Source: Ignavibacteriota bacterium
GTDB taxonomy: Bacteria > Bacteroidota > Ignavibacteria > Kapaibacteriales > UBA2268
Direction of reading: 5' to 3'
DNA: 49,894 bases
Assembly (NCBI GenBank): GCA_024636855.1
Contig: JAGXGG010000007.1
Coordinates: 1-49,894 of the forward strand
Position numbers and translations under genes: made by a program. The notes under the pieces are model-generated. The model did no database searches. It worked only from the letters and a program-made list of their open reading frames with translations, and was not told the DNA's origin. Positions 1 to 49,894 of the stretch are shown here, piece after piece. Every line of letters begins with the position of its first letter. Position 1 is the stretch's first letter.

Positions 1-18
1 GATGTGTATAAGAGACAG
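1..18. other. Sequencing adapter remnant (transposon mosaic end)
   Basis: The first 18 bases match the 19-base Tn5 mosaic-end sequence used in tagmentation libraries, minus its first A. In frame they read MCIRDR, a well-known artefactual protein start. Genomic sequence therefore begins at about base 19, and the window start is a contig end, not a biological boundary. Confidence 0.95.
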
Positions 19-19
19 G

Positions 20-1153
20 TCCACTATTAATGCAAAAATTGATGTTTTCTTTTGTAAATCAACAGATAGAGGAGAGACATTCACTAATCCAATTGTAGTA
101 ACAGACGATGAATCGAAATATAATCAAGATTTTCCTGTTATGACGGTAGATGATAATGGTGGGATTCATATAGCGGCTATTGATAATCGAAATTTGGAAC
201 AAGGTAAAGTAAACTTTGCCGAGTTAATGTACACTCATTCTACAGATGAAGGTGAGAGTTGGTCAAAAAATAAAATTATCTCTAAAATAAACAGTGATGC
301 TGGTGCTTGTGAATGTTGTTGGCCTGCTATTGATACATTTACTGACAATAATGGTAAAGTCACGGTTTCAATACTTTATAGAAGTAATATAAATAATCTA
401 CGTGTAAGCTACTTAGCTAATAGTTTTGATGGGGGTCAGAATTTTGAAACACCTATTAGGATTGGTTTCAAAGATTGGATTATAAATTCTTGCCCTGTCT
501 CAGGACCATCTATATTCTATGATAATAATGGAATACTTCATACGACTTATAAAACAATTTCTGACATATACTATAGTTATTATGATGTTAAAAATAACAG
601 TGAAAGAAATGAGGTTTATATAGCTGGAGGTAGTAATCCCTTTGTTACTTATAATCATACTAATGATCAAATCTATATTACTTATGAGAAATATGAGTCT
701 GATAAACTTCAGACAAGGATAGTTTCTTCTACTGACAAAGTGAGTTTCAGTCCTTCAAAGTTATTATTAAATAATGATTTAAATTTATCAATGTTTAATT
801 GTAAACTCATAGAAAATAAAAATAGAATGAATGTTATTTGGGAGGATGATAGTGAAGGGATTGAGAAAAATAGTATTTGGTTCGCAGAGTATAATAGTAC
901 TCAAAGTAATATAGAAACCAATTATGAAAAACCTACTTTCGAATATTTGTCAAACGGCGATTTATTAGTTAATACAAAAGAAAGGAATTCGATTATTACA
1001 ATTTCAGATTTAATGGGTAGGGTAATATATAAACAAGAAGCAATTCTGCCCACCAATGATCTAAGAATTAACCTTAATAATTATGCAAGTAGAATATTTA
1101 TATGTAATGTAAGGAATAGAAATTATAATACAAGCCAACTTATTATAAAATAG
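20..1153 (+). CDS. Asp-box propeller protein with CxCC motif and T9SS sorting domain, 5'-truncated
   Basis: This is the C-terminal part of a secreted beta-propeller protein; the beginning is lost at the contig edge and any start inside the adapter is false. Three Asp-box motifs of the sialidase/BNR type are visible (STDRGETF, STDEGESW, SFDGGQNF). A cysteine cluster ACECCWP (codons at about 308-319) and a later CPVSGP (about 491) are not typical of sialidases and could bind metal or form disulfides. The last 70 or so residues form a T9SS type A sorting domain, with an ISDLMGRVIY strand and a terminal SQLIIK, so the protein is probably exported across the outer membrane. It lies 39 bases upstream of a Cys-rich protein and the MbnP/MbnH genes on the same strand, which suggests a copper-related role rather than glycan cleavage. 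That role is inference; the fold and sorting domain are well supported. Confidence 0.8.
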   Translation, partial: STINAKIDVFFCKSTDRGETFTNPIVVTDDESKYNQDFPVMTVDDNGGIHIAAIDNRNLEQGKVNFAELMYTHSTDEGESWSKNKIISKINSDAGACECCWPAIDTFTDNNGKVTVSILYRSNINNLRVSYLANSFDGGQNFETPIRIGFKDWIINSCPVSGPSIFYDNNGILHTTYKTISDIYYSYYDVKNNSERNEVYIAGGSNPFVTYNHTNDQIYITYEKYESDKLQTRIVSSTDKVSFSPSKLLLNNDLNLSMFNCKLIENKNRMNVIWEDDSEGIEKNSIWFAEYNSTQSNIETNYEKPTFEYLSNGDLLVNTKERNSIITISDLMGRVIYKQEAILPTNDLRINLNNYASRIFICNVRNRNYNTSQLIIK

Positions 1154-1192
1154 AACTTTGTATTATTTGTTCTTTTTGTTATATTAGGAAAT

Positions 1193-1660
1193 ATGAGGAA
1201 TAGATTTAAAATATTATCTTTGATTATAGTAGTGATGATAATGGTTCCAGTTTTAGGGATAAACATCAACACACATATCTGTGGCCAAACTGAAGATGTC
1301 TCAAAATCTTTAGTCATACCTGGTATTCTTAATCCAAAGGAATGTAATAATTGTCACAAAGAAGTGGTAGTAGTTAAATCTTGTTGTAGTGATAAAAAGA
1401 TAGAAGTTGAAACAAACCAAGATAATAAAGCCAAGGAAAAAAATTGTTGTAAAGATATAAAAGAATATAACGGTTATGAGTATATTAACGTTCGTGCTAC
1501 CAATATTATAATAGATTATTCTGATAGTTTCTTAGTTGTAAATCGTCATGTTGTACAAATTATAACTCATGAATCCATTAACTACCAAATATTTGATAAT
1601 TCTAAGCGAAGGCCTTACCTAGTTGACATACTCTCCTTTATTTGCTTATATTTGATTTAG
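1193..1660 (+). CDS. Small Cys-rich protein, HYC_CC_PP-like
   Basis: A 155-residue protein with an N-terminal hydrophobic segment (residues 8-23), then a THICGQ motif and cysteine pairs in KECNNCHK, SCCSD and NCCKD, and a second hydrophobic stretch at the C terminus. The layout resembles the HYC_CC_PP family of Bacteroidota, small exported proteins often encoded beside TonB receptors or metal genes, although the H-x-C and final proline motifs are only approximate here. The Cys pairs suggest soft-metal binding. It starts 39 bases after the propeller gene and ends 40 bases before the first MbnP gene, so it probably belongs to the same transcription unit. The antisense frame over its first 120 bases is a shadow. 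Function is not established. Confidence 0.65.
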   Translation: MRNRFKILSLIIVVMIMVPVLGININTHICGQTEDVSKSLVIPGILNPKECNNCHKEVVVVKSCCSDKKIEVETNQDNKAKEKNCCKDIKEYNGYEYINVRATNIIIDYSDSFLVVNRHVVQIITHESINYQIFDNSKRRPYLVDILSFICLYLI

Positions 1661-1700
1661 ATAATTACTAATTTTATCAAGTAATTATTTATAAACTTAA

Positions 1701-2477
1701 ATGAGTAAAAAAATGAAATTTTACATTACCACTATTGTGATTTGCTTCGGACTATTTTTGTTTGGCTGCGAAAGCAATTCTACGAATAGTGACCCTATAA
1801 AAGAAAATGTGACTTTATCAGTTACAATGAACCATACTTTTGGTCAAGAAAATGTTGATCCTGAAGTAACTATGCACACAAATTCATCTGGTAATGAGAT
1901 TAGATTTTCTAAGCTCCATTACCTATTGACCAATTTTGTATTAGTCAATATTAGCGGTGAAGAAATAGTTTTGGATTCTGCCGCTGCTTATATAAATATG
2001 TCTGATGGTAGAGTATCATTCGAATTACCAAATATACCTGAAGATGATTATACAGAACTAAGGTTTTTACTCGGTGTTGATTCTACTACTAATCATCAAG
2101 ATCCTAATCTATTTGCGGCATCTAGTCCTCTAAATCCAATTATAAATAATCTCCATTGGGGTTGGATGGATGGATTCATATTTTGTTCTGTCGAAGGTTA
2201 CCATTATAAGGATGGACAAATGAAGGGTGCTTTTGCATATCATGTTGGTCTAGATGAGAATCTAATGAAAATCAATATCCAAAATAATTTCAAGGTTAAA
2301 AAAAGTGTTCCTTTAGAACTTAATTTTGACCTTTCTGCATATTTTGAATCTCCTCATGTTATAAATATAACTGAAAATGCACCTATAACTCACTCTGATA
2401 AAGCTGCAGACTTTGGTTTAAGTAGCAAACTAAGTGAGAATTTGCTTAATGCATTTACAATAAAAGGAGATAAATAA
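1701..2477 (+). CDS. MbnP family copper-binding lipoprotein (copy 1)
   Basis: A 258-residue lipoprotein: signal peptide with lipobox LFGC, acylated Cys at about residue 23, followed by a Ser/Asn-rich tether. The family signature LHWGW lies at residues 151-155, followed by VEG (164-166) and AYHVG (180-184). MbnP proteins bind copper at a site that depends on conversion of a conserved tryptophan to kynurenine by the partner di-haem enzyme MbnH, which is encoded next (one base between stop and start). Predicted location is the outer membrane. A second in-frame ATG at 1713 could also serve as start and would keep the signal peptide. There is no T9SS domain, unlike copy 2 (3593-4534). Family assignment is strong; the copper role is by family. 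Confidence 0.85.
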   Translation: MSKKMKFYITTIVICFGLFLFGCESNSTNSDPIKENVTLSVTMNHTFGQENVDPEVTMHTNSSGNEIRFSKLHYLLTNFVLVNISGEEIVLDSAAAYINMSDGRVSFELPNIPEDDYTELRFLLGVDSTTNHQDPNLFAASSPLNPIINNLHWGWMDGFIFCSVEGYHYKDGQMKGAFAYHVGLDENLMKINIQNNFKVKKSVPLELNFDLSAYFESPHVINITENAPITHSDKAADFGLSSKLSENLLNAFTIKGDK

Positions 2478-2478
2478 A

Positions 2479-3573
2479 ATGAGAAACCATTTAATATTTT
2501 TACTCGCAGTTCTTGTTCTAATGTCAATAGTACTTGTGTCCTGTTCCAAAGATGAGGCAACAAGCCCTACTAATGAATTCGAAACAAGACCCTATACACT
2601 GGTAATGCCTAGTAATATGCCGGCTCCTATATTACCTCAGGACAACCCATTAACCTATGAAGGTATTGCACTCGGCAAAGCTCTCTTCTTTGAGAAAATG
2701 ATGTCAAAAGATGGAACTGTCTCATGTGGGAGTTGTCATAATCAAGGCAATGCATTTACTGATAATGATAAGAAATTTTCCGAAGGTATAGAAGGTAAAA
2801 TAGGTGATAGAAATTCGATGCCTATATTCAATATGTTCTATCATACTAAAGGTTTTTTCTGGGATGGACGTGCAAAGTTACTAAGAGATCAATCTTTAGG
2901 TCCTATTGAGAATCCATTAGAAATGGGAGAAACTCTGGAGAATGTAATGAACAAATTACAAGCTGAATCTAAGTATCGCAATCTATTCTACAAAGCTTTC
3001 GGTGACTCAACTGTTAGTAGTTTGAAAATGAGTTTGGCAATGGAACAATTTATGTTGACTTTTGTCTCAGGTAATTCTAAATTTGATAAAGTAGAAAGAA
3101 GCGAAGCTCAATTCACTATGTCAGAGTTGAGAGGGAAGGAACTATTTTTCACTGAGTTCGAAACTAGTGGTGGTGCAAGAGGTGCAGATTGTTTTCATTG
3201 CCATGCTACAGCTGATTTCTCCAATCATGAATTCATGAATAATGGATTAGATTCGGAATCAGAATTTACGGATTTAGGAAGAGCAATGTTCACAAAAAGA
3301 CCAACAGACAATGCTAAATTCAAGACACCATCTTTAAGAAATGTAGCTGTTTCTGGCCCCTATATGCACGACGGCCGTTTTGCAACTTTGACAGAGGTAA
3401 TAGAACACTATAATAGTGGGATAAAAGAATCTCCAACTTTGGACGTGAATATACATGGTATCAAAGATGGTATGAATCTAACAGAACAAGAAAAGCTTGA
3501 TTTAATTGCTTTCTTGAATACGCTAACTGACGAAGTTTATCTAAACAATCAAGAATACAAAGAATCAAATTAA
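2479..3573 (+). CDS. MbnH-like di-haem c-type peroxidase lipoprotein (copy 1)
   Basis: A 364-residue member of the bacterial cytochrome c peroxidase/MauG superfamily. The signal peptide ends in the lipobox VSC (residues 20-22), giving CSKDE. Two c-haem sites are visible: CGSCH at 83-87 and CFHCH at 238-242. The conserved second-domain features are present (KTPSLRNV and GPYMHDGRFATL, around residues 284-306), where the YMHDG motif supplies the distal haem region. MbnH enzymes oxidise a tryptophan in MbnP to kynurenine. The gene starts one base after the MbnP stop, and this pairing is the main reason to call it MbnH rather than a general CcpA peroxidase. Another MbnP gene follows after 19 bases. 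It is probably periplasmic-facing or surface-anchored. Confidence 0.85.
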   Translation: MRNHLIFLLAVLVLMSIVLVSCSKDEATSPTNEFETRPYTLVMPSNMPAPILPQDNPLTYEGIALGKALFFEKMMSKDGTVSCGSCHNQGNAFTDNDKKFSEGIEGKIGDRNSMPIFNMFYHTKGFFWDGRAKLLRDQSLGPIENPLEMGETLENVMNKLQAESKYRNLFYKAFGDSTVSSLKMSLAMEQFMLTFVSGNSKFDKVERSEAQFTMSELRGKELFFTEFETSGGARGADCFHCHATADFSNHEFMNNGLDSESEFTDLGRAMFTKRPTDNAKFKTPSLRNVAVSGPYMHDGRFATLTEVIEHYNSGIKESPTLDVNIHGIKDGMNLTEQEKLDLIAFLNTLTDEVYLNNQEYKESN

Positions 3574-3592
3574 TCAATATGAGAAATAGAAA

Positions 3593-4534
3593 ATGAAAAG
3601 TTTATTATTAGCAACTATTTTAGTACTATTTACTGGCACTTTATCAGCCGCTGAAGTCAATCTTAATCTAGACTATCACGTGGATGGAAAAGAATTCAAG
3701 ATGAATCAAGAATATACAAACACAAAGGATATAAACTATAAAATTACTAGATTCGAATATTATATGTGTGGGTTAAAGTTTGACGACTTGGAGCTAGATA
3801 ATTATATATTAGCCAATGGAAACTACGAGAATTACTCACTTGGAGAGTATGATATAAATGAAATTAATAGAGTCACAATGTCTTTTGGTGTAAAAAAAGA
3901 AGATAATATCAATCAAGATCCTAATAAATATGGACCTTTGCACCCATTAGGGCCAAAAAATCCTTCTATGCATTGGGGCTGGGCAGCCGGTTATAGATTC
4001 TGGGTAGTAGAAGGAGTTGTTGACCATGATAAAGACGGTATATATGACAAATCGTTTCAATATCATATACTAGGTGACGAAGCATTTAGAACTATGTCGT
4101 TTGATGTAGACGCAGTTAGCAAAAGTGGAGTCATTGATATAAATATAGATTTTGATATACAAAAGCTACTATTACCAGTAGATATGACTAAATTTGTTGC
4201 ATACCATGATTTTTATAATAATCTGCCAGAGATAAGAGAATTTATTAATAATATCGAAGAATCAGATGTGATAACTAGTAAGACAACTAGTTCAGTTGAA
4301 ATGGCTAATAAGAGTATTGAATTATTCCCAAATCCGACTGTTAACTTTCTGAATTTGGGTTCTCAGTACTTAAATTCGAGCTATGATATTATAACAATAG
4401 ATGGTCTAACAGCACAATCTGGGACTATTAATAGCAATATAATTGAACTAAAAGACCTAACTACTGGTACATACTTTATTAGAATTAGTGATAGTAAAGG
4501 CAACATAAATACAGCTAAATTTGTTAAAAATTAA
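3593..4534 (+). CDS. MbnP family protein with T9SS sorting domain (copy 2)
   Basis: A 313-residue MbnP homologue with a normal cleavable signal peptide (MKSLLLATILVLFTGTLSAA) and no lipobox. The family motif MHWGW is at residues 126-130, followed by WVVEG (137-141) and QYHILG (156-161). After the MbnP domain (about 20-215) comes a linker and a T9SS type A domain starting near ELFPNPT (residue 246) and ending GTYFIRIS...KFVKN. This copy is therefore predicted to be secreted or anchored on the cell surface, while copy 1 is a lipoprotein. It is followed by a second MbnH gene whose start overlaps its end by 14 bases. Domain calls are firm; the two-location idea is inference. Confidence 0.85.
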   Translation: MKSLLLATILVLFTGTLSAAEVNLNLDYHVDGKEFKMNQEYTNTKDINYKITRFEYYMCGLKFDDLELDNYILANGNYENYSLGEYDINEINRVTMSFGVKKEDNINQDPNKYGPLHPLGPKNPSMHWGWAAGYRFWVVEGVVDHDKDGIYDKSFQYHILGDEAFRTMSFDVDAVSKSGVIDINIDFDIQKLLLPVDMTKFVAYHDFYNNLPEIREFINNIEESDVITSKTTSSVEMANKSIELFPNPTVNFLNLGSQYLNSSYDIITIDGLTAQSGTINSNIIELKDLTTGTYFIRISDSKGNINTAKFVKN

Positions 4535-5525
4535 ACTCAAATATTCTGTCTTACTTCTGTTGTTTCTATTCTCTTGCTCTGAAGAAAAAGAAATAGTAGC
4601 ACCTAATAAACAGGCAAACAAATATACTTTTCTAGAAAATTTTCCTCGGGAGCTACCCAAAATAGAATATCCCGAGGACAATTTACCTAATGAAGATAGA
4701 ATCCGATTAGGCAAGCTATTATTTTCGGACAAAAGATTATCTAGAACTGATGAAATATCCTGTGCCTCCTGCCATATATCTGAGTTTGCTTTTGCCGATA
4801 ATACACCAACTACAAAAGGGGTAGATGGACTGGATGGTACTAGAAATAGCGTATCATTGACGAATGTTGCTTTTCAAAAAAGGTTGCTTCGAGAAGGGGG
4901 AGTTCCTACCTTAGAAATGCAGATATTAGTCCCATTCCAAGAGCATAATGAATTTGATTTGAATATAGTAGCTGCTGCCGAGAAGTTAGGCAAAGATTCT
5001 CTATATCAGTACCTATCACAGTTAGCTTATGACAGAGATTTAGATCCATTTGTACTCACTCGTTCTATTTCTGCTTTCGAACGCACATTGATAGGGGGAG
5101 ACTCTAAATTCGATGATTATCTGAACGATAAAGCTAAATTAACTACTGAAGAAGAAAGAGGAATGGTGCTCTTTTTCTCTGATTCTCTCGCTTGTTCTAG
5201 TTGTCATTCGGGAATATTATTCACTTCACAAGAGTTCGCAAACAATGGGTTATACGAGAGCTACAAAGACAATGGTAAACAAAGATTAACTGGTCTTGAC
5301 TCAGATAATGGAGTATTCAAAATACCTTCACTTAGAAATGTAAGTAAAACAGCTCCATATATGCACGATGGTAGTATAGCAACTCTGGACGCCGTTCTAG
5401 AGCATTACGCTAGTGGCGGCAAACCCCATAGAAACAAAAGCAAATTAATAAATGGGTTTGTTCTAAAAAGCTCCGATAAGAAAGCTATCGTCGCTTTTCT
5501 GAATACTCTGACAGAAAATCAATAG
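4521..5525 (+). CDS. MbnH-like di-haem c-type peroxidase lipoprotein (copy 2)
   Basis: A 334-residue paralogue of the upstream MbnH-like gene. Start chosen is TTG at 4521, overlapping the end of the MbnP gene by 14 bases; it gives a good lipoprotein signal (KYSVLLLLFLFSC, then SEEKE), and no ATG lies between it and the lipobox. Haem motifs are CASCH (81-85) and CSSCH (225-229). The downstream IPSLRNV and APYMHDGSIATLDAV elements match copy 1 and the MbnH/CcpA family. The overlap implies translational coupling to the preceding MbnP, its likely substrate. The two MbnP-MbnH units probably arose by tandem duplication followed by divergence in anchoring of the MbnP partner. Confidence 0.83.
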   Translation: MLKIKLKYSVLLLLFLFSCSEEKEIVAPNKQANKYTFLENFPRELPKIEYPEDNLPNEDRIRLGKLLFSDKRLSRTDEISCASCHISEFAFADNTPTTKGVDGLDGTRNSVSLTNVAFQKRLLREGGVPTLEMQILVPFQEHNEFDLNIVAAAEKLGKDSLYQYLSQLAYDRDLDPFVLTRSISAFERTLIGGDSKFDDYLNDKAKLTTEEERGMVLFFSDSLACSSCHSGILFTSQEFANNGLYESYKDNGKQRLTGLDSDNGVFKIPSLRNVSKTAPYMHDGSIATLDAVLEHYASGGKPHRNKSKLINGFVLKSSDKKAIVAFLNTLTENQ

Positions 5526-5664
5526 AAAAACTTTTGAAATTACAGAGATATTTTTGGTGTTCATGTGTCTCTATAAGCAGAGGTCTTACAATTTTCTTCT
5601 CTTTACCTCTTCTAGGAAACTGCTAATAAATTTAGAAATAATAAAAATCTATTCCCAATTTTAC

Positions 5665-5672
5665 TATTTTTG
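5665..5672 (+). promoter_or_regulatory. Candidate -7 box of the membrane protein gene
   Basis: TATTTTTG fits the Bacteroidota -7 consensus TAnnTTTG and lies 26 bases before the ATG at 5699. No clear TTG/TTTG -33 element is at the expected distance, so the call is weak. Confidence 0.3.
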
Positions 5673-5698
5673 TTTTTAAACTATTTCGATTTGTGGTA

Positions 5699-6970
5699 AT
5701 GCTAAAACACAGCAAGTATAGAAATTTGATAATTTTATTTTTTCTAATTGGCTTATTTCTTCAATTGCTAGTATCATTTTCTTATTGGGTTGGTGGCGAT
5801 CAAATGCATCTACTTGAGCTAGGTATGAGACTAGTAGATGGGGGAAATCTATCAAGTTTTTCCAAACTCAAAGAAGGTGGAGGTGCAAATCTTGGTTCTC
5901 TAATGCAAATACTTGTTGCCGGGCCTTTGTTTATATGGGAAAATTTTCGGGCTCCAATGTTAGTCCCTATATTGTTTAATATAGGTGCTTACCTTATGAT
6001 TAGTAAAATAATATTTGAAAATTATCAAGATAAAGGACTATTAATATTCACGATTATTTTTTGGTTATCGCCAATCCGACTCTACAATACTGGCTTTCTA
6101 TGGGAGCCTGCTTATATATTATTACCGGCTGCTATGCACCTTTACTCAGCATATTATATGAGAAGTAAAAAATCAGCTTATTTAACTTTTATGCATATTT
6201 TCAGTCTGTTTGTGGGTCTTCAAATTCATAATTCTGTGTTAATACTTGTAATAGCTTCACTGTATCTATTGTTTTCTAGAAAAGTGAAGGTAGAGTGGAA
6301 AGGATTTGCACTAGGTCTTTTTACAGGTTTGTTATTCTTTATCCCTCTAATACTTGATGTTTTGAATAATAATTTACCCGAATCAACTAGCTCATCTGGT
6401 TATTTAGGACAAAGTCTTCTCAAAGTAGCTCCATTCTTAAAAGGTGTGCTTTATTTTGTGAAAATGACAACATTTGATATGGTAAAAGCAATTCAAGAAA
6501 CATCCTTTTGGGATGGGTCTTATAGATGGATTATGTATATTTTTCAAATTTTATCAATTAGTGTGGTAGTATTTGGTGTCTATGCTAATTATAAATATTA
6601 CCGAGGAAGTATTTTCAAAAAATGGGCCAATGACTACCAGAGTTTTTCCCCTACTAACCTTTGGTTAAAAGATTACGGTGTTAGTATATTTTGGGGATTA
6701 ATAATATCAGCTGCCTTGTCTCCTATTACACTCCAAGCTTGGATGGTATTAATCATAATCTTTGGTGCTATCTTACCTTTGCAACATCTTTTAAGTTCCT
6801 TCAGCTTCAACGAACAAAAACCAAAATTATTTATGCTAGCATTTGTTATTATTGAACTTATTATGGTGTTTACATTCTATTTTGGACAATTAAAATTCAA
6901 TAGACCTGAACAATATCCTAAGGAACTTCAAGAACAAAAGTATGAAAATTTGGAAAGACTTTTTGAGTAA
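5699..6970 (+). CDS. Polytopic membrane protein, possible GT-C glycosyltransferase
   Basis: About 423 residues with roughly ten hydrophobic segments. The ATG at 5699 is preferred over the GTG two codons upstream. After the first membrane span comes a loop with GGDQMHLLELGMRLVDGG, reminiscent of the first periplasmic loop of GT-C glycosyltransferases (ArnT/PMT type), where an Asp is catalytic. A second loop holds SPIRLYNTGFLWEPAY between spans, also typical of that fold. No close family can be named from sequence alone. It stands alone between the MbnH gene and a convergent sulfur operon. Function is unknown; a lipid-linked sugar transferase is the best guess. Confidence 0.6.
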   Translation: MLKHSKYRNLIILFFLIGLFLQLLVSFSYWVGGDQMHLLELGMRLVDGGNLSSFSKLKEGGGANLGSLMQILVAGPLFIWENFRAPMLVPILFNIGAYLMISKIIFENYQDKGLLIFTIIFWLSPIRLYNTGFLWEPAYILLPAAMHLYSAYYMRSKKSAYLTFMHIFSLFVGLQIHNSVLILVIASLYLLFSRKVKVEWKGFALGLFTGLLFFIPLILDVLNNNLPESTSSSGYLGQSLLKVAPFLKGVLYFVKMTTFDMVKAIQETSFWDGSYRWIMYIFQILSISVVVFGVYANYKYYRGSIFKKWANDYQSFSPTNLWLKDYGVSIFWGLIISAALSPITLQAWMVLIIIFGAILPLQHLLSSFSFNEQKPKLFMLAFVIIELIMVFTFYFGQLKFNRPEQYPKELQEQKYENLERLFE

Positions 6971-7016
6971 TAAATATACATTGAAAAGTTTGTTGTTGCA
7001 AAATAGTATAAAACAT

Positions 7017-7050
7017 CAAAGCCCATCTGTATTTCTACGTCCGGGCTTTG
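7017..7050. terminator. Bidirectional hairpin between convergent genes
   Basis: CAAAGCCC at 7017-7024 pairs perfectly with GGGCTTTG at 7043-7050 (8-bp stem, 18-base loop). It lies between the convergent ends of the membrane protein gene and the sulfur operon. There is no long T run, so termination strength is uncertain. Confidence 0.5.
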
Positions 7051-7091
7051 TGTGATTTTGGGGTAATCGAAATCTATTATTCTAAATCAAG

Positions 7092-7406
7092 TTATGAAAC
7101 ACAATTTCTTACGTTACTGTGTCCACCACCATTTATTACATTCTGAATTCCATTTTTCTCTAATATACCTTTTGCTACGCCGCTTCTAGAGCCACTTTGG
7201 CAAAAGACAATTACACCTTTCTTACCCTTGAATTTGGATAATTGATTTGGTACTGAGTCCAAAGGTATATTTACAGCTCCTTTTACGCTGCCACCATTGA
7301 ATTCTGCTGGGCTTCTCACATCTACTAAATAAGCACCTTCTTCTATTGCTTTAATCAATTCGGTATTGTCTTGTTGACCAAACATACTCTTAAATAATCC
7401 TATCAT
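7092..7406 (-). CDS. Single-domain rhodanese
   Basis: A 104-residue cytoplasmic rhodanese-like sulfurtransferase. The active-site loop is CQSGSR with the persulfide-forming Cys at residue 69; DVRSPAEF (29-36) is the usual N-terminal motif. No signal peptide is visible. Such proteins move sulfane sulfur between small thiols such as glutathione and protein acceptors. It is the last gene of a minus-strand operon, 28 bases after the persulfide dioxygenase-rhodanese fusion, so it probably supplies or takes persulfide in the same detoxification route. A C-terminal Cys (residue 102) is an additional thiol of unknown use. Confidence 0.9.
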   Translation of the reverse strand: MIGLFKSMFGQQDNTELIKAIEEGAYLVDVRSPAEFNGGSVKGAVNIPLDSVPNQLSKFKGKKGVIVFCQSGSRSGVAKGILEKNGIQNVINGGGHSNVRNCVS

Positions 7407-7434
7407 TTTTAATTCCTATTTATTGTTAATATTA

Positions 7435-8838
7435 TTAATATACTTTGCTTTGACATACGAAATCTGATTTCGGAATACTAGTTTTTGCAATGGCGTCAAA
7501 TCCACCTTCGACTTCTGTGAAGTTTCTATATCCTCTAGCTTGTAATATACTTGCAGCTATCATACTTCTGTAGCCACCTGCACAATGTACATAAAAGTGT
7601 TCTTTGGGATCAACTTCCTTTATCCAATTATTTATATAAGCTAATGGCTTACTGAATGCCTCATCAACGTGTTCTGCTTCATACTCACTTTCCTTACGGA
7701 TATCTACAACTTTGCTTTCACCGATTTTTACTTCTTGAGCAAATTGAGCTGGAGTAATTCTGTCAACAGTATCTTTTTCTTTGCCTACCCAAGCTTCAAA
7801 ACCACCCTTGAGATGACCCAATACATTATCGAATCCAACTCTACTAAGTCTAGTTATAGATTCTTCTTCTCTACCTTTATCAGAAACCAATAGTATTGGT
7901 TGATTGACATCTACTATCAATGAGCCCACCCAAGGTGCGAAATCACCATCTATTCCTATGTTTATAGATTGTGGTATAAATCCTTTTGAAAAGTCGCTAG
8001 CGTCTCTAGTGTCTAATATTAAGGCACCGCTATTCTCAGCAACAGCTTCAAAATCTTCTACTGATAGTGCGGACATTCCTTGATCCAAGACTACATCAAA
8101 ATTCTCGTAACCCTTTTTATTCATAGCTACATTCATCCCGAAATAAGCGGGAGGAGGAGTTAATCCATCAGTTACAGCTTTGACAAAGGCTTCTTTATTT
8201 GGTTGATTTAGGGCATAGTTTACCTTTTTCTGATTGCCCAGAGTATCGACCGTTTCTGTCATCATATTTTTACCACATGCTGAGCCAGCACCATGTGCGG
8301 GGTAAACAATCAAGTCATTAGGCAACGGTAAAATCTTATTGTTCAAGCTATCATAAAGCATTCCAGCTAATTCATCTTGTGTCATATCTGCTGCTTTTTG
8401 AGCTAGGTCAGGTCTCCCTACATCCCCTAAGAAAAGAGTGTCTCCACTGAAAAGAGCTGTTTCTTTTTCATTCTCATCTATTAATAGATATGAAGTACTT
8501 TCCATAGTATGCCCAGGGGTGTGAAGTACTTTTATTTTGATATCTCCAAGCTCAAAAATTTGTTCGTCTTTGGCTTCTATAGCTTCAAATTCTGGTTTTG
8601 CAGTTGGCCCATAGATAATAGGGGCGCCTGTTTGCCTACTTAAATCCAAATGTCCACTAACAAAATCTGCATGGAAATGCGTCTCGAAAATGTATTTTAA
8701 CTTTACGCTATCCTTTTCGAGTCTTTCCATATATGGCTTTGTCTCGCGCAATGGATCTATTATTGCTGCTTCGCCATTAGATGTGATGTAGTATGCACCT
8801 TGTGCTAAACATCCTGTATATATTTGTTCTATATTCAT
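7435..8838 (-). CDS. Persulfide dioxygenase-rhodanese fusion (MBL fold)
   Basis: A 467-residue cytoplasmic protein: an N-terminal metallo-beta-lactamase domain of the ETHE1/persulfide dioxygenase type (about 1-230) and two rhodanese modules (about 255-355 and 360-455). By alignment with ETHE1 the mononuclear iron ligands should be His54 (in THFHADF), His110 (HTPGH) and Asp133 (SGDTLF); Phe59 replaces the last His of the hydrolase motif HxHxDH, as expected for an enzyme needing only one metal. The first rhodanese module has Ser319 (VSDKGREE) where the catalytic Cys should be and is probably structural; the second has Cys419 in HCAGGYRS. The reaction is oxidation of glutathione-type persulfide to sulfite plus thiol. 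It is co-transcribed with a TauE/SafE exporter that could remove the sulfite. Confidence 0.93.
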   Translation of the reverse strand: MNIEQIYTGCLAQGAYYITSNGEAAIIDPLRETKPYMERLEKDSVKLKYIFETHFHADFVSGHLDLSRQTGAPIIYGPTAKPEFEAIEAKDEQIFELGDIKIKVLHTPGHTMESTSYLLIDENEKETALFSGDTLFLGDVGRPDLAQKAADMTQDELAGMLYDSLNNKILPLPNDLIVYPAHGAGSACGKNMMTETVDTLGNQKKVNYALNQPNKEAFVKAVTDGLTPPPAYFGMNVAMNKKGYENFDVVLDQGMSALSVEDFEAVAENSGALILDTRDASDFSKGFIPQSINIGIDGDFAPWVGSLIVDVNQPILLVSDKGREEESITRLSRVGFDNVLGHLKGGFEAWVGKEKDTVDRITPAQFAQEVKIGESKVVDIRKESEYEAEHVDEAFSKPLAYINNWIKEVDPKEHFYVHCAGGYRSMIAASILQARGYRNFTEVEGGFDAIAKTSIPKSDFVCQSKVY

Positions 8839-8864
8839 TTAATTAATCTCATTTATTATTGTTA

Positions 8865-9659
8865 TTATCTAATTATAAATTCCATAAGGAATATGAATAG
8901 GGCCATTATTATTATGAAATAACCAAATCCTTTTTTCAATTTCTTACCATCTATCACTTTGCTTAGTGATACTCCTATGAAAATACCTGCTATTGCTATA
9001 GACGTAAATAGAATTAAAAAATTCCAATCTATATCTAATGTTAAAGCATCACTTAAAAAGAAACCTAGTAATGATTTCAGCGCGATTATAATAAGTGATG
9101 TTCCTATTGCTTTTTTAATCTCTAAATTTGCTAATACTACTAAAGCTGGTATAATTAGGAAACCTCCACCTGCACCTACAAATCCTGTTATACCACCTAC
9201 AACAAGACCTTCTGCTATTATCAAAGGGTAATTGTATTTCACTTCACCCGTTCCACCTTTTCTTTCCTTAGTAGAAAGCATAGAGTAAGCCGCCCATATC
9301 ATTAGAACAGAGAATACTCCGAACATCATCATCCTACGTGTAAAGATAAATGTCTCTATACTAAATAATTCTTCTGGTAAAGCAGGAATCACATAATGTC
9401 TTATAAGCCAAACACCAACAATTGCAGGTAGACCGAAAACCATTGCTGTTTTCCAATCTACGTTTTTATTCTTATTTTGTCTTAGTCCACCTACCAAAGA
9501 TGATGCTCCAACTATAAACAAGGAATATGAAGTTGCATAAGTTTCATTCAATGTAAATAAGTATGCTAGCACAGGTACTGCAAGTATAGATCCTCCGCCG
9601 CCTATTAGGCCAAGAGAAGTCCCTATTACTAATGCCATAAAATACCCTAAAATCTCCAT
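8865..9659 (-). CDS. TauE/SafE family sulfite exporter-like permease
   Basis: A 264-residue membrane protein with about eight spans and the two inverted family repeats, each starting with a Gly-rich motif: GLIGGGGSILAVPVL near residue 18 and GFVGAGGGFLIIPALV near 160. TauE/SafE proteins move sulfite, sulfoacetate or related organosulfur anions across the inner membrane. Gene order (26 bases before the persulfide dioxygenase gene, 60 bases after arsR) suggests export of the sulfite made by the dioxygenase, although uptake of thiosulfate cannot be excluded. The 90-residue plus-strand frame inside it is a shadow. Confidence 0.9.
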   Translation of the reverse strand: MEILGYFMALVIGTSLGLIGGGGSILAVPVLAYLFTLNETYATSYSLFIVGASSLVGGLRQNKNKNVDWKTAMVFGLPAIVGVWLIRHYVIPALPEELFSIETFIFTRRMMMFGVFSVLMIWAAYSMLSTKERKGGTGEVKYNYPLIIAEGLVVGGITGFVGAGGGFLIIPALVVLANLEIKKAIGTSLIIIALKSLLGFFLSDALTLDIDWNFLILFTSIAIAGIFIGVSLSKVIDGKKLKKGFGYFIIIMALFIFLMEFIIR

Positions 9660-9719
9660 TCACATACCGTTTTATTGTTTATCATTTGTTAAATTGTTCA
9701 ACTATTGGCTCAAAAAAAA

Positions 9720-10031
9720 TTAAAGAAATTCACAGTTCTCTACGCAATTAAATATTTTTAACAGATTCGTATCTGCAATTCTATAATATACCTGTTTACC
9801 ATCTTTCTCGGATACCAATATACCATTATCTTTCATTTTAGCTAGGTGATGCGACATCATTGATATCTCACATCCTGATTCTATCTTAGAGCAAATAGAA
9901 GAGACCGACAATTGCTCATGTTTACCCAATAACTCTAGAACTTCCAATTTTACTGGATGTGCAATGGTCTTCAAGATTTTAGCTACTTGTTCCAATCGTT
10001 TTGCTTTTATATTTTTTTCTGTATTTTTCAT
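9720..10031 (-). CDS. ArsR/SmtB family repressor, putative sulfide/persulfide sensor
   Basis: A 103-residue winged-helix regulator; the recognition helix region is CEISMMSHHLAKMKDNGIL (54-72). Four cysteines are present: C47, C54, C96 and C100. Sulfur-sensing members of the family (BigR/SqrR) use two Cys that form a tetrasulfide or disulfide, one in the DNA-binding half and one near the C terminus, so pairs such as C47/C96 or C54/C100 could act this way. Metal sensing is the alternative. It heads the sulfur operon and has an inverted repeat inside its own promoter (10038-10063), implying autoregulation. The start ATG lies only four bases from the -7 box, so the mRNA may be leaderless. Confidence 0.88.
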   Translation of the reverse strand: MKNTEKNIKAKRLEQVAKILKTIAHPVKLEVLELLGKHEQLSVSSICSKIESGCEISMMSHHLAKMKDNGILVSEKDGKQVYYRIADTNLLKIFNCVENCEFL

Positions 10032-10035
10032 CTTT

Positions 10036-10066
10036 CAAATATATTAACGTTTTAACATATATTCAA
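10036..10066 (-). promoter_or_regulatory. arsR operon promoter with overlapping operator
   Basis: On the minus strand, TTG (10066-10064), a 20-base spacer and TATATTTG (10043-10036) match the Bacteroidota TTG-N17-23-TAnnTTTG promoter. An imperfect inverted repeat, AATATATTAA (10038-10047) and TTAACATATATT (10052-10063), fills the spacer and overlaps the -7 box. It resembles AT-rich BigR/ArsR boxes. A bound repressor would block polymerase. The expected transcription start falls at or next to the arsR ATG. Confidence 0.6.
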
Positions 10067-10107
10067 TTGTATTGTGGGATTATTTTTCGATGTAATTATA
10101 TAGTAAC

Positions 10108-10145
10108 AAAAAAAGCCCGTTCATAAAATGATATTAACGGGCTTT
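10108..10145 (-). terminator. Rho-independent terminator of the HExxH protein gene
   Basis: A perfect 10-bp stem, AAAGCCCGTT (10112-10121) with AACGGGCTTT (10136-10145), and a 14-base loop. On the minus strand it is followed by a T run (A7 at 10108-10114 on the plus strand), so it ends the transcript of the gene at 10199-11212. Confidence 0.8.
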
Positions 10146-10198
10146 CGTATTCTATTCATTACATAAAATTAAATGTAATAATTTGATACTTGACTTCA

Positions 10199-11212
10199 TT
10201 AGTATTTAATTACTTTAGAAACAGACTCGTGTTTTCCATTTACAAGCTTAATAAAGTAAACACCAGCTTTGTAATTGAAATCAACTTGTAATTCATTTTG
10301 ATTCATTATATCATATCTTGATAACTCTCTACCATCTAAGCTGAGGACAATAATATTACCTTTAATAATAGACTCGCCAAAACCAATGTTTAATTTATTG
10401 ACAACTGGGTTGGGTGATAAACTAAGATCAAAGTTATTTTCAAAACCATTGACTGATGCGCTAACCTCAAATGGGTAGAGGTTTAACCCTAAACCATCAA
10501 AGTAAGTCAATCTATTAGGAATAGCTTCTGTTATTTTATCATAATCATCAGTAGAAATTTCATTTGATCTGTATCTAACCATTAACCATGTCAAAAAACT
10601 TTCTGCAACATCTTCTCTTAAAGGGTTGTCTTTAGCATAAGTGGAAATAAAATTTACATCACTTTTCTGAGCATCTAACCAACCTTGAGCCTCTGCGTGA
10701 TATTGATCTAAAGAGGTGTGGGCTGCTTCGTGGACTAATGTCTCTTCTAGTATACCGTCCTTATCATATAATTCGGATTGCCCTGTATGTATTAGAATTG
10801 ACCTATTACCACCGCCAAATGAGTGAATTCCTTTTTGAATCCAAATTCCGTCAACGTCTATTCTGAGACAATTTGGTAACTGTCCAACAATTCGAGCATA
10901 TTTATCAGCTTCAATCAAAGCATTAGCCTCAGATTCGAATTCGGGGTTGACTATTGCTTCTGTAGTCAGACCATCATCCCATACAACATCGAATAAATAG
11001 GCATTGATTGATTCGAATTTATTAGTTCGTCTATCGAAAACCATTCTTTCTCCTCGCCCAGCCGGTGTAATGGATAGGAAAGCAGTACGACTTGTTTCAG
11101 TTATTATGTCAGGATTAATAAATATAGTACCTGAGTAAGGTGGCTCTTGAGCTGAAGAATCAACTGTATTTAAGATAAAAAGTAAAGGTAGTAGAATATA
11201 TAGAAACTTCAT
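10199..11212 (-). CDS. Secreted HExxH metallopeptidase-like protein with T9SS domain
   Basis: A 337-residue protein from the ATG at 11212, which gives a clean signal peptide (MKFLYILLPLLFILNTVDSSA); the in-frame ATG at 11254 lies inside the terminator stem of the tRNA gene and is rejected. A zinc-peptidase motif HEAAH is at about residues 161-165, and AESF some 45 residues later could give the third ligand (gluzincin style). The C-terminal T9SS type A domain starts at about LSPNPVVN and ends SVSKVIKY. The catalytic family is not recognised beyond HExxH, so peptidase activity is a prediction. The gene begins 20 bases after a tRNA terminator, leaving almost no room for its own promoter outside it. 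Confidence 0.8.
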   Translation of the reverse strand: MKFLYILLPLLFILNTVDSSAQEPPYSGTIFINPDIITETSRTAFLSITPAGRGERMVFDRRTNKFESINAYLFDVVWDDGLTTEAIVNPEFESEANALIEADKYARIVGQLPNCLRIDVDGIWIQKGIHSFGGGNRSILIHTGQSELYDKDGILEETLVHEAAHTSLDQYHAEAQGWLDAQKSDVNFISTYAKDNPLREDVAESFLTWLMVRYRSNEISTDDYDKITEAIPNRLTYFDGLGLNLYPFEVSASVNGFENNFDLSLSPNPVVNKLNIGFGESIIKGNIIVLSLDGRELSRYDIMNQNELQVDFNYKAGVYFIKLVNGKHESVSKVIKY

Positions 11213-11231
11213 AATAAATCCTGATTTTATT

Positions 11232-11271
11232 AAAAAAAAAGCCTTATAAATCAAAAAGATTTATAAGGCTT
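11232..11271 (-). terminator. Terminator of tRNA-Glu
   Basis: A 14-bp perfect stem: AAGCCTTATAAATC (11239-11252) and GATTTATAAGGCTT (11258-11271) with an AAAAA loop, followed on the minus strand by a T run (A9 at 11232-11240 on plus). It lies four bases beyond the tRNA 3' end. Confidence 0.88.
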
Positions 11272-11275
11272 CGTG

Positions 11276-11347
11276 TGATCCCTAGGGGATTTGAACCCCT
11301 GTTGCCGCCGTGAAAGGGCGGAGTCCTAACCACTAGACGAAGGGACC
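11276..11347 (-). tRNA. tRNA-Glu (anticodon TTC)
   Basis: The minus strand folds into a full cloverleaf: acceptor GGTCCCT/AGGGATC (one G-U pair), anticodon stem CCGCC/GGCGG with loop CTTTCAC (anticodon TTC), and T arm AGGGG-TTCAAAT-CCCCT. The discriminator base is A and no CCA is encoded. Length is 72 bases. A strong terminator follows directly. Confidence 0.95.
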
Positions 11348-11654
11348 ATTTTCGTAAAAAATTCGAATACAAAAATAGGGAGTTTTGTTTAATTTACAAA
11401 ACATTATTCAAAAAAATATTGAAATTATTTTATCCCTTAACTTACTAGTATTTACACCGCATTCCTAAGTCCAATATATAGTAGACATCATAACAATGGG
11501 TTTGATTGCCTATAAGTGCCAGATGTGTGATATTGATGCCAAATAGAGTATTTAGGCTGCGTGTTTTATCGTAAAAAAACAATCTGAATTGTAACTGTTT
11601 ATTAATTCATTTGTCTTATATTTATATATCTACAACTTTTAAAAAAATAAATAA
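11348..11654. other. Intergenic spacer without recognised gene
   Basis: About 300 AT-rich bases between tRNA-Glu (transcribed leftwards) and the barrel-like gene (rightwards). It must hold the promoters of both. No exact TAnnTTTG box, long open frame or strong hairpin was found. Confidence 0.6.
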
Positions 11655-12605
11655 ATGAAAATAATCTCTTTCCTTTTCGCAACAGCATTGGTCTTAACAC
11701 TAAGTGTCAAAGACACTTATGCCCAGGGCTGTTCTGACGCCGGACTTTGTTCTATCAATTTATCAGATAAAGATTCTACTTCGGATGAAACCAAGTTTAC
11801 TTTTGGATTGAGTAACACTACTGGTGTAGGTGATGAATCTGTTCTTATAAACTCAACTGGTATAGAGTTAGGAGCGAATTATTCTGATTTCGGTATAATT
11901 GCCAAAATACCCTTTACATTTACAACTGGTACATTAGGGCAAACGAATGGACTAGGAGATTTGACAGTTTTAATTAGCTCAAGGCTGCTTACTACAGAAG
12001 ATTTCTCTCTATCACTAGCAGGTGGAGCAAAGTTAGCAACTAATAATTCTGATTTACTAAATGAAGATGACCGCTCGATGCCTATGGTATATCAAACTAG
12101 TAATGGTACGAATGATATTATTCTATTATTAGCAGCAAACTTTGACAATTGGGTGATTTCTTCTGGTGTACAAATCCCACTAAATAGAAATGAAAATTCA
12201 TTTATTAATAATAGTGCTTTGGTGGAACCTATACCTGGACACTCAGATGAATACTACATGAATTGGCAGCATTATCAATCATCTCGAAACTTCAAAAGGG
12301 GAAGTGATATAATGTTAAAAATAGAGAAATACTTTGCTGTAGAAGATGATCTAAAATTCATGGCTGGGGTACTCCCAGTATATAGATTATCTGAGTCTAT
12401 ATACGAGAATAGTTCAGGAGAAGACGTCACAATAATGAATACTGACGGACTAACGCTCAACATAATAGCTGGTCTAAACTATAAAGTAACTGAAAAGCAT
12501 ACATTCGGTCTAAACATTGGGTTCCCACTAGTCACTCGTGAAATCAGAGCCGATGGTCTGACTAGAGCTTTGGTTGCTAGTCTTGACTTTAAATTCGAGT
12601 TATGA
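11655..12605 (+). CDS. Putative outer-membrane beta-barrel protein
   Basis: A 316-residue exported protein; the signal peptide ends near DTYAQ, and the mature N terminus reads GCSDAGLCSI, a short Cys-containing start seen in uncharacterised Bacteroidota barrel proteins. The rest alternates polar and hydrophobic residues in about 10-12 amphipathic strands (for example FTFGLSNTTGVG, GIELGANYSDFGIIAKIPF, LTLNIIAGLNYKV) and ends in SLDFKFEL, consistent with a membrane barrel. It is monocistronic and flanked by a downstream hairpin. Substrate is unknown. Confidence 0.65.
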   Translation: MKIISFLFATALVLTLSVKDTYAQGCSDAGLCSINLSDKDSTSDETKFTFGLSNTTGVGDESVLINSTGIELGANYSDFGIIAKIPFTFTTGTLGQTNGLGDLTVLISSRLLTTEDFSLSLAGGAKLATNNSDLLNEDDRSMPMVYQTSNGTNDIILLLAANFDNWVISSGVQIPLNRNENSFINNSALVEPIPGHSDEYYMNWQHYQSSRNFKRGSDIMLKIEKYFAVEDDLKFMAGVLPVYRLSESIYENSSGEDVTIMNTDGLTLNIIAGLNYKVTEKHTFGLNIGFPLVTREIRADGLTRALVASLDFKFEL

Positions 12606-12656
12606 GGTTACAATTTTTGCGATTCTTCACTTTATCAAAGTGACGTATTGTATAAA

Positions 12657-12687
12657 GCCCCCAATAAAAAGCAGGTTTTTTGGGGGC
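12657..12687. terminator. Hairpin between convergent genes
   Basis: GCCCCCAA (12657-12664) pairs with TTGGGGGC (12680-12687), an 8-bp GC-rich stem with a 15-base loop between the barrel gene and the rimK gene end. There is no strong T run, but position and GC content suggest a shared terminator. Confidence 0.5.
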
Positions 12688-12722
12688 AATCAAATAAGAC
12701 TTAATTTTCAAATTACAGTAAC

Positions 12723-13646
12723 TTATACCACAATCTTCTTTTTCTTTTTTGGTTTCTTTTCAGCTATCATGTGAGATTCTATATACTCTATGATCTTGCC
12801 AGCTATATCTACGCCTGTTGCTTTTTCTATTCCTTGCAATCCAGGAGAAGAGTTTACTTCTAGAATTAGTGGTCCACGAGTAGACTGTAGTAGATCTACA
12901 CCTGCTATGGACAATCCCATAGACTCAGCAGCTTTTAGAGCAGCTCTTTTTTCTTTCGTCGTTAGCTTTATTACTTCTGCCGTACCGCCACGATGAATAT
13001 TTGAACGGAAATCACCATCGGCTCCAGTTCTTTTCATAGCACCTACTATTTTACCATCAACTATGAATACTCTTATATCAGAACCACCAGCTTCTTTGAT
13101 AAATTCTTGGATTAGGATACTTGTTTTTAGACCAGAGAATGCTTCTATAACAGATTTTGCTGCTTTGCGGGTCTCAGTTAAAACTACACCAAGACCTTGA
13201 GTCCCTTCTAATAGCTTGATAATAACTGGCATACTGCCGATTTGTTTTAGTAGTATTTCAGCGTCTTCATTTTTCGGGTGTCTTGCGAATACTGTTTTAG
13301 GAACACCTAGATGCTCTCTAGCCATTATCTGTAAGCTACGCAATTTGTCTCTAGACCTTACTATTGCTTGTGATTCGATAGCACAAAATACTTTCATTAG
13401 CTCGAATTGGCGAACTACAGCAGTACCGTACATAGTAACTGAAGCACCTATTCTAGGTATTACAGCGCCAACATTTGTAATAGGCTCACCGTCGTAATAT
13501 ACCATAGGATTACCTTTTTCCATTAATAGTGAGCATTTAGTATGATTGACAACTTGAGCTTCGTGCCCACGTTCTCTGATTGCTTCTACCAATCTTTGGG
13601 TGGAATAGAGCTCTTTGTTTGTAGATAGTACGACTATTTTTTTCAT
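12723..13646 (-). CDS. rimK: RimK-type ATP-grasp glutamate ligase
   Basis: A 307-residue ATP-grasp enzyme of the RimK family, which adds glutamate residues to the C terminus of ribosomal protein S6 (other carboxylate acceptors are known in the family). Visible features are the N-terminal pre-ATP-grasp domain (MKKIVVLSTNKELYSTQRL), the Gly-rich loop LLEGTQGLGVVL (about 161-172), and the metal/ATP site GVDLLQSTRGPLILEVNSSPGLQGIE (about 249-274). Its ATG overlaps the stop of the RimB-like gene (ATGA). The C-terminal Lys-rich tail (KKPKKKKKIVV) could contact RNA. The S6 role is by family. Confidence 0.88.
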   Translation of the reverse strand: MKKIVVLSTNKELYSTQRLVEAIRERGHEAQVVNHTKCSLLMEKGNPMVYYDGEPITNVGAVIPRIGASVTMYGTAVVRQFELMKVFCAIESQAIVRSRDKLRSLQIMAREHLGVPKTVFARHPKNEDAEILLKQIGSMPVIIKLLEGTQGLGVVLTETRKAAKSVIEAFSGLKTSILIQEFIKEAGGSDIRVFIVDGKIVGAMKRTGADGDFRSNIHRGGTAEVIKLTTKEKRAALKAAESMGLSIAGVDLLQSTRGPLILEVNSSPGLQGIEKATGVDIAGKIIEYIESHMIAEKKPKKKKKIVV

Positions 13647-14065
13647 TGGCTTGATATTATAAATTTATTGGAAACATCGATTAAAAATTTCTTTTTTAGG
13701 AACTTAGTACCTAGTAAGATAGGGTATTTCATATCTTTTCGGTCAGTTAATGTGAATTCAATCCGGTAAATTTTCTTACCTAATTTCATCCTAGTTTGAA
13801 TAGAATACCTTTTCTGTGTAAATCCATTCGAGCTTTTCACCCTCTTAATTTTATAAAGGGGTAGCTTAATATCATTATCTTCGTAAGACGGATGCGATTT
13901 ATCTAACATACGAAAAATGACATAATATTTATCTTCAATTTTTACTTTTCTAATGTGTTGAGCATGAAGTGCAGATGTAGAAGCACCCGAGTCGATTTTA
14001 GAATCCAAATCAAGGAATCCCAAATCTACTAAGTTTACTTTCTCTATTCTGCCTATAGTTTGCAT
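13643..14065 (-). CDS. RimB-like retropepsin-fold protein
   Basis: A 140-residue member of the family (COG4067/DUF785) that databases call ATP-dependent zinc protease, but whose fold is retropepsin-like. The aspartic-protease signature KIDSGASTSALHA is at residues 23-35 with the catalytic-type Asp25. It is encoded directly before rimK with a 4-base overlap, the same association as rimB-rimK in pseudomonads, where it takes part in glutamate-tail modification of S6. It follows prfA after four bases. Protease activity is not proven for the family. Confidence 0.85.
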   Translation of the reverse strand: MQTIGRIEKVNLVDLGFLDLDSKIDSGASTSALHAQHIRKVKIEDKYYVIFRMLDKSHPSYEDNDIKLPLYKIKRVKSSNGFTQKRYSIQTRMKLGKKIYRIEFTLTDRKDMKYPILLGTKFLKKKFLIDVSNKFIISSQ

Positions 14066-14069
14066 CAGT

Positions 14070-15149
14070 TTAGTTATTACCTGCTTTTAGTATTTCAGCT
14101 CTCTCAGCTATTGTCAGATTCTCAATAATATTTGTCAAATTACCTTCAACTATTTCTTTCAAACTATAATTTTTAGCGTCACCTTCCAAACGGTGATCAG
14201 TAACTCTATTCTGTGGATAGTTGTAAGTACGGATTTTTGCTGATCTGTCACCAGTAGATACCATAGTTTTTCTTTGTAATGCAATTTCAGCGTTTTGTCT
14301 TTGAACTTCACGCTCATATATTCTTGCTTTTAGTACTTTTAGTGCTCTAGCGTGGTTTTTTATTTGAGAACGTTCATCTTGACATTCCACAACAATACCA
14401 GTAGGTAAGTGGGTTAGTCTTACCGCAGATTCTGTTTTATTAACGTGTTGACCTCCAGCTCCAGAAGCTCGGTAGGTATCTTTTTTAATATCTTTGTCTA
14501 ATACTTCTACATCTAGGTCATCTGCTTCGGGTAATACAACTACAGAAGCTGCAGAAGTGTGTAATCTCCCTTGAGATTCTGTTTCTGGTACACGCTGAAC
14601 TCGGTGTACACCGCTCTCATATTTCAAAGTTCCATAAGCATCTTCAGCGTTGACTTCCATTATCACCTCTTTGAAACCACCCTTCTCACCATTATTGATA
14701 TTCATAATATCATATTTGAATCCACGTAGCTCAAAAAATCTCTCGTACATACGGTACAAATCACCAGCAAATATTGCGGCTTCATCACCACCTGCACCCG
14801 AGCGAATCTCTACTATGCAGTTCTTATTATCATCAGGATCTTTCGGAATTAGCAATACTTTTAGGTCCTCTTCGATGACTTCACGTGCTTCTTTTAGCAT
14901 CTCATTGTCTTCGTAAGCCATTTCTTTCAATTCAGGATCAACAGCTTTATCGTTGATTAGCTCATCATTTTGCTTTATATCATCTAGAGTTTTCAAGTAC
15001 TTTTTACCAGCTTCTACTATAGGAAGCAAGTTCTTATGCTCAGTTGTTATCTTTCTATATTTAGCTTGATCGTTAACTAGGTCAGGCTTCATTAGCTCCT
15101 TATTGACCTCTTCGTACCTAACTAATATCGACTTTATCTTTTCGTTCAT
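14070..15149 (-). CDS. prfA: Peptide chain release factor 1
   Basis: A 359-residue RF1, the usual length. The GGQ motif that triggers peptide release is at 232-234 ([13 protein letters not shown]) and the stop-codon tripeptide PET (188-190, equivalent to PxT) marks RF1, which reads UAA and UAG. It is the first gene of the prfA-rimB-rimK operon. Its partner methyltransferase gene prmC is not in this neighbourhood. A clear promoter lies 27 bases upstream. Confidence 0.97.
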
Positions 15150-15175
15150 TACATTTCCGTTTTATATTTCTTTTA

Positions 15176-15205
15176 CAAAATTAAATATAATTAGCTTCGT
15201 TTCAA
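15176..15205 (-). promoter_or_regulatory. Promoter of the prfA operon
   Basis: On the minus strand TTG (15205-15203), a 19-base spacer and TAATTTTG (15183-15176) fit the Bacteroidota consensus well. Predicted transcription start is near 15171, giving a leader of about 22 bases before the prfA ATG. Confidence 0.6.
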
Positions 15206-15258
15206 TAAAAAACATCTAATCATTTGGATATTATGTATTTAATTATTAGTTTAGAATC

Positions 15259-15507
15259 ATGCAAATAGGTAATAACATACAAGACAATTATTATTCTACT
15301 CCTTTCCCAGAAGAGAGAACGAATAGTAATGCCCCTAAGCCAGAAGAAAAAGCAGTAGTCGAAGCTCCTAGAACGGAAGCTAGAAACGGCTCGAAAGGTC
15401 TTCAGAAAGAGGTTTTGGGTATTACTTCGCTTAACCAAACACAACTCTCTAATAAAGAAACTGCTCAAAAACAGCTTAAAAATGGTTATTTAGATATTAC
15501 TATTTAA
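15259..15507 (+). CDS. Small hydrophilic protein, unknown
   Basis: An 82-residue open frame, rich in Asn, Glu, Lys and Pro in its first half (PFPEERTNSNAPKPEEK) and probably disordered, with no signal peptide or membrane span. Divergent from prfA. A minus-strand frame of equal length overlaps it, but the plus-strand product has the more natural composition, and the opposite one would cover the prfA promoter. No family is recognised; it may be Bacteroidota-specific or not a gene. Confidence 0.45.
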   Translation: MQIGNNIQDNYYSTPFPEERTNSNAPKPEEKAVVEAPRTEARNGSKGLQKEVLGITSLNQTQLSNKETAQKQLKNGYLDITI

Positions 15508-15622
15508 TCCTACTTATTCTACTTACTAAGCAAAATTTTAAAACTCAACATTCTTTATTTTCCAATCATTTATTGGTAAATTCGTATTACTCTTTTTAAT
15601 TAATAAACTAATAAGATTAAAT

Positions 15623-16636
15623 ATGAAATTCGTATCGTTTTTAAATTCAGACAACCAAGAAAGATTAGGCCTTTATATAAATGGCAAAGTAGCTGATTTG
15701 CAAAAATCTGGCTCTCAATTAGGTATTACTGTTCCTAGCGATATACTATCCCTAATGCGCGGTGGAGACGAAGCACTTAATAATGCTCGTGAAATTGAAA
15801 AACAACTATTAGCTAAAGACTTCACTGCTGAAACTCCAGCTAAGATGTTAGCGCCAGTGCCTCATCCTACTTCTTGCCGTGATGCTTATGCTTTCAGACA
15901 GCACGTAGCTTCTGCACGTAAGAATCGTGGTGTAGATATGATTCCAGAATTTGATGAATTCCCGATTTTTTACTTCACTAATCACAATGCTGTAATGGGT
16001 GAAGGCGACGTTCCTGTTGAATTAGACCACTTACACAAATTAGATTTTGAGCTAGAAATAGCTGCGGTAGTAGGTAAGTACGGAAAGAACGTATCAGCTG
16101 AAAATGCAGACGATTATATATTCGGTTATACTATAATGAATGACCTATCAGCTAGATTACTACAAATGGAAGAAATGAAGCTTAACTTAGGCCCAGCAAA
16201 AGGTAAAGACTTCGCTACAGTTATCGGCCCATGGTTAGTGACTCCTGATGAGTTAGAAGAATATAAAATCTCAACTCCAAAAGGAAACATATACAAGCTA
16301 TCAATGAAAGCATTCCACAATGGTAAACAAGTATCACAAGGAAACACAAAGGATATCACTTACACATTCGCAGAGATACTAGAAAGAGTATCTTATGGTG
16401 TAGAAATACAACCCGGTGAAGTAATAGGTTCTGGTACAGTAGGTACTGGCTGCTATTTGGAATTGAACGGTACTTGGGCAAACGAAGCCAAAGCTAAAGG
16501 TGAAGAATTCACTCCAATCTGGTTAGAAGATGGCGATGAGATGACATTAGAAATAACTGGACTAGGAACATTGAGAAATAAAATAGCATTGACAAACAAT
16601 GACTATTCTATCTTAGCTAAAAAGAGAAAAGTATAA
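15623..16636 (+). CDS. Fumarylacetoacetate hydrolase family protein
   Basis: A 337-residue FAH-family enzyme. The C-terminal FAH domain (about 85-325) shows the metal ligands in FELEIAAVVGKYG and DLSARLLQMEEM and the conserved GKDFATVIGPW and GEVIGSGTVGTGC segments. FAH enzymes cleave or isomerise C-C bonds of 2-oxo acids with Mg or Ca; fumarylacetoacetase ends the homogentisate route of tyrosine breakdown. It overlaps the flavin reductase start by one base (TAATG). In flavobacteria such a pair occurs with homogentisate dioxygenase and hydroxyphenylpyruvate dioxygenase, but those genes are not present here, so the exact substrate is uncertain. Confidence 0.88.
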   Translation: MKFVSFLNSDNQERLGLYINGKVADLQKSGSQLGITVPSDILSLMRGGDEALNNAREIEKQLLAKDFTAETPAKMLAPVPHPTSCRDAYAFRQHVASARKNRGVDMIPEFDEFPIFYFTNHNAVMGEGDVPVELDHLHKLDFELEIAAVVGKYGKNVSAENADDYIFGYTIMNDLSARLLQMEEMKLNLGPAKGKDFATVIGPWLVTPDELEEYKISTPKGNIYKLSMKAFHNGKQVSQGNTKDITYTFAEILERVSYGVEIQPGEVIGSGTVGTGCYLELNGTWANEAKAKGEEFTPIWLEDGDEMTLEITGLGTLRNKIALTNNDYSILAKKRKV

Positions 16637-17595
16637 TGTACTCAGTAGAGCCGAAAGATTTAGAACTTAGAAAAAGGCATGGCTTTTTGCTAGGTGGAAT
16701 AGCACCTAGACCTATAGCCTTCGTATCTACAATTAGTAAAGATGGTATCAATAATTTGGCACCATTCTCCTTTTTTAATGCATTTGGGGCTAATCCTCCG
16801 ACTATAGCATTCTCTCCTGCTCGACGTGGTAGAGACAACACAACAAAGGACACATATCAGAATCTATTGGATACTGGCGAATGTGTGGTACATGCTGTTA
16901 CTTTCGATATAGTAGAGCAGATGAATCTAGCATCAAGCGAATTTGCAGCTGATGTAGATGAGTTTGTCAAAGCTGGATTTACTCCACTTGACTCACATCT
17001 AGTGAAACCAAAAAGAGTGAAAGAATCTCCATTCCAAATGGAATGCAAACTAATAGATATGGTCGAAATGGGCGGCGGAGCTGGCTCAGGTAACTTTGCA
17101 ATATGTGAAGTTATTAAATATCACGTAAGCGAAGATATAATGACAGATGGACACATAGACCCTTATAAAATAGATTTGGTTGGTAGAAACGGTGGTAACT
17201 ATTATACTCGTGCTAATGGGGATGCTCTATTCGAATTAGCAAAACCAGGGTTATCACTAGGTATGGGGTATGACAAATTACCCGATTACATCAAAAAATC
17301 TGATTTCTACACAGCTAATGATTTGGGTAAAATAGCTGGTCAAACAGAATTGCCCTCATTCGATGATGTGAAAGCAAGAATTGATCAGATTGAACTACTG
17401 GAAGCTGAACCAGAAATGTTCGACAGACATGCTAGAATAGGCGATTATGAGATGATGCTCAGAATAGCACTATCTTTACACAAGAAAGGAGAGAGCCGAA
17501 AGATCTTCTTCGAACGAGCTGCTAAATTAGCCCTTGACTTCGATGATATGGATTTCGCACTCGATGCAGTAGTATATACTGGTAATTTGTTTTAG
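16636..17595 (+). CDS. Flavin reductase family protein
   Basis: A 319-residue protein with an FMN-binding split-barrel domain over about residues 12-190 (GIAPRPIAFVSTISKDG, LAPFSFFNAFGANPP, NFAICEVIKYHV) and a 110-residue C-terminal helical extension ending FALDAVVYTGNLF. Such reductases bind FMN and reduce it with NAD(P)H or act on quinone-like substrates. It is translationally coupled to the FAH gene (start A is the last base of the FAH stop), so both probably act in one aromatic-acid pathway. A degraded copy of its last 14 codons lies 2.2 kb downstream (19763-19804). Confidence 0.88.
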   Translation: MYSVEPKDLELRKRHGFLLGGIAPRPIAFVSTISKDGINNLAPFSFFNAFGANPPTIAFSPARRGRDNTTKDTYQNLLDTGECVVHAVTFDIVEQMNLASSEFAADVDEFVKAGFTPLDSHLVKPKRVKESPFQMECKLIDMVEMGGGAGSGNFAICEVIKYHVSEDIMTDGHIDPYKIDLVGRNGGNYYTRANGDALFELAKPGLSLGMGYDKLPDYIKKSDFYTANDLGKIAGQTELPSFDDVKARIDQIELLEAEPEMFDRHARIGDYEMMLRIALSLHKKGESRKIFFERAAKLALDFDDMDFALDAVVYTGNLF

Positions 17596-17621
17596 ACTAT
17601 TAAAAAAAGAAATTTGAAATG

Positions 17622-17654
17622 AGACTGTCTTGAATAAAGGCAGTCTTTTTTTTT
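17622..17654 (+). terminator. Rho-independent terminator of the FAH-flavin reductase operon
   Basis: AGACTGTCTT (17622-17631) pairs with AAGGCAGTCT (17637-17646) with one G-U pair and a 5-base loop, followed by nine T. It is similar in sequence to the terminator at 19827-19856. Confidence 0.88.
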
Positions 17655-17821
17655 GGTTTTTGTAAATCTTTAGATAATCAATTATTGGTTTCAAATTACA
17701 AATTTATGGAAAATAATTTCAATCAGCAGACATCAAACGTAATTCAGTTATGTAAAATGATTTTTTTTTATTAACTTATCATTAAATTTACGGACAAATA
17801 TTTACTCTCAAGGGCACTAAT

Positions 17822-19705
17822 ATGAAATATTTACTATTCTTGATTTCTTTCTTAATGGGGATTTGTAATCTTAACGCACTCGAGCCAGATTTGTATAGTC
17901 CGGAGACATTTATTCCTGATGCTAGTGTCGAAGAATTCTATGAATTTAACGGTTATGTCTATGTAAGAAATAAAGAAAATATAAATGGAACTGAAATTTG
18001 GAGATTTGATGGAGAAAATGGAGGTTTTGAACAGTTTACCGACACTAATAATAATTTAAATGACGAATTTTTTTTTATCGGAGAAATCAATAATAAACTT
18101 ATAATAGCCAACCAAGATAAAAGAGCCTTCACTTTACCTACATTTATATGGACTATAGACGGAACAACTGACAGAATAGATACATTATTAAATCTTGAAC
18201 AAACTTATCGTGATTTTGGTGGCGTAAGTGATTACAAATCAACCAATTTTATATTTCAAAGTAATAGGTATTTTAGTAGTTTTAATATGGATAAATTTAC
18301 TTTAAATACTTGGGTCACTGATGGAACTCGAGAGAATACATATAACCTGAATGAAAGGTTTTCGTTAGAAGATATTATAGATTACTATCCAATAAACAAC
18401 AAGCTTTTAGTTCTTGCTCATAGTAATTCTGAAAATTATGAATATGACTTATATGAGTTAAAGACAAATGGAGACACAATCAGATTAGGCGAATTCGATG
18501 AGTCTTTTAAGACTTATAATGGTAAATTCTCATTTATTGAGTCGGACAAGTTACTTTTTACTCACAGGAAATATAATAATAATAATTATAAAGACTTGTG
18601 GGTTACAGATGGTACTAAATCAGGTACGATAAACCTAACAAAAAACACAGATACAATTTATTATTATGCTGATCCAGTCGATTTAGTCGAGCTAAATGGG
18701 AATTACCTGATTGATAATACATACGAGATACTACTATATGATGGAGGTGAAATCTATAAACTTCCGATAGGTTATGATAAAAAGGAAATAGAAAACATTA
18801 GACTTTTTAGTAAAGTTAACGATAGATTAATATTCTCCATACAAGTAGATAAACATTATGACATGTGGGTTACTGACGGGACATTAGATAATACAGCGCT
18901 TGTTAAATCAAATATGCAATATGAATCAGAATTACTTCATAATTTAAAAATTGTAGAGTATAAAGATAGGTACTATTTTATTTTCAAAAGTGAAGATGGG
19001 ATAAAACTTTATTCATCGGATAGTACATTAACAAATTGGGAAATCGTTAGTGATTTAGATTTTATTGCTGATACGTATGAAAATCTTGGAAATCAAGATT
19101 TAAAAGAAGTTGAACTTTATAACGAAATGTATCAAGAAAAATTAATTTTACTTGGCAACCGCCGTGATATCTTCTTCTATGATATGAAAAATAATGAGAT
19201 AAAGTTTGTAAGCTCTAATAATAGGGACCAAAGAGAATTTATCAAGATTTACGATAATAGTCTCTATTTAAAAAGGTATACAGATTTCTTCTTTTATAAT
19301 GAGTACAAAAAAGAGTTTGAAGAAATAAAACCAAATGATGCAACTAATATTAGATATTACAAGGGCTTGGATGATATATTATTTAGAGACAACTTATATT
19401 TCTATGCTGATTATTATGGTGGTGAATTTAAAATGTATAGATTAGACAATACTTTCAAAACAGTTTCGAATATTGAAACTGAGCCAAGTCATGAAACTAA
19501 TCTATATCCAAATCCAACAAGTGATTATCTTATTATAAGTGTTGATAAACAAACCTCTGTTTCTATTATAGATTTAACTGGTAATGTAGTTCTATCTATT
19601 GATAATTATAACGGTGAAGGTATAGACACAAGTGATTTGCCAGTAGGTGTATATAATCTAATTCTAAATAAAAATACTTATGGCGGCAAATTTGTAAAGG
19701 AGTAG
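17822..19705 (+). CDS. ELWxxDGT-repeat protein with T9SS domain
   Basis: A 627-residue secreted protein: signal peptide MKYLLFLISFLMGICNLNA, then at least five ELWxxDGT-type repeats with Trp at residues 60, 110, 164, 260 and 349 (for example TWVTDGT, LWVTDGT, MWVTDGT). These form beta-propeller-like blades in large Bacteroidota surface proteins. The last 70 residues are a T9SS type A domain (NLYPNPTSDYLIISV ... GGKFVKE). Function is unknown; adhesion or a structural role is plausible. It lies between the flavin reductase gene and a relic of the same gene end, so it looks inserted into this locus. Confidence 0.85.
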   Translation: MKYLLFLISFLMGICNLNALEPDLYSPETFIPDASVEEFYEFNGYVYVRNKENINGTEIWRFDGENGGFEQFTDTNNNLNDEFFFIGEINNKLIIANQDKRAFTLPTFIWTIDGTTDRIDTLLNLEQTYRDFGGVSDYKSTNFIFQSNRYFSSFNMDKFTLNTWVTDGTRENTYNLNERFSLEDIIDYYPINNKLLVLAHSNSENYEYDLYELKTNGDTIRLGEFDESFKTYNGKFSFIESDKLLFTHRKYNNNNYKDLWVTDGTKSGTINLTKNTDTIYYYADPVDLVELNGNYLIDNTYEILLYDGGEIYKLPIGYDKKEIENIRLFSKVNDRLIFSIQVDKHYDMWVTDGTLDNTALVKSNMQYESELLHNLKIVEYKDRYYFIFKSEDGIKLYSSDSTLTNWEIVSDLDFIADTYENLGNQDLKEVELYNEMYQEKLILLGNRRDIFFYDMKNNEIKFVSSNNRDQREFIKIYDNSLYLKRYTDFFFYNEYKKEFEEIKPNDATNIRYYKGLDDILFRDNLYFYADYYGGEFKMYRLDNTFKTVSNIETEPSHETNLYPNPTSDYLIISVDKQTSVSIIDLTGNVVLSIDNYNGEGIDTSDLPVGVYNLILNKNTYGGKFVKE

Positions 19706-19762
19706 TTAAACTTATTTTCTTTCCTTATTCCAAAATAATCTCGTAATTTGGTAGTTCTTTTA

Positions 19763-19804
19763 TTTGCACTTGACGTAGTTGTCTATACAGGCAATGAGTT
19801 TTAA
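19763..19804 (+). pseudogene. Relic of a flavin reductase 3' end
   Basis: Fourteen codons read F-A-L-D-V-V-V-Y-T-G-N-E-F-stop, against F-A-L-D-A-V-V-Y-T-G-N-L-F-stop at the end of the intact gene (17554-17595). Of 42 bases 31 are identical, and most differences are silent third-position changes, which means the copy evolved as a working gene before being lost. Similarity stops abruptly upstream of 19763. A homologous terminator follows, as in the intact locus. Confidence 0.75.
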
Positions 19805-19826
19805 AGAAATCAAAAAAAGTATTTGG

Positions 19827-19856
19827 AAAAGCTGTCTCACAAAGGCAGCTTTTTTT
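19827..19856 (+). terminator. Rho-independent terminator after the relic
   Basis: AAAAGCTGTC (19827-19836) pairs with GGCAGCTTTT (19844-19853), one G-U pair, 7-base loop, ending in a seven-T run. It probably now ends the ELWxxDGT gene transcript and resembles the terminator at 17622. Confidence 0.85.
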
Positions 19857-19918
19857 ATCTCGAAAAACCAGTCAGAACAAGAGTGCAAGATGATTAAGAT
19901 AGATATGATAATTCCTTG

Positions 19919-19938
19919 CCGTTGGCTTTAACCAGAGG
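19919..19938. repeat. Possible degenerate intergenic repeat
   Basis: CCGTTGGCTTTAACCAGAGG has the look of the short hairpin repeats (TTGG-loop-CCAA) scattered between genes in many Bacteroidota. Only one copy was seen in this window, so the call is weak. Confidence 0.25.
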
Positions 19939-19971
19939 ATAAAAGACTAATCATCGGCTCAGCTGTATCTG

Positions 19972-20889
19972 TTAACTTCCCCAATTCCCTTTATAATTAT
20001 ACTTTAGGAAATAAATCCCAGAAGAAATATCACTTAGGTTAATTTGATTGATACCTATTTTTGGGGAAAGTTCTAATACAACATTCCCATTCATATCTAC
20101 TATTATCAGATTATCTATCTCTTCTTCTAGCTCAATAGTAAACGGCCCTTCAGTAGGATTTGGATAAACCTTTATATAATCTGATATATCTTGATAGGCG
20201 AAAGGATTATTTTCTACTTCGTTTGTTTTTACAACAACACCTACACCACAAGAAGTTTTTAAAGACAATAAGTCAGCAAAATTATTACTAGAATCAATTG
20301 AGATTTGCTGTTCTTCAGGTTCTGATTCAGTAGATTTTTTATGGCTAGAGAGAGATTTACTAGCACCCCAACCACGACCTTGTATCTCAGATGAAGAAAA
20401 TTTAGTAACAGAACCGATTTCATAAGCATCAACTATTCTTTCACAATAAAAATAACAACCACTAGTGACAAATTCATCTAATTCATAAGATTTCTTAAGA
20501 GTATCACCATATTCAATATTTACTGTATCAAGGACAGAGCTATATACAGCATAAGAGATCTTAACAGTATAAATACCTTTTGACAAATTTGGAACTGTAC
20601 CAACACCATTAGCTTTGATATAAGCTCCTTTTGTTGTTCCAACTATAAGTATAGATGCACCAATTGAAGGAGTTCCATTTTCATCATTTACTGTAGCTTC
20701 GAATGTGCCAGCTGGTCTTCCGAAACAAGAATTTTTAGAGGTTACACCAACTCCAGATGACTGTGATACAAGAGCAGTTACACCTGATTTATTATTTTTA
20801 GTATTTGGAGTGTTTGTATCATCACTAGAGTAAATCTGCGAAGCTGAGATTAGTAGCATGATTGCGAGTATTTGTATTTGCTTTTTCAT
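19972..20889 (-). CDS. T9SS protein with carboxypeptidase-regulatory-like domain
   Basis: A 305-residue secreted protein from the ATG at 20889, chosen because GGAGG lies eight bases upstream; the TTG four codons earlier is inside that ribosome site. Signal peptide about 1-22 (KKQIQILAIMLLISASQIYS). Residues about 60-130 form a CarboxypepD_reg-like domain (GTFEATVNDENGTPSIGASI, GIYTVKISY). A Ser/Glu-rich region is followed by a T9SS type A domain (VYPNPTEGPFTIELEEE, SSGIYFLKYNY). The carboxy end NWGS lacks the usual basic tail. Function is unknown. Confidence 0.75.
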   Translation of the reverse strand: MKKQIQILAIMLLISASQIYSSDDTNTPNTKNNKSGVTALVSQSSGVGVTSKNSCFGRPAGTFEATVNDENGTPSIGASILIVGTTKGAYIKANGVGTVPNLSKGIYTVKISYAVYSSVLDTVNIEYGDTLKKSYELDEFVTSGCYFYCERIVDAYEIGSVTKFSSSEIQGRGWGASKSLSSHKKSTESEPEEQQISIDSSNNFADLLSLKTSCGVGVVVKTNEVENNPFAYQDISDYIKVYPNPTEGPFTIELEEEIDNLIIVDMNGNVVLELSPKIGINQINLSDISSGIYFLKYNYKGNWGS

Positions 20890-21026
20890 CTTGTCCTCCA
20901 ATGTAGTATATAATTGCTTTATACTATAGACACAAAGAGGGGTAGATTAGTTACAGTGTAGATGTATTTTATGCTGAATCATTACATGATGTAATTCTTA
21001 GGTTTCCCAATAGGCATCGTAACTAC

Positions 21027-21056
21027 GTCACTCAGAGCGTTAGCGAAGAGTCTAGG
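21027..21056. repeat. Dispersed intergenic repeat, copy 1
   Basis: GTCACTCAGAGCGTTAGCGA and the following AGAGTCTAGG match the copy at 49496-49524 with one insertion and two changes. The flanks also share ATTCTGAA and a doubled AGGAT some 30 bases downstream, so the repeat unit is longer (about 21001-21105). Such TTCGCTACGCTCAG-type repeats are common between Bacteroidota genes. Confidence 0.6.
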
Positions 21057-21118
21057 GAAACATTCTGAATCACAGATTAAAAGGATTATAGGATTTCACA
21101 GATAGATTATATCATTAT

Positions 21119-21514
21119 TTATAATCTAAAGAATATTAATAATAAAATGGCATTAAAAAGGAAAAATATATTTAGTAATAATGAAATGGAATGCCATTGA
21201 TTAAAGATTTTAAATTTACCTCCTATATAAGAATTCACTAATATTAGAGAAAAAAGAATAATACTTACAACTATATATAGTATAGTTATACCTATCACAA
21301 TTTCTCTAGATTCTTGAAATGCACGAGAATATATATGTCCATATCCAGGTGGAATAGTATTTACATCCTTAAAAATAAACTTATTATACCCTAGTATCAG
21401 GAATGCTATAGACCTAGCAGAATATAGAAATAGAAAATTAAGTATACTAAAAGCAGTAAATTTTATTATTCTTTTAAATTTTATTTTTCTTAGTTCTTCC
21501 AATTCTATTTCCAT
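21119..21514 (-). CDS. Small membrane protein, unknown
   Basis: 131 residues from the ATG at 21514; the upstream TTG in frame is less likely. A charged N terminus (MEIELEELRKIKFKRIIK) is followed by three hydrophobic segments at about 18-42, 71-95 and 110-130. No family is recognised. It lies between a repeat-containing spacer and a hairpin-rich spacer. Its AT content matches the neighbours. Confidence 0.6.
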   Translation of the reverse strand: MEIELEELRKIKFKRIIKFTAFSILNFLFLYSARSIAFLILGYNKFIFKDVNTIPPGYGHIYSRAFQESREIVIGITILYIVVSIILFSLILVNSYIGGKFKIFNQWHSISLLLNIFFLFNAILLLIFFRL

Positions 21515-21564
21515 ATTTACCAAACCTTATTATTTCTATGAATCCTTCTAACACCCATGTCTTC

Positions 21565-21629
21565 GGCTTGACAAGCCCGTCAGCCACGCTATGCGTGTCT
21601 GGCACCACTCTTTCGCTTTGCTTAAAGCA
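21565..21629. repeat. Cluster of three small hairpins
   Basis: Three perfect short palindromes in a row: GGCTTGACAAGCC (21565-21577), CACGCTATGCGTG (21585-21597) and TGCTTAAAGCA (21619-21629). The segment is richer in GC than the surroundings. It lies just past the yifB stop; one hairpin may end that transcript, and the rest may be a degenerate intergenic repeat. Confidence 0.4.
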
Positions 21630-21638
21630 GGGAATTTA

Positions 21639-23180
21639 TCAACTCAAATCGCCCCAATAGTCGCGGTCTAGACTGCGGTATTGGATTGCTTCGCTTATGT
21701 GGAGTGAATTTATATTCTCGTCACCTGCTAGGTCAGCTATAGTCCTTGAGACTTTTAGTATTCTGTCATAAGCGCGAGCGGAAAGCCCTAGCCGCTCCAT
21801 TGCTGTTTGGAGTAGTGATTGCGACGCAGCATCAAGTTTGCAATGCTCACGGATTAGCTTGCTACCTATATCAGCATTTTTATATACGTCTTTGTGCCCC
21901 TCGTACCGGTCTGATTGCACTTGTCTGGCTCTTATCACTCTCTCACGAATTGCTTCGGAAGGTTCACCTTTTCTCTCAGAAGCTAGCTCTTTATAATTGA
22001 CAGCTGGTACATCAACGTGTATGTCTATTCTATCTAATAGCGGCCCAGATATTTTGTTAAGGTATCGCTTTATTTGCTGCGAAGTAGAGCTTGATTTATC
22101 TATGGACTCACCATCTGGTGTTGGGTTCATAGAGCAAACTAGCATAAAGTTAGCTGGGTAATCTATTGTCATTTTAGTACGTGAGATTGTTACTTGCTTG
22201 TCTTCGAGCGGTTGTCGCATTACCTCGAGTACATCTCGCTTGAATTCGGGTAGCTCATCTAAGAAAAGTACTCCATGGTGAGCTAGTGAAATCTCACCCG
22301 GTCTGATATTCGAAACTCCACCACCAACTAAAGCCGCGTTGGATATAGTGTGATGTGGCGAGCGGAATGGACGAGTTGTAATCAAAGCTCTTTCTTTACT
22401 TAGCATACCAGATACGGAATGAATCTTAGTGGTTTCCAGTGCTTCATCGAGAGTTAATGGAGGCATTATGCTCGGCAATCTCTTAGCTATCATAGTCTTC
22501 CCACTACCAGGAGGGCCTATCATAAGTAGATTGTGGCCACCTGCAGCAGCTACTTCCATCGCTCGTTTTACATTTTCTTGACCTTTTACATCATTAATAT
22601 CTAGCATCGAAACACTTTGGTCAAATTCGAATATTTTCTTCAAATCAACTTTTCTTGGTTCTATTTTGAGATTGCCTTGCAGATATTGGACTGCCTCACG
22701 CAAATCTTTGATAGGGATTACTTCTATCCCCTCTACCATAGCGGCTTCATCTGCATTCTCTACAGGAATTAGTATTTGTTTGAACCCTTCTTCTTTCGCT
22801 TTTATTGCTATAGACAATGTACCACGAACAGCACGCAAGCTTCCTTCTAGTGAGAGTTCTCCTAGTATCATCTTGTCTTTCAGATTCTCTTGGTCTATGA
22901 CTTTTGTAGATGCGAGTATGCCGAGTGCTATTGGCAAATCGAATGCACTTCCATCTTTTCTAACATCGGCAGGTGCCAAATTGATTGTTATCTTCTTCAG
23001 AGGGAATAGATAATCGGAATTTTTGATAGCTGCTGAAACTCTTTCGCTTGATTCTTTGACCGAAGAACTAGGCAATCCAACTATGGTAATTTTTGGTAAT
23101 TGGGAATCCAAATGACATTCTATTTCAACTAGAAATGCATTAATACCTAAAACTGAAGCAGAAAATAATTGTGAGTACAT
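21639..23180 (-). CDS. YifB/ComM family Mg-chelatase-like AAA+ ATPase
   Basis: 513 residues, normal for the family. The N-terminal ChlI-like domain (1-170) has the Lon-protease-like fold region SAFDLPIALGILA; the AAA+ core has Walker A GPPGSGKT (222-229) and Walker B GVLFLDELPEF (about 303-313), and a C-terminal Mg-chelatase domain ends the protein. ComM homologues are helicases that help branch migration during natural transformation, so this may serve recombination of incoming DNA. Divergent from the glycerophosphodiesterase gene with a 77-base shared promoter region. Confidence 0.93.
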   Translation of the reverse strand: MYSQLFSASVLGINAFLVEIECHLDSQLPKITIVGLPSSSVKESSERVSAAIKNSDYLFPLKKITINLAPADVRKDGSAFDLPIALGILASTKVIDQENLKDKMILGELSLEGSLRAVRGTLSIAIKAKEEGFKQILIPVENADEAAMVEGIEVIPIKDLREAVQYLQGNLKIEPRKVDLKKIFEFDQSVSMLDINDVKGQENVKRAMEVAAAGGHNLLMIGPPGSGKTMIAKRLPSIMPPLTLDEALETTKIHSVSGMLSKERALITTRPFRSPHHTISNAALVGGGVSNIRPGEISLAHHGVLFLDELPEFKRDVLEVMRQPLEDKQVTISRTKMTIDYPANFMLVCSMNPTPDGESIDKSSSTSQQIKRYLNKISGPLLDRIDIHVDVPAVNYKELASERKGEPSEAIRERVIRARQVQSDRYEGHKDVYKNADIGSKLIREHCKLDAASQSLLQTAMERLGLSARAYDRILKVSRTIADLAGDENINSLHISEAIQYRSLDRDYWGDLS

Positions 23181-23257
23181 ATATTTTGTTATATTCGATT
23201 TATAAGAATAGTTAATATAATAATATATTTTATAATCGATTAATAAATTTAATAAGT

Positions 23258-24016
23258 ATGATTACAATACGTGAATTTGTCCAGATTAATGAGAGGTTTA
23301 TAATAGCACACAGAGGTGCCTCTGGGACTATGATAGAGAATACTATGCCTGCATTCCAAAAAGCTGTGGACAATGGGGCAAAAATGTTAGAAGTAGATAT
23401 ACAAGTCTCAAAAGATAAAGTCCCATTTGCATATCACGATGCTAACCTGAAAAGAATAAACCTAGATCAGGATACATCTAATTTATTATCTAAGGAAATC
23501 TCTGAGATTAATCTGAATTTAGAAGGTGAGGAAAAAGTATTTATTCCCAAACTTGAAGATATACTTAGATTCAGCAAACGAAACGAGATTTATCTTATAA
23601 TAGAAATAAAGACTAATGATGATTGTACTTTTAATACTGAAGATGTTGATGTAATACTTGATACTGTCAAGTCATATGGCTACACTGAGAACTGTCTATT
23701 CGCCTCTTTTTGTGCTGGAACTGTCCAATATATAAAGTCTAAAAATAAGGATTATAATATAGCTTCAATAGCATTACCAGATAGCACACCTAAGAAACTT
23801 CACGATGCAACTCAATGTGATGTTTATATTTGCTCAATAGAGCAATTGAATGAGTCTGTAGTTAATGAGTGCAATGAGTTGGGAGTCTATCTAGGAGTTT
23901 ACTCGGCAGATAATGAGGAGCAACTGGACACTATATTAAAATTCGGGATAAATGCTATAGTAACAAATTACCCCGAACAAATTTCTAAATTACTTGCTAC
24001 CAGGGATAATAGTTAA
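23258..24016 (+). CDS. Glycerophosphodiester phosphodiesterase
   Basis: A 252-residue GDPD-family TIM barrel without signal peptide, so cytoplasmic (UgpQ type). Catalytic residues are in place: His18-Arg19 in AHRGASG, Glu27 in IENTMPAF, Glu45 and Asp47 in LEVDIQVS, and His60 in YHDANL. It hydrolyses glycerophosphodiesters to glycerol-3-phosphate and alcohol. Its 3' end overlaps the convergent M28 peptidase gene by 27 bases. Confidence 0.92.
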   Translation: MITIREFVQINERFIIAHRGASGTMIENTMPAFQKAVDNGAKMLEVDIQVSKDKVPFAYHDANLKRINLDQDTSNLLSKEISEINLNLEGEEKVFIPKLEDILRFSKRNEIYLIIEIKTNDDCTFNTEDVDVILDTVKSYGYTENCLFASFCAGTVQYIKSKNKDYNIASIALPDSTPKKLHDATQCDVYICSIEQLNESVVNECNELGVYLGVYSADNEEQLDTILKFGINAIVTNYPEQISKLLATRDNS

Positions 24017-26836
24017 ACTAATAACTTTATCACCTCTTTTTACATCAATTTTATATTTCAATCCTGCTTTCAAATCAGCAAGAACGTTTGTGTAGTCATA
24101 TATATTTTTGATTGATCTATCACCTAAGTGAACGATAATATCTTCAGCCATTAGTCCAGCTTCATCAGCAGGACCACCACTACGCACACCAGTCAATTTC
24201 ACACCTTCCACTTCGGCTACGTAATCAGGTATAGTACCAAGATATACTGCAAATCCACGAACATTAGTTTGAGCTGCCATTTCTACTTTTTTATATGCGA
24301 TTTCTGTTTTATCAGTTATTATTTCATCTATAATCTTAGTAGAAAACTTTGCTATTCTTTCCATTCCGTCTATATTTAGGTTCTCAAAATCATCACTCGG
24401 ACGATGATAATGGTCATGAAGATTAGTGAAAAACGCTATAACAGGAACTCCTTTTTTATAGAATGAAGTAGCATCAGTTGGTAAATAAGGATCATCAGAT
24501 ACTCCAATATTGAAACCAGCGATAATGTTTTTCTTTTCGATTAATTTTCTCCAATTCTCAGCACTACCAGCACCTTGCATAGATAGTTTATTATCTTTTA
24601 GCATACCCACCATATCATAATTTAGGTATGTATGGAACTTCAATCCCTTTTCCTCAGCTTGATCAACGAATTCCGAAGAGCCAAGTAAACCTAGTTCTTC
24701 ACCAGACCAAAATGCGAATACAAGATTCTTTTTAATTGCTTTGGGGTTATCTTTTTTAAGTTGAGCATAATATTCTGCTAGTTCCATAACTACAGTAGTA
24801 CCTGATGCATTATCATCAGCTCCATTATGAATATTATGAACTGCATCACCATCTGCTAGTGAGCCTCCTTCACCATAACCCAAATGGTCATAATGCCCAC
24901 CTATTACAATATAATCATCAGAATTATCAGCATATACAACGCCGATTATATTATTATCAGTTGATCTCACTTTCTCAACAGAATAGTTCCCATCAATACG
25001 TATATTTGGGTCGAATGAGCTTTTTTCGTGTGGATTGTAATTATCTACTTTATCTTTGATTTTACTGAAATCTGTATCAAGGAGCTTTCCAGCCGCTGCT
25101 TCAGTTATTTCCGATAAGAACATTCCAGATTTGATATTCATACGAACGTCTTTTGGCTTAGTAATCTTTGATCTCTCTGAGATAAAGATAACACCTACAG
25201 CTCCCATTTCACGTGCGGTCAATGTCTTGTACATACGAGAAGAGTAACGAGTAAGAGATTTTTGCTGTTCTTCGTCTAGATTTGAAGGCATATCATCAAG
25301 TACCATTATAAATTTGCCATCTACATCTAAGTCATCATACGAATTCATTTTAAATTCAGAATCATCTGAGGTCTTTATACCGAATCCAGCGAATACCACA
25401 CTGCCACCAAAATTGCCATTATCAGTAGATGCGAGAGGCATAAAGTCGTCCCCTGCTACTAACTTATTCTCTTTTCCTGATGTACTGATCGTAGATAGAT
25501 AATTATCAGTTTTAGATATATCTATGTCTGAAGTATAGTCAAAAGGAGCTCGTAGATCGTTGAATCCTTTTAATGGTTTTAAGTCAAATTGCTTCAAGTC
25601 TGAAACTATAAAATCAGCAGCTAATCTAATACCTTCGCTACCAGTAAATCTACCTTCTAGTTCATCACTACTCAAATACTTTACTTTTGATTCTATTTCT
25701 TCGGCCTTGATAGCGCCTGTATTAGTTACTTTCTTTTTGTTTTCTCTTTTGGGAGCATTTTTCAAAGCTTCGAGTGCAGCTTTGTGATTCCAATTAGCCA
25801 TGAATAGTTGAGCTTTACCGTTAGTAGTTCTACCACTAGTCCATACTAACTTATCACCGTCTGGGTGGAATACTGGGAGTCCGTCGAAACCATCAGTAGT
25901 TGTAACTCTAACTGGTTCTTTCTCGCCTAATTTATCTACTATAAATACTTCGAAATTACCGTATCCGTATTTGTTAGAAGCGAAGGCAATATATTCACCA
26001 CTTGGGTGGAAATATGGTGCCCAAGACATAGACTCGAAGCTCGTGATTTGTCTTATGTCTGAACCATCGAGGTTCATAGTGAAAACATCAGCTTGATGTC
26101 CATCTGGAGTGAATCTTCTCCATATTACTTTCTTTCCATCTGGTGAAAAGAATGGACCACCATCGTAGCCGGGATTGTCAGTCAATCGTTTTACGTTGCT
26201 ACCATCTGAGTCCATTATATACAGTTCACGAAAGTAAGATGGGTCAAATTCTAATTGCTTTTGATCTTTTTCGTTCAGCTTTGTGTTATATCCACTTCTA
26301 TTAGATGCGAAAAGTATTTTCTTTCCATCTGGTGAAAATGAAGCTTCTGCATCATATCCTTTTTCTTTAGTTAGCTGTTTAGGGTTTTTACCATCAAAAT
26401 CAGCCGAGAATACGTCCATAGTCTCATCATAATCCCAAGCGTATCTTCGCTTTGTACTTGAAGCTCGCAAATCGAACTCTTCCTTTTGCTTTGCTTTAGC
26501 TTTTTTATCAAGGTGAGTAGAACTATATAATACCTTACCCTTTTCATCACTTTGGATAAAAGCGCAGGTAGTCTTGCCTGTTCCGTTTGATATTTGATTG
26601 ATATTACCAGTCTCAAAGTCTAGCATGAAAATCTGATAAAATGGATTGTCGTCTATTCTTTCACTTTGGAATATTAGGTATCTTCCATCTTGTGAGAAGT
26701 ATCCCTCCCCTGAACGTGCACCTTCGAAAATTAGCTGTCTTGGGTTTGTCAAGAAATCTGACTCTTTTGGCTCTTCTTTGGCCATTAAACTGATTGCGAA
26801 AAATGCTACTAGCGCAATTCTGATTATGTATTTCAT
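23990..26836 (-). CDS. M28 zinc aminopeptidase with TolB-like propeller and PDZ domain
   Basis: 948 residues from the ATG at 26836 (the frame extends to a TTG at 26857, rejected because it precedes a good signal peptide, MKYIIRIALVAFFAISLMA). The order is: PD40/TolB-like propeller repeats (about 30-355; motifs FSPDGKK, FFSPDGKKVIW, FHPSGEY, FHPDGDK), a linker, a PA-like insert (about 460-600), the M28 peptidase (about 620-840) and a PDZ domain (about 855-945). Zinc and catalytic residues are His648 (GGHYDH), Asp674 (GADDNASG), Glu713/Glu714 (SGEELG), Asp741 (NYDMVG) and His811 (YHRPSD). It is a periplasmic or secreted peptidase for di- and oligopeptides. Convergent overlap with the phosphodiesterase gene. 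Confidence 0.92.
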   Translation of the reverse strand: MKYIIRIALVAFFAISLMAKEEPKESDFLTNPRQLIFEGARSGEGYFSQDGRYLIFQSERIDDNPFYQIFMLDFETGNINQISNGTGKTTCAFIQSDEKGKVLYSSTHLDKKAKAKQKEEFDLRASSTKRRYAWDYDETMDVFSADFDGKNPKQLTKEKGYDAEASFSPDGKKILFASNRSGYNTKLNEKDQKQLEFDPSYFRELYIMDSDGSNVKRLTDNPGYDGGPFFSPDGKKVIWRRFTPDGHQADVFTMNLDGSDIRQITSFESMSWAPYFHPSGEYIAFASNKYGYGNFEVFIVDKLGEKEPVRVTTTDGFDGLPVFHPDGDKLVWTSGRTTNGKAQLFMANWNHKAALEALKNAPKRENKKKVTNTGAIKAEEIESKVKYLSSDELEGRFTGSEGIRLAADFIVSDLKQFDLKPLKGFNDLRAPFDYTSDIDISKTDNYLSTISTSGKENKLVAGDDFMPLASTDNGNFGGSVVFAGFGIKTSDDSEFKMNSYDDLDVDGKFIMVLDDMPSNLDEEQQKSLTRYSSRMYKTLTAREMGAVGVIFISERSKITKPKDVRMNIKSGMFLSEITEAAAGKLLDTDFSKIKDKVDNYNPHEKSSFDPNIRIDGNYSVEKVRSTDNNIIGVVYADNSDDYIVIGGHYDHLGYGEGGSLADGDAVHNIHNGADDNASGTTVVMELAEYYAQLKKDNPKAIKKNLVFAFWSGEELGLLGSSEFVDQAEEKGLKFHTYLNYDMVGMLKDNKLSMQGAGSAENWRKLIEKKNIIAGFNIGVSDDPYLPTDATSFYKKGVPVIAFFTNLHDHYHRPSDDFENLNIDGMERIAKFSTKIIDEIITDKTEIAYKKVEMAAQTNVRGFAVYLGTIPDYVAEVEGVKLTGVRSGGPADEAGLMAEDIIVHLGDRSIKNIYDYTNVLADLKAGLKYKIDVKRGDKVISLTIIPGSK

Positions 26837-26963
26837 ATCTTTTCTCAATAATGTCAATTCGTTTCTTACTAAACTATCAAATAATAGTTTTATTATAAAC
26901 TACATTGGGTACACACAACTAAGTTTAATACAATTCACTCTTTTATCATACTCTCTAGATTTC

Positions 26964-27008
26964 ACCCACACACTGAACACAGATATAGGATTAAAATAGT
27001 CTTAATTA
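26964..27008 (+). promoter_or_regulatory. Conserved upstream module, copy 1 (DUF4856 operon)
   Basis: ACCCACACACTGAACACAG (26964-26982) and CTTAATTA (27001-27008) recur before the second DUF4856 gene at 28156-28174 and 28193-28200. The 19-base element matches at 16 positions and the distance to CTTAATTA is identical. This could be a regulator site kept after duplication, or just residual duplication. Confidence 0.45.
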
Positions 27009-27019
27009 AATAGCTTCTT

Positions 27020-27027
27020 TAAATTTG
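27020..27027 (+). promoter_or_regulatory. Candidate -7 box of the DUF4856 operon
   Basis: TAAATTTG fits TAnnTTTG and lies 43 bases before the ATG at 27071, just downstream of the conserved module. There is no TTG at the -33 position, which would suit activator dependence. Confidence 0.4.
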
Positions 27028-27070
27028 TCATAATAATTAAAAACAAAAACAAAATATAAAGGCAACTCTA

Positions 27071-28144
27071 ATGAAGAAAATAATCTTACTAATAACGACA
27101 ATGAGCTTATTTCTTATTTCATGTAGTGATGATAGCTCGACTAATCCAGATAACAGTATACCAGAGACTTATAGCTTTGCCAATGTTAATTACTCTGGCC
27201 AAACTGCTAGATTGGAAATGACAAAAGAAATCGATGCCATTATCCAAGAGGCAAAGACTAATGGAACACCAATAAATACTGAAAAACTAAATGCAATGCT
27301 AAGAAATGAAGGCAATCCATTTGCATCAACTGAATTGAATGAAAGTGGTAAAGATATCTACTCGAAAATAGATCCAAGTAAAACATCCTTTTTCATAGAT
27401 TTAATAACAGATATGGGGACTATCAATACTACTGATGTAGCAGAAGATGGTAAAGGTGGCTTAGTTACTTCGGCTGATGGTACGAGATCATACTTAGTAA
27501 ACTCTAAAGGCTGGGATTATGGAGAGATTATGGAAAAAGGACTAATGGGTGCTTTGATGTTTCACCAAGTTGTAGGGTATACTAGCGAAAATAAAATAGG
27601 TTCTGCAGTTGATAATAAAACAATAGTACCCGGAGAAGGAACTGCTATGCAACACCATTGGGATGAGGCATTCGGTTATTTCGGGGCGACAAAAGAATTT
27701 CCTAAATCAACTGAAGGTATTGACTTCGTCGCAAAATATGCTAACGCTAGAGATGCATTAGTTGGACTGAATGATATGCTAATGAAAAATGGCTATCTGA
27801 AAGGTAGAGCAGCTATCAATAACAGTGATGATGATGCGAAATGGGAAGCCATTGAAGAAATCAGAAAAGGATGGGAGCTTACTTTTGTTACTACTACTAT
27901 TCACTACTTAAATTCAGCAAAAAAAAATTATACAGATGATGCTATGAGAACTCATACTCTCTCTGAGTGTTATGGTTTCCTATGGTCGATACAGTTCAAT
28001 CCTGATAAAAATGGCTCAATTTACCTAGATGCTTTAAACAGATTAGGAGATAATTTCTGGACTATAACTATTGCTGATATAGATGCTACAAAAGAGATTT
28101 TGGCTAAAGGATACAATCTAGAAAACATAGCGAATGATTTGTAA
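27071..28144 (+). CDS. DUF4856 lipoprotein (copy 1)
   Basis: A 357-residue lipoprotein with signal MKKIILLITTMSLFLISC and tether CSDDSSTN, which fits the acidic surface-export signal of Bacteroidota lipoproteins. The remainder matches DUF4856: a PETYSFANVNYSGQTARLEM start, a helical body, GLMGALMFHQV, HHWDEAFGYFGA (about 197-208), LKGRAAIN and FLWSIQFNPD near the end. DUF4856 proteins are regularly encoded beside imelysin-like proteins in Bacteroidota, and the two may share a helical-bundle architecture. The His-rich HHWDEAFGYFGA region is a candidate metal site; no reaction is known. First gene of a five-gene unit. Confidence 0.82.
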   Translation: MKKIILLITTMSLFLISCSDDSSTNPDNSIPETYSFANVNYSGQTARLEMTKEIDAIIQEAKTNGTPINTEKLNAMLRNEGNPFASTELNESGKDIYSKIDPSKTSFFIDLITDMGTINTTDVAEDGKGGLVTSADGTRSYLVNSKGWDYGEIMEKGLMGALMFHQVVGYTSENKIGSAVDNKTIVPGEGTAMQHHWDEAFGYFGATKEFPKSTEGIDFVAKYANARDALVGLNDMLMKNGYLKGRAAINNSDDDAKWEAIEEIRKGWELTFVTTTIHYLNSAKKNYTDDAMRTHTLSECYGFLWSIQFNPDKNGSIYLDALNRLGDNFWTITIADIDATKEILAKGYNLENIANDL

Positions 28145-28155
28145 TAATTAATTAT

Positions 28156-28200
28156 ACCCACACTGTGTACACAGCATACATATAAGAATTATCTTAATTA
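28156..28200 (+). promoter_or_regulatory. Conserved upstream module, copy 2 (second DUF4856 gene)
   Basis: ACCCACACTGTGTACACAG (28156-28174) and CTTAATTA (28193-28200) repeat the module seen at 26964-27008 at the same internal spacing. A partial -7-like TTAAATTG follows at 28203-28210. It may give the downstream four genes their own promoter. Confidence 0.4.
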
Positions 28201-28253
28201 TGTTAAATTGTAAATTAGAAGATTAGGAAATAATAAAAAGCAAAAGGTTCAAC

Positions 28254-29345
28254 ATGAAAAAAATGATTACGATTCTATATCTGTTAAGTATATTGCTTAT
28301 ATCATGCAGTGATGACAAGCCAACTATAACGGACCCAAACCCCAAAACTTATGAGATACCTGAAACTTATAATTTTGACAATGTTGACTATTCGAGCCAA
28401 TTAATACAGATGGAAATGCTTGAAGAAATTAAGAGTTTGATAACTAATGCTATCAATAATAGAGTAGCGATTAGTGCTGGTGTACTTAATAGTATGTACA
28501 AGAACACTGGAACACCTTTCGTAAATCCAGATCTGAACTCGAGTAAAGAAAGTTTATATACTGTTACCGATCAACTAAGAACATCTTTCTTTGAATTTTA
28601 TTTTGCGGATATCAATAATGCTTCTACTACTAGAGATGCTGCAAATAACAAAAAAGGAATACTTGTAACTAATGATAAATCTCAAACTTTTTTAGTGGAT
28701 TCAGTAGGTAAAGAATACATAGAAATGATTGAGAAAGGTTTAATGGGAGCTTTATTTTTCTATCAGGTGGCACAAGTATATACTTCCGATGCTAAAATAG
28801 GAAAAAATGTAGATAATATCACTGTGATTGATGGTAAAGGTACTCAGATGCAAAACAATTGGGATCAGGCATTTGGATACTTTGGTGCAACTCTAGATTT
28901 CCCAATAATGAATAATGATATAAAGTATGTCGCAAAATTATCGGATGATAGAAATGAGTTACTGAACACAAACAAGTTACTTATGAAAGATGGTTTTCTG
29001 AAAGGAAGAGCGGCTATTAATAATAACGACAGTACAGGAAAATATGAAGCAATAAAAAGCATCAGAACTAATTGGGAGTTAGTGCTTGCTGCGTCTGCAG
29101 TTCATTATCTAAAATCAGCCAAAACAAATTTTGATGATGTTGCATTGAAACATCATTACCTTACAGATGCATGGATTTTACTTTGGTCTATCCAATTCAA
29201 TCCAGAAAGCAATGGGTTTTTCTACGAAAACGCTCAAGCTGAAATAGGTACAAACTTCTGGAATACTAATCCTGAACAAATAGATAAGGCTATAGATATT
29301 TTAGTAAAAGCATATAAACTAGAAGGTGTAAAAGATGCTCTTTAA
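28254..29345 (+). CDS. DUF4856 lipoprotein (copy 2)
   Basis: A 363-residue paralogue of the preceding gene: lipobox LLISC followed by SDDKPT, the PETYNFDNVDYSSQLIQMEM start, GLMGALFFYQV, NNWDQAFGYFGA (the HH of copy 1 is NN here), LKGRAAIN and LLWSIQFNPE. Sequence similarity to copy 1 runs end to end, so this is a tandem duplication with clear divergence. Loss of the two histidines before WDxAFGYFGA may mean different ligands or a non-binding partner. Its stop overlaps the imelysin-like start by 11 bases. Confidence 0.82.
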   Translation: MKKMITILYLLSILLISCSDDKPTITDPNPKTYEIPETYNFDNVDYSSQLIQMEMLEEIKSLITNAINNRVAISAGVLNSMYKNTGTPFVNPDLNSSKESLYTVTDQLRTSFFEFYFADINNASTTRDAANNKKGILVTNDKSQTFLVDSVGKEYIEMIEKGLMGALFFYQVAQVYTSDAKIGKNVDNITVIDGKGTQMQNNWDQAFGYFGATLDFPIMNNDIKYVAKLSDDRNELLNTNKLLMKDGFLKGRAAINNNDSTGKYEAIKSIRTNWELVLAASAVHYLKSAKTNFDDVALKHHYLTDAWILLWSIQFNPESNGFFYENAQAEIGTNFWNTNPEQIDKAIDILVKAYKLEGVKDAL

Positions 29346-30426
29346 AAAACTTGTTTTATTAATTTTACTTAGTTCCTTTACTTTATCATGCAGTGATGAT
29401 AATACTGGTAACCCAAAAATAGAAATTGATAAAAAAGCACTATTAACTAATTATGCTGATAATCTTATTATACCTGCTTTCGAGGATTTATACCAAAAAT
29501 CAAATACATTGAACGAGCGATTCGGTGAGCTGAAACTAGAATACTCCGAACAGCAATTCAACAAAGTTCGTCAAGCTTTTTCTGACCTACGTAATAGTTG
29601 GCAGTTTTGCTCAGCTTATGGCTTTGGTCCTGCTGAAGATGTAGTATTGAGACAGTCACTCAATACATTCCCAACAGATACTATCAAAATAAAGTCAAAT
29701 ATAGAATCTGGTAGCTATTCATTAGTAACCTCTGCAAACTTCAAAGCTAAAGGTTTTCCTGCACTTGATTATTTGCTTTTTAATGTGAATAACCAAACGC
29801 AAGAGGCGGTATTTACTGATACAAAAGTCCTGCAATATTTGGAAGATATTATAAACGATATAAAAACTAATGTTGATTATGTGAGAAATGAATGGCAAAC
29901 TTATAGAGATGATTTTATTAGTAAAACTGGTAATGATGCAGGTAGTTCGCTTTCACTCTTTATAAATGAATTTGTTAAAGATTATGAGTTAGCTAAAAGA
30001 GCTAAGGTAGGTTTCCCATTAGGTGTTTCACTAAGCGATGTGTTACCATATCATTTCGAAGCACCTTATTCGTTGAATTCTTCTAGGTTACTTGGATTCA
30101 ATCTGCAATCATACAGAACTATACTTACTGGTCCAGAGAATAACGATTTGACTAAGACCGATAATCTATATGAGTATCTTCAAGAATTATCAGCAACTAG
30201 AGGTGATGCTTTACTAGCCGATGTGATACTTAGTGAGTTAGATGAGACCATCGGACTATTAAATAAAATGGATATTCCCTTCAGAAAATCACTTGAACTT
30301 TCTCCTGAAAAAGCAAAGATAGAGGCATTATATAAGAATATGCAAGAAAGTGTTGTGTTATTAAAAACCGATATGGTTTCTGCAATGGGAATACTCATAA
30401 ACTATCAAGACAATGATGGTGATTAA
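29335..30426 (+). CDS. Imelysin-like (M75) lipoprotein
   Basis: A 363-residue helical lipoprotein; lipobox TLSC then SDDNTG. It fits the imelysin family: WQFCSAYGFGPAEDVVLRQSLNTFP (about 87-111), GFPALDYLLF (about 142-151) and a second half with LGVSLSDVLPYHFEAPYS. Classic imelysins carry GxHxxE for metal binding; here the matching site reads GFPALD, so the His is missing and Asp replaces Glu. Imelysin-like proteins act in iron uptake (EfeO and algal or bacterial ICMP proteins). It overlaps both neighbours, by 11 and 14 bases, indicating tight translational coupling. Predicted to be on the outer membrane surface. Confidence 0.85.
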   Translation: MLFKKLVLLILLSSFTLSCSDDNTGNPKIEIDKKALLTNYADNLIIPAFEDLYQKSNTLNERFGELKLEYSEQQFNKVRQAFSDLRNSWQFCSAYGFGPAEDVVLRQSLNTFPTDTIKIKSNIESGSYSLVTSANFKAKGFPALDYLLFNVNNQTQEAVFTDTKVLQYLEDIINDIKTNVDYVRNEWQTYRDDFISKTGNDAGSSLSLFINEFVKDYELAKRAKVGFPLGVSLSDVLPYHFEAPYSLNSSRLLGFNLQSYRTILTGPENNDLTKTDNLYEYLQELSATRGDALLADVILSELDETIGLLNKMDIPFRKSLELSPEKAKIEALYKNMQESVVLLKTDMVSAMGILINYQDNDGD

Positions 30427-31756
30427 TACCAAGTTCAGGGATTTACTTTTCAAAGAAGTTAGACCTGAACCTTTAGCATTCTTCCGAATAATCTTCGGAT
30501 TGCTAATGACCTTTTCTACCATTCGTTATATTGCTAAAGGTTGGATAACTGATTTTTTTATCCGGCCAGAGTATTACTTCAAATATCCTTATTTCCATTG
30601 GGTACAAAATCCAGGCGAAGTGGGGATGTATTTTTTATTCGGTACTTTGCTACTCAGTAGTATTCTTATAACTATCGGCTACAAATATCGGTTTGCAGCA
30701 ATCGCCTTCCTTTTATCGTTTCTCTATATTGAGTTAATAGATATTACCTACTATCTCAATCATTACTATTTCGTGTCCTTGATAGGATTTATTATGGTGT
30801 TTCTACCTGCTAGTAAATGCTTTTCTGTAGATGCTTTACAAAAGGGGGAGACCGAGTCAATCCCTAATTGGACTATCCTAATTATCAAATTTCAAGTAGC
30901 TGTAGTATATATTTTCGCTGGATTAGCAAAGCTTAATTATGATTGGCTGATTGACGCTATGCCTTTGTCTATATGGCTCCCCGCTAACTCACATCTGCCA
31001 TTAGTAGGTGGATTGATGAAACTCAAATTCACAGCTTATTTATTTAGTTGGTTCGGAGCAATTTACGATTTATTCATAGTTCTATTCCTTATTTATCCTA
31101 AAACTAGAAAAATAGCATATTTCTTTGTGATTGTCTTCCATTTGTCAACCACTGTGCTATTCAATATTGGTGTTTTCCCTTATGTTATGATAGCGATGAC
31201 TACTATATACTTCGATAAGTCATTCCAAATAAATGTAGTAAAACGACTAAAGAAATTGTCTACCTACAAGACCAATATAGTAACTACACATAGTTACAGA
31301 CCTAGTATGAAATCAGTTGTTAGTACATCTATCCTTATTTTTACAATCATCCAGTTGGCAATTCCGCTAAGGTTTTTGCTATACAAGGGTGACTTGTTCT
31401 GGAAAGAAGAAGGATATCGGTTCTCGTGGCGAGTTATGTTGATGGAAAAAGCTGGTACAGTATTTTTCACTGTAGTTGACAAAGAATCTAACAACAGAAT
31501 AGAAATTGTTAATTCGGACTATCTAACTCCCAATCAAGAAAAGCAAATGTCAACACAGCCCGATTTGATACTTCAATTCGTGAAGATAATCGAAGAGGAT
31601 TTTGCTAAAAGAGGTAAAACCGATATTGAAATTTATGCCGATTCATTTGTAAAGCTGAACGGAGATTTCAGCAAAAGATATATAAATAATAAAGTTGATT
31701 TGACTAAAAAGTCATATCACGATGATTTAGATACTTGGATATTACCGAATAATTGA
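30413..31756 (+). CDS. HTTM domain protein (vitamin-K gamma-carboxylase-like)
   Basis: A 447-residue integral membrane protein of the HTTM/VKGC family. Signature features: PEPLAFFRIIFGLLM in the first span, the DITYYLNHYY segment (110-119), FQVAVVYIFAGLAKLNYDWL (160-179), where Lys173 sits at the place of the catalytic base of human gamma-carboxylase, and FHLSTTVLFNIGVFPYVMI (242-260), which closely follows the VKGC FHxxxxxLFxIGxFPYVML motif. The C terminus (about 320-440) is a soluble domain. Human VKGC turns Glu into gamma-carboxyglutamate using reduced vitamin K; reactions of bacterial HTTM proteins are mostly unknown. Here it is coupled to surface lipoproteins and a TonB receptor, which suggests modification of one of them, but this is inference. 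Confidence 0.87.
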   Translation: MMVINTKFRDLLFKEVRPEPLAFFRIIFGLLMTFSTIRYIAKGWITDFFIRPEYYFKYPYFHWVQNPGEVGMYFLFGTLLLSSILITIGYKYRFAAIAFLLSFLYIELIDITYYLNHYYFVSLIGFIMVFLPASKCFSVDALQKGETESIPNWTILIIKFQVAVVYIFAGLAKLNYDWLIDAMPLSIWLPANSHLPLVGGLMKLKFTAYLFSWFGAIYDLFIVLFLIYPKTRKIAYFFVIVFHLSTTVLFNIGVFPYVMIAMTTIYFDKSFQINVVKRLKKLSTYKTNIVTTHSYRPSMKSVVSTSILIFTIIQLAIPLRFLLYKGDLFWKEEGYRFSWRVMLMEKAGTVFFTVVDKESNNRIEIVNSDYLTPNQEKQMSTQPDLILQFVKIIEEDFAKRGKTDIEIYADSFVKLNGDFSKRYINNKVDLTKKSYHDDLDTWILPNN

Positions 31757-34167
31757 AATTTTTAAACTACATACTAATTACATTAATACTTAGCACTTTC
31801 ATTGCGAATGCTAATACATCAGTGAACCTTTCTGGGACTGTGTATTATAATAATAGTGGTAAACCAGTAGCTTCGGCAAGGGTTTTTGTTCGTGAGATTA
31901 ATAAGTATATGCTTGCAGATTTGAATGGACGATATTCGATAGATTTGAGCCAAGGCGATTATACATTAATCGCATCAACAGATGATGTATCAGGATATCC
32001 TAAAACGATTTCTGTAGATAAGACGAAAGAAGTTGATTTGACCATAGACACAATGGTTACCAAATTCGAGGATGTCTTAATAGAAGACATTAAAACCAAT
32101 AGATTTGGTATGTCCAATATGCTACCTGTAGATGGAACTGCTATATATGCTGGCCGTAAATCAGAATCTTTATATTTAGATAATCTAACAGCAAACTTAG
32201 CTTCGAATAATGCGCGTCAAGTTTTTTCAAAGTTCTCTGGATTGAATATTTGGGAAAATGATGCATCTGGTATTCAGCTAAATATAGGTGGTCGTGGTCT
32301 CAGCCCTAATAGGGTCTCTAACTTCAACACAAGACAAAATGGTTACGATATAGCTGCCGATGCGCTTGGCTATCCTGAAAGTTACTATACACCTCCTATG
32401 GAGGCACTAGAGAAGATTGAATTAGTTCGAGGAGCTGCTTCTTTGCAATACGGTACACAGTTCGGTGGATTTTTGAATTTCAAATTGAAAGATGGGTCTA
32501 AGGTAAAACCAGTCGATATTATTTCAAGACAATCTATGTCGAGCTATGACAATTATAGCTCATTCAATAGTATTGGTGGCACTTACGAGAATATGAATTA
32601 TTACAGTTTTCTGCAATACAAGCAAGGGAATGACTTCCGTCCAAATTCGAACTACAATGCCCTTACTTTCTTTGTAAAAAATGCTTATCAAATAACAAGT
32701 GATTTGAGCATAACTGCTGAATTTACTCACATGAATTATCTAGCTCAACAATCTGGTGGGCTTACCGATGCTATGTTTGCTAATAATCCTGAGCAATCAA
32801 TAAGAGATAGAAATTGGTTCTCTGTAAATTGGGACATATTGGCTGCTGTGATAGATTACAAAATTGATAATAATTTAAAGCTGAATTCAAGAATATTTTA
32901 TCTAGATGCTGAAAGAGATGCATTGGGTTACTTGATTAGACCGGACAGAGCAGATCCGATGGAAGATAGGACGTTAATCAAAGGTACTTTCCAAAATTTA
33001 GGTAATGAAACTAGATTACTATATAATTATGATCTTGTTGAGAGTTTGCCATCAACTTTATTGACAGGATTTCGAGTTTATAATGGACGTACTCTACAAA
33101 GTCAAGGGTTTGGTAATAGTGAATCTGATGCCAATTTTAATTTCAATAATGATAACAAGCTAAACGAATATACTAATCCAAGTATGAACTATGCCTTTTT
33201 TACTGAAAACCTGTTCAAACTTAGCCCTGATTTGTCTATCACTCCTGGTATTCGATACGAGAGAATTACGACTGGTTCGGAGGGGTATTACTCAAATATA
33301 GTTCGTGATTTGGCAGGTAATATCATTAAAAATGAGATAGTATCTGAAGATAGAAACAACACTAGGGAATTTTTGTTATTAGGTATTAGTGCAGGTTATA
33401 ATTTGAATAAGAATATTGAATCCTACATAAATATATCTCAGAATTACAGAGCTGTTACTTTCAACGATATGAGAGTTGTAAACCCAAATATGAGAATAGA
33501 CAGTGACCTGAGAGACGAGAATGGATACTCAGGTGATATAGGATTACGAGGTACTGTAGGCAAGTTGTTATACTTCGATGCGAATTTCTATTATCTTTAT
33601 TACTATGACAAGATTGGGACTGTCCTTAAAGAAGATGAAGATACTTATACTTCTTATGTGCTTAAAACAAACATATCTGATAGTAGAAGTGTAGGAGTTG
33701 AGTTATTCACAGAAATGAATTTGAATACTTTATTAGGTCTTACAGATGGTTATGAACTTAATTATTTCGTAAATGGGTCATATACAAATGCAATATTTTT
33801 GAATAGCAAAGAAGCAGCATATAATAATAACAAAGTTGAATACACGCCACCAATAATACTAAGAACAGGGATGAGCTACAAGGAAGAAGGTTTCTCTGCT
33901 GCTTTAACTTACTCATATACGATGGAGCATTTTAGTGATGCAACTAATGCTATCTCGGCACCAGGAAGTATCTCTGGTATTATCCCTAGCTATGATGTAT
34001 TTGATTTATCTATGAGTTACAAATTCGATTTATTCAAATTAGAAACAGGAATAAATAATATATTAGATAATTCTTATTTTACTCGTAGATCTACTGGCTA
34101 CCCTGGCCCAGGTATAATCCCTGCTATGAGAAGAAGCATTTATTTTACTGTTGGAGTAACTCCTTAG
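31753..34167 (+). CDS. TonB-dependent outer-membrane receptor
   Basis: 804 residues. The start is TTG at 31753, overlapping the HTTM stop; it gives a good signal peptide (MKFLNYILITLILSTFIANA) and no ATG is nearby. It has an N-terminal CarboxypepD_reg-like domain (about 25-100), then a plug (about 115-235; NIGGRGLSPNRVSN, ELVRGAASLQYGTQFGG) and a 22-strand-type barrel to the end (RRSIYFTVGVTP). The plug motif VRGAASLQYG is typical of FecA/siderophore receptors. Last gene of the DUF4856-imelysin-HTTM unit, so it probably imports the iron or metal complex bound by those lipoproteins. It overlaps the convergent LysR gene by 4 bases. Confidence 0.92.
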   Translation: MKFLNYILITLILSTFIANANTSVNLSGTVYYNNSGKPVASARVFVREINKYMLADLNGRYSIDLSQGDYTLIASTDDVSGYPKTISVDKTKEVDLTIDTMVTKFEDVLIEDIKTNRFGMSNMLPVDGTAIYAGRKSESLYLDNLTANLASNNARQVFSKFSGLNIWENDASGIQLNIGGRGLSPNRVSNFNTRQNGYDIAADALGYPESYYTPPMEALEKIELVRGAASLQYGTQFGGFLNFKLKDGSKVKPVDIISRQSMSSYDNYSSFNSIGGTYENMNYYSFLQYKQGNDFRPNSNYNALTFFVKNAYQITSDLSITAEFTHMNYLAQQSGGLTDAMFANNPEQSIRDRNWFSVNWDILAAVIDYKIDNNLKLNSRIFYLDAERDALGYLIRPDRADPMEDRTLIKGTFQNLGNETRLLYNYDLVESLPSTLLTGFRVYNGRTLQSQGFGNSESDANFNFNNDNKLNEYTNPSMNYAFFTENLFKLSPDLSITPGIRYERITTGSEGYYSNIVRDLAGNIIKNEIVSEDRNNTREFLLLGISAGYNLNKNIESYINISQNYRAVTFNDMRVVNPNMRIDSDLRDENGYSGDIGLRGTVGKLLYFDANFYYLYYYDKIGTVLKEDEDTYTSYVLKTNISDSRSVGVELFTEMNLNTLLGLTDGYELNYFVNGSYTNAIFLNSKEAAYNNNKVEYTPPIILRTGMSYKEEGFSAALTYSYTMEHFSDATNAISAPGSISGIIPSYDVFDLSMSYKFDLFKLETGINNILDNSYFTRRSTGYPGPGIIPAMRRSIYFTVGVTP

Positions 34168-35087
34168 TAGTTCTCATACCAATTAAACTTTGATGTTTTA
34201 ATCTTTTCTTTTTCTTCTTCCAAAAACTGCAAATATGCACTTGCTACAGGTGAATGTTTTTTGCCTTTTAGCCAAATTAAACTCCATGTTGTTTTGATTG
34301 GAGTTCCTTTGATATCAATTATACTGAGACTATTATTCATTATTTCGCTTTTGATACCAATGAGAGGCATGAATGAGTAACCCATACCTGCTAGGAGTGC
34401 CTGTTTAACAGCCTCGTTGGATGTTAATTGCATTTTTTTGGTGACAGATATATTGTTTTTCTTTATAAATGATTCCATCGTTTGCCTAGTCCCTGATCCT
34501 TTCTCTCGATAGATTAGAGATATCTCTTCGAAAAAGTTTGCAAGACTTTTTTTACTTTTGATTGATACCTTTTCTTTACCGACTAAATATAGTTTATTTT
34601 GAATCAGATCGATTTTTTCATAATTGATAGTACTGGGAAGTATTGAAACAAGTGAGAAATCCACCTCATTTTTTTCTAGACTTTTTAGTACACTTGCCTT
34701 ATTTGTAACATCCATATGCAACTGTATTCCTTTATGCTGATTTACAAAATCAGAAAGGAAGTAAGGCATCACATATTTACCCGTTGATACTACAGACAGC
34801 TTTAGCTTTCCAGTCAATTGACCATTGTAAGCCATAGTTTTATAGTTGATAGCATTGACTTGATTAATTATGTTTTCTGCAGCTTCAGCTATTTCTTTAC
34901 CAAAATCAGTGACATATAGTTTCCTTCCAACGATTTCTGTTAGGGGAATATTAAACTGTTTTTGAAAATTATTGAGCTGAATAGATACAGCAGGTTGAGT
35001 TATATGCAGTTCCTCGGCTGCTTTTGTAACACTAGCAGTCTGAGTTACTTTTAAAAATATCTGTAATTGGCTTAAAGTATAATTCAT
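34164..35087 (-). CDS. LysR family regulator (CbbR/CmpR-like)
   Basis: A 307-residue LysR-type regulator: winged HTH at 4-63 (LSQLQIFLKVTQTASVTKAAEELHIT in outline) and an effector domain from about 90 on. It lies divergent from icd with a 99-base shared region; both genes have recognisable -7 boxes there. The sbtA-type bicarbonate permease sits at the end of the same operon, and LysR proteins of the CbbR/CmpR group sense carbon status (2-oxoglutarate, NADPH or 2-phosphoglycolate) and control bicarbonate transport, so these genes are the likely target. The effector is not known. Confidence 0.9.
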   Translation of the reverse strand: MNYTLSQLQIFLKVTQTASVTKAAEELHITQPAVSIQLNNFQKQFNIPLTEIVGRKLYVTDFGKEIAEAAENIINQVNAINYKTMAYNGQLTGKLKLSVVSTGKYVMPYFLSDFVNQHKGIQLHMDVTNKASVLKSLEKNEVDFSLVSILPSTINYEKIDLIQNKLYLVGKEKVSIKSKKSLANFFEEISLIYREKGSGTRQTMESFIKKNNISVTKKMQLTSNEAVKQALLAGMGYSFMPLIGIKSEIMNNSLSIIDIKGTPIKTTWSLIWLKGKKHSPVASAYLQFLEEEKEKIKTSKFNWYENY

Positions 35088-35111
35088 AACGTTTCCTTAT
35101 ATATATCATTA

Positions 35112-35141
35112 CAAACATAAATAAAAATTAATAAATACAAA
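35112..35141 (-). promoter_or_regulatory. Promoter of the lysR gene
   Basis: On the minus strand TTTG (35141-35138), an 18-base spacer and TATGTTTG (35119-35112) fit the Bacteroidota consensus. Expected start about 35107, giving a 20-base leader. Confidence 0.55.
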
Positions 35142-35145
35142 TAAT

Positions 35146-35153
35146 TAATTTTG
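35146..35153 (+). promoter_or_regulatory. Candidate -7 box of the icd operon
   Basis: TAATTTTG matches TAnnTTTG, 33 bases before the icd ATG. There is no good -33 element, and the box is close to the divergent lysR promoter, so a LysR site between them could control both. Confidence 0.45.
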
Positions 35154-35186
35154 AACAATTAATATTGCACACATTATGGAAATAGT

Positions 35187-36623
35187 ATGAATAGAATAAC
35201 AATAGCAAAAGGTGACGGCATAGGTCCTGAAATTATGAATGCCACTTTGAAAATATTGGAATCTGCAGGTGCTGATTTAATATATGATGAAATTGAGATA
35301 GGTGAGAAAGTTTACAAGAGTGGTAATAGTTCTGGTATCTCAAATGAAGATTGGGAGACTATTCGAAAAAATAAAGTATTTCTAAAGGCACCAATCACAA
35401 CTCCTCAGGGTGGCGGATACAAAAGTCTAAATGTTTCTACTCGAAAGTTTTTAGGCCTATTCGCAAATGTAAGACCTTGCAACAGCCTTCATCCATTTAT
35501 TCTAACAAAACATCCTAAAATGGATTTAGTAATAATCAGAGAGAATGAAGAGGATTTATATGCAGGTATAGAACACCAGCAAACTGATGAAGTTGTTCAA
35601 TGCTTGAAATTAATTAGTAGACCTGGATGTGAAAAGATAGTGAGGTACGCTTTCGAATATGCTAAGCAATACGGTAGAAAGAAAGTTACATGCTTCACAA
35701 AAGATAATATAATGAAACAGACTGATGGTCTATTTCATAGAGTGTTTGATGAAATTGCAAAAGAATACCCAGAAATAGAAAATGAGCATTGGATAGTAGA
35801 TATTGGGGCAGCAAAAGTAGCTGATACTCCAGAGCATTTTGACGTTATTGTAATGCCTAATCTATATGGTGATATAATATCTGATATAGCAGCACAGATT
35901 ACAGGCTCAGTTGGGTTAGCAGGTTCGTCGAATATCGGTGAGGAATGTTCTATGTTCGAGGCAATACACGGCTCTGCACCAGATATAGCTAATAAAAATA
36001 TTGCCAATCCTTCTGGATTGCTTAACGGGGCAATTATGATGCTAAATCACCTAGGACAAAATAAAATAGCTGAAAATATTCATAACGCTTGGCTAGTCAC
36101 TCTCGAACAAGGATTGCACACCGCGGATATTTATGATGAAGGCATAAGCAAAAGAAAGCTGACAACAACGGAATTTGCAGACGAAGTAATAGCTAATCTT
36201 GGCAATAAACCAAAAACACTCAAAGAGATTGAATATCCTTCGAACAATAGGATAAACATACCTAAATACATAAGAAAAGAAGCAAAGAATAAAGTACTCG
36301 AAGGGGTAGATCTATTTATTCATTGGACAGGTACAAAACCTAGTGAAATTGCAGAAAAATTGGAAAAGCTTAATACCAATCTAATAGAACTAAATATGAT
36401 AACTAATAGAGGAATAATGGTATGGCCAAAAGGGTTTGAAGAAACATTCTGTACTGATCACTGGAGATGTAGATTCAAATACATAGGTGAAAATAGAATT
36501 ACCAAAAATCAAATAATTGATTTATTAATCAAATGCGAAGAAATAGGACTAGATGCAATAAAAACAGAGAACTTATATTCATTTGACGGTGTTAAGTCAT
36601 ATTCACTTGGTCAAGGCCAATAA
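35187..36623 (+). CDS. icd: NADP-type isocitrate dehydrogenase (long form)
   Basis: A 478-residue isocitrate/isopropylmalate dehydrogenase family enzyme with a C-terminal extension of about 140 residues, as in the Thermus/Rickettsia long form. Residues match the IDH family: KAPITTPQGGGYKSLNV (substrate loop, about 69-85), RPCNSLHP, RENEEDLYAGIEHQ (about 118-131), NLYGDIISDIAAQITGSVGLAGSSNIG (metal Asp residues) and EAIHGSAPDIANKNIANPSG (cofactor site). It decarboxylates isocitrate to 2-oxoglutarate in the TCA cycle. First gene of an operon with two small genes, Sua5 and the SbtA-like permease, divergent from LysR. The C-terminal domain (about 355-478) is of unknown use. Confidence 0.93.
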   Translation: MNRITIAKGDGIGPEIMNATLKILESAGADLIYDEIEIGEKVYKSGNSSGISNEDWETIRKNKVFLKAPITTPQGGGYKSLNVSTRKFLGLFANVRPCNSLHPFILTKHPKMDLVIIRENEEDLYAGIEHQQTDEVVQCLKLISRPGCEKIVRYAFEYAKQYGRKKVTCFTKDNIMKQTDGLFHRVFDEIAKEYPEIENEHWIVDIGAAKVADTPEHFDVIVMPNLYGDIISDIAAQITGSVGLAGSSNIGEECSMFEAIHGSAPDIANKNIANPSGLLNGAIMMLNHLGQNKIAENIHNAWLVTLEQGLHTADIYDEGISKRKLTTTEFADEVIANLGNKPKTLKEIEYPSNNRINIPKYIRKEAKNKVLEGVDLFIHWTGTKPSEIAEKLEKLNTNLIELNMITNRGIMVWPKGFEETFCTDHWRCRFKYIGENRITKNQIIDLLIKCEEIGLDAIKTENLYSFDGVKSYSLGQGQ

Positions 36624-36637
36624 ACAAAGGAGTAATA

Positions 36638-36817
36638 ATGTTAAAATTAATAAAGAAAATATCAAATTACTGTTGTTTACTATTAGCAATTATATTCGGT
36701 ATTAGCGCTGTGATATCACAAGATGAAGTCTCATTCAAATTACTTTTCTCACTAGCTATAGCATTAGGACTTATATTTTTAAACAACAATCATAATAATA
36801 ATTTTGAGGTAAACTAA
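36638..36817 (+). CDS. Small two-span membrane protein (59 aa)
   Basis: A 59-residue open frame with a good ribosome site (AAAGGAG eight bases before the ATG), 14 bases after icd. Two hydrophobic segments (about 11-27 and 34-48) suggest a hairpin in the inner membrane; the tail is Asn-rich (NNNHNNNFEVN). Its stop overlaps the start of the next gene (TAATG). No family is recognised. The conserved spacing and ribosome site support a real gene. Confidence 0.65.
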   Translation: MLKLIKKISNYCCLLLAIIFGISAVISQDEVSFKLLFSLAIALGLIFLNNNHNNNFEVN

Positions 36818-37110
36818 TGAAAGAATTCAAATTAATAGACAGCTCATTTACTAACGAAGAAGCAAAAGTTGTACTTTTAGAATTAGTTAATTATAAAATT
36901 CAATTCCATAGCCAGAGAATATTTAGTAATGATATTAGATTCGGAACAGATGATATAAAATCTAAAAAAAGAATTGAAGAACTAGAAAAAATCAGAACTG
37001 ATTTATTAGAATTTTTCAATGGACTTGATGATAAAGATGGTGTATTTAGAGTTAAATCAGTTGTAAATATTGAATCATTTATTAGTATCAATGATGGTGT
37101 AACATCATGA
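36817..37110 (+). CDS. Small soluble protein of unknown function (97 aa)
   Basis: 97 residues, mostly helical, charged, no signal peptide or membrane span. It has an N-terminal FTNEEAKVVLLELVNYKIQF region and a helix rich in Glu and Lys (SKKRIEELEKIRTDLLEFF), possibly a small helical hairpin. Start A overlaps the previous stop and its own stop overlaps the Sua5 start by 4 bases (ATGA). Resembles small helical proteins often seen near tRNA-modification genes in Bacteroidota; no function can be given. Confidence 0.6.
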   Translation: MKEFKLIDSSFTNEEAKVVLLELVNYKIQFHSQRIFSNDIRFGTDDIKSKKRIEELEKIRTDLLEFFNGLDDKDGVFRVKSVVNIESFISINDGVTS

Positions 37111-38090
37111 TTATTAACAATCTAGATCATGCTAAAAGAGTTTTGGAAAGTAATAAGAATCTTATAATTCCTACAGAAACTGTATATGGTTTAGCTGGTA
37201 ATATTTATAGTGAAGAGGCAATTAGTAATATTTACGAATTAAAGAAAAGGCCACGAAATAATCCTCTAATAGTCCATATTAGCTCATCTGAGGCAATGAA
37301 CTTGGTAGCTAAAGATATACCTGATGTTGCTTATAAATTAGCTGAAAAATTTTGGCCAGGAGCTTTGACTTTAGTATTAAATAAAAAAGATACAGTTTCT
37401 GATATTATAACTGCTGGTAAGAGTTCTGTGGCAGTGAGAGTACCAAACCACAAGACAACTTTAGAGCTACTTGATTTATTAGATTTCCCTTTAGCTGCAC
37501 CAAGTGCAAACCCATTTGGTACAATTAGTCCAACTTCAGCGGCACACGCTTACAGATACTTTGAAGATACTGTAGATATACTTGATGGTGGTAAATGTGA
37601 ATTAGGAATCGAATCAACCATTATAGGGTTTGAGAATGAAACTCCAACAATATATCGTCTTGGTTCTCTATCAGTAGAAGAAATAGAATATCATTTGGGA
37701 GGAATAGAAATAAAGAACAATGATAATAGTAGTCCTATAGCTCCTGGTATGATGCAAAAACATTATGCCCCTAATACACCGTTATTGTTGACGGATAATG
37801 TATATAAAGCAATAGAGGGTAATAAAGCAAAAAGAATTGGATTATTATTGTCCAATTCGGATTATACTGATAATGAAAAATCTACAATCATAATAATTAA
37901 CAATAAGTCTAATAAAACAGGTGCTGCAAAAAACCTTTATTCTGATTTGCACCAACTTGATAATCTAAATCTTGACATGATAATAGCAGAGAAATGGGAC
38001 GAAAGTGGATTAGGTAAGTCTATCAATGACCGTTTGACAAGAGCTTCTTACAACCAAAAGGAAACAAATGAATTTTTCACTTCTGCTTGA
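37107..38090 (+). CDS. L-threonylcarbamoyladenylate synthase (Sua5/TsaC type)
   Basis: A 327-residue Sua5-type enzyme: the YrdC domain (about 5-190) has the signature KKRPRNNPLIVHI (about 47-59) and APSANPFGTISPTSA (about 131-145), and the C-terminal Sua5 domain includes SPIAPGMMQKHYAPNTPL (about 209-226). It makes threonylcarbamoyl-AMP from threonine, bicarbonate and ATP for the t6A modification of tRNA. Bicarbonate is a substrate, so its overlap (23 bases) with the gene for a bicarbonate permease is notable. Translationally coupled to both neighbours. Confidence 0.92.
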   Translation: MIINNLDHAKRVLESNKNLIIPTETVYGLAGNIYSEEAISNIYELKKRPRNNPLIVHISSSEAMNLVAKDIPDVAYKLAEKFWPGALTLVLNKKDTVSDIITAGKSSVAVRVPNHKTTLELLDLLDFPLAAPSANPFGTISPTSAAHAYRYFEDTVDILDGGKCELGIESTIIGFENETPTIYRLGSLSVEEIEYHLGGIEIKNNDNSSPIAPGMMQKHYAPNTPLLLTDNVYKAIEGNKAKRIGLLLSNSDYTDNEKSTIIIINNKSNKTGAAKNLYSDLHQLDNLNLDMIIAEKWDESGLGKSINDRLTRASYNQKETNEFFTSA

Positions 38091-39030
38091 AAACTTAACA
38101 AATCCAGCGTTACTATTTTTTATTCTTGGCATTATTGCAGTTTTTGTTAAAAGTGATCTTGCAGTCCCAGAGAACTCATCGAAATTTATATCACTATATT
38201 TACTTTTTGCAATTGGATTTAAAGGTGGACAAGAGTTATCCCACGAAGAATTCACAATGGAAATACTTTGGTCTATGCTTTTCGGAATTGTGATAGCTTT
38301 AGCAATACCAATTTACTCATATTTTATACTTAGAAAAAAGCTAAACATATATGACTCTGTCGCGATAGCAGCAGCTTATGGATCAGTCAGTGCTGTCACA
38401 TTTGTTACTGCAGTAGCATATCTTGAATCGCTTGGCATGACAATACACGGTCATATGGTTGCCATAATGGCACTAATGGAGTCTCCAGCTATTATTGCAG
38501 GATTAGTTTTACTCTCATTATTTAACAAAGATAATTCTAATAACTTTAGTAAAAGAAATGCATTTCGTCATTCGTTGACAAATGGGAGTGTTATTCTAAT
38601 ATTAGGCAGTTTGGTGGTAGGCTTATTAGCAAGTGCTAAACATGCCGAAGGTATAAAACCATTCACAGATGATATATTCAAAGGATTTTTAGCAATTTTT
38701 CTTCTTGACATGGGAATTGTAAGTGGTAGAAAACTAAACTCACTTGTAAGTAAAGGTTGGTTTCCTTTTGCATTTGCTATACTAATACCGCTTATTAATG
38801 GATGCTTGATTGCGATAATTAGTAGTATTGTAACTGATGATTTAACTAATCGATTTATGTTTGCAGTACTTGCAGCGAGTGCATCTTATATAGCAGTTCC
38901 TGCTGCTATGAAAATGACAGTACCTCAAGCAAATCCAGGACTTTATTTACCCATGGCACTCGCTGTCACATTCCCTGTTAATATAACGATAGGTATGCCA
39001 CTTTACTATCTTGTAATTCAGAATTTCTAA
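38068..39030 (+). CDS. SbtA-type sodium-dependent bicarbonate permease
   Basis: A 320-residue membrane protein with about ten spans, matching the SbtA family (DUF897) by FAIGFKGGQELSH near residue 52 and the repeat motif AAAYGSVSAVTFVTAVAYL around 105. SbtA takes up bicarbonate with Na+, and in cyanobacteria it is a high-affinity carbon-concentrating transporter; heterotrophs also have it for anaplerotic carboxylation. No SbtB partner gene is beside it. Its start lies inside the Sua5 gene. Last gene of the icd operon; transport activity is inferred. Confidence 0.88.
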   Translation: MNFSLLLENLTNPALLFFILGIIAVFVKSDLAVPENSSKFISLYLLFAIGFKGGQELSHEEFTMEILWSMLFGIVIALAIPIYSYFILRKKLNIYDSVAIAAAYGSVSAVTFVTAVAYLESLGMTIHGHMVAIMALMESPAIIAGLVLLSLFNKDNSNNFSKRNAFRHSLTNGSVILILGSLVVGLLASAKHAEGIKPFTDDIFKGFLAIFLLDMGIVSGRKLNSLVSKGWFPFAFAILIPLINGCLIAIISSIVTDDLTNRFMFAVLAASASYIAVPAAMKMTVPQANPGLYLPMALAVTFPVNITIGMPLYYLVIQNF

Positions 39031-39180
39031 ATTCTGGCTTAAACCCTTTCTTTACTATTATGTCATAGATACTGCTATTTCGTAACAATAGGCGTTTTTT
39101 TTCGACTATGCTAAGCTTAATTTGTAACTCATCCGTAATAGCAAAAATTATCTGATACTTAATGAAGAAAAACTATACTA

Positions 39181-41559
39181 ATGTTAAAATATATAGCGTT
39201 CATTCTAACTTTCACAGCATTTTCACTTTTCTCACAATCTAATTATTCAATATCTGGGACTGTATTAGATATAGAAGGTCTACCTCAAATAGGTGCATCC
39301 GTAGCTCTACACGACTCCAAAGACTCATCAATTATTACTGGCGCTTCGACTAAAATCGGTGGAAATTTTAAATTTACTGCTAAAGAAGGGAATTATTATA
39401 TTCGAATAACTTCGGTAGGAATGGAGCCCAAAATATTAGATAATATAAGTTTAACAACTGATTTAAAATTAGGTATAATTAAGATAGCTCAGTCTTCGGA
39501 ACTAACAGAAGAAGTATTGGTAACGGCTGAAAAGTCAATTATGGAACTCAAGCTAGACAAAAGAATTTATAATGTCAATAAAGATGCAAGTAACATTGGT
39601 AGAAATGGCTCAGAAATATTGGATAACATACCATCTGTTAATGTTGACCCCGAAGGTAATGTTTCACTCCGTGGTTCGGGTAATGTACAGATATTGCTCA
39701 ATGGAAAGCAATCTGGATTAGTAAGTAATGACCCAGAATCTATAAGGCAACTTATGGGCGATATGATTGAGAAAATAGAAATTATCACAAACCCTTCTGC
39801 TCGGTACGATGCACAAGGTGAAGTAGGTATAATCAACATAGTATTGAAGAAAAAACAAGAAGCTGGGTACAATGGGAACTTCGAGGTAAGAACTGGATAT
39901 CCTGATAATCATGGACTTTCTATTTCTTCTAATTATAGATCAGAATCTATGAACTTATTTGGTTCTATAGGTACTGATTATAGGAAGGCACCAGGAACAG
40001 GAAACACAGATCAAACTTTCTTTGAATATGATACATTCAATTTCACTAATACAGATTTGGATAGATCAAGGGGTGGACTAGGACTTAATCTAAGTATAGG
40101 TTCTGACTTTTATCTAGATGATGAGAACACTCTTACTTTTGCAGGTAATCTACGATTAGGTGACAGGCTGAATGAGTCCGACCTAACTTATACTGATTAT
40201 TTACCGAATGGAGATTTGTATCGTGTTACAACTAGAGATGATGATGAATCTGAAACTAAGAATGATATAGAATTTAACTTAACATACGAGAAAATATTCG
40301 ATGGTAACAAAGACCACGTGCTTAAGTTTGACAGTAGATACGAACAAGATAAAGATGTAGAACAGTCAGATATATTAGAGTCTAGCAGCTTAACAAATAA
40401 TGACATAGTTCAGAAATCTTATAATCTGGAATTTGAAAGAAATCAATTATACCAATTAGATTACGTATATCCATTTAGTGTAGATGGTAAGTTCGAAGCT
40501 GGAGCTAAAGCAAACTTACGAAAGATAGACAATGACTATTGGGTAAAACAAGATATAGGCGAGGGACTAGAATTTCTAGAAGGATTCAACAATAATTTCG
40601 TTTATTATGAAAATATTATTGCTGCATATATAATGGCTGGAAATCAAATAGACGAATTTGGTTGGCAACTAGGAGTTAGAACGGAGTATTCTGATATTAC
40701 AACTGAGTTGCTAAAGACTGATTATAAAAACCAACGAGATTACCTAAACTTCTTCCCATCTACTCATTTCAATTATAAGCTAGATGAATACAATTCATTA
40801 CAAGCAAGCTATTCTGCAAGAATACAAAGACCTTGGTTTCGTAGATTGATGCCATTCTCTAGTTTTACTGATTCAAGGAATATATGGGGTGGTAATCCTG
40901 ATTTGAATCCAGAATATACTGATTCGTATGAGTTAGGATATTTGTACAACTGGGAAACAGGTTCTATTCTCTCTAATATTTATTACAGACATAGCACAGA
41001 CATCATACAAACAGTTACATTTATAGACTCTTCAGGGATTACGCAGTTAAGACCTTCAAATATAGGTATTCAGAATGCATATGGAGTAGAGTTTAATATA
41101 TCGAATGACATAACTGAATGGTGGAACACAAACCTAAATTTTAACTTATATAGTGCTACTATAACCGGTAACGAATCGGTCTATAATCTAAATAGTGAGT
41201 TCTTTAGTTGGAATACTCGGTTTTCTTCTAAGATGAATTATTCTGGTTATAATTTCCAAATAACAGGAAACTATCGTGCTCCAGAGGACACCCCACAAGG
41301 AGAGACCTTAAGTATGTGGTGGTTAGATTTTGGTTTATCCACGGATATACTTGATAATAATGCTACTCTTACATTATCTGGGCAAGATGTTTTTAGTACT
41401 CGCTTAAGACGTTCTATTGTCAATGGAGAAACATTCTATCGTGAAAGCGATTACCAATGGAGGGCCGGTCAAGTAACTCTAACTTTTAACTATAGAATAA
41501 ATCAAGCTAAAAAGCGCGAGCGTTCTGCATTTGATGGTGATGGTGGAGACATGGAGTAA
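39181..41559 (+). CDS. Outer-membrane receptor with carboxypeptidase-regulatory domain
   Basis: 792 residues: signal peptide (MLKYIAFILTFTAFSLFS), CarboxypepD_reg domain (about 22-105; YSISGTVLDIEGLPQIGASV), TonB plug (about 115-225; NIPSVNVDPEGNVSLRGSG, QILLNGKQSG, IEKIEIITNPSARYDAQGEVGIINIVLKK) and a large barrel of the Outer_membrane_OMP_b-brl_3 type to the end. In this subfamily no ligand is established. It stands behind SbtA with a 150-base gap and is followed immediately by a methyltransferase gene, one base after its stop. Confidence 0.88.
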   Translation: MLKYIAFILTFTAFSLFSQSNYSISGTVLDIEGLPQIGASVALHDSKDSSIITGASTKIGGNFKFTAKEGNYYIRITSVGMEPKILDNISLTTDLKLGIIKIAQSSELTEEVLVTAEKSIMELKLDKRIYNVNKDASNIGRNGSEILDNIPSVNVDPEGNVSLRGSGNVQILLNGKQSGLVSNDPESIRQLMGDMIEKIEIITNPSARYDAQGEVGIINIVLKKKQEAGYNGNFEVRTGYPDNHGLSISSNYRSESMNLFGSIGTDYRKAPGTGNTDQTFFEYDTFNFTNTDLDRSRGGLGLNLSIGSDFYLDDENTLTFAGNLRLGDRLNESDLTYTDYLPNGDLYRVTTRDDDESETKNDIEFNLTYEKIFDGNKDHVLKFDSRYEQDKDVEQSDILESSSLTNNDIVQKSYNLEFERNQLYQLDYVYPFSVDGKFEAGAKANLRKIDNDYWVKQDIGEGLEFLEGFNNNFVYYENIIAAYIMAGNQIDEFGWQLGVRTEYSDITTELLKTDYKNQRDYLNFFPSTHFNYKLDEYNSLQASYSARIQRPWFRRLMPFSSFTDSRNIWGGNPDLNPEYTDSYELGYLYNWETGSILSNIYYRHSTDIIQTVTFIDSSGITQLRPSNIGIQNAYGVEFNISNDITEWWNTNLNFNLYSATITGNESVYNLNSEFFSWNTRFSSKMNYSGYNFQITGNYRAPEDTPQGETLSMWWLDFGLSTDILDNNATLTLSGQDVFSTRLRRSIVNGETFYRESDYQWRAGQVTLTFNYRINQAKKRERSAFDGDGGDME

Positions 41560-41560
41560 A

Positions 41561-42172
41561 ATGAAAAATTTTTGGGATGAAAGATTTGCAAACAACGAGT
41601 CAGTTTATGGTGAAGAACCGAATCAATTCTTTGAAGAACAGTTATCTAATCTTGAAGCTGGGACAATACTCCTACCTGCAGAAGGCGAAGGAAGAAATGC
41701 AATATATGCAGCAAAGTCTGGTTGGGATGTTTCTGCTTTCGATACGAGCAAAGTAGGCCGCGAGAATGCACTCAAAAGAGCTGAGCAAGAGAATGTAGTC
41801 ATCGACTACAAATTGCAAGATATAATGGATTTCGATTATCCTAACAACAATTTTGATGCTATTGGACTAGTCTTTTCTCATTTCCCTTCAAATATTAGAA
41901 CTAAATTTCATCGAAAATTAGTAGATAGTCTTAAAATTGGAGGTCACATAATACTAGAAGGTTTCAGTAAAAATCACCTACAATTCAGTGAGAAAAACCC
42001 AAACGCTGGTGGACCTCGGAATATTGATATGCTATTCGACACAGCCTCAATCTTAGCTGATTTCAGAGGTTTAGAAATAGTTCTAATTGAAGAAAAAATT
42101 GTTCATCTATCAGAAGGCGAGTTCCACCAAGGCGAAAGCTTTGTAGTGAGAGTTGTTGGGAAGAGGGTGTAG
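41561..42172 (+). CDS. Class I SAM-dependent methyltransferase
   Basis: 203 residues from ATG at 41561, one base after the receptor stop; an upstream ATG at 41531 is inside the receptor gene and gives a frame without homology in its first ten residues. The start FWDERFANNESVYGEEPNQFF and the motif LLPAEGEGRNAIYAAKSGWDV (SAM-binding loop, about 42-62) place it in the TehB/thiopurine-methyltransferase-like group. Substrate is not known; selenite, tellurite or small thiols are typical for the group. No signal peptide, so cytoplasmic. Confidence 0.87.
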   Translation: MKNFWDERFANNESVYGEEPNQFFEEQLSNLEAGTILLPAEGEGRNAIYAAKSGWDVSAFDTSKVGRENALKRAEQENVVIDYKLQDIMDFDYPNNNFDAIGLVFSHFPSNIRTKFHRKLVDSLKIGGHIILEGFSKNHLQFSEKNPNAGGPRNIDMLFDTASILADFRGLEIVLIEEKIVHLSEGEFHQGESFVVRVVGKRV

Positions 42173-42235
42173 TTGCCTAATTATTAGTTTCCAATAATTT
42201 TTAGTAGTTTGAAAATTAAACTTGAATCATAAACC

Positions 42236-42481
42236 ATGTCACAATTAGAAAAACTATACTTTAGATTGAAAGCGCTGGGTGTACCAGAAGATAGCTATTA
42301 TCTACAAGGTTTGTATGGTTCAACATCTGACAATGATAAACTAGCTATGATGGTAACAAAGGGGAAATACGTCGTAGAGTATGAAATGTATTACAAAGAA
42401 CGTGGTCAAAAACATATTATACAGATTTTTACTGATTTTGATATTGCTTCTAATTATTTCATTGAACGGTTGACTAAGTAG
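42236..42481 (+). CDS. Small 81-aa protein, duplicated (copy 1)
   Basis: 81 residues, soluble, mixed alpha/beta. Very similar to the protein at 43000-43245: shared MSQLEKLYFR, KALG, SYYLQG, YEMY, and FTDFDIASNYFIE. The YxxYYxERGxxxxxxxF and downstream IASNYFI pattern resembles small immunity-type proteins seen in polymorphic toxin systems, but no toxin gene is present here, so this is only a hint. A 157-residue gene separates the two copies. The ATG at 42236 was taken as start; no strong ribosome site. Confidence 0.6.
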   Translation: MSQLEKLYFRLKALGVPEDSYYLQGLYGSTSDNDKLAMMVTKGKYVVEYEMYYKERGQKHIIQIFTDFDIASNYFIERLTK

Positions 42482-42510
42482 TTTGATAGAATCGAATATA
42501 AGGAGACAAT

Positions 42511-42984
42511 GTGGGAAATATTACAATAGTTAATAATTTATACGAATGGGCATCTTCCACAAGAGTTAACCAAGATTCATGGGAATCAAATTATATATAC
42601 GTAGACGAGTTTATAGATAATATTGAGCGAAAGGAGTGGATAAGTAATAGTTTTAAATACTTTAAATTCTTAGTCCCTAATAAGGCAAATGGGATAAACT
42701 TAATTCCAGTAATAAGTATGAATCTGAAATGTTTAGGAATAGATGAAAAGTTTGAATTAGATTTGAATTCATTATTGAATATAATGAATGAAGAAACACC
42801 ACCTAGATTCCATTTTTCAGAAGAACTCTATTTTAAAAATAAATTATTAACTGAAACTGAATCTGATGAAACTTATACCGTAAAAGGAGTTGAGTTTAGA
42901 GTTTTCCTTTCAGAAATTATGGAATTTGAATACAATGAAGTTTATAGATTTCTGAGCTTCGTAAGATTAAGAGATTTAAAATAA
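42511..42984 (+). CDS. Hypothetical 157-aa protein between duplicates
   Basis: 157 residues starting at GTG 42511, supported by AAGGAG five bases upstream; the ATG at 42509 is in another frame. Soluble, acidic, with aromatic residues; no motif or family is recognised. It lies 29 bases after one 81-aa paralogue and 15 bases before the other, so the three are probably one unit. If the flanking proteins are immunity-like, this may be an accessory or immunity protein too; this is a guess. Confidence 0.6.
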   Translation: MGNITIVNNLYEWASSTRVNQDSWESNYIYVDEFIDNIERKEWISNSFKYFKFLVPNKANGINLIPVISMNLKCLGIDEKFELDLNSLLNIMNEETPPRFHFSEELYFKNKLLTETESDETYTVKGVEFRVFLSEIMEFEYNEVYRFLSFVRLRDLK

Positions 42985-42999
42985 TTCTAATTATAATCA

Positions 43000-43245
43000 A
43001 TGTCACAACTAGAAAAATTATATTTCAGAATGAAAGCACTTGGCATTCCAGAAGAGAGCTATTATTTACAAGGTATGTATGGCTCACCAACAGATGAATA
43101 TAAATTAGCATTGGTGATGAGAGAAGGGGATAATGCTACTGAGTACGAAATGTACTTTAAAGAAAAAGACCATAAGCACGTAATTCAGGTTTTTACTGAT
43201 TTTGATATTGCGTCAAATTATTTCATCGAACAATTGACAGAATGA
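43000..43245 (+). CDS. Small 81-aa protein, duplicated (copy 2)
   Basis: 81 residues and clearly paralogous to the 42236-42481 product over its whole length (MSQLEKLYFRMKALGIP, SYYLQGMYGS, FTDFDIASNYFIEQL). Middle residues differ more (DEYKLALVMREGDNATEYEM) than the ends. The pair flanks a 157-aa gene, as would follow duplication of a small gene around an intervening one. Function is unknown; immunity-like is possible. Confidence 0.6.
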   Translation: MSQLEKLYFRMKALGIPEESYYLQGMYGSPTDEYKLALVMREGDNATEYEMYFKEKDHKHVIQVFTDFDIASNYFIEQLTE

Positions 43246-43255
43246 ATTATTAACA

Positions 43256-43657
43256 ATGAAAACTAACTTTAGAAATATCGCATTATACTTCTTTCTTGAA
43301 CATCTTTCATTATACATCCTCTTAATGATTATCCAAAAACAAACTGTTTTACTAGAGTTCTACAAAATATCAACATTCGAAGGCTTATTCTATTTTGTAT
43401 ATTTATTTGGAGCAATGCCAACATTATCTTTCATTTTGTTTTCTATACCACTTTATAATATTTTAAAAATAAAGAGTAAAATATTATTTTTAATTGCTCT
43501 ATTAGGTGTTTTTTTATTAGAATCGTTAGTTTATAGTTACTTAGCTTCACCTAGTGATTATACTTATGCATTTTATAAGATGTTTTTTGGAGTTGTAATT
43601 ATGACTATTATGTTTTATAAATCCACACCATTTTATAGAATTAAAGATCACAAATGA
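43256..43657 (+). CDS. Small four-span membrane protein
   Basis: 133 residues with about four hydrophobic segments (9-27, 42-67, 74-94 and 105-121), a short C-terminal basic tail (YRIKDHK) and no recognisable domain. Ten bases downstream of the second 81-aa gene; part of the accessory block between the methyltransferase and apt. Confidence 0.55.
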   Translation: MKTNFRNIALYFFLEHLSLYILLMIIQKQTVLLEFYKISTFEGLFYFVYLFGAMPTLSFILFSIPLYNILKIKSKILFLIALLGVFLLESLVYSYLASPSDYTYAFYKMFFGVVIMTIMFYKSTPFYRIKDHK

Positions 43658-43703
43658 ATCAAAATGCGTAAATTGAAAAAAAAATAACATAAGAGACAAG
43701 AAT

Positions 43704-43874
43704 ATGAGATTAGCAAATATAATAGCTACAATAATCGGGATTCTACTGATTATATTCGGAACTCAACAGATTGCAGGTGGAAACGAAGTACTTCCATTTT
43801 TAGGAATGATTTTTATCGGGTTAATTATGGCAGTAATCGGATTTATTAACTATATGAAGCTTCGTAGAGGATGA
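43704..43874 (+). CDS. Small two-span membrane protein (56 aa)
   Basis: A 56-residue open frame (MRLANIIATIIGILLIIFG start) with two hydrophobic segments and a C-terminal basic end (KLRRG). GAGA precedes the ATG by about nine bases. The TGA overlaps the apt start (ATGA), which supports a real coupled gene. No family is recognised. Confidence 0.6.
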   Translation: MRLANIIATIIGILLIIFGTQQIAGGNEVLPFLGMIFIGLIMAVIGFINYMKLRRG

Positions 43875-44383
43875 ACCTACAAGACTACATCAGAGATATT
43901 CCAGACTTCCCGAGACCTGGGATTTTATTCAAAGATATAACTCCATTACTCATCAACCCTAAAGCTAGTAAATTTGCACTCAAATCTTTGGTTGAACTCA
44001 CAGAACATCTGAATATTGATAAAGTGGTAGGTATAGAAAGCCGAGGTTTTTTCTTCGGTACTCTTTTAGCTGATAGACTTGGTGCTGGTTTCGTACCAGT
44101 GCGAAAACCAAACAAATTACCTTTTGATAAACTCAGCCAAGAGTTCCAATTAGAGTACGGTACTGACCGATTAGAAATCCACAAAGATGCTATAAGTAAG
44201 GGCGATAGAGTGTTAGTTCACGATGATGTATTAGCGACTGGAGGCACAGCAGAAGCTGTTTGTAAGCTAGTAGAATCACTTGGCGGTGAAATCGTTCAAT
44301 GCAATTTCTTGATTGAACTTACGTTTTTAAAAGGTAGAGAGGTTTTCTCGGATTACAATACTGAATCATTAATTAAATACTAA
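43871..44383 (+). CDS. apt: Adenine phosphoribosyltransferase
   Basis: 170 residues, normal for Apt. Motifs: IRDIPDFPRPGILFKDITPLL (2-23 region), VVGIESRGFFFG (53-64) and the PRPP loop VLVHDDVLATGGTAEA (about 115-130). It makes AMP from adenine and PRPP (purine salvage). Translationally coupled to a 56-aa membrane protein and followed after 14 bases by a GyrI-like gene. Confidence 0.95.
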   Translation: MNLQDYIRDIPDFPRPGILFKDITPLLINPKASKFALKSLVELTEHLNIDKVVGIESRGFFFGTLLADRLGAGFVPVRKPNKLPFDKLSQEFQLEYGTDRLEIHKDAISKGDRVLVHDDVLATGGTAEAVCKLVESLGGEIVQCNFLIELTFLKGREVFSDYNTESLIKY

Positions 44384-44397
44384 AAACCTGGAAAAAT

Positions 44398-44859
44398 ATG
44401 CAAGAAATAGAAAAAGACGAAATGCAGATTATAGGGCTAGAGTTAGAAACTAAGACTAGTAACATGAACAGTAAGTCTGGAATTGACATAAGTAAGTTAT
44501 GGGAACAATTCGAAAAAGATAAAATTTACCCCAAGATTCCTAATAAGGAAAACAATGATATCTTAGGTGTTTACTTCAACTACGAGGGTGATTATACAGA
44601 GCCCTTTTCCTATATGATTGGTTGTGTAGTAATGGATGGAACAGAAGCCCCTCCGGGTATGAAAAAAATCACAATCCCAAAAGGTAAATACAGAAAATTC
44701 GTAGCTAGAGGTAAGATGCCTGATTGTGTTAGTGAAGTATGGAAGTTAATATGGGGTACAGACCTAGAAAGAACTTATACATGTGACTTCGAGGTATATG
44801 GAGAAAAAAGCCAGGACTGGGAAGACGCAGAAGTTGAAGTTTTTATTGGAGTGAAGTAA
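44398..44859 (+). CDS. GyrI-like effector-binding protein
   Basis: 153 residues, the GyrI-like/AraC effector-binding domain (also called SHS2/SOUL-type small-molecule binding): IIGLELETKTSN start, DISKLWEQFEKD, ILGVYFNYEGDYTEPFSYMIGC, and FEVYGEKSQDWEDAEVEVFIGVK with the usual Glu-rich ligand region. There is no DNA-binding domain. Such stand-alone proteins bind hydrophobic cations or related ligands. No signal peptide. Coupled to apt by spacing only. Confidence 0.8.
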   Translation: MQEIEKDEMQIIGLELETKTSNMNSKSGIDISKLWEQFEKDKIYPKIPNKENNDILGVYFNYEGDYTEPFSYMIGCVVMDGTEAPPGMKKITIPKGKYRKFVARGKMPDCVSEVWKLIWGTDLERTYTCDFEVYGEKSQDWEDAEVEVFIGVK

Positions 44860-44941
44860 AGCCCATTACTACATATTCTTTTTATCTTGGCATTATTTCC
44901 TTAATTTCTGTTATTAAAGTTTGAAACAGGAATAAAAGTAA

Positions 44942-47275
44942 ATGAATGAGAATCAAGAACAAATAGATAACCTTCTAAGACGGATAGAGCAACTCTCAGA
45001 TAAGCAGTCCTATTTCAAACAAGAATTGGAATCTATAAGAGCAGAATTATATAATCTCAGATATACTCAAAGCAGTGATGAGGATGTAAAAGAAAAAGTT
45101 CAAAATGTTCCTCCTACTAGCAAAATAGAAAATCCTCTTCCTACAGGATACAAACCCCAAAGTATACCATACCCTGCTAGAAAAACAGTAGGGAAAGAAA
45201 AGCCACGAACCGAACCTAAACATCTGAATAGAAGTATGGAGAAGTTTATAGGTGAGAATCTAATAAATAAAATTGGGATTATAATATTAGTTATTGGTGT
45301 TGGGATAGGTGCTAAATATGCTATAGACAATCAACTTATTAGCCCTTTGACAAGAATTATACTTGGTTATTTAGTAGGTCTTGGTTTGTTAGGAACAGCT
45401 TATAAATTAAAAGAAAAATTCATTGATTTGAGCGCTGTACTTCTAAGCGGTTCTATGGCAGTAATGTATTTCATTACTTTCTTCGCTTATAGCTCATATA
45501 GCTTGATGCCACAGGTTGTTGCCTTTCTCCTCATGTTTGTCTTTACCATATTCACTGTTCTATCCTCCTTACATTTTAAGCGGGAAGTAATCTCAATAAT
45601 AGGTTTAGTCGGGGCTTATTTTGTGCCTTTTCTCTTGAGCAATAACTCAGGTCAAGTTGAGATTATGTACAGCTATATGCTGATTATCAACCTTGGTGTG
45701 TTATATATAGCTTATAAACAACATTGGAAGTATTTAAGAATTTCTTCCTTTACTATCACTTGGTTGATATATACTAGTTGGTATCTCTCTTCTTATAGAG
45801 AAGAGCAATTCTTAATTGCATCTTTATTTATCACTGCTTTTTTCTTGATATTCCATACTTCAACTGTGTTAAGTAGTCTCAAAAAAACTACAGAAAGTGG
45901 GACACTGAACGTTGTGTTGACTTTGATAAATTCGCTCATATTTTATGCAATTGGTTCTGCATTGACTTATGACAACTTTGAAACGAATGAATCTCTTTCA
46001 GTTTTCACTATAATAAATGCTATTATATTCTTTGCCACTGTTATTACTATTAGAAATAGAGAGCAATCAGATAGGAACTTATTCTATATATTCTTGGGTC
46101 TAGTTCTTTCGTTCTTAACTATAGTCATTCCTATTCAATTTGATGGAAATTGGATAACAATACTTTGGGCTGGTCAAGCCGTTGCATTATTTTGGATTGG
46201 TCAGAATAAAGGGTTGAAGTTCTATACTAGAGCGGGTGTTCTATTGATCGCATTAGCTACTATAAGTATGGCTCTTGATTGGGGACAATTCTTGAACTAT
46301 GGGAGAGGTTTTGAGAATACTCAAGTTACCTTCCTATTCAATATTTACTTCCTAACTTCTGTACTATATGCTATTTCATTGGCACTTATCGTTTATATAA
46401 CAAAAGCAAAAGAAGGAACTACAAGTATTGGAATATTTAATATGAGTTTATCTGCTGCTTTACCAACAATGCTAGTTCTAACACTATATTATATATTCTA
46501 TATAGAAATACAAGTTTATTGGGAGCAGTTATTCCATTCTTCTAAATTAGTTGTTACTGAAGAAGGTAGATACAATGATCAGACAATCTATAATTTGAAT
46601 TATGAATATCTAAAAACGGCTTGGCTGTTTATATATAGTCTCGTCTTTGTAACGGGACTAATATTAGCAAACAAATTGAAATTGAAGAATCAATATTTAT
46701 CAAAAATTACGGTAGCGATAGGTCTCTTAGTAGGAGCCATATTCTTGATGGGTGGGTTATATAACTTAAGTATGATGAGAGCTAATTTTATTAGTAATCA
46801 ATACAACGAATTTTACTCCATTGGCTCTATTAATATTGCTTTACGATATATTTCGTTAGTTGCATTCGGTGTGCTAGCATATCTCACTACAATTCAATCA
46901 AGAGTTTTCAGTACAGTAGATAACTATATAATTTATAAAGACGTAATAATACATACTATAATCGTATGGCTTTTGAGTAGTGAACTTATACATTGGTTAG
47001 ACTTATATTCTAGTGCTTCTTCATACAAACTGGGTTTAAGTATATTATGGGGATTATATTCACTTATGCTTATTATATTAGGTATCTGGAAATCTAAAAA
47101 ACATATTAGATTAGCAGGATTCTCATTATTTACTATTACTTTGCTTAAGTTATTTTTCTATGATATTACTTCACTTGACACTATTTCAAAAACCATCATA
47201 TTTGTAATCATTGGTTTGCTTATGTTATTTGCCTCATATTTATATAATCGTTACAAAGGGAAAATAGATGATTAG
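44942..47275 (+). CDS. DUF2339 polytopic membrane protein
   Basis: 777 residues: an N-terminal coiled coil (1-50), a Pro-rich linker (about 55-95), then about 20 hydrophobic spans. The conserved DUF2339 start LINKIGIIILVIGVGIGAKYAIDNQLISP (about 106-133) is clear. The family occurs throughout Bacteroidota and Proteobacteria and has no established function; a link to cell-envelope glycan or lipid handling has been suggested by context. Its stop overlaps the following DUF3999-like gene by 8 bases, the same partnership seen in pseudomonads. Confidence 0.87.
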   Translation: MNENQEQIDNLLRRIEQLSDKQSYFKQELESIRAELYNLRYTQSSDEDVKEKVQNVPPTSKIENPLPTGYKPQSIPYPARKTVGKEKPRTEPKHLNRSMEKFIGENLINKIGIIILVIGVGIGAKYAIDNQLISPLTRIILGYLVGLGLLGTAYKLKEKFIDLSAVLLSGSMAVMYFITFFAYSSYSLMPQVVAFLLMFVFTIFTVLSSLHFKREVISIIGLVGAYFVPFLLSNNSGQVEIMYSYMLIINLGVLYIAYKQHWKYLRISSFTITWLIYTSWYLSSYREEQFLIASLFITAFFLIFHTSTVLSSLKKTTESGTLNVVLTLINSLIFYAIGSALTYDNFETNESLSVFTIINAIIFFATVITIRNREQSDRNLFYIFLGLVLSFLTIVIPIQFDGNWITILWAGQAVALFWIGQNKGLKFYTRAGVLLIALATISMALDWGQFLNYGRGFENTQVTFLFNIYFLTSVLYAISLALIVYITKAKEGTTSIGIFNMSLSAALPTMLVLTLYYIFYIEIQVYWEQLFHSSKLVVTEEGRYNDQTIYNLNYEYLKTAWLFIYSLVFVTGLILANKLKLKNQYLSKITVAIGLLVGAIFLMGGLYNLSMMRANFISNQYNEFYSIGSINIALRYISLVAFGVLAYLTTIQSRVFSTVDNYIIYKDVIIHTIIVWLLSSELIHWLDLYSSASSYKLGLSILWGLYSLMLIILGIWKSKKHIRLAGFSLFTITLLKLFFYDITSLDTISKTIIFVIIGLLMLFASYLYNRYKGKIDD

Positions 47276-48500
47276 AATACTTTCACTTATTATTATTCTT
47301 TTTATTTACCAGAATCTATTTGCTGACAGTACCGACAATAAGACTATAGGTTACCAACTTAAGAATGTAGAAAAAGGTTGGAATCGCTTGGAACTAGATG
47401 ATGATCTTCTATCTCAGATGAGCTCTATCAATACTTTCATAAAGGTGAGGCAAATCAATAAAGACAATGACACTTTGGAAGTTCCTTATGTAATAGTTAG
47501 TAATAAGAAAATAGATTCCACTGTAAGAATACAAATAGAGATTGTAAATAAGACAACCAAAAATGGCAAGAAGTACTACACACTAATAGCCGATTCTACA
47601 CAGATTATTTCCAATCTAGAGTTCTCATTTAGTGGAAGGAAAAGTCTAGGAAAAGCTAGTTTGGAAGGTAGTAATAATCAGACAGATTGGTTCATGATAT
47701 CTGATAGTTTGTTGCTTGGTGAAAGACAGAATAGTCATCAGAAAATATCCAGTAAAACAATTTACGATTTGCAAACCTTATATAAGTTCTATCGTTTGAG
47801 TTTAGACGATACTAAATCTGAGCTTGAAAGTGTTATTTATGAGAAAACGTTTAGTGTTAATCCAATATTTAAAAAGCTCAATGTCAATTATTTAAAGTAT
47901 AGAACTGACAAAGAAAAGAAACGGACTATTTACAGATTCAGTTTGAATGGACGATTACCTATACATTATTTAAAACTTGATATTCAGAATAAATTCGATT
48001 ATAACCGTACTGTTAACTTGTTCGCTTTAGTAGATAGTGTTCGAACTGAAAAAGGGACTAAACATAATTACAAATTGATTGAGACTTTCCAGCTCAATTC
48101 AATGGACTCTACTAACTACGCATTTAGCTACCCTGAGAATTACCAACATTACAAAATAGTAATTCTAAATGGGAATGACCCTCCGTTGGAAATAGGTCGA
48201 TTAACCGCCTACAGACATGAGTACATTCTAAAAGCAAGGTTTGATGATGAGGGTGATGCTTTTATTAAGATAAGAAGCAATGGTAGTTTCCCTTATTATG
48301 ATATAGAAAAATTCAAGTCACGAATTCCTACTGATATGAACGAAATGAGATTAGGAGACAAGCTAGAATTAGAAATAAGTAAGGCAGAAATAGAACCGTT
48401 ATTCACGAACAAATTGTGGCTTTGGCTTGTAATGATGTTAGCCGTGATTATAATAGGATATTTCAGTTTAAAAATGCTAAAAGAGGAAAAGAAAAAATAG
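47268..48500 (+). CDS. DUF3999-like exported membrane protein
   Basis: 410 residues: signal peptide (MIRILSLIIILFIYQNLFA), a mainly beta-strand extracytoplasmic region (about 25-375) and one C-terminal span (LWLWLVMMLAVIIIGYFSL, about 384-402) followed by a Lys tail. The layout matches DUF3999, which is encoded beside DUF2339 in other bacteria. It is predicted to be anchored in the inner membrane with its large domain in the periplasm, probably forming a complex with the DUF2339 partner. Function is unknown. Confidence 0.72.
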   Translation: MIRILSLIIILFIYQNLFADSTDNKTIGYQLKNVEKGWNRLELDDDLLSQMSSINTFIKVRQINKDNDTLEVPYVIVSNKKIDSTVRIQIEIVNKTTKNGKKYYTLIADSTQIISNLEFSFSGRKSLGKASLEGSNNQTDWFMISDSLLLGERQNSHQKISSKTIYDLQTLYKFYRLSLDDTKSELESVIYEKTFSVNPIFKKLNVNYLKYRTDKEKKRTIYRFSLNGRLPIHYLKLDIQNKFDYNRTVNLFALVDSVRTEKGTKHNYKLIETFQLNSMDSTNYAFSYPENYQHYKIVILNGNDPPLEIGRLTAYRHEYILKARFDDEGDAFIKIRSNGSFPYYDIEKFKSRIPTDMNEMRLGDKLELEISKAEIEPLFTNKLWLWLVMMLAVIIIGYFSLKMLKEEKKK

Positions 48501-48501
48501 A

Positions 48502-48891
48502 ATGAACATATTCAAAATAATCAGATATATAATAGAGGCAATGTTTGTTGTCTTGATACTCGGGATACTTTTTATTGGTGTAGATGATCTAGTAATTGAC
48601 AATGACATAATCTATATACTACTAATGTCATTTATTTTCTTGCTAATGGCTGTAGAAGATAGAATATTGGGAGCCATATATGCTAAAAAGAGAGAGTCAA
48701 ATCCTGAGGGGTACAATGACATAAAAAAAGGGCTAGTCTCTACGGCATTGCTTACTCTTTTATTGGGTATAGTTATGCTTGTACTTTCTCCTTTTGATGT
48801 TCATTCGAACGCAATACTAATAAAGTTGTTTTTCACTTTATCCATGTTTGCTAGTATTAGTATGACTTTCTACAAAATATCAAAGGGCTAA
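48502..48891 (+). CDS. Small four-span membrane protein
   Basis: 129 residues with about four hydrophobic segments (13-28, 32-50, 73-91 and 100-121) and the loop YAKKRESNPEGYNDIKKG. No family is recognised. One base separates it from the DUF3999-like gene, and the pentapeptide gene follows after three bases, so it probably belongs to the same transcript and may be a third component of the DUF2339 complex. Confidence 0.6.
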   Translation: MNIFKIIRYIIEAMFVVLILGILFIGVDDLVIDNDIIYILLMSFIFLLMAVEDRILGAIYAKKRESNPEGYNDIKKGLVSTALLTLLLGIVMLVLSPFDVHSNAILIKLFFTLSMFASISMTFYKISKG

Positions 48892-48894
48892 CTG

Positions 48895-49479
48895 ATGATA
48901 GAAATTACAGAAACCAATTATCACGAGGAAGTTGAATTCAAGAATGTAGATCATTCTAAACAGAAATTAGTTGGGATGAAATTCGAACTCTGCACTTTTA
49001 TAAACTGTGATTTCAGCAATACAGATATGGCTGATACTACCTTCGTAGAGTGTACTTTTGTGAACTGCAACCTAAGTCTGGCAAATGTAAATAAAACAGC
49101 TTTCAATGAAGTTCGATTTACTAAATGCAAGCTATTAGGTATTGATTTCAGTAAATGCAGAGAGTTTTTGTTGGCGTTTAGCTTTACGGATTGTATTCTC
49201 AGTTCTTGTTCATTCTCAAATCTCAAAATAGGTGGCACTCAATTCGAGAAATGTATAATGCATGATACCCAATTCGTAAATACAGAGTTAATCGGTTGCT
49301 CATTCGATGGTTGTGATTTACGTGATGCTTTCTTCGATCATTCGACGTTGAATAAAGCTGACTTTAGGAATGCGAATAACTACACTATAGACCCAGAGAT
49401 AAACAGAATGAAAGGAGCTATATTCTCACGCATTGGATTGGAAGGATTATTAGTAAAGTATGGAATGGATATAAGGTGA
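48895..49479 (+). CDS. Pentapeptide-repeat protein
   Basis: 194 residues made largely of A(D/N)LXX-type five-residue repeats (for example FINCDFSNTDMADTTFVECTF; rest of the solenoid from about 15 to 170) that build a right-handed beta-helix. McbG/Qnr proteins have this fold and shield DNA gyrase, but most members have no known target; there is no DUF2807 or kinase domain here. Coupled to the preceding membrane gene. A shadow frame on the opposite strand was ignored. Confidence 0.85.
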   Translation: MIEITETNYHEEVEFKNVDHSKQKLVGMKFELCTFINCDFSNTDMADTTFVECTFVNCNLSLANVNKTAFNEVRFTKCKLLGIDFSKCREFLLAFSFTDCILSSCSFSNLKIGGTQFEKCIMHDTQFVNTELIGCSFDGCDLRDAFFDHSTLNKADFRNANNYTIDPEINRMKGAIFSRIGLEGLLVKYGMDIR

Positions 49480-49495
49480 TAGACTATTATTTCGT

Positions 49496-49524
49496 GTCAC
49501 TCTGAGCGTAGCGAAGAGTCCAGG
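49496..49524. repeat. Dispersed intergenic repeat, copy 2
   Basis: GTCACTCTGAGCGTAGCGAA followed by GAGTCCAGG, the better-preserved copy of the element at 21027-21056. The flank holds ATTCTGAAAGGAT and ACAGGAT, echoing the downstream part of copy 1. It has partial inverted symmetry (ACTC with GAGT). Confidence 0.65.
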
Positions 49525-49659
49525 TGAAGTAGTCTCGGTTGCATTATTCTGAAAGGATGACAGGATAGTCAAGATGTTTTTGATAATTGGATATGCCTCA
49601 GAGCTACGTAATAAGGGTTTAGCAAATATAATGAAGATGATAAAAATGAAGTTGAAATT

Positions 49660-49894
49660 ATGTCAAATATCTCAATACTAGGCGAAAATATAAAATTAGA
49701 ACAAGGGAAATACATTGTTATAGATGGGTTATATATAAATTATATAAAAGATTTTTTAAATAAATCAATTTCAAATAATCCACTACTTATTAATAAAATA
49801 AAAGAAGAAGTTTTCCCGTTTACAGATATACCGTTTGGAATATATGAGTTTAACAGTAATGTTGAGATAGGATTAAAAGACATAAAACGAACAA
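49660..49894 (+). CDS. Unknown protein, cut by window end
   Basis: An open frame of 78 codons from ATG 49660 to the window edge, without stop. The product starts MSNISILGENIKLEQGKYIV and continues with a helical, Lys/Asn-rich region and IPFGIYEFNSNVEIGLKD. No family can be assigned. It follows the repeat-bearing spacer after about 135 bases. Confidence 0.5.
   Translation, partial: MSNISILGENIKLEQGKYIVIDGLYINYIKDFLNKSISNNPLLINKIKEEVFPFTDIPFGIYEFNSNVEIGLKDIKRT

Follow-up and report, generated by a model that had tools for sequence, protein, structure and literature searches.

A CxCC beta-propeller found at copper gene clusters and beside a dual MbnP-MbnH locus in an Ignavibacteriota bacterium

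In the copper-binding protein MbnP, a tryptophan is converted to kynurenine by the enzyme MbnH. The locus described here lies at the start of a 49,894-nucleotide stretch of DNA (the whole of which is termed the window) from contig JAGXGG010000007.1 of the Ignavibacteriota assembly GCA_024636855.1, and it shares with MbnP/MbnH (TIGR04052/TIGR04039, GenProp0940), MopE-SACCP and CorA-CorB the pairing of an MbnP-type protein with an adjoining di-heme MauG-like enzyme, as well as the conserved tryptophans and an occurrence far outside methanobactin operons that is already described (PMC3621798). It differs from MbnP/MbnH in that its proteins fall under the NCBIfam cut-offs for both families, in that two MbnH paralogues are found per locus and the second MbnP carries a type IX secretion (T9SS) tail, and in that a HYC_CC_PP protein and a CxCC propeller are encoded alongside.

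Further comparisons concern those two additional proteins. The CruR and CutF leaders (DUF2946 and relatives) are likewise small cysteine-bearing proteins with a C-terminal proline motif, and they head copper operons; CruR operons include MbnPH-like genes (PMC9426467), and 40% of CutF-like proteins are reported to come from Bacteroidota by normalised count, or 19% otherwise (PMC9973294). The window protein differs from these leaders in its length of 155 residues, in ending with RRP rather than PP, and in not being the first gene. The propeller fold, as modelled, appears to be shared with sialidase/BNR-repeat propellers, PLL-type lectins and CylK, from which the CxCC propeller is set apart by identities of only 9-17% and by its conserved CxCC, R, RD, W and CPxxG residues. 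Surface propeller lipoproteins of the BtuG type act with TonB receptors, a partnership that is also suggested by how the genes are ordered at 12 CxCC loci, whereas the window module has no adjoining receptor, a cysteine signature and a copper context. The copper-dependent methanethiol oxidase SBP56 is reportedly a propeller with SCO and MauG neighbours, and would in that respect be like the propeller found here near SCO and MauG-type genes.

The six same-direction genes named in an earlier, sequence-only reading of this DNA were borne out by open reading frame coordinates and family profile matches (Table 1), with successive frames spaced by 39, 40, 1 and 19 bases and then overlapping once by 14. 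Since the contig itself begins at base 1 of the window and bases 1-18 are adapter-like (presumably a Nextera/Tn5 mosaic end), the propeller frame is without its N-terminal part. No Rfam family was found in positions 1-5700 of the window. Neither Cus, copper ATPase or oxidase genes nor a TonB receptor were found beside the module, which is cut off upstream by the contig start; genes of the former types lie on other contigs of the same genome (C49, C22), and the nearest window gene that visual inspection suggests to be a receptor occupies 31753-34167.

Table 1. Features of the locus, in window coordinates
Feature	Position	Strand	Details
Adapter-like, non-genomic sequence	1..18	none	Contig starts at base 1
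CxCC beta-propeller, weak T9SS tail, 5' end missing	20..1153	+	Profiles, alignment, modelled relative
CECC motif	308..319	+	C-x-C-C invariant in 41/41 aligned, window included
CPVSGP motif	491..508	+	C, P, G of CPxxG invariant in 41/41
HYC_CC_PP family small Cys-rich protein	1193..1660	+	C-terminus RRPYLVDILSFICLYLI (no PP)
AT-rich stem-loop	1661..1688	+	Directly 3' of HYC_CC_PP stop
MbnP1	1701..2477	+	Lipoprotein-like by eye; WGW motif at 2157-2165
MbnH1, di-heme MauG/CCP-type	2479..3573	+	Clade H1
MbnP2 with T9SS sorting tail	3593..4534	+	HWGW motif
MbnH2, di-heme MauG/CCP-type	4521..5525	+	Clade H2; TTG start (4521) inside MbnP2

Both MbnP proteins of the window exceed the Pfam cut-off of 27 bits (PF20243; 111.7 for MbnP1 and 79.2 for MbnP2) and stay under the NCBIfam equivalog cut-off of 140 (TIGR04052; 37.6 and 22.3 bits). 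The two MbnH proteins score 178.2 and 142.4 bits against the CCP_MauG cut-off of 25.6 (PF03150), and each carries two CxxCH motifs (CGSCH and CFHCH; CASCH and CSSCH); TIGR04039, at 235.2 and 247.2 bits, is the best match of each, yet both remain under its cut-off of 362.85, and the best PDB match of MbnH2 is 6e1c, a 'Di-heme enzyme'. The two tryptophans of the MbnP WxW motif are invariant in 22 of 22 rows and align by profile with MAWNWQAG of 7l6g; the pattern went unmatched in three of 33 MbnP rows, including one of L209 and that of L218, and is matched by both window proteins. H1 and H2 are two MbnH paralogues in separate supported clades that recur across families, and each dual locus contains one of either; judged by this placement the two paralogues are old, and a recent tandem duplication of one pair was ruled out by it. 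The two parallel pairs noted in the sequence-only reading are thus present as two MbnP-MbnH units, not as a doubled pair. That same reading had pointed out the lack of methanobactin genes; the arrangement is in fact ordinary in the phylum, where MbnP is carried by 298 of the 395 genomes from a single class. A methanobactin-type locus was itself ruled out, the sole PF05114 match in this genome (96.4% complete) being of the HvfB type and on another contig (HvfB 385.1 bits, over 360; MbnB 61.3, under 325); for MbnC there was no match in G000, nor in any control genome either.

The small cysteine-rich protein matches HYC_CC_PP (NF047658) at 33.6 bits, over the cut-off of 28, and its orthologues lie at the fringe of that profile (28 bits in L053, 25.3 in L054 and no match in L055). 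The C-terminal PP of the family name is replaced by RP in the window protein and its genus relatives, and is present in the second copy of L047 and in L051, L055, L179 and L186. CutF-like leaders were delimited in PMC9973294 as proteins of fewer than 150 residues with PP among the last 15, bounds outside which the window protein falls, and by a stem-loop between leader and next gene, which the window does contain (z -2.3). A similar stem was seen in G001 (L053), G002 and G003 and not in L047; stems of at least 8 pairs follow 13 of 23 leader-like genes and 123 of 474 other genes. HYC_CC_PP resembles a nascent copper sensor of the CruR/CutF type, as a candidate only. No mention of it was found in the open-licence PMC literature.

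The window propeller scores below the Pfam cut-offs both for BNR_2 (27.8 bits against 31.4) and for its T9SS tail (22 against 27), and a relative in G001 is 483 residues long. By alignment, the family is a widespread one with four invariant cysteines: CxCC, R, W and CPxxG are without exception in all 41 aligned sequences, and a fresh sample showed the same residues again in every one of the 58 propellers that were read. A full-length relative was modelled as a propeller, with Z scores of 34 to CylK and 28-29 to PLL lectins.

Strict copper markers (multicopper oxidase, P-type ATPase, HMA, SCO, MbnP/H, HYC or a PP-leader) were found within five genes at 42 of 98 CxCC-propeller loci, and none at the other 56, as against one of 20 random loci from the same genomes (Fisher p 8e-4) and none of the 17 loci where a related propeller has no CxCC (p 2e-4); these p values are rough, in that the marker seeds were taken from the loci themselves, the filter for ATPases was permissive and some genomes contributed several loci. 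The HYC counts in this survey are too low, the local profile having missed the genes of L179, L186 and L213, which were spotted by eye and confirmed with the NCBIfam model. In L153 the order runs CusB-like protein, CusA/CzcA, propeller, CueO-like oxidase, a 360-residue protein and a CopZ-like protein (the last two labels being sub-cut-off), and on Roseobacter plasmids the propeller lies inside a copper-resistance group in two of three inspected, with copper ATPase, copper oxidase and plastocyanin, and cueR in one; the L199-type propeller and the T9SS-tailed MbnP of L186 each have one weak plasmid match. Judged by its neighbours, the propeller is a member of copper loci in general, far above controls. 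The suggestion that it is an unrecognised part of copper systems is upheld to that extent, though not as a companion of MbnP in particular, which lies within five genes at only 6 of the 98 loci. No earlier report of the link was found in the open-licence PMC literature, where 'sialidase family protein' and copper occurred together in unrelated context only.

The order small cysteine-rich protein, MbnP1, MbnH1, MbnP2, MbnH2 is repeated in G001 (L053, where the first gene is cut by the contig end), in G002 (L054) and in G006 (L055), the last of a different genus, and because of this recurrence the gene order of the window is not attributed to chance. No propeller adjoins the module of G002 or G006, and that of G003 is broken; in G001 the propeller gene is divergent from a group comprising HYC_CC_PP, CusA/CzcA, a copper ATPase and CusB/HMBD. 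An RND permease following the module in G002 was considered as CusA and rejected, being of the multidrug type. The co-occurrence check proposed earlier, of propeller and HYC_CC_PP with MbnP/MbnH beyond this genome, found the full set (HYC_CC_PP, propeller, MbnP, MbnH2 and MbnH1, all encoded in one direction) at L179, L186 and L213, which belong to two families other than that of the window; on this count the earlier reading stands unrefuted. Upstream in L186 are an RND efflux adaptor (TIGR01730, 116.4 bits over 94.9) and, by eye, an RND permease, while L179 contains HMA proteins and, by eye, a multicopper-oxidase-like protein.

Together the six genes probably serve to handle copper at the cell surface; the explanation towards which we lean, with some reserve, is a single copper module of the envelope and surface. 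In such a module both MbnH enzymes would oxidise a WxW tryptophan of the MbnP proteins and so create copper sites; MbnP2 and the propeller would be exported by type IX secretion and would bind copper outside the cell, the propeller by means of its CxCC and CPxxG cysteines, situated at matching positions on two adjacent blades; and the HYC_CC_PP protein would tune expression according to copper, possibly by acting as a nascent-chain sensor. Protection under copper stress seems somewhat likelier than uptake.

Uptake would mean that propeller and MbnP catch scarce surface copper and pass it on to a TonB receptor, in the way that BtuG works for BtuB, with copper repressing the operon through a CruR-like leader. 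Twelve loci (L101, L102, L103, L104, L111, L112, L117 and L130, together with L167, L172, L174 and L187 from the fresh sample) present, on one strand, a small PP-ended cysteine protein, then a TonB receptor, then the propeller, with one small frame in between in L101 and SCO following in L102; this placement of the receptor beside the propeller would suit uptake and speaks against protection. CruR has also been described as heading an operon that encodes a copper-importing TBDT, and CruR-headed operons as including MbnPH-like genes (PMC9426467; PMC12914433). Receptors anywhere within five genes showed no clear enrichment (14 of 40 propeller loci against 5 of 17 controls). The window module adjoins none, and L179, L186 and L047, with the whole or partial set, adjoin efflux or HMA genes; uptake appears possible and rather unlikely.

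Less likely still is that the propeller cysteines work with a redoxin partner in thiol oxidation or cuproenzyme maturation, MbnP and MbnH being separate tenants of the locus. A redoxin-like cluster does occur at six fresh-sample loci, in five of them directly upstream of the propeller on the same strand, Pfam Redoxin/AhpC adjoins the propeller in L126 and L129, and a redoxin-like gene was seen by eye between MbnH1 and propeller in L213; against this, the window module contains no redoxin gene, the larger neighbour cluster of the fresh sample (cluster 0) is probably mixed, with T9SS tails as the link between its members, and the copper-resistance group is without a redoxin label in two of three plasmids inspected. 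An ordinary sialidase-like glycan propeller, beside copper genes by chance, is very improbable: BNR_2 similarity, Foldseek best matches to sialidases (E 5e-13 to one of them) and the name 'sialidase family protein' in 14 of 15 plasmid rows listed favour it, and the enrichment of copper markers, the nature of the invariant residues (Cys, Arg, Trp, Pro and Gly) and the fact that other families repeat the full set weigh against it.

The new element, so far as gene neighbourhoods indicate, is the propeller's link to copper gene clusters in many bacteria. More tentatively, and returning to the copper-handling module, the CxCC-CPxxG propeller might constitute a new extracytoplasmic copper protein family of Bacteroidota and Roseobacter plasmids, its four-cysteine site lying where a seven-bladed ring opens, and might form, with the dual-MbnH, kynurenine-making MbnP module and the HYC_CC_PP sensor, an undescribed surface copper system. 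How Bacteroidota deal with copper beyond the cytoplasm is, to our knowledge, little understood. Should the propeller bind copper, a role open to testing could be assigned to many genes now annotated as 'sialidase family protein' or hypothetical, a single operon would allow tests of what MbnP/MbnH are for in bacteria that make no methanobactin, and HYC_CC_PP would become a candidate Bacteroidota form of the copper-sensing leader proteins.

A six-gene, same-direction locus, as described in the sequence-only reading, is real: six open reading frames lie on the forward strand between positions 20 and 5525 (table below). Both MbnP proteins exceed the Pfam MbnP cut-off and the small protein that of HYC_CC_PP, each MbnH bears two CxxCH motifs and is of the di-heme MauG/CCP type, and the propeller displays weak similarity to BNR and to a T9SS tail; NCBIfam cut-offs were reached by neither MbnP nor MbnH. 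Because the window opens at the start of its contig (C100 of genome G000), with bases 1-18 resembling a sequencing adapter, which places a spurious start at base 2 (reading MCIRDR), the propeller gene is incomplete at its 5' end.

Coordinates of the locus and of gene groups observed in the window, its genome and a close relative
Stretch	Positions	Strand	Content
Window	20-1153	+	CxCC propeller
Window	1193-1660	+	HYC_CC_PP
Window	1701-2477	+	MbnP1
Window	2479-3573	+	MbnH1
Window	3593-4534	+	MbnP2
Window	4521-5525	+	MbnH2
Window	7092-10031		Rhodanese, rhodanese-metallo-beta-lactamase, TSUP-like transporter, ArsR-like regulator; presumably a sulfide-type module
Window	27071-34167		Presumably, in a row, two paralogous lipoprotein-like genes, imelysin-like gene, HTTM-like gene, TonB receptor
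L048 (G003:C22)	1919-3369		Propeller gene of a close relative, broken (stop codon, match in two pieces)
L255 (G000:C43)	5915-8380		Small EGKCG-repeat protein, HvfB-type MNIO maturase, 250-aa protein, DoxX-like protein in a row; resembles a bufferin/HvfA-type RiPP operon
L256 (G000:C49)	2362-13315		PP-ended HYC_CC_PP 31 bases before CusA/CzcA, then copper P-type ATPase, HMBD-type adaptor (by eye)
L257 (G000:C22)	7099-13923		Multicopper oxidase (the one protein scanned); putatively, HMA-like protein, CxxCH protein, HMA-bearing P-type ATPase-like protein and HMA-bearing AraC-like regulator

The MbnP-MbnH part of this locus is ordinary. While the pairs are real, their occurrence without methanobactin genes, to which the earlier reading had drawn attention, is not unusual and is no finding alone, since among 60 near relatives (own genome counted) 15 carry PF20243, as do 298 of the 395 genomes in the class to which G174, a genome of the same phylum, belongs, and since the pair is conserved far beyond methanobactin producers (PMC3621798). 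PF05114 (MbnB/TglH/ChrH) has a single match in the window's genome, of HvfB type, on a contig other than the window's and next to an EGKCG-repeat protein. Single MbnP-MbnH pairs in five other loci (L040, L041, L063, L064 and L066) belong to a separate MbnH clade; directly upstream of these pairs lies a small gene (153-166 aa), often preceded by another small gene and a sigma-factor-like gene.

The description of two parallel MbnP-MbnH pairs holds for gene order, which from the small Cys-rich protein through MbnP1, MbnH1, MbnP2 and MbnH2 is the same in G001, G002 and G006, but the two MbnH are old paralogues. In a tree of 36 MbnH, those of the window fall into separate clades, H1 (9 rows, 99/96) and H2 (13 rows, 99/97), and one member of either is present in every dual locus of this group (the window, G002, G006, G058, G036, G612, G431 and G691), so that the dual-MbnH make-up of the locus is old. 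One MbnH of L209 (G714) lies inside H2 and the other beside H1 on an unstarred branch, and stretches from G045 and G059 hold an H2 member alone. A single MbnP accompanies both MbnH in G036, G431, G691 and G612, and the G058 contig starts inside MbnP. In the MbnP tree (33 rows), which has modest support on its deeper branches, MbnP1 groups as a clade of its own (100/97), with members from the window's family alone.

Co-occurrence of the propeller and HYC_CC_PP with MbnP/MbnH beyond this genome was found in three loci of other families. In L179 (G691) and L186 (G431), from one genus of family f59, HYC_CC_PP, one further gene, the propeller, MbnP, MbnH2 and MbnH1 follow on one strand, and in L213 (G612, family f67) the order is HYC_CC_PP, MbnP, MbnH2, MbnH1, a redoxin-like gene and the propeller. 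In L179, L186 and L213 respectively, HYC_CC_PP scored 50.3, 46.8 and 35.4 bits (cut-off 28) and MbnP, its T9SS tail confirmed in all three, 97.5, 89.5 and 110.4 bits (cut-off 27); for MbnH, the best hit in L179 and L213 is TIGR04039, at scores below its cut-off, and the MbnH of L186 were found by a locally built profile only. The propeller is divergent from two MbnP and two MbnH in L209, and is followed by MbnP (44.0 bits) in L218. Overall, MbnP lies within six genes of the propeller in five of 58 loci, in four families, where an estimate by hand (about two MbnP per positive genome, about 3,500 genes) predicts fewer than one by chance.

Eight aligned HYC_CC_PP members share HxC, another Cys and CC, and the C-terminal PP becomes RRP or GRP in the window's genus. 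CruR and CutF, small and Cys-containing proteins with a proline motif at the C-terminus, sense copper during their synthesis (PMC9426467, PMC9973294); MbnPH-like genes occur in CruR operons (PMC9426467). A stem of 9 to 11 base pairs follows the HYC_CC_PP stop codon in the window (z -2.3), G003 (-3.4), G001 (L053; -1.6) and G002 (0.2); it is absent in L047 and different in L055. Stems of at least 8 pairs follow 13 of 23 leader-like genes versus 123 of 474 others (Mann-Whitney on stem length, p 4e-4), a test weakened by the mixed group of leaders. PP-ended leaders lie at most three genes upstream of 4/58 propellers versus 1/269 other large genes.

At E 1e-15, a six-member profile detected propeller relatives in 46 of 395 genomes from the phylum; a wider profile had matches in 72 of 395 genomes from the class of G174. 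CxCC was present in all 35 fetched stretches whose match ran past the motif region and in none of 17 whose match stopped short, a split partly built in by that choice of the 52; of 60 fresh loci, 58 had a propeller reading frame, all with CxCC and CPxx[GA]. An alignment of 41 propellers (the window's and those of 40 loci) keeps C-x-C-C, two Arg, Trp, C, P and G without exception, and Asp follows the second Arg in 38, with Val there in the window's protein. A single scan of the named genome collection yielded 17 relatives: eleven belong to other phyla, and six to Bacteroidetes, Ignavibacteria, Chlorobiota or unplaced genomes close to the query; both motifs share a reading frame in 10 of 16 (query's own locus excluded), two of these being loci already fetched. 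The propeller precedes the small Cys-rich protein in the window, G001 and G003 (broken there), is missing from that position in G002 of the same genus, and is absent too from G006 of another genus.

An AlphaFold2 model of a 474-aa relative (10 sequences; mean pLDDT 80.3, pTM 0.80) has seven inner strands in its DSSP line, in agreement with its best structure matches, CylK (Z 34.1, rmsd 3.2, 349 aligned) and the seven-bladed PLL lectins (Z 28-29). CECC (207-210) and CPTSG (264-268) lie just ahead of strands 213-216 and 270-273, which places them at equivalent positions of neighbouring blades, and we infer that the two motifs may form one metal site.

The suggestion that the propeller may be an unrecognised part of copper systems is supported by its neighbours. 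Strict copper markers (multicopper oxidase, P-type ATPase, HMA, SCO, MbnP/H, HYC and PP-leader) occur within five genes of 42/98 CxCC loci (27/58 fresh, 15/40 first), versus 1/20 random stretches of the same genomes (Fisher p 8e-4) and 0/17 related propellers without CxCC (2e-4); within three genes the counts are 37, 1 and 0 (p 3e-3 and 1e-3), although these tests ignore kinship and several genomes contributed more than one locus. Within five genes the markers were PP-leader (16), HMA motif (13), multicopper oxidase (12), P-type ATPase (11), MbnP (6), MbnH (6), HMA-MauE (5), HYC (4) and SCO (1). Propellers also occur in 63 plasmid records from Roseobacter-type genera; all three inspected carry CxCC and CPVNG. 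In two, Phaeobacter inhibens pP66_b and a Pseudosulfitobacter plasmid, the propeller closes a copper gene group annotated with copper or heavy-metal ATPase, TolC, copper oxidase, copper-binding protein, plastocyanin and cytochrome c (and, in the latter, cueR), while in Marinovum pMaD4 putative multicopper oxidases lie 3 to 7 kb away.

Finally, in 12 loci (L101, L102, L103, L104, L111, L112, L117, L130, L167, L172, L174 and L187) a small Cys protein ending in PP, often FHPP or FRPP, is followed on one strand by a TonB receptor and the propeller; these small proteins matched no Pfam or NCBIfam family in the four scanned (L101, L103, L167 and L172). That order would favour a role in uptake for this propeller branch. 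The propeller is a promising candidate for a copper protein not recognised so far.
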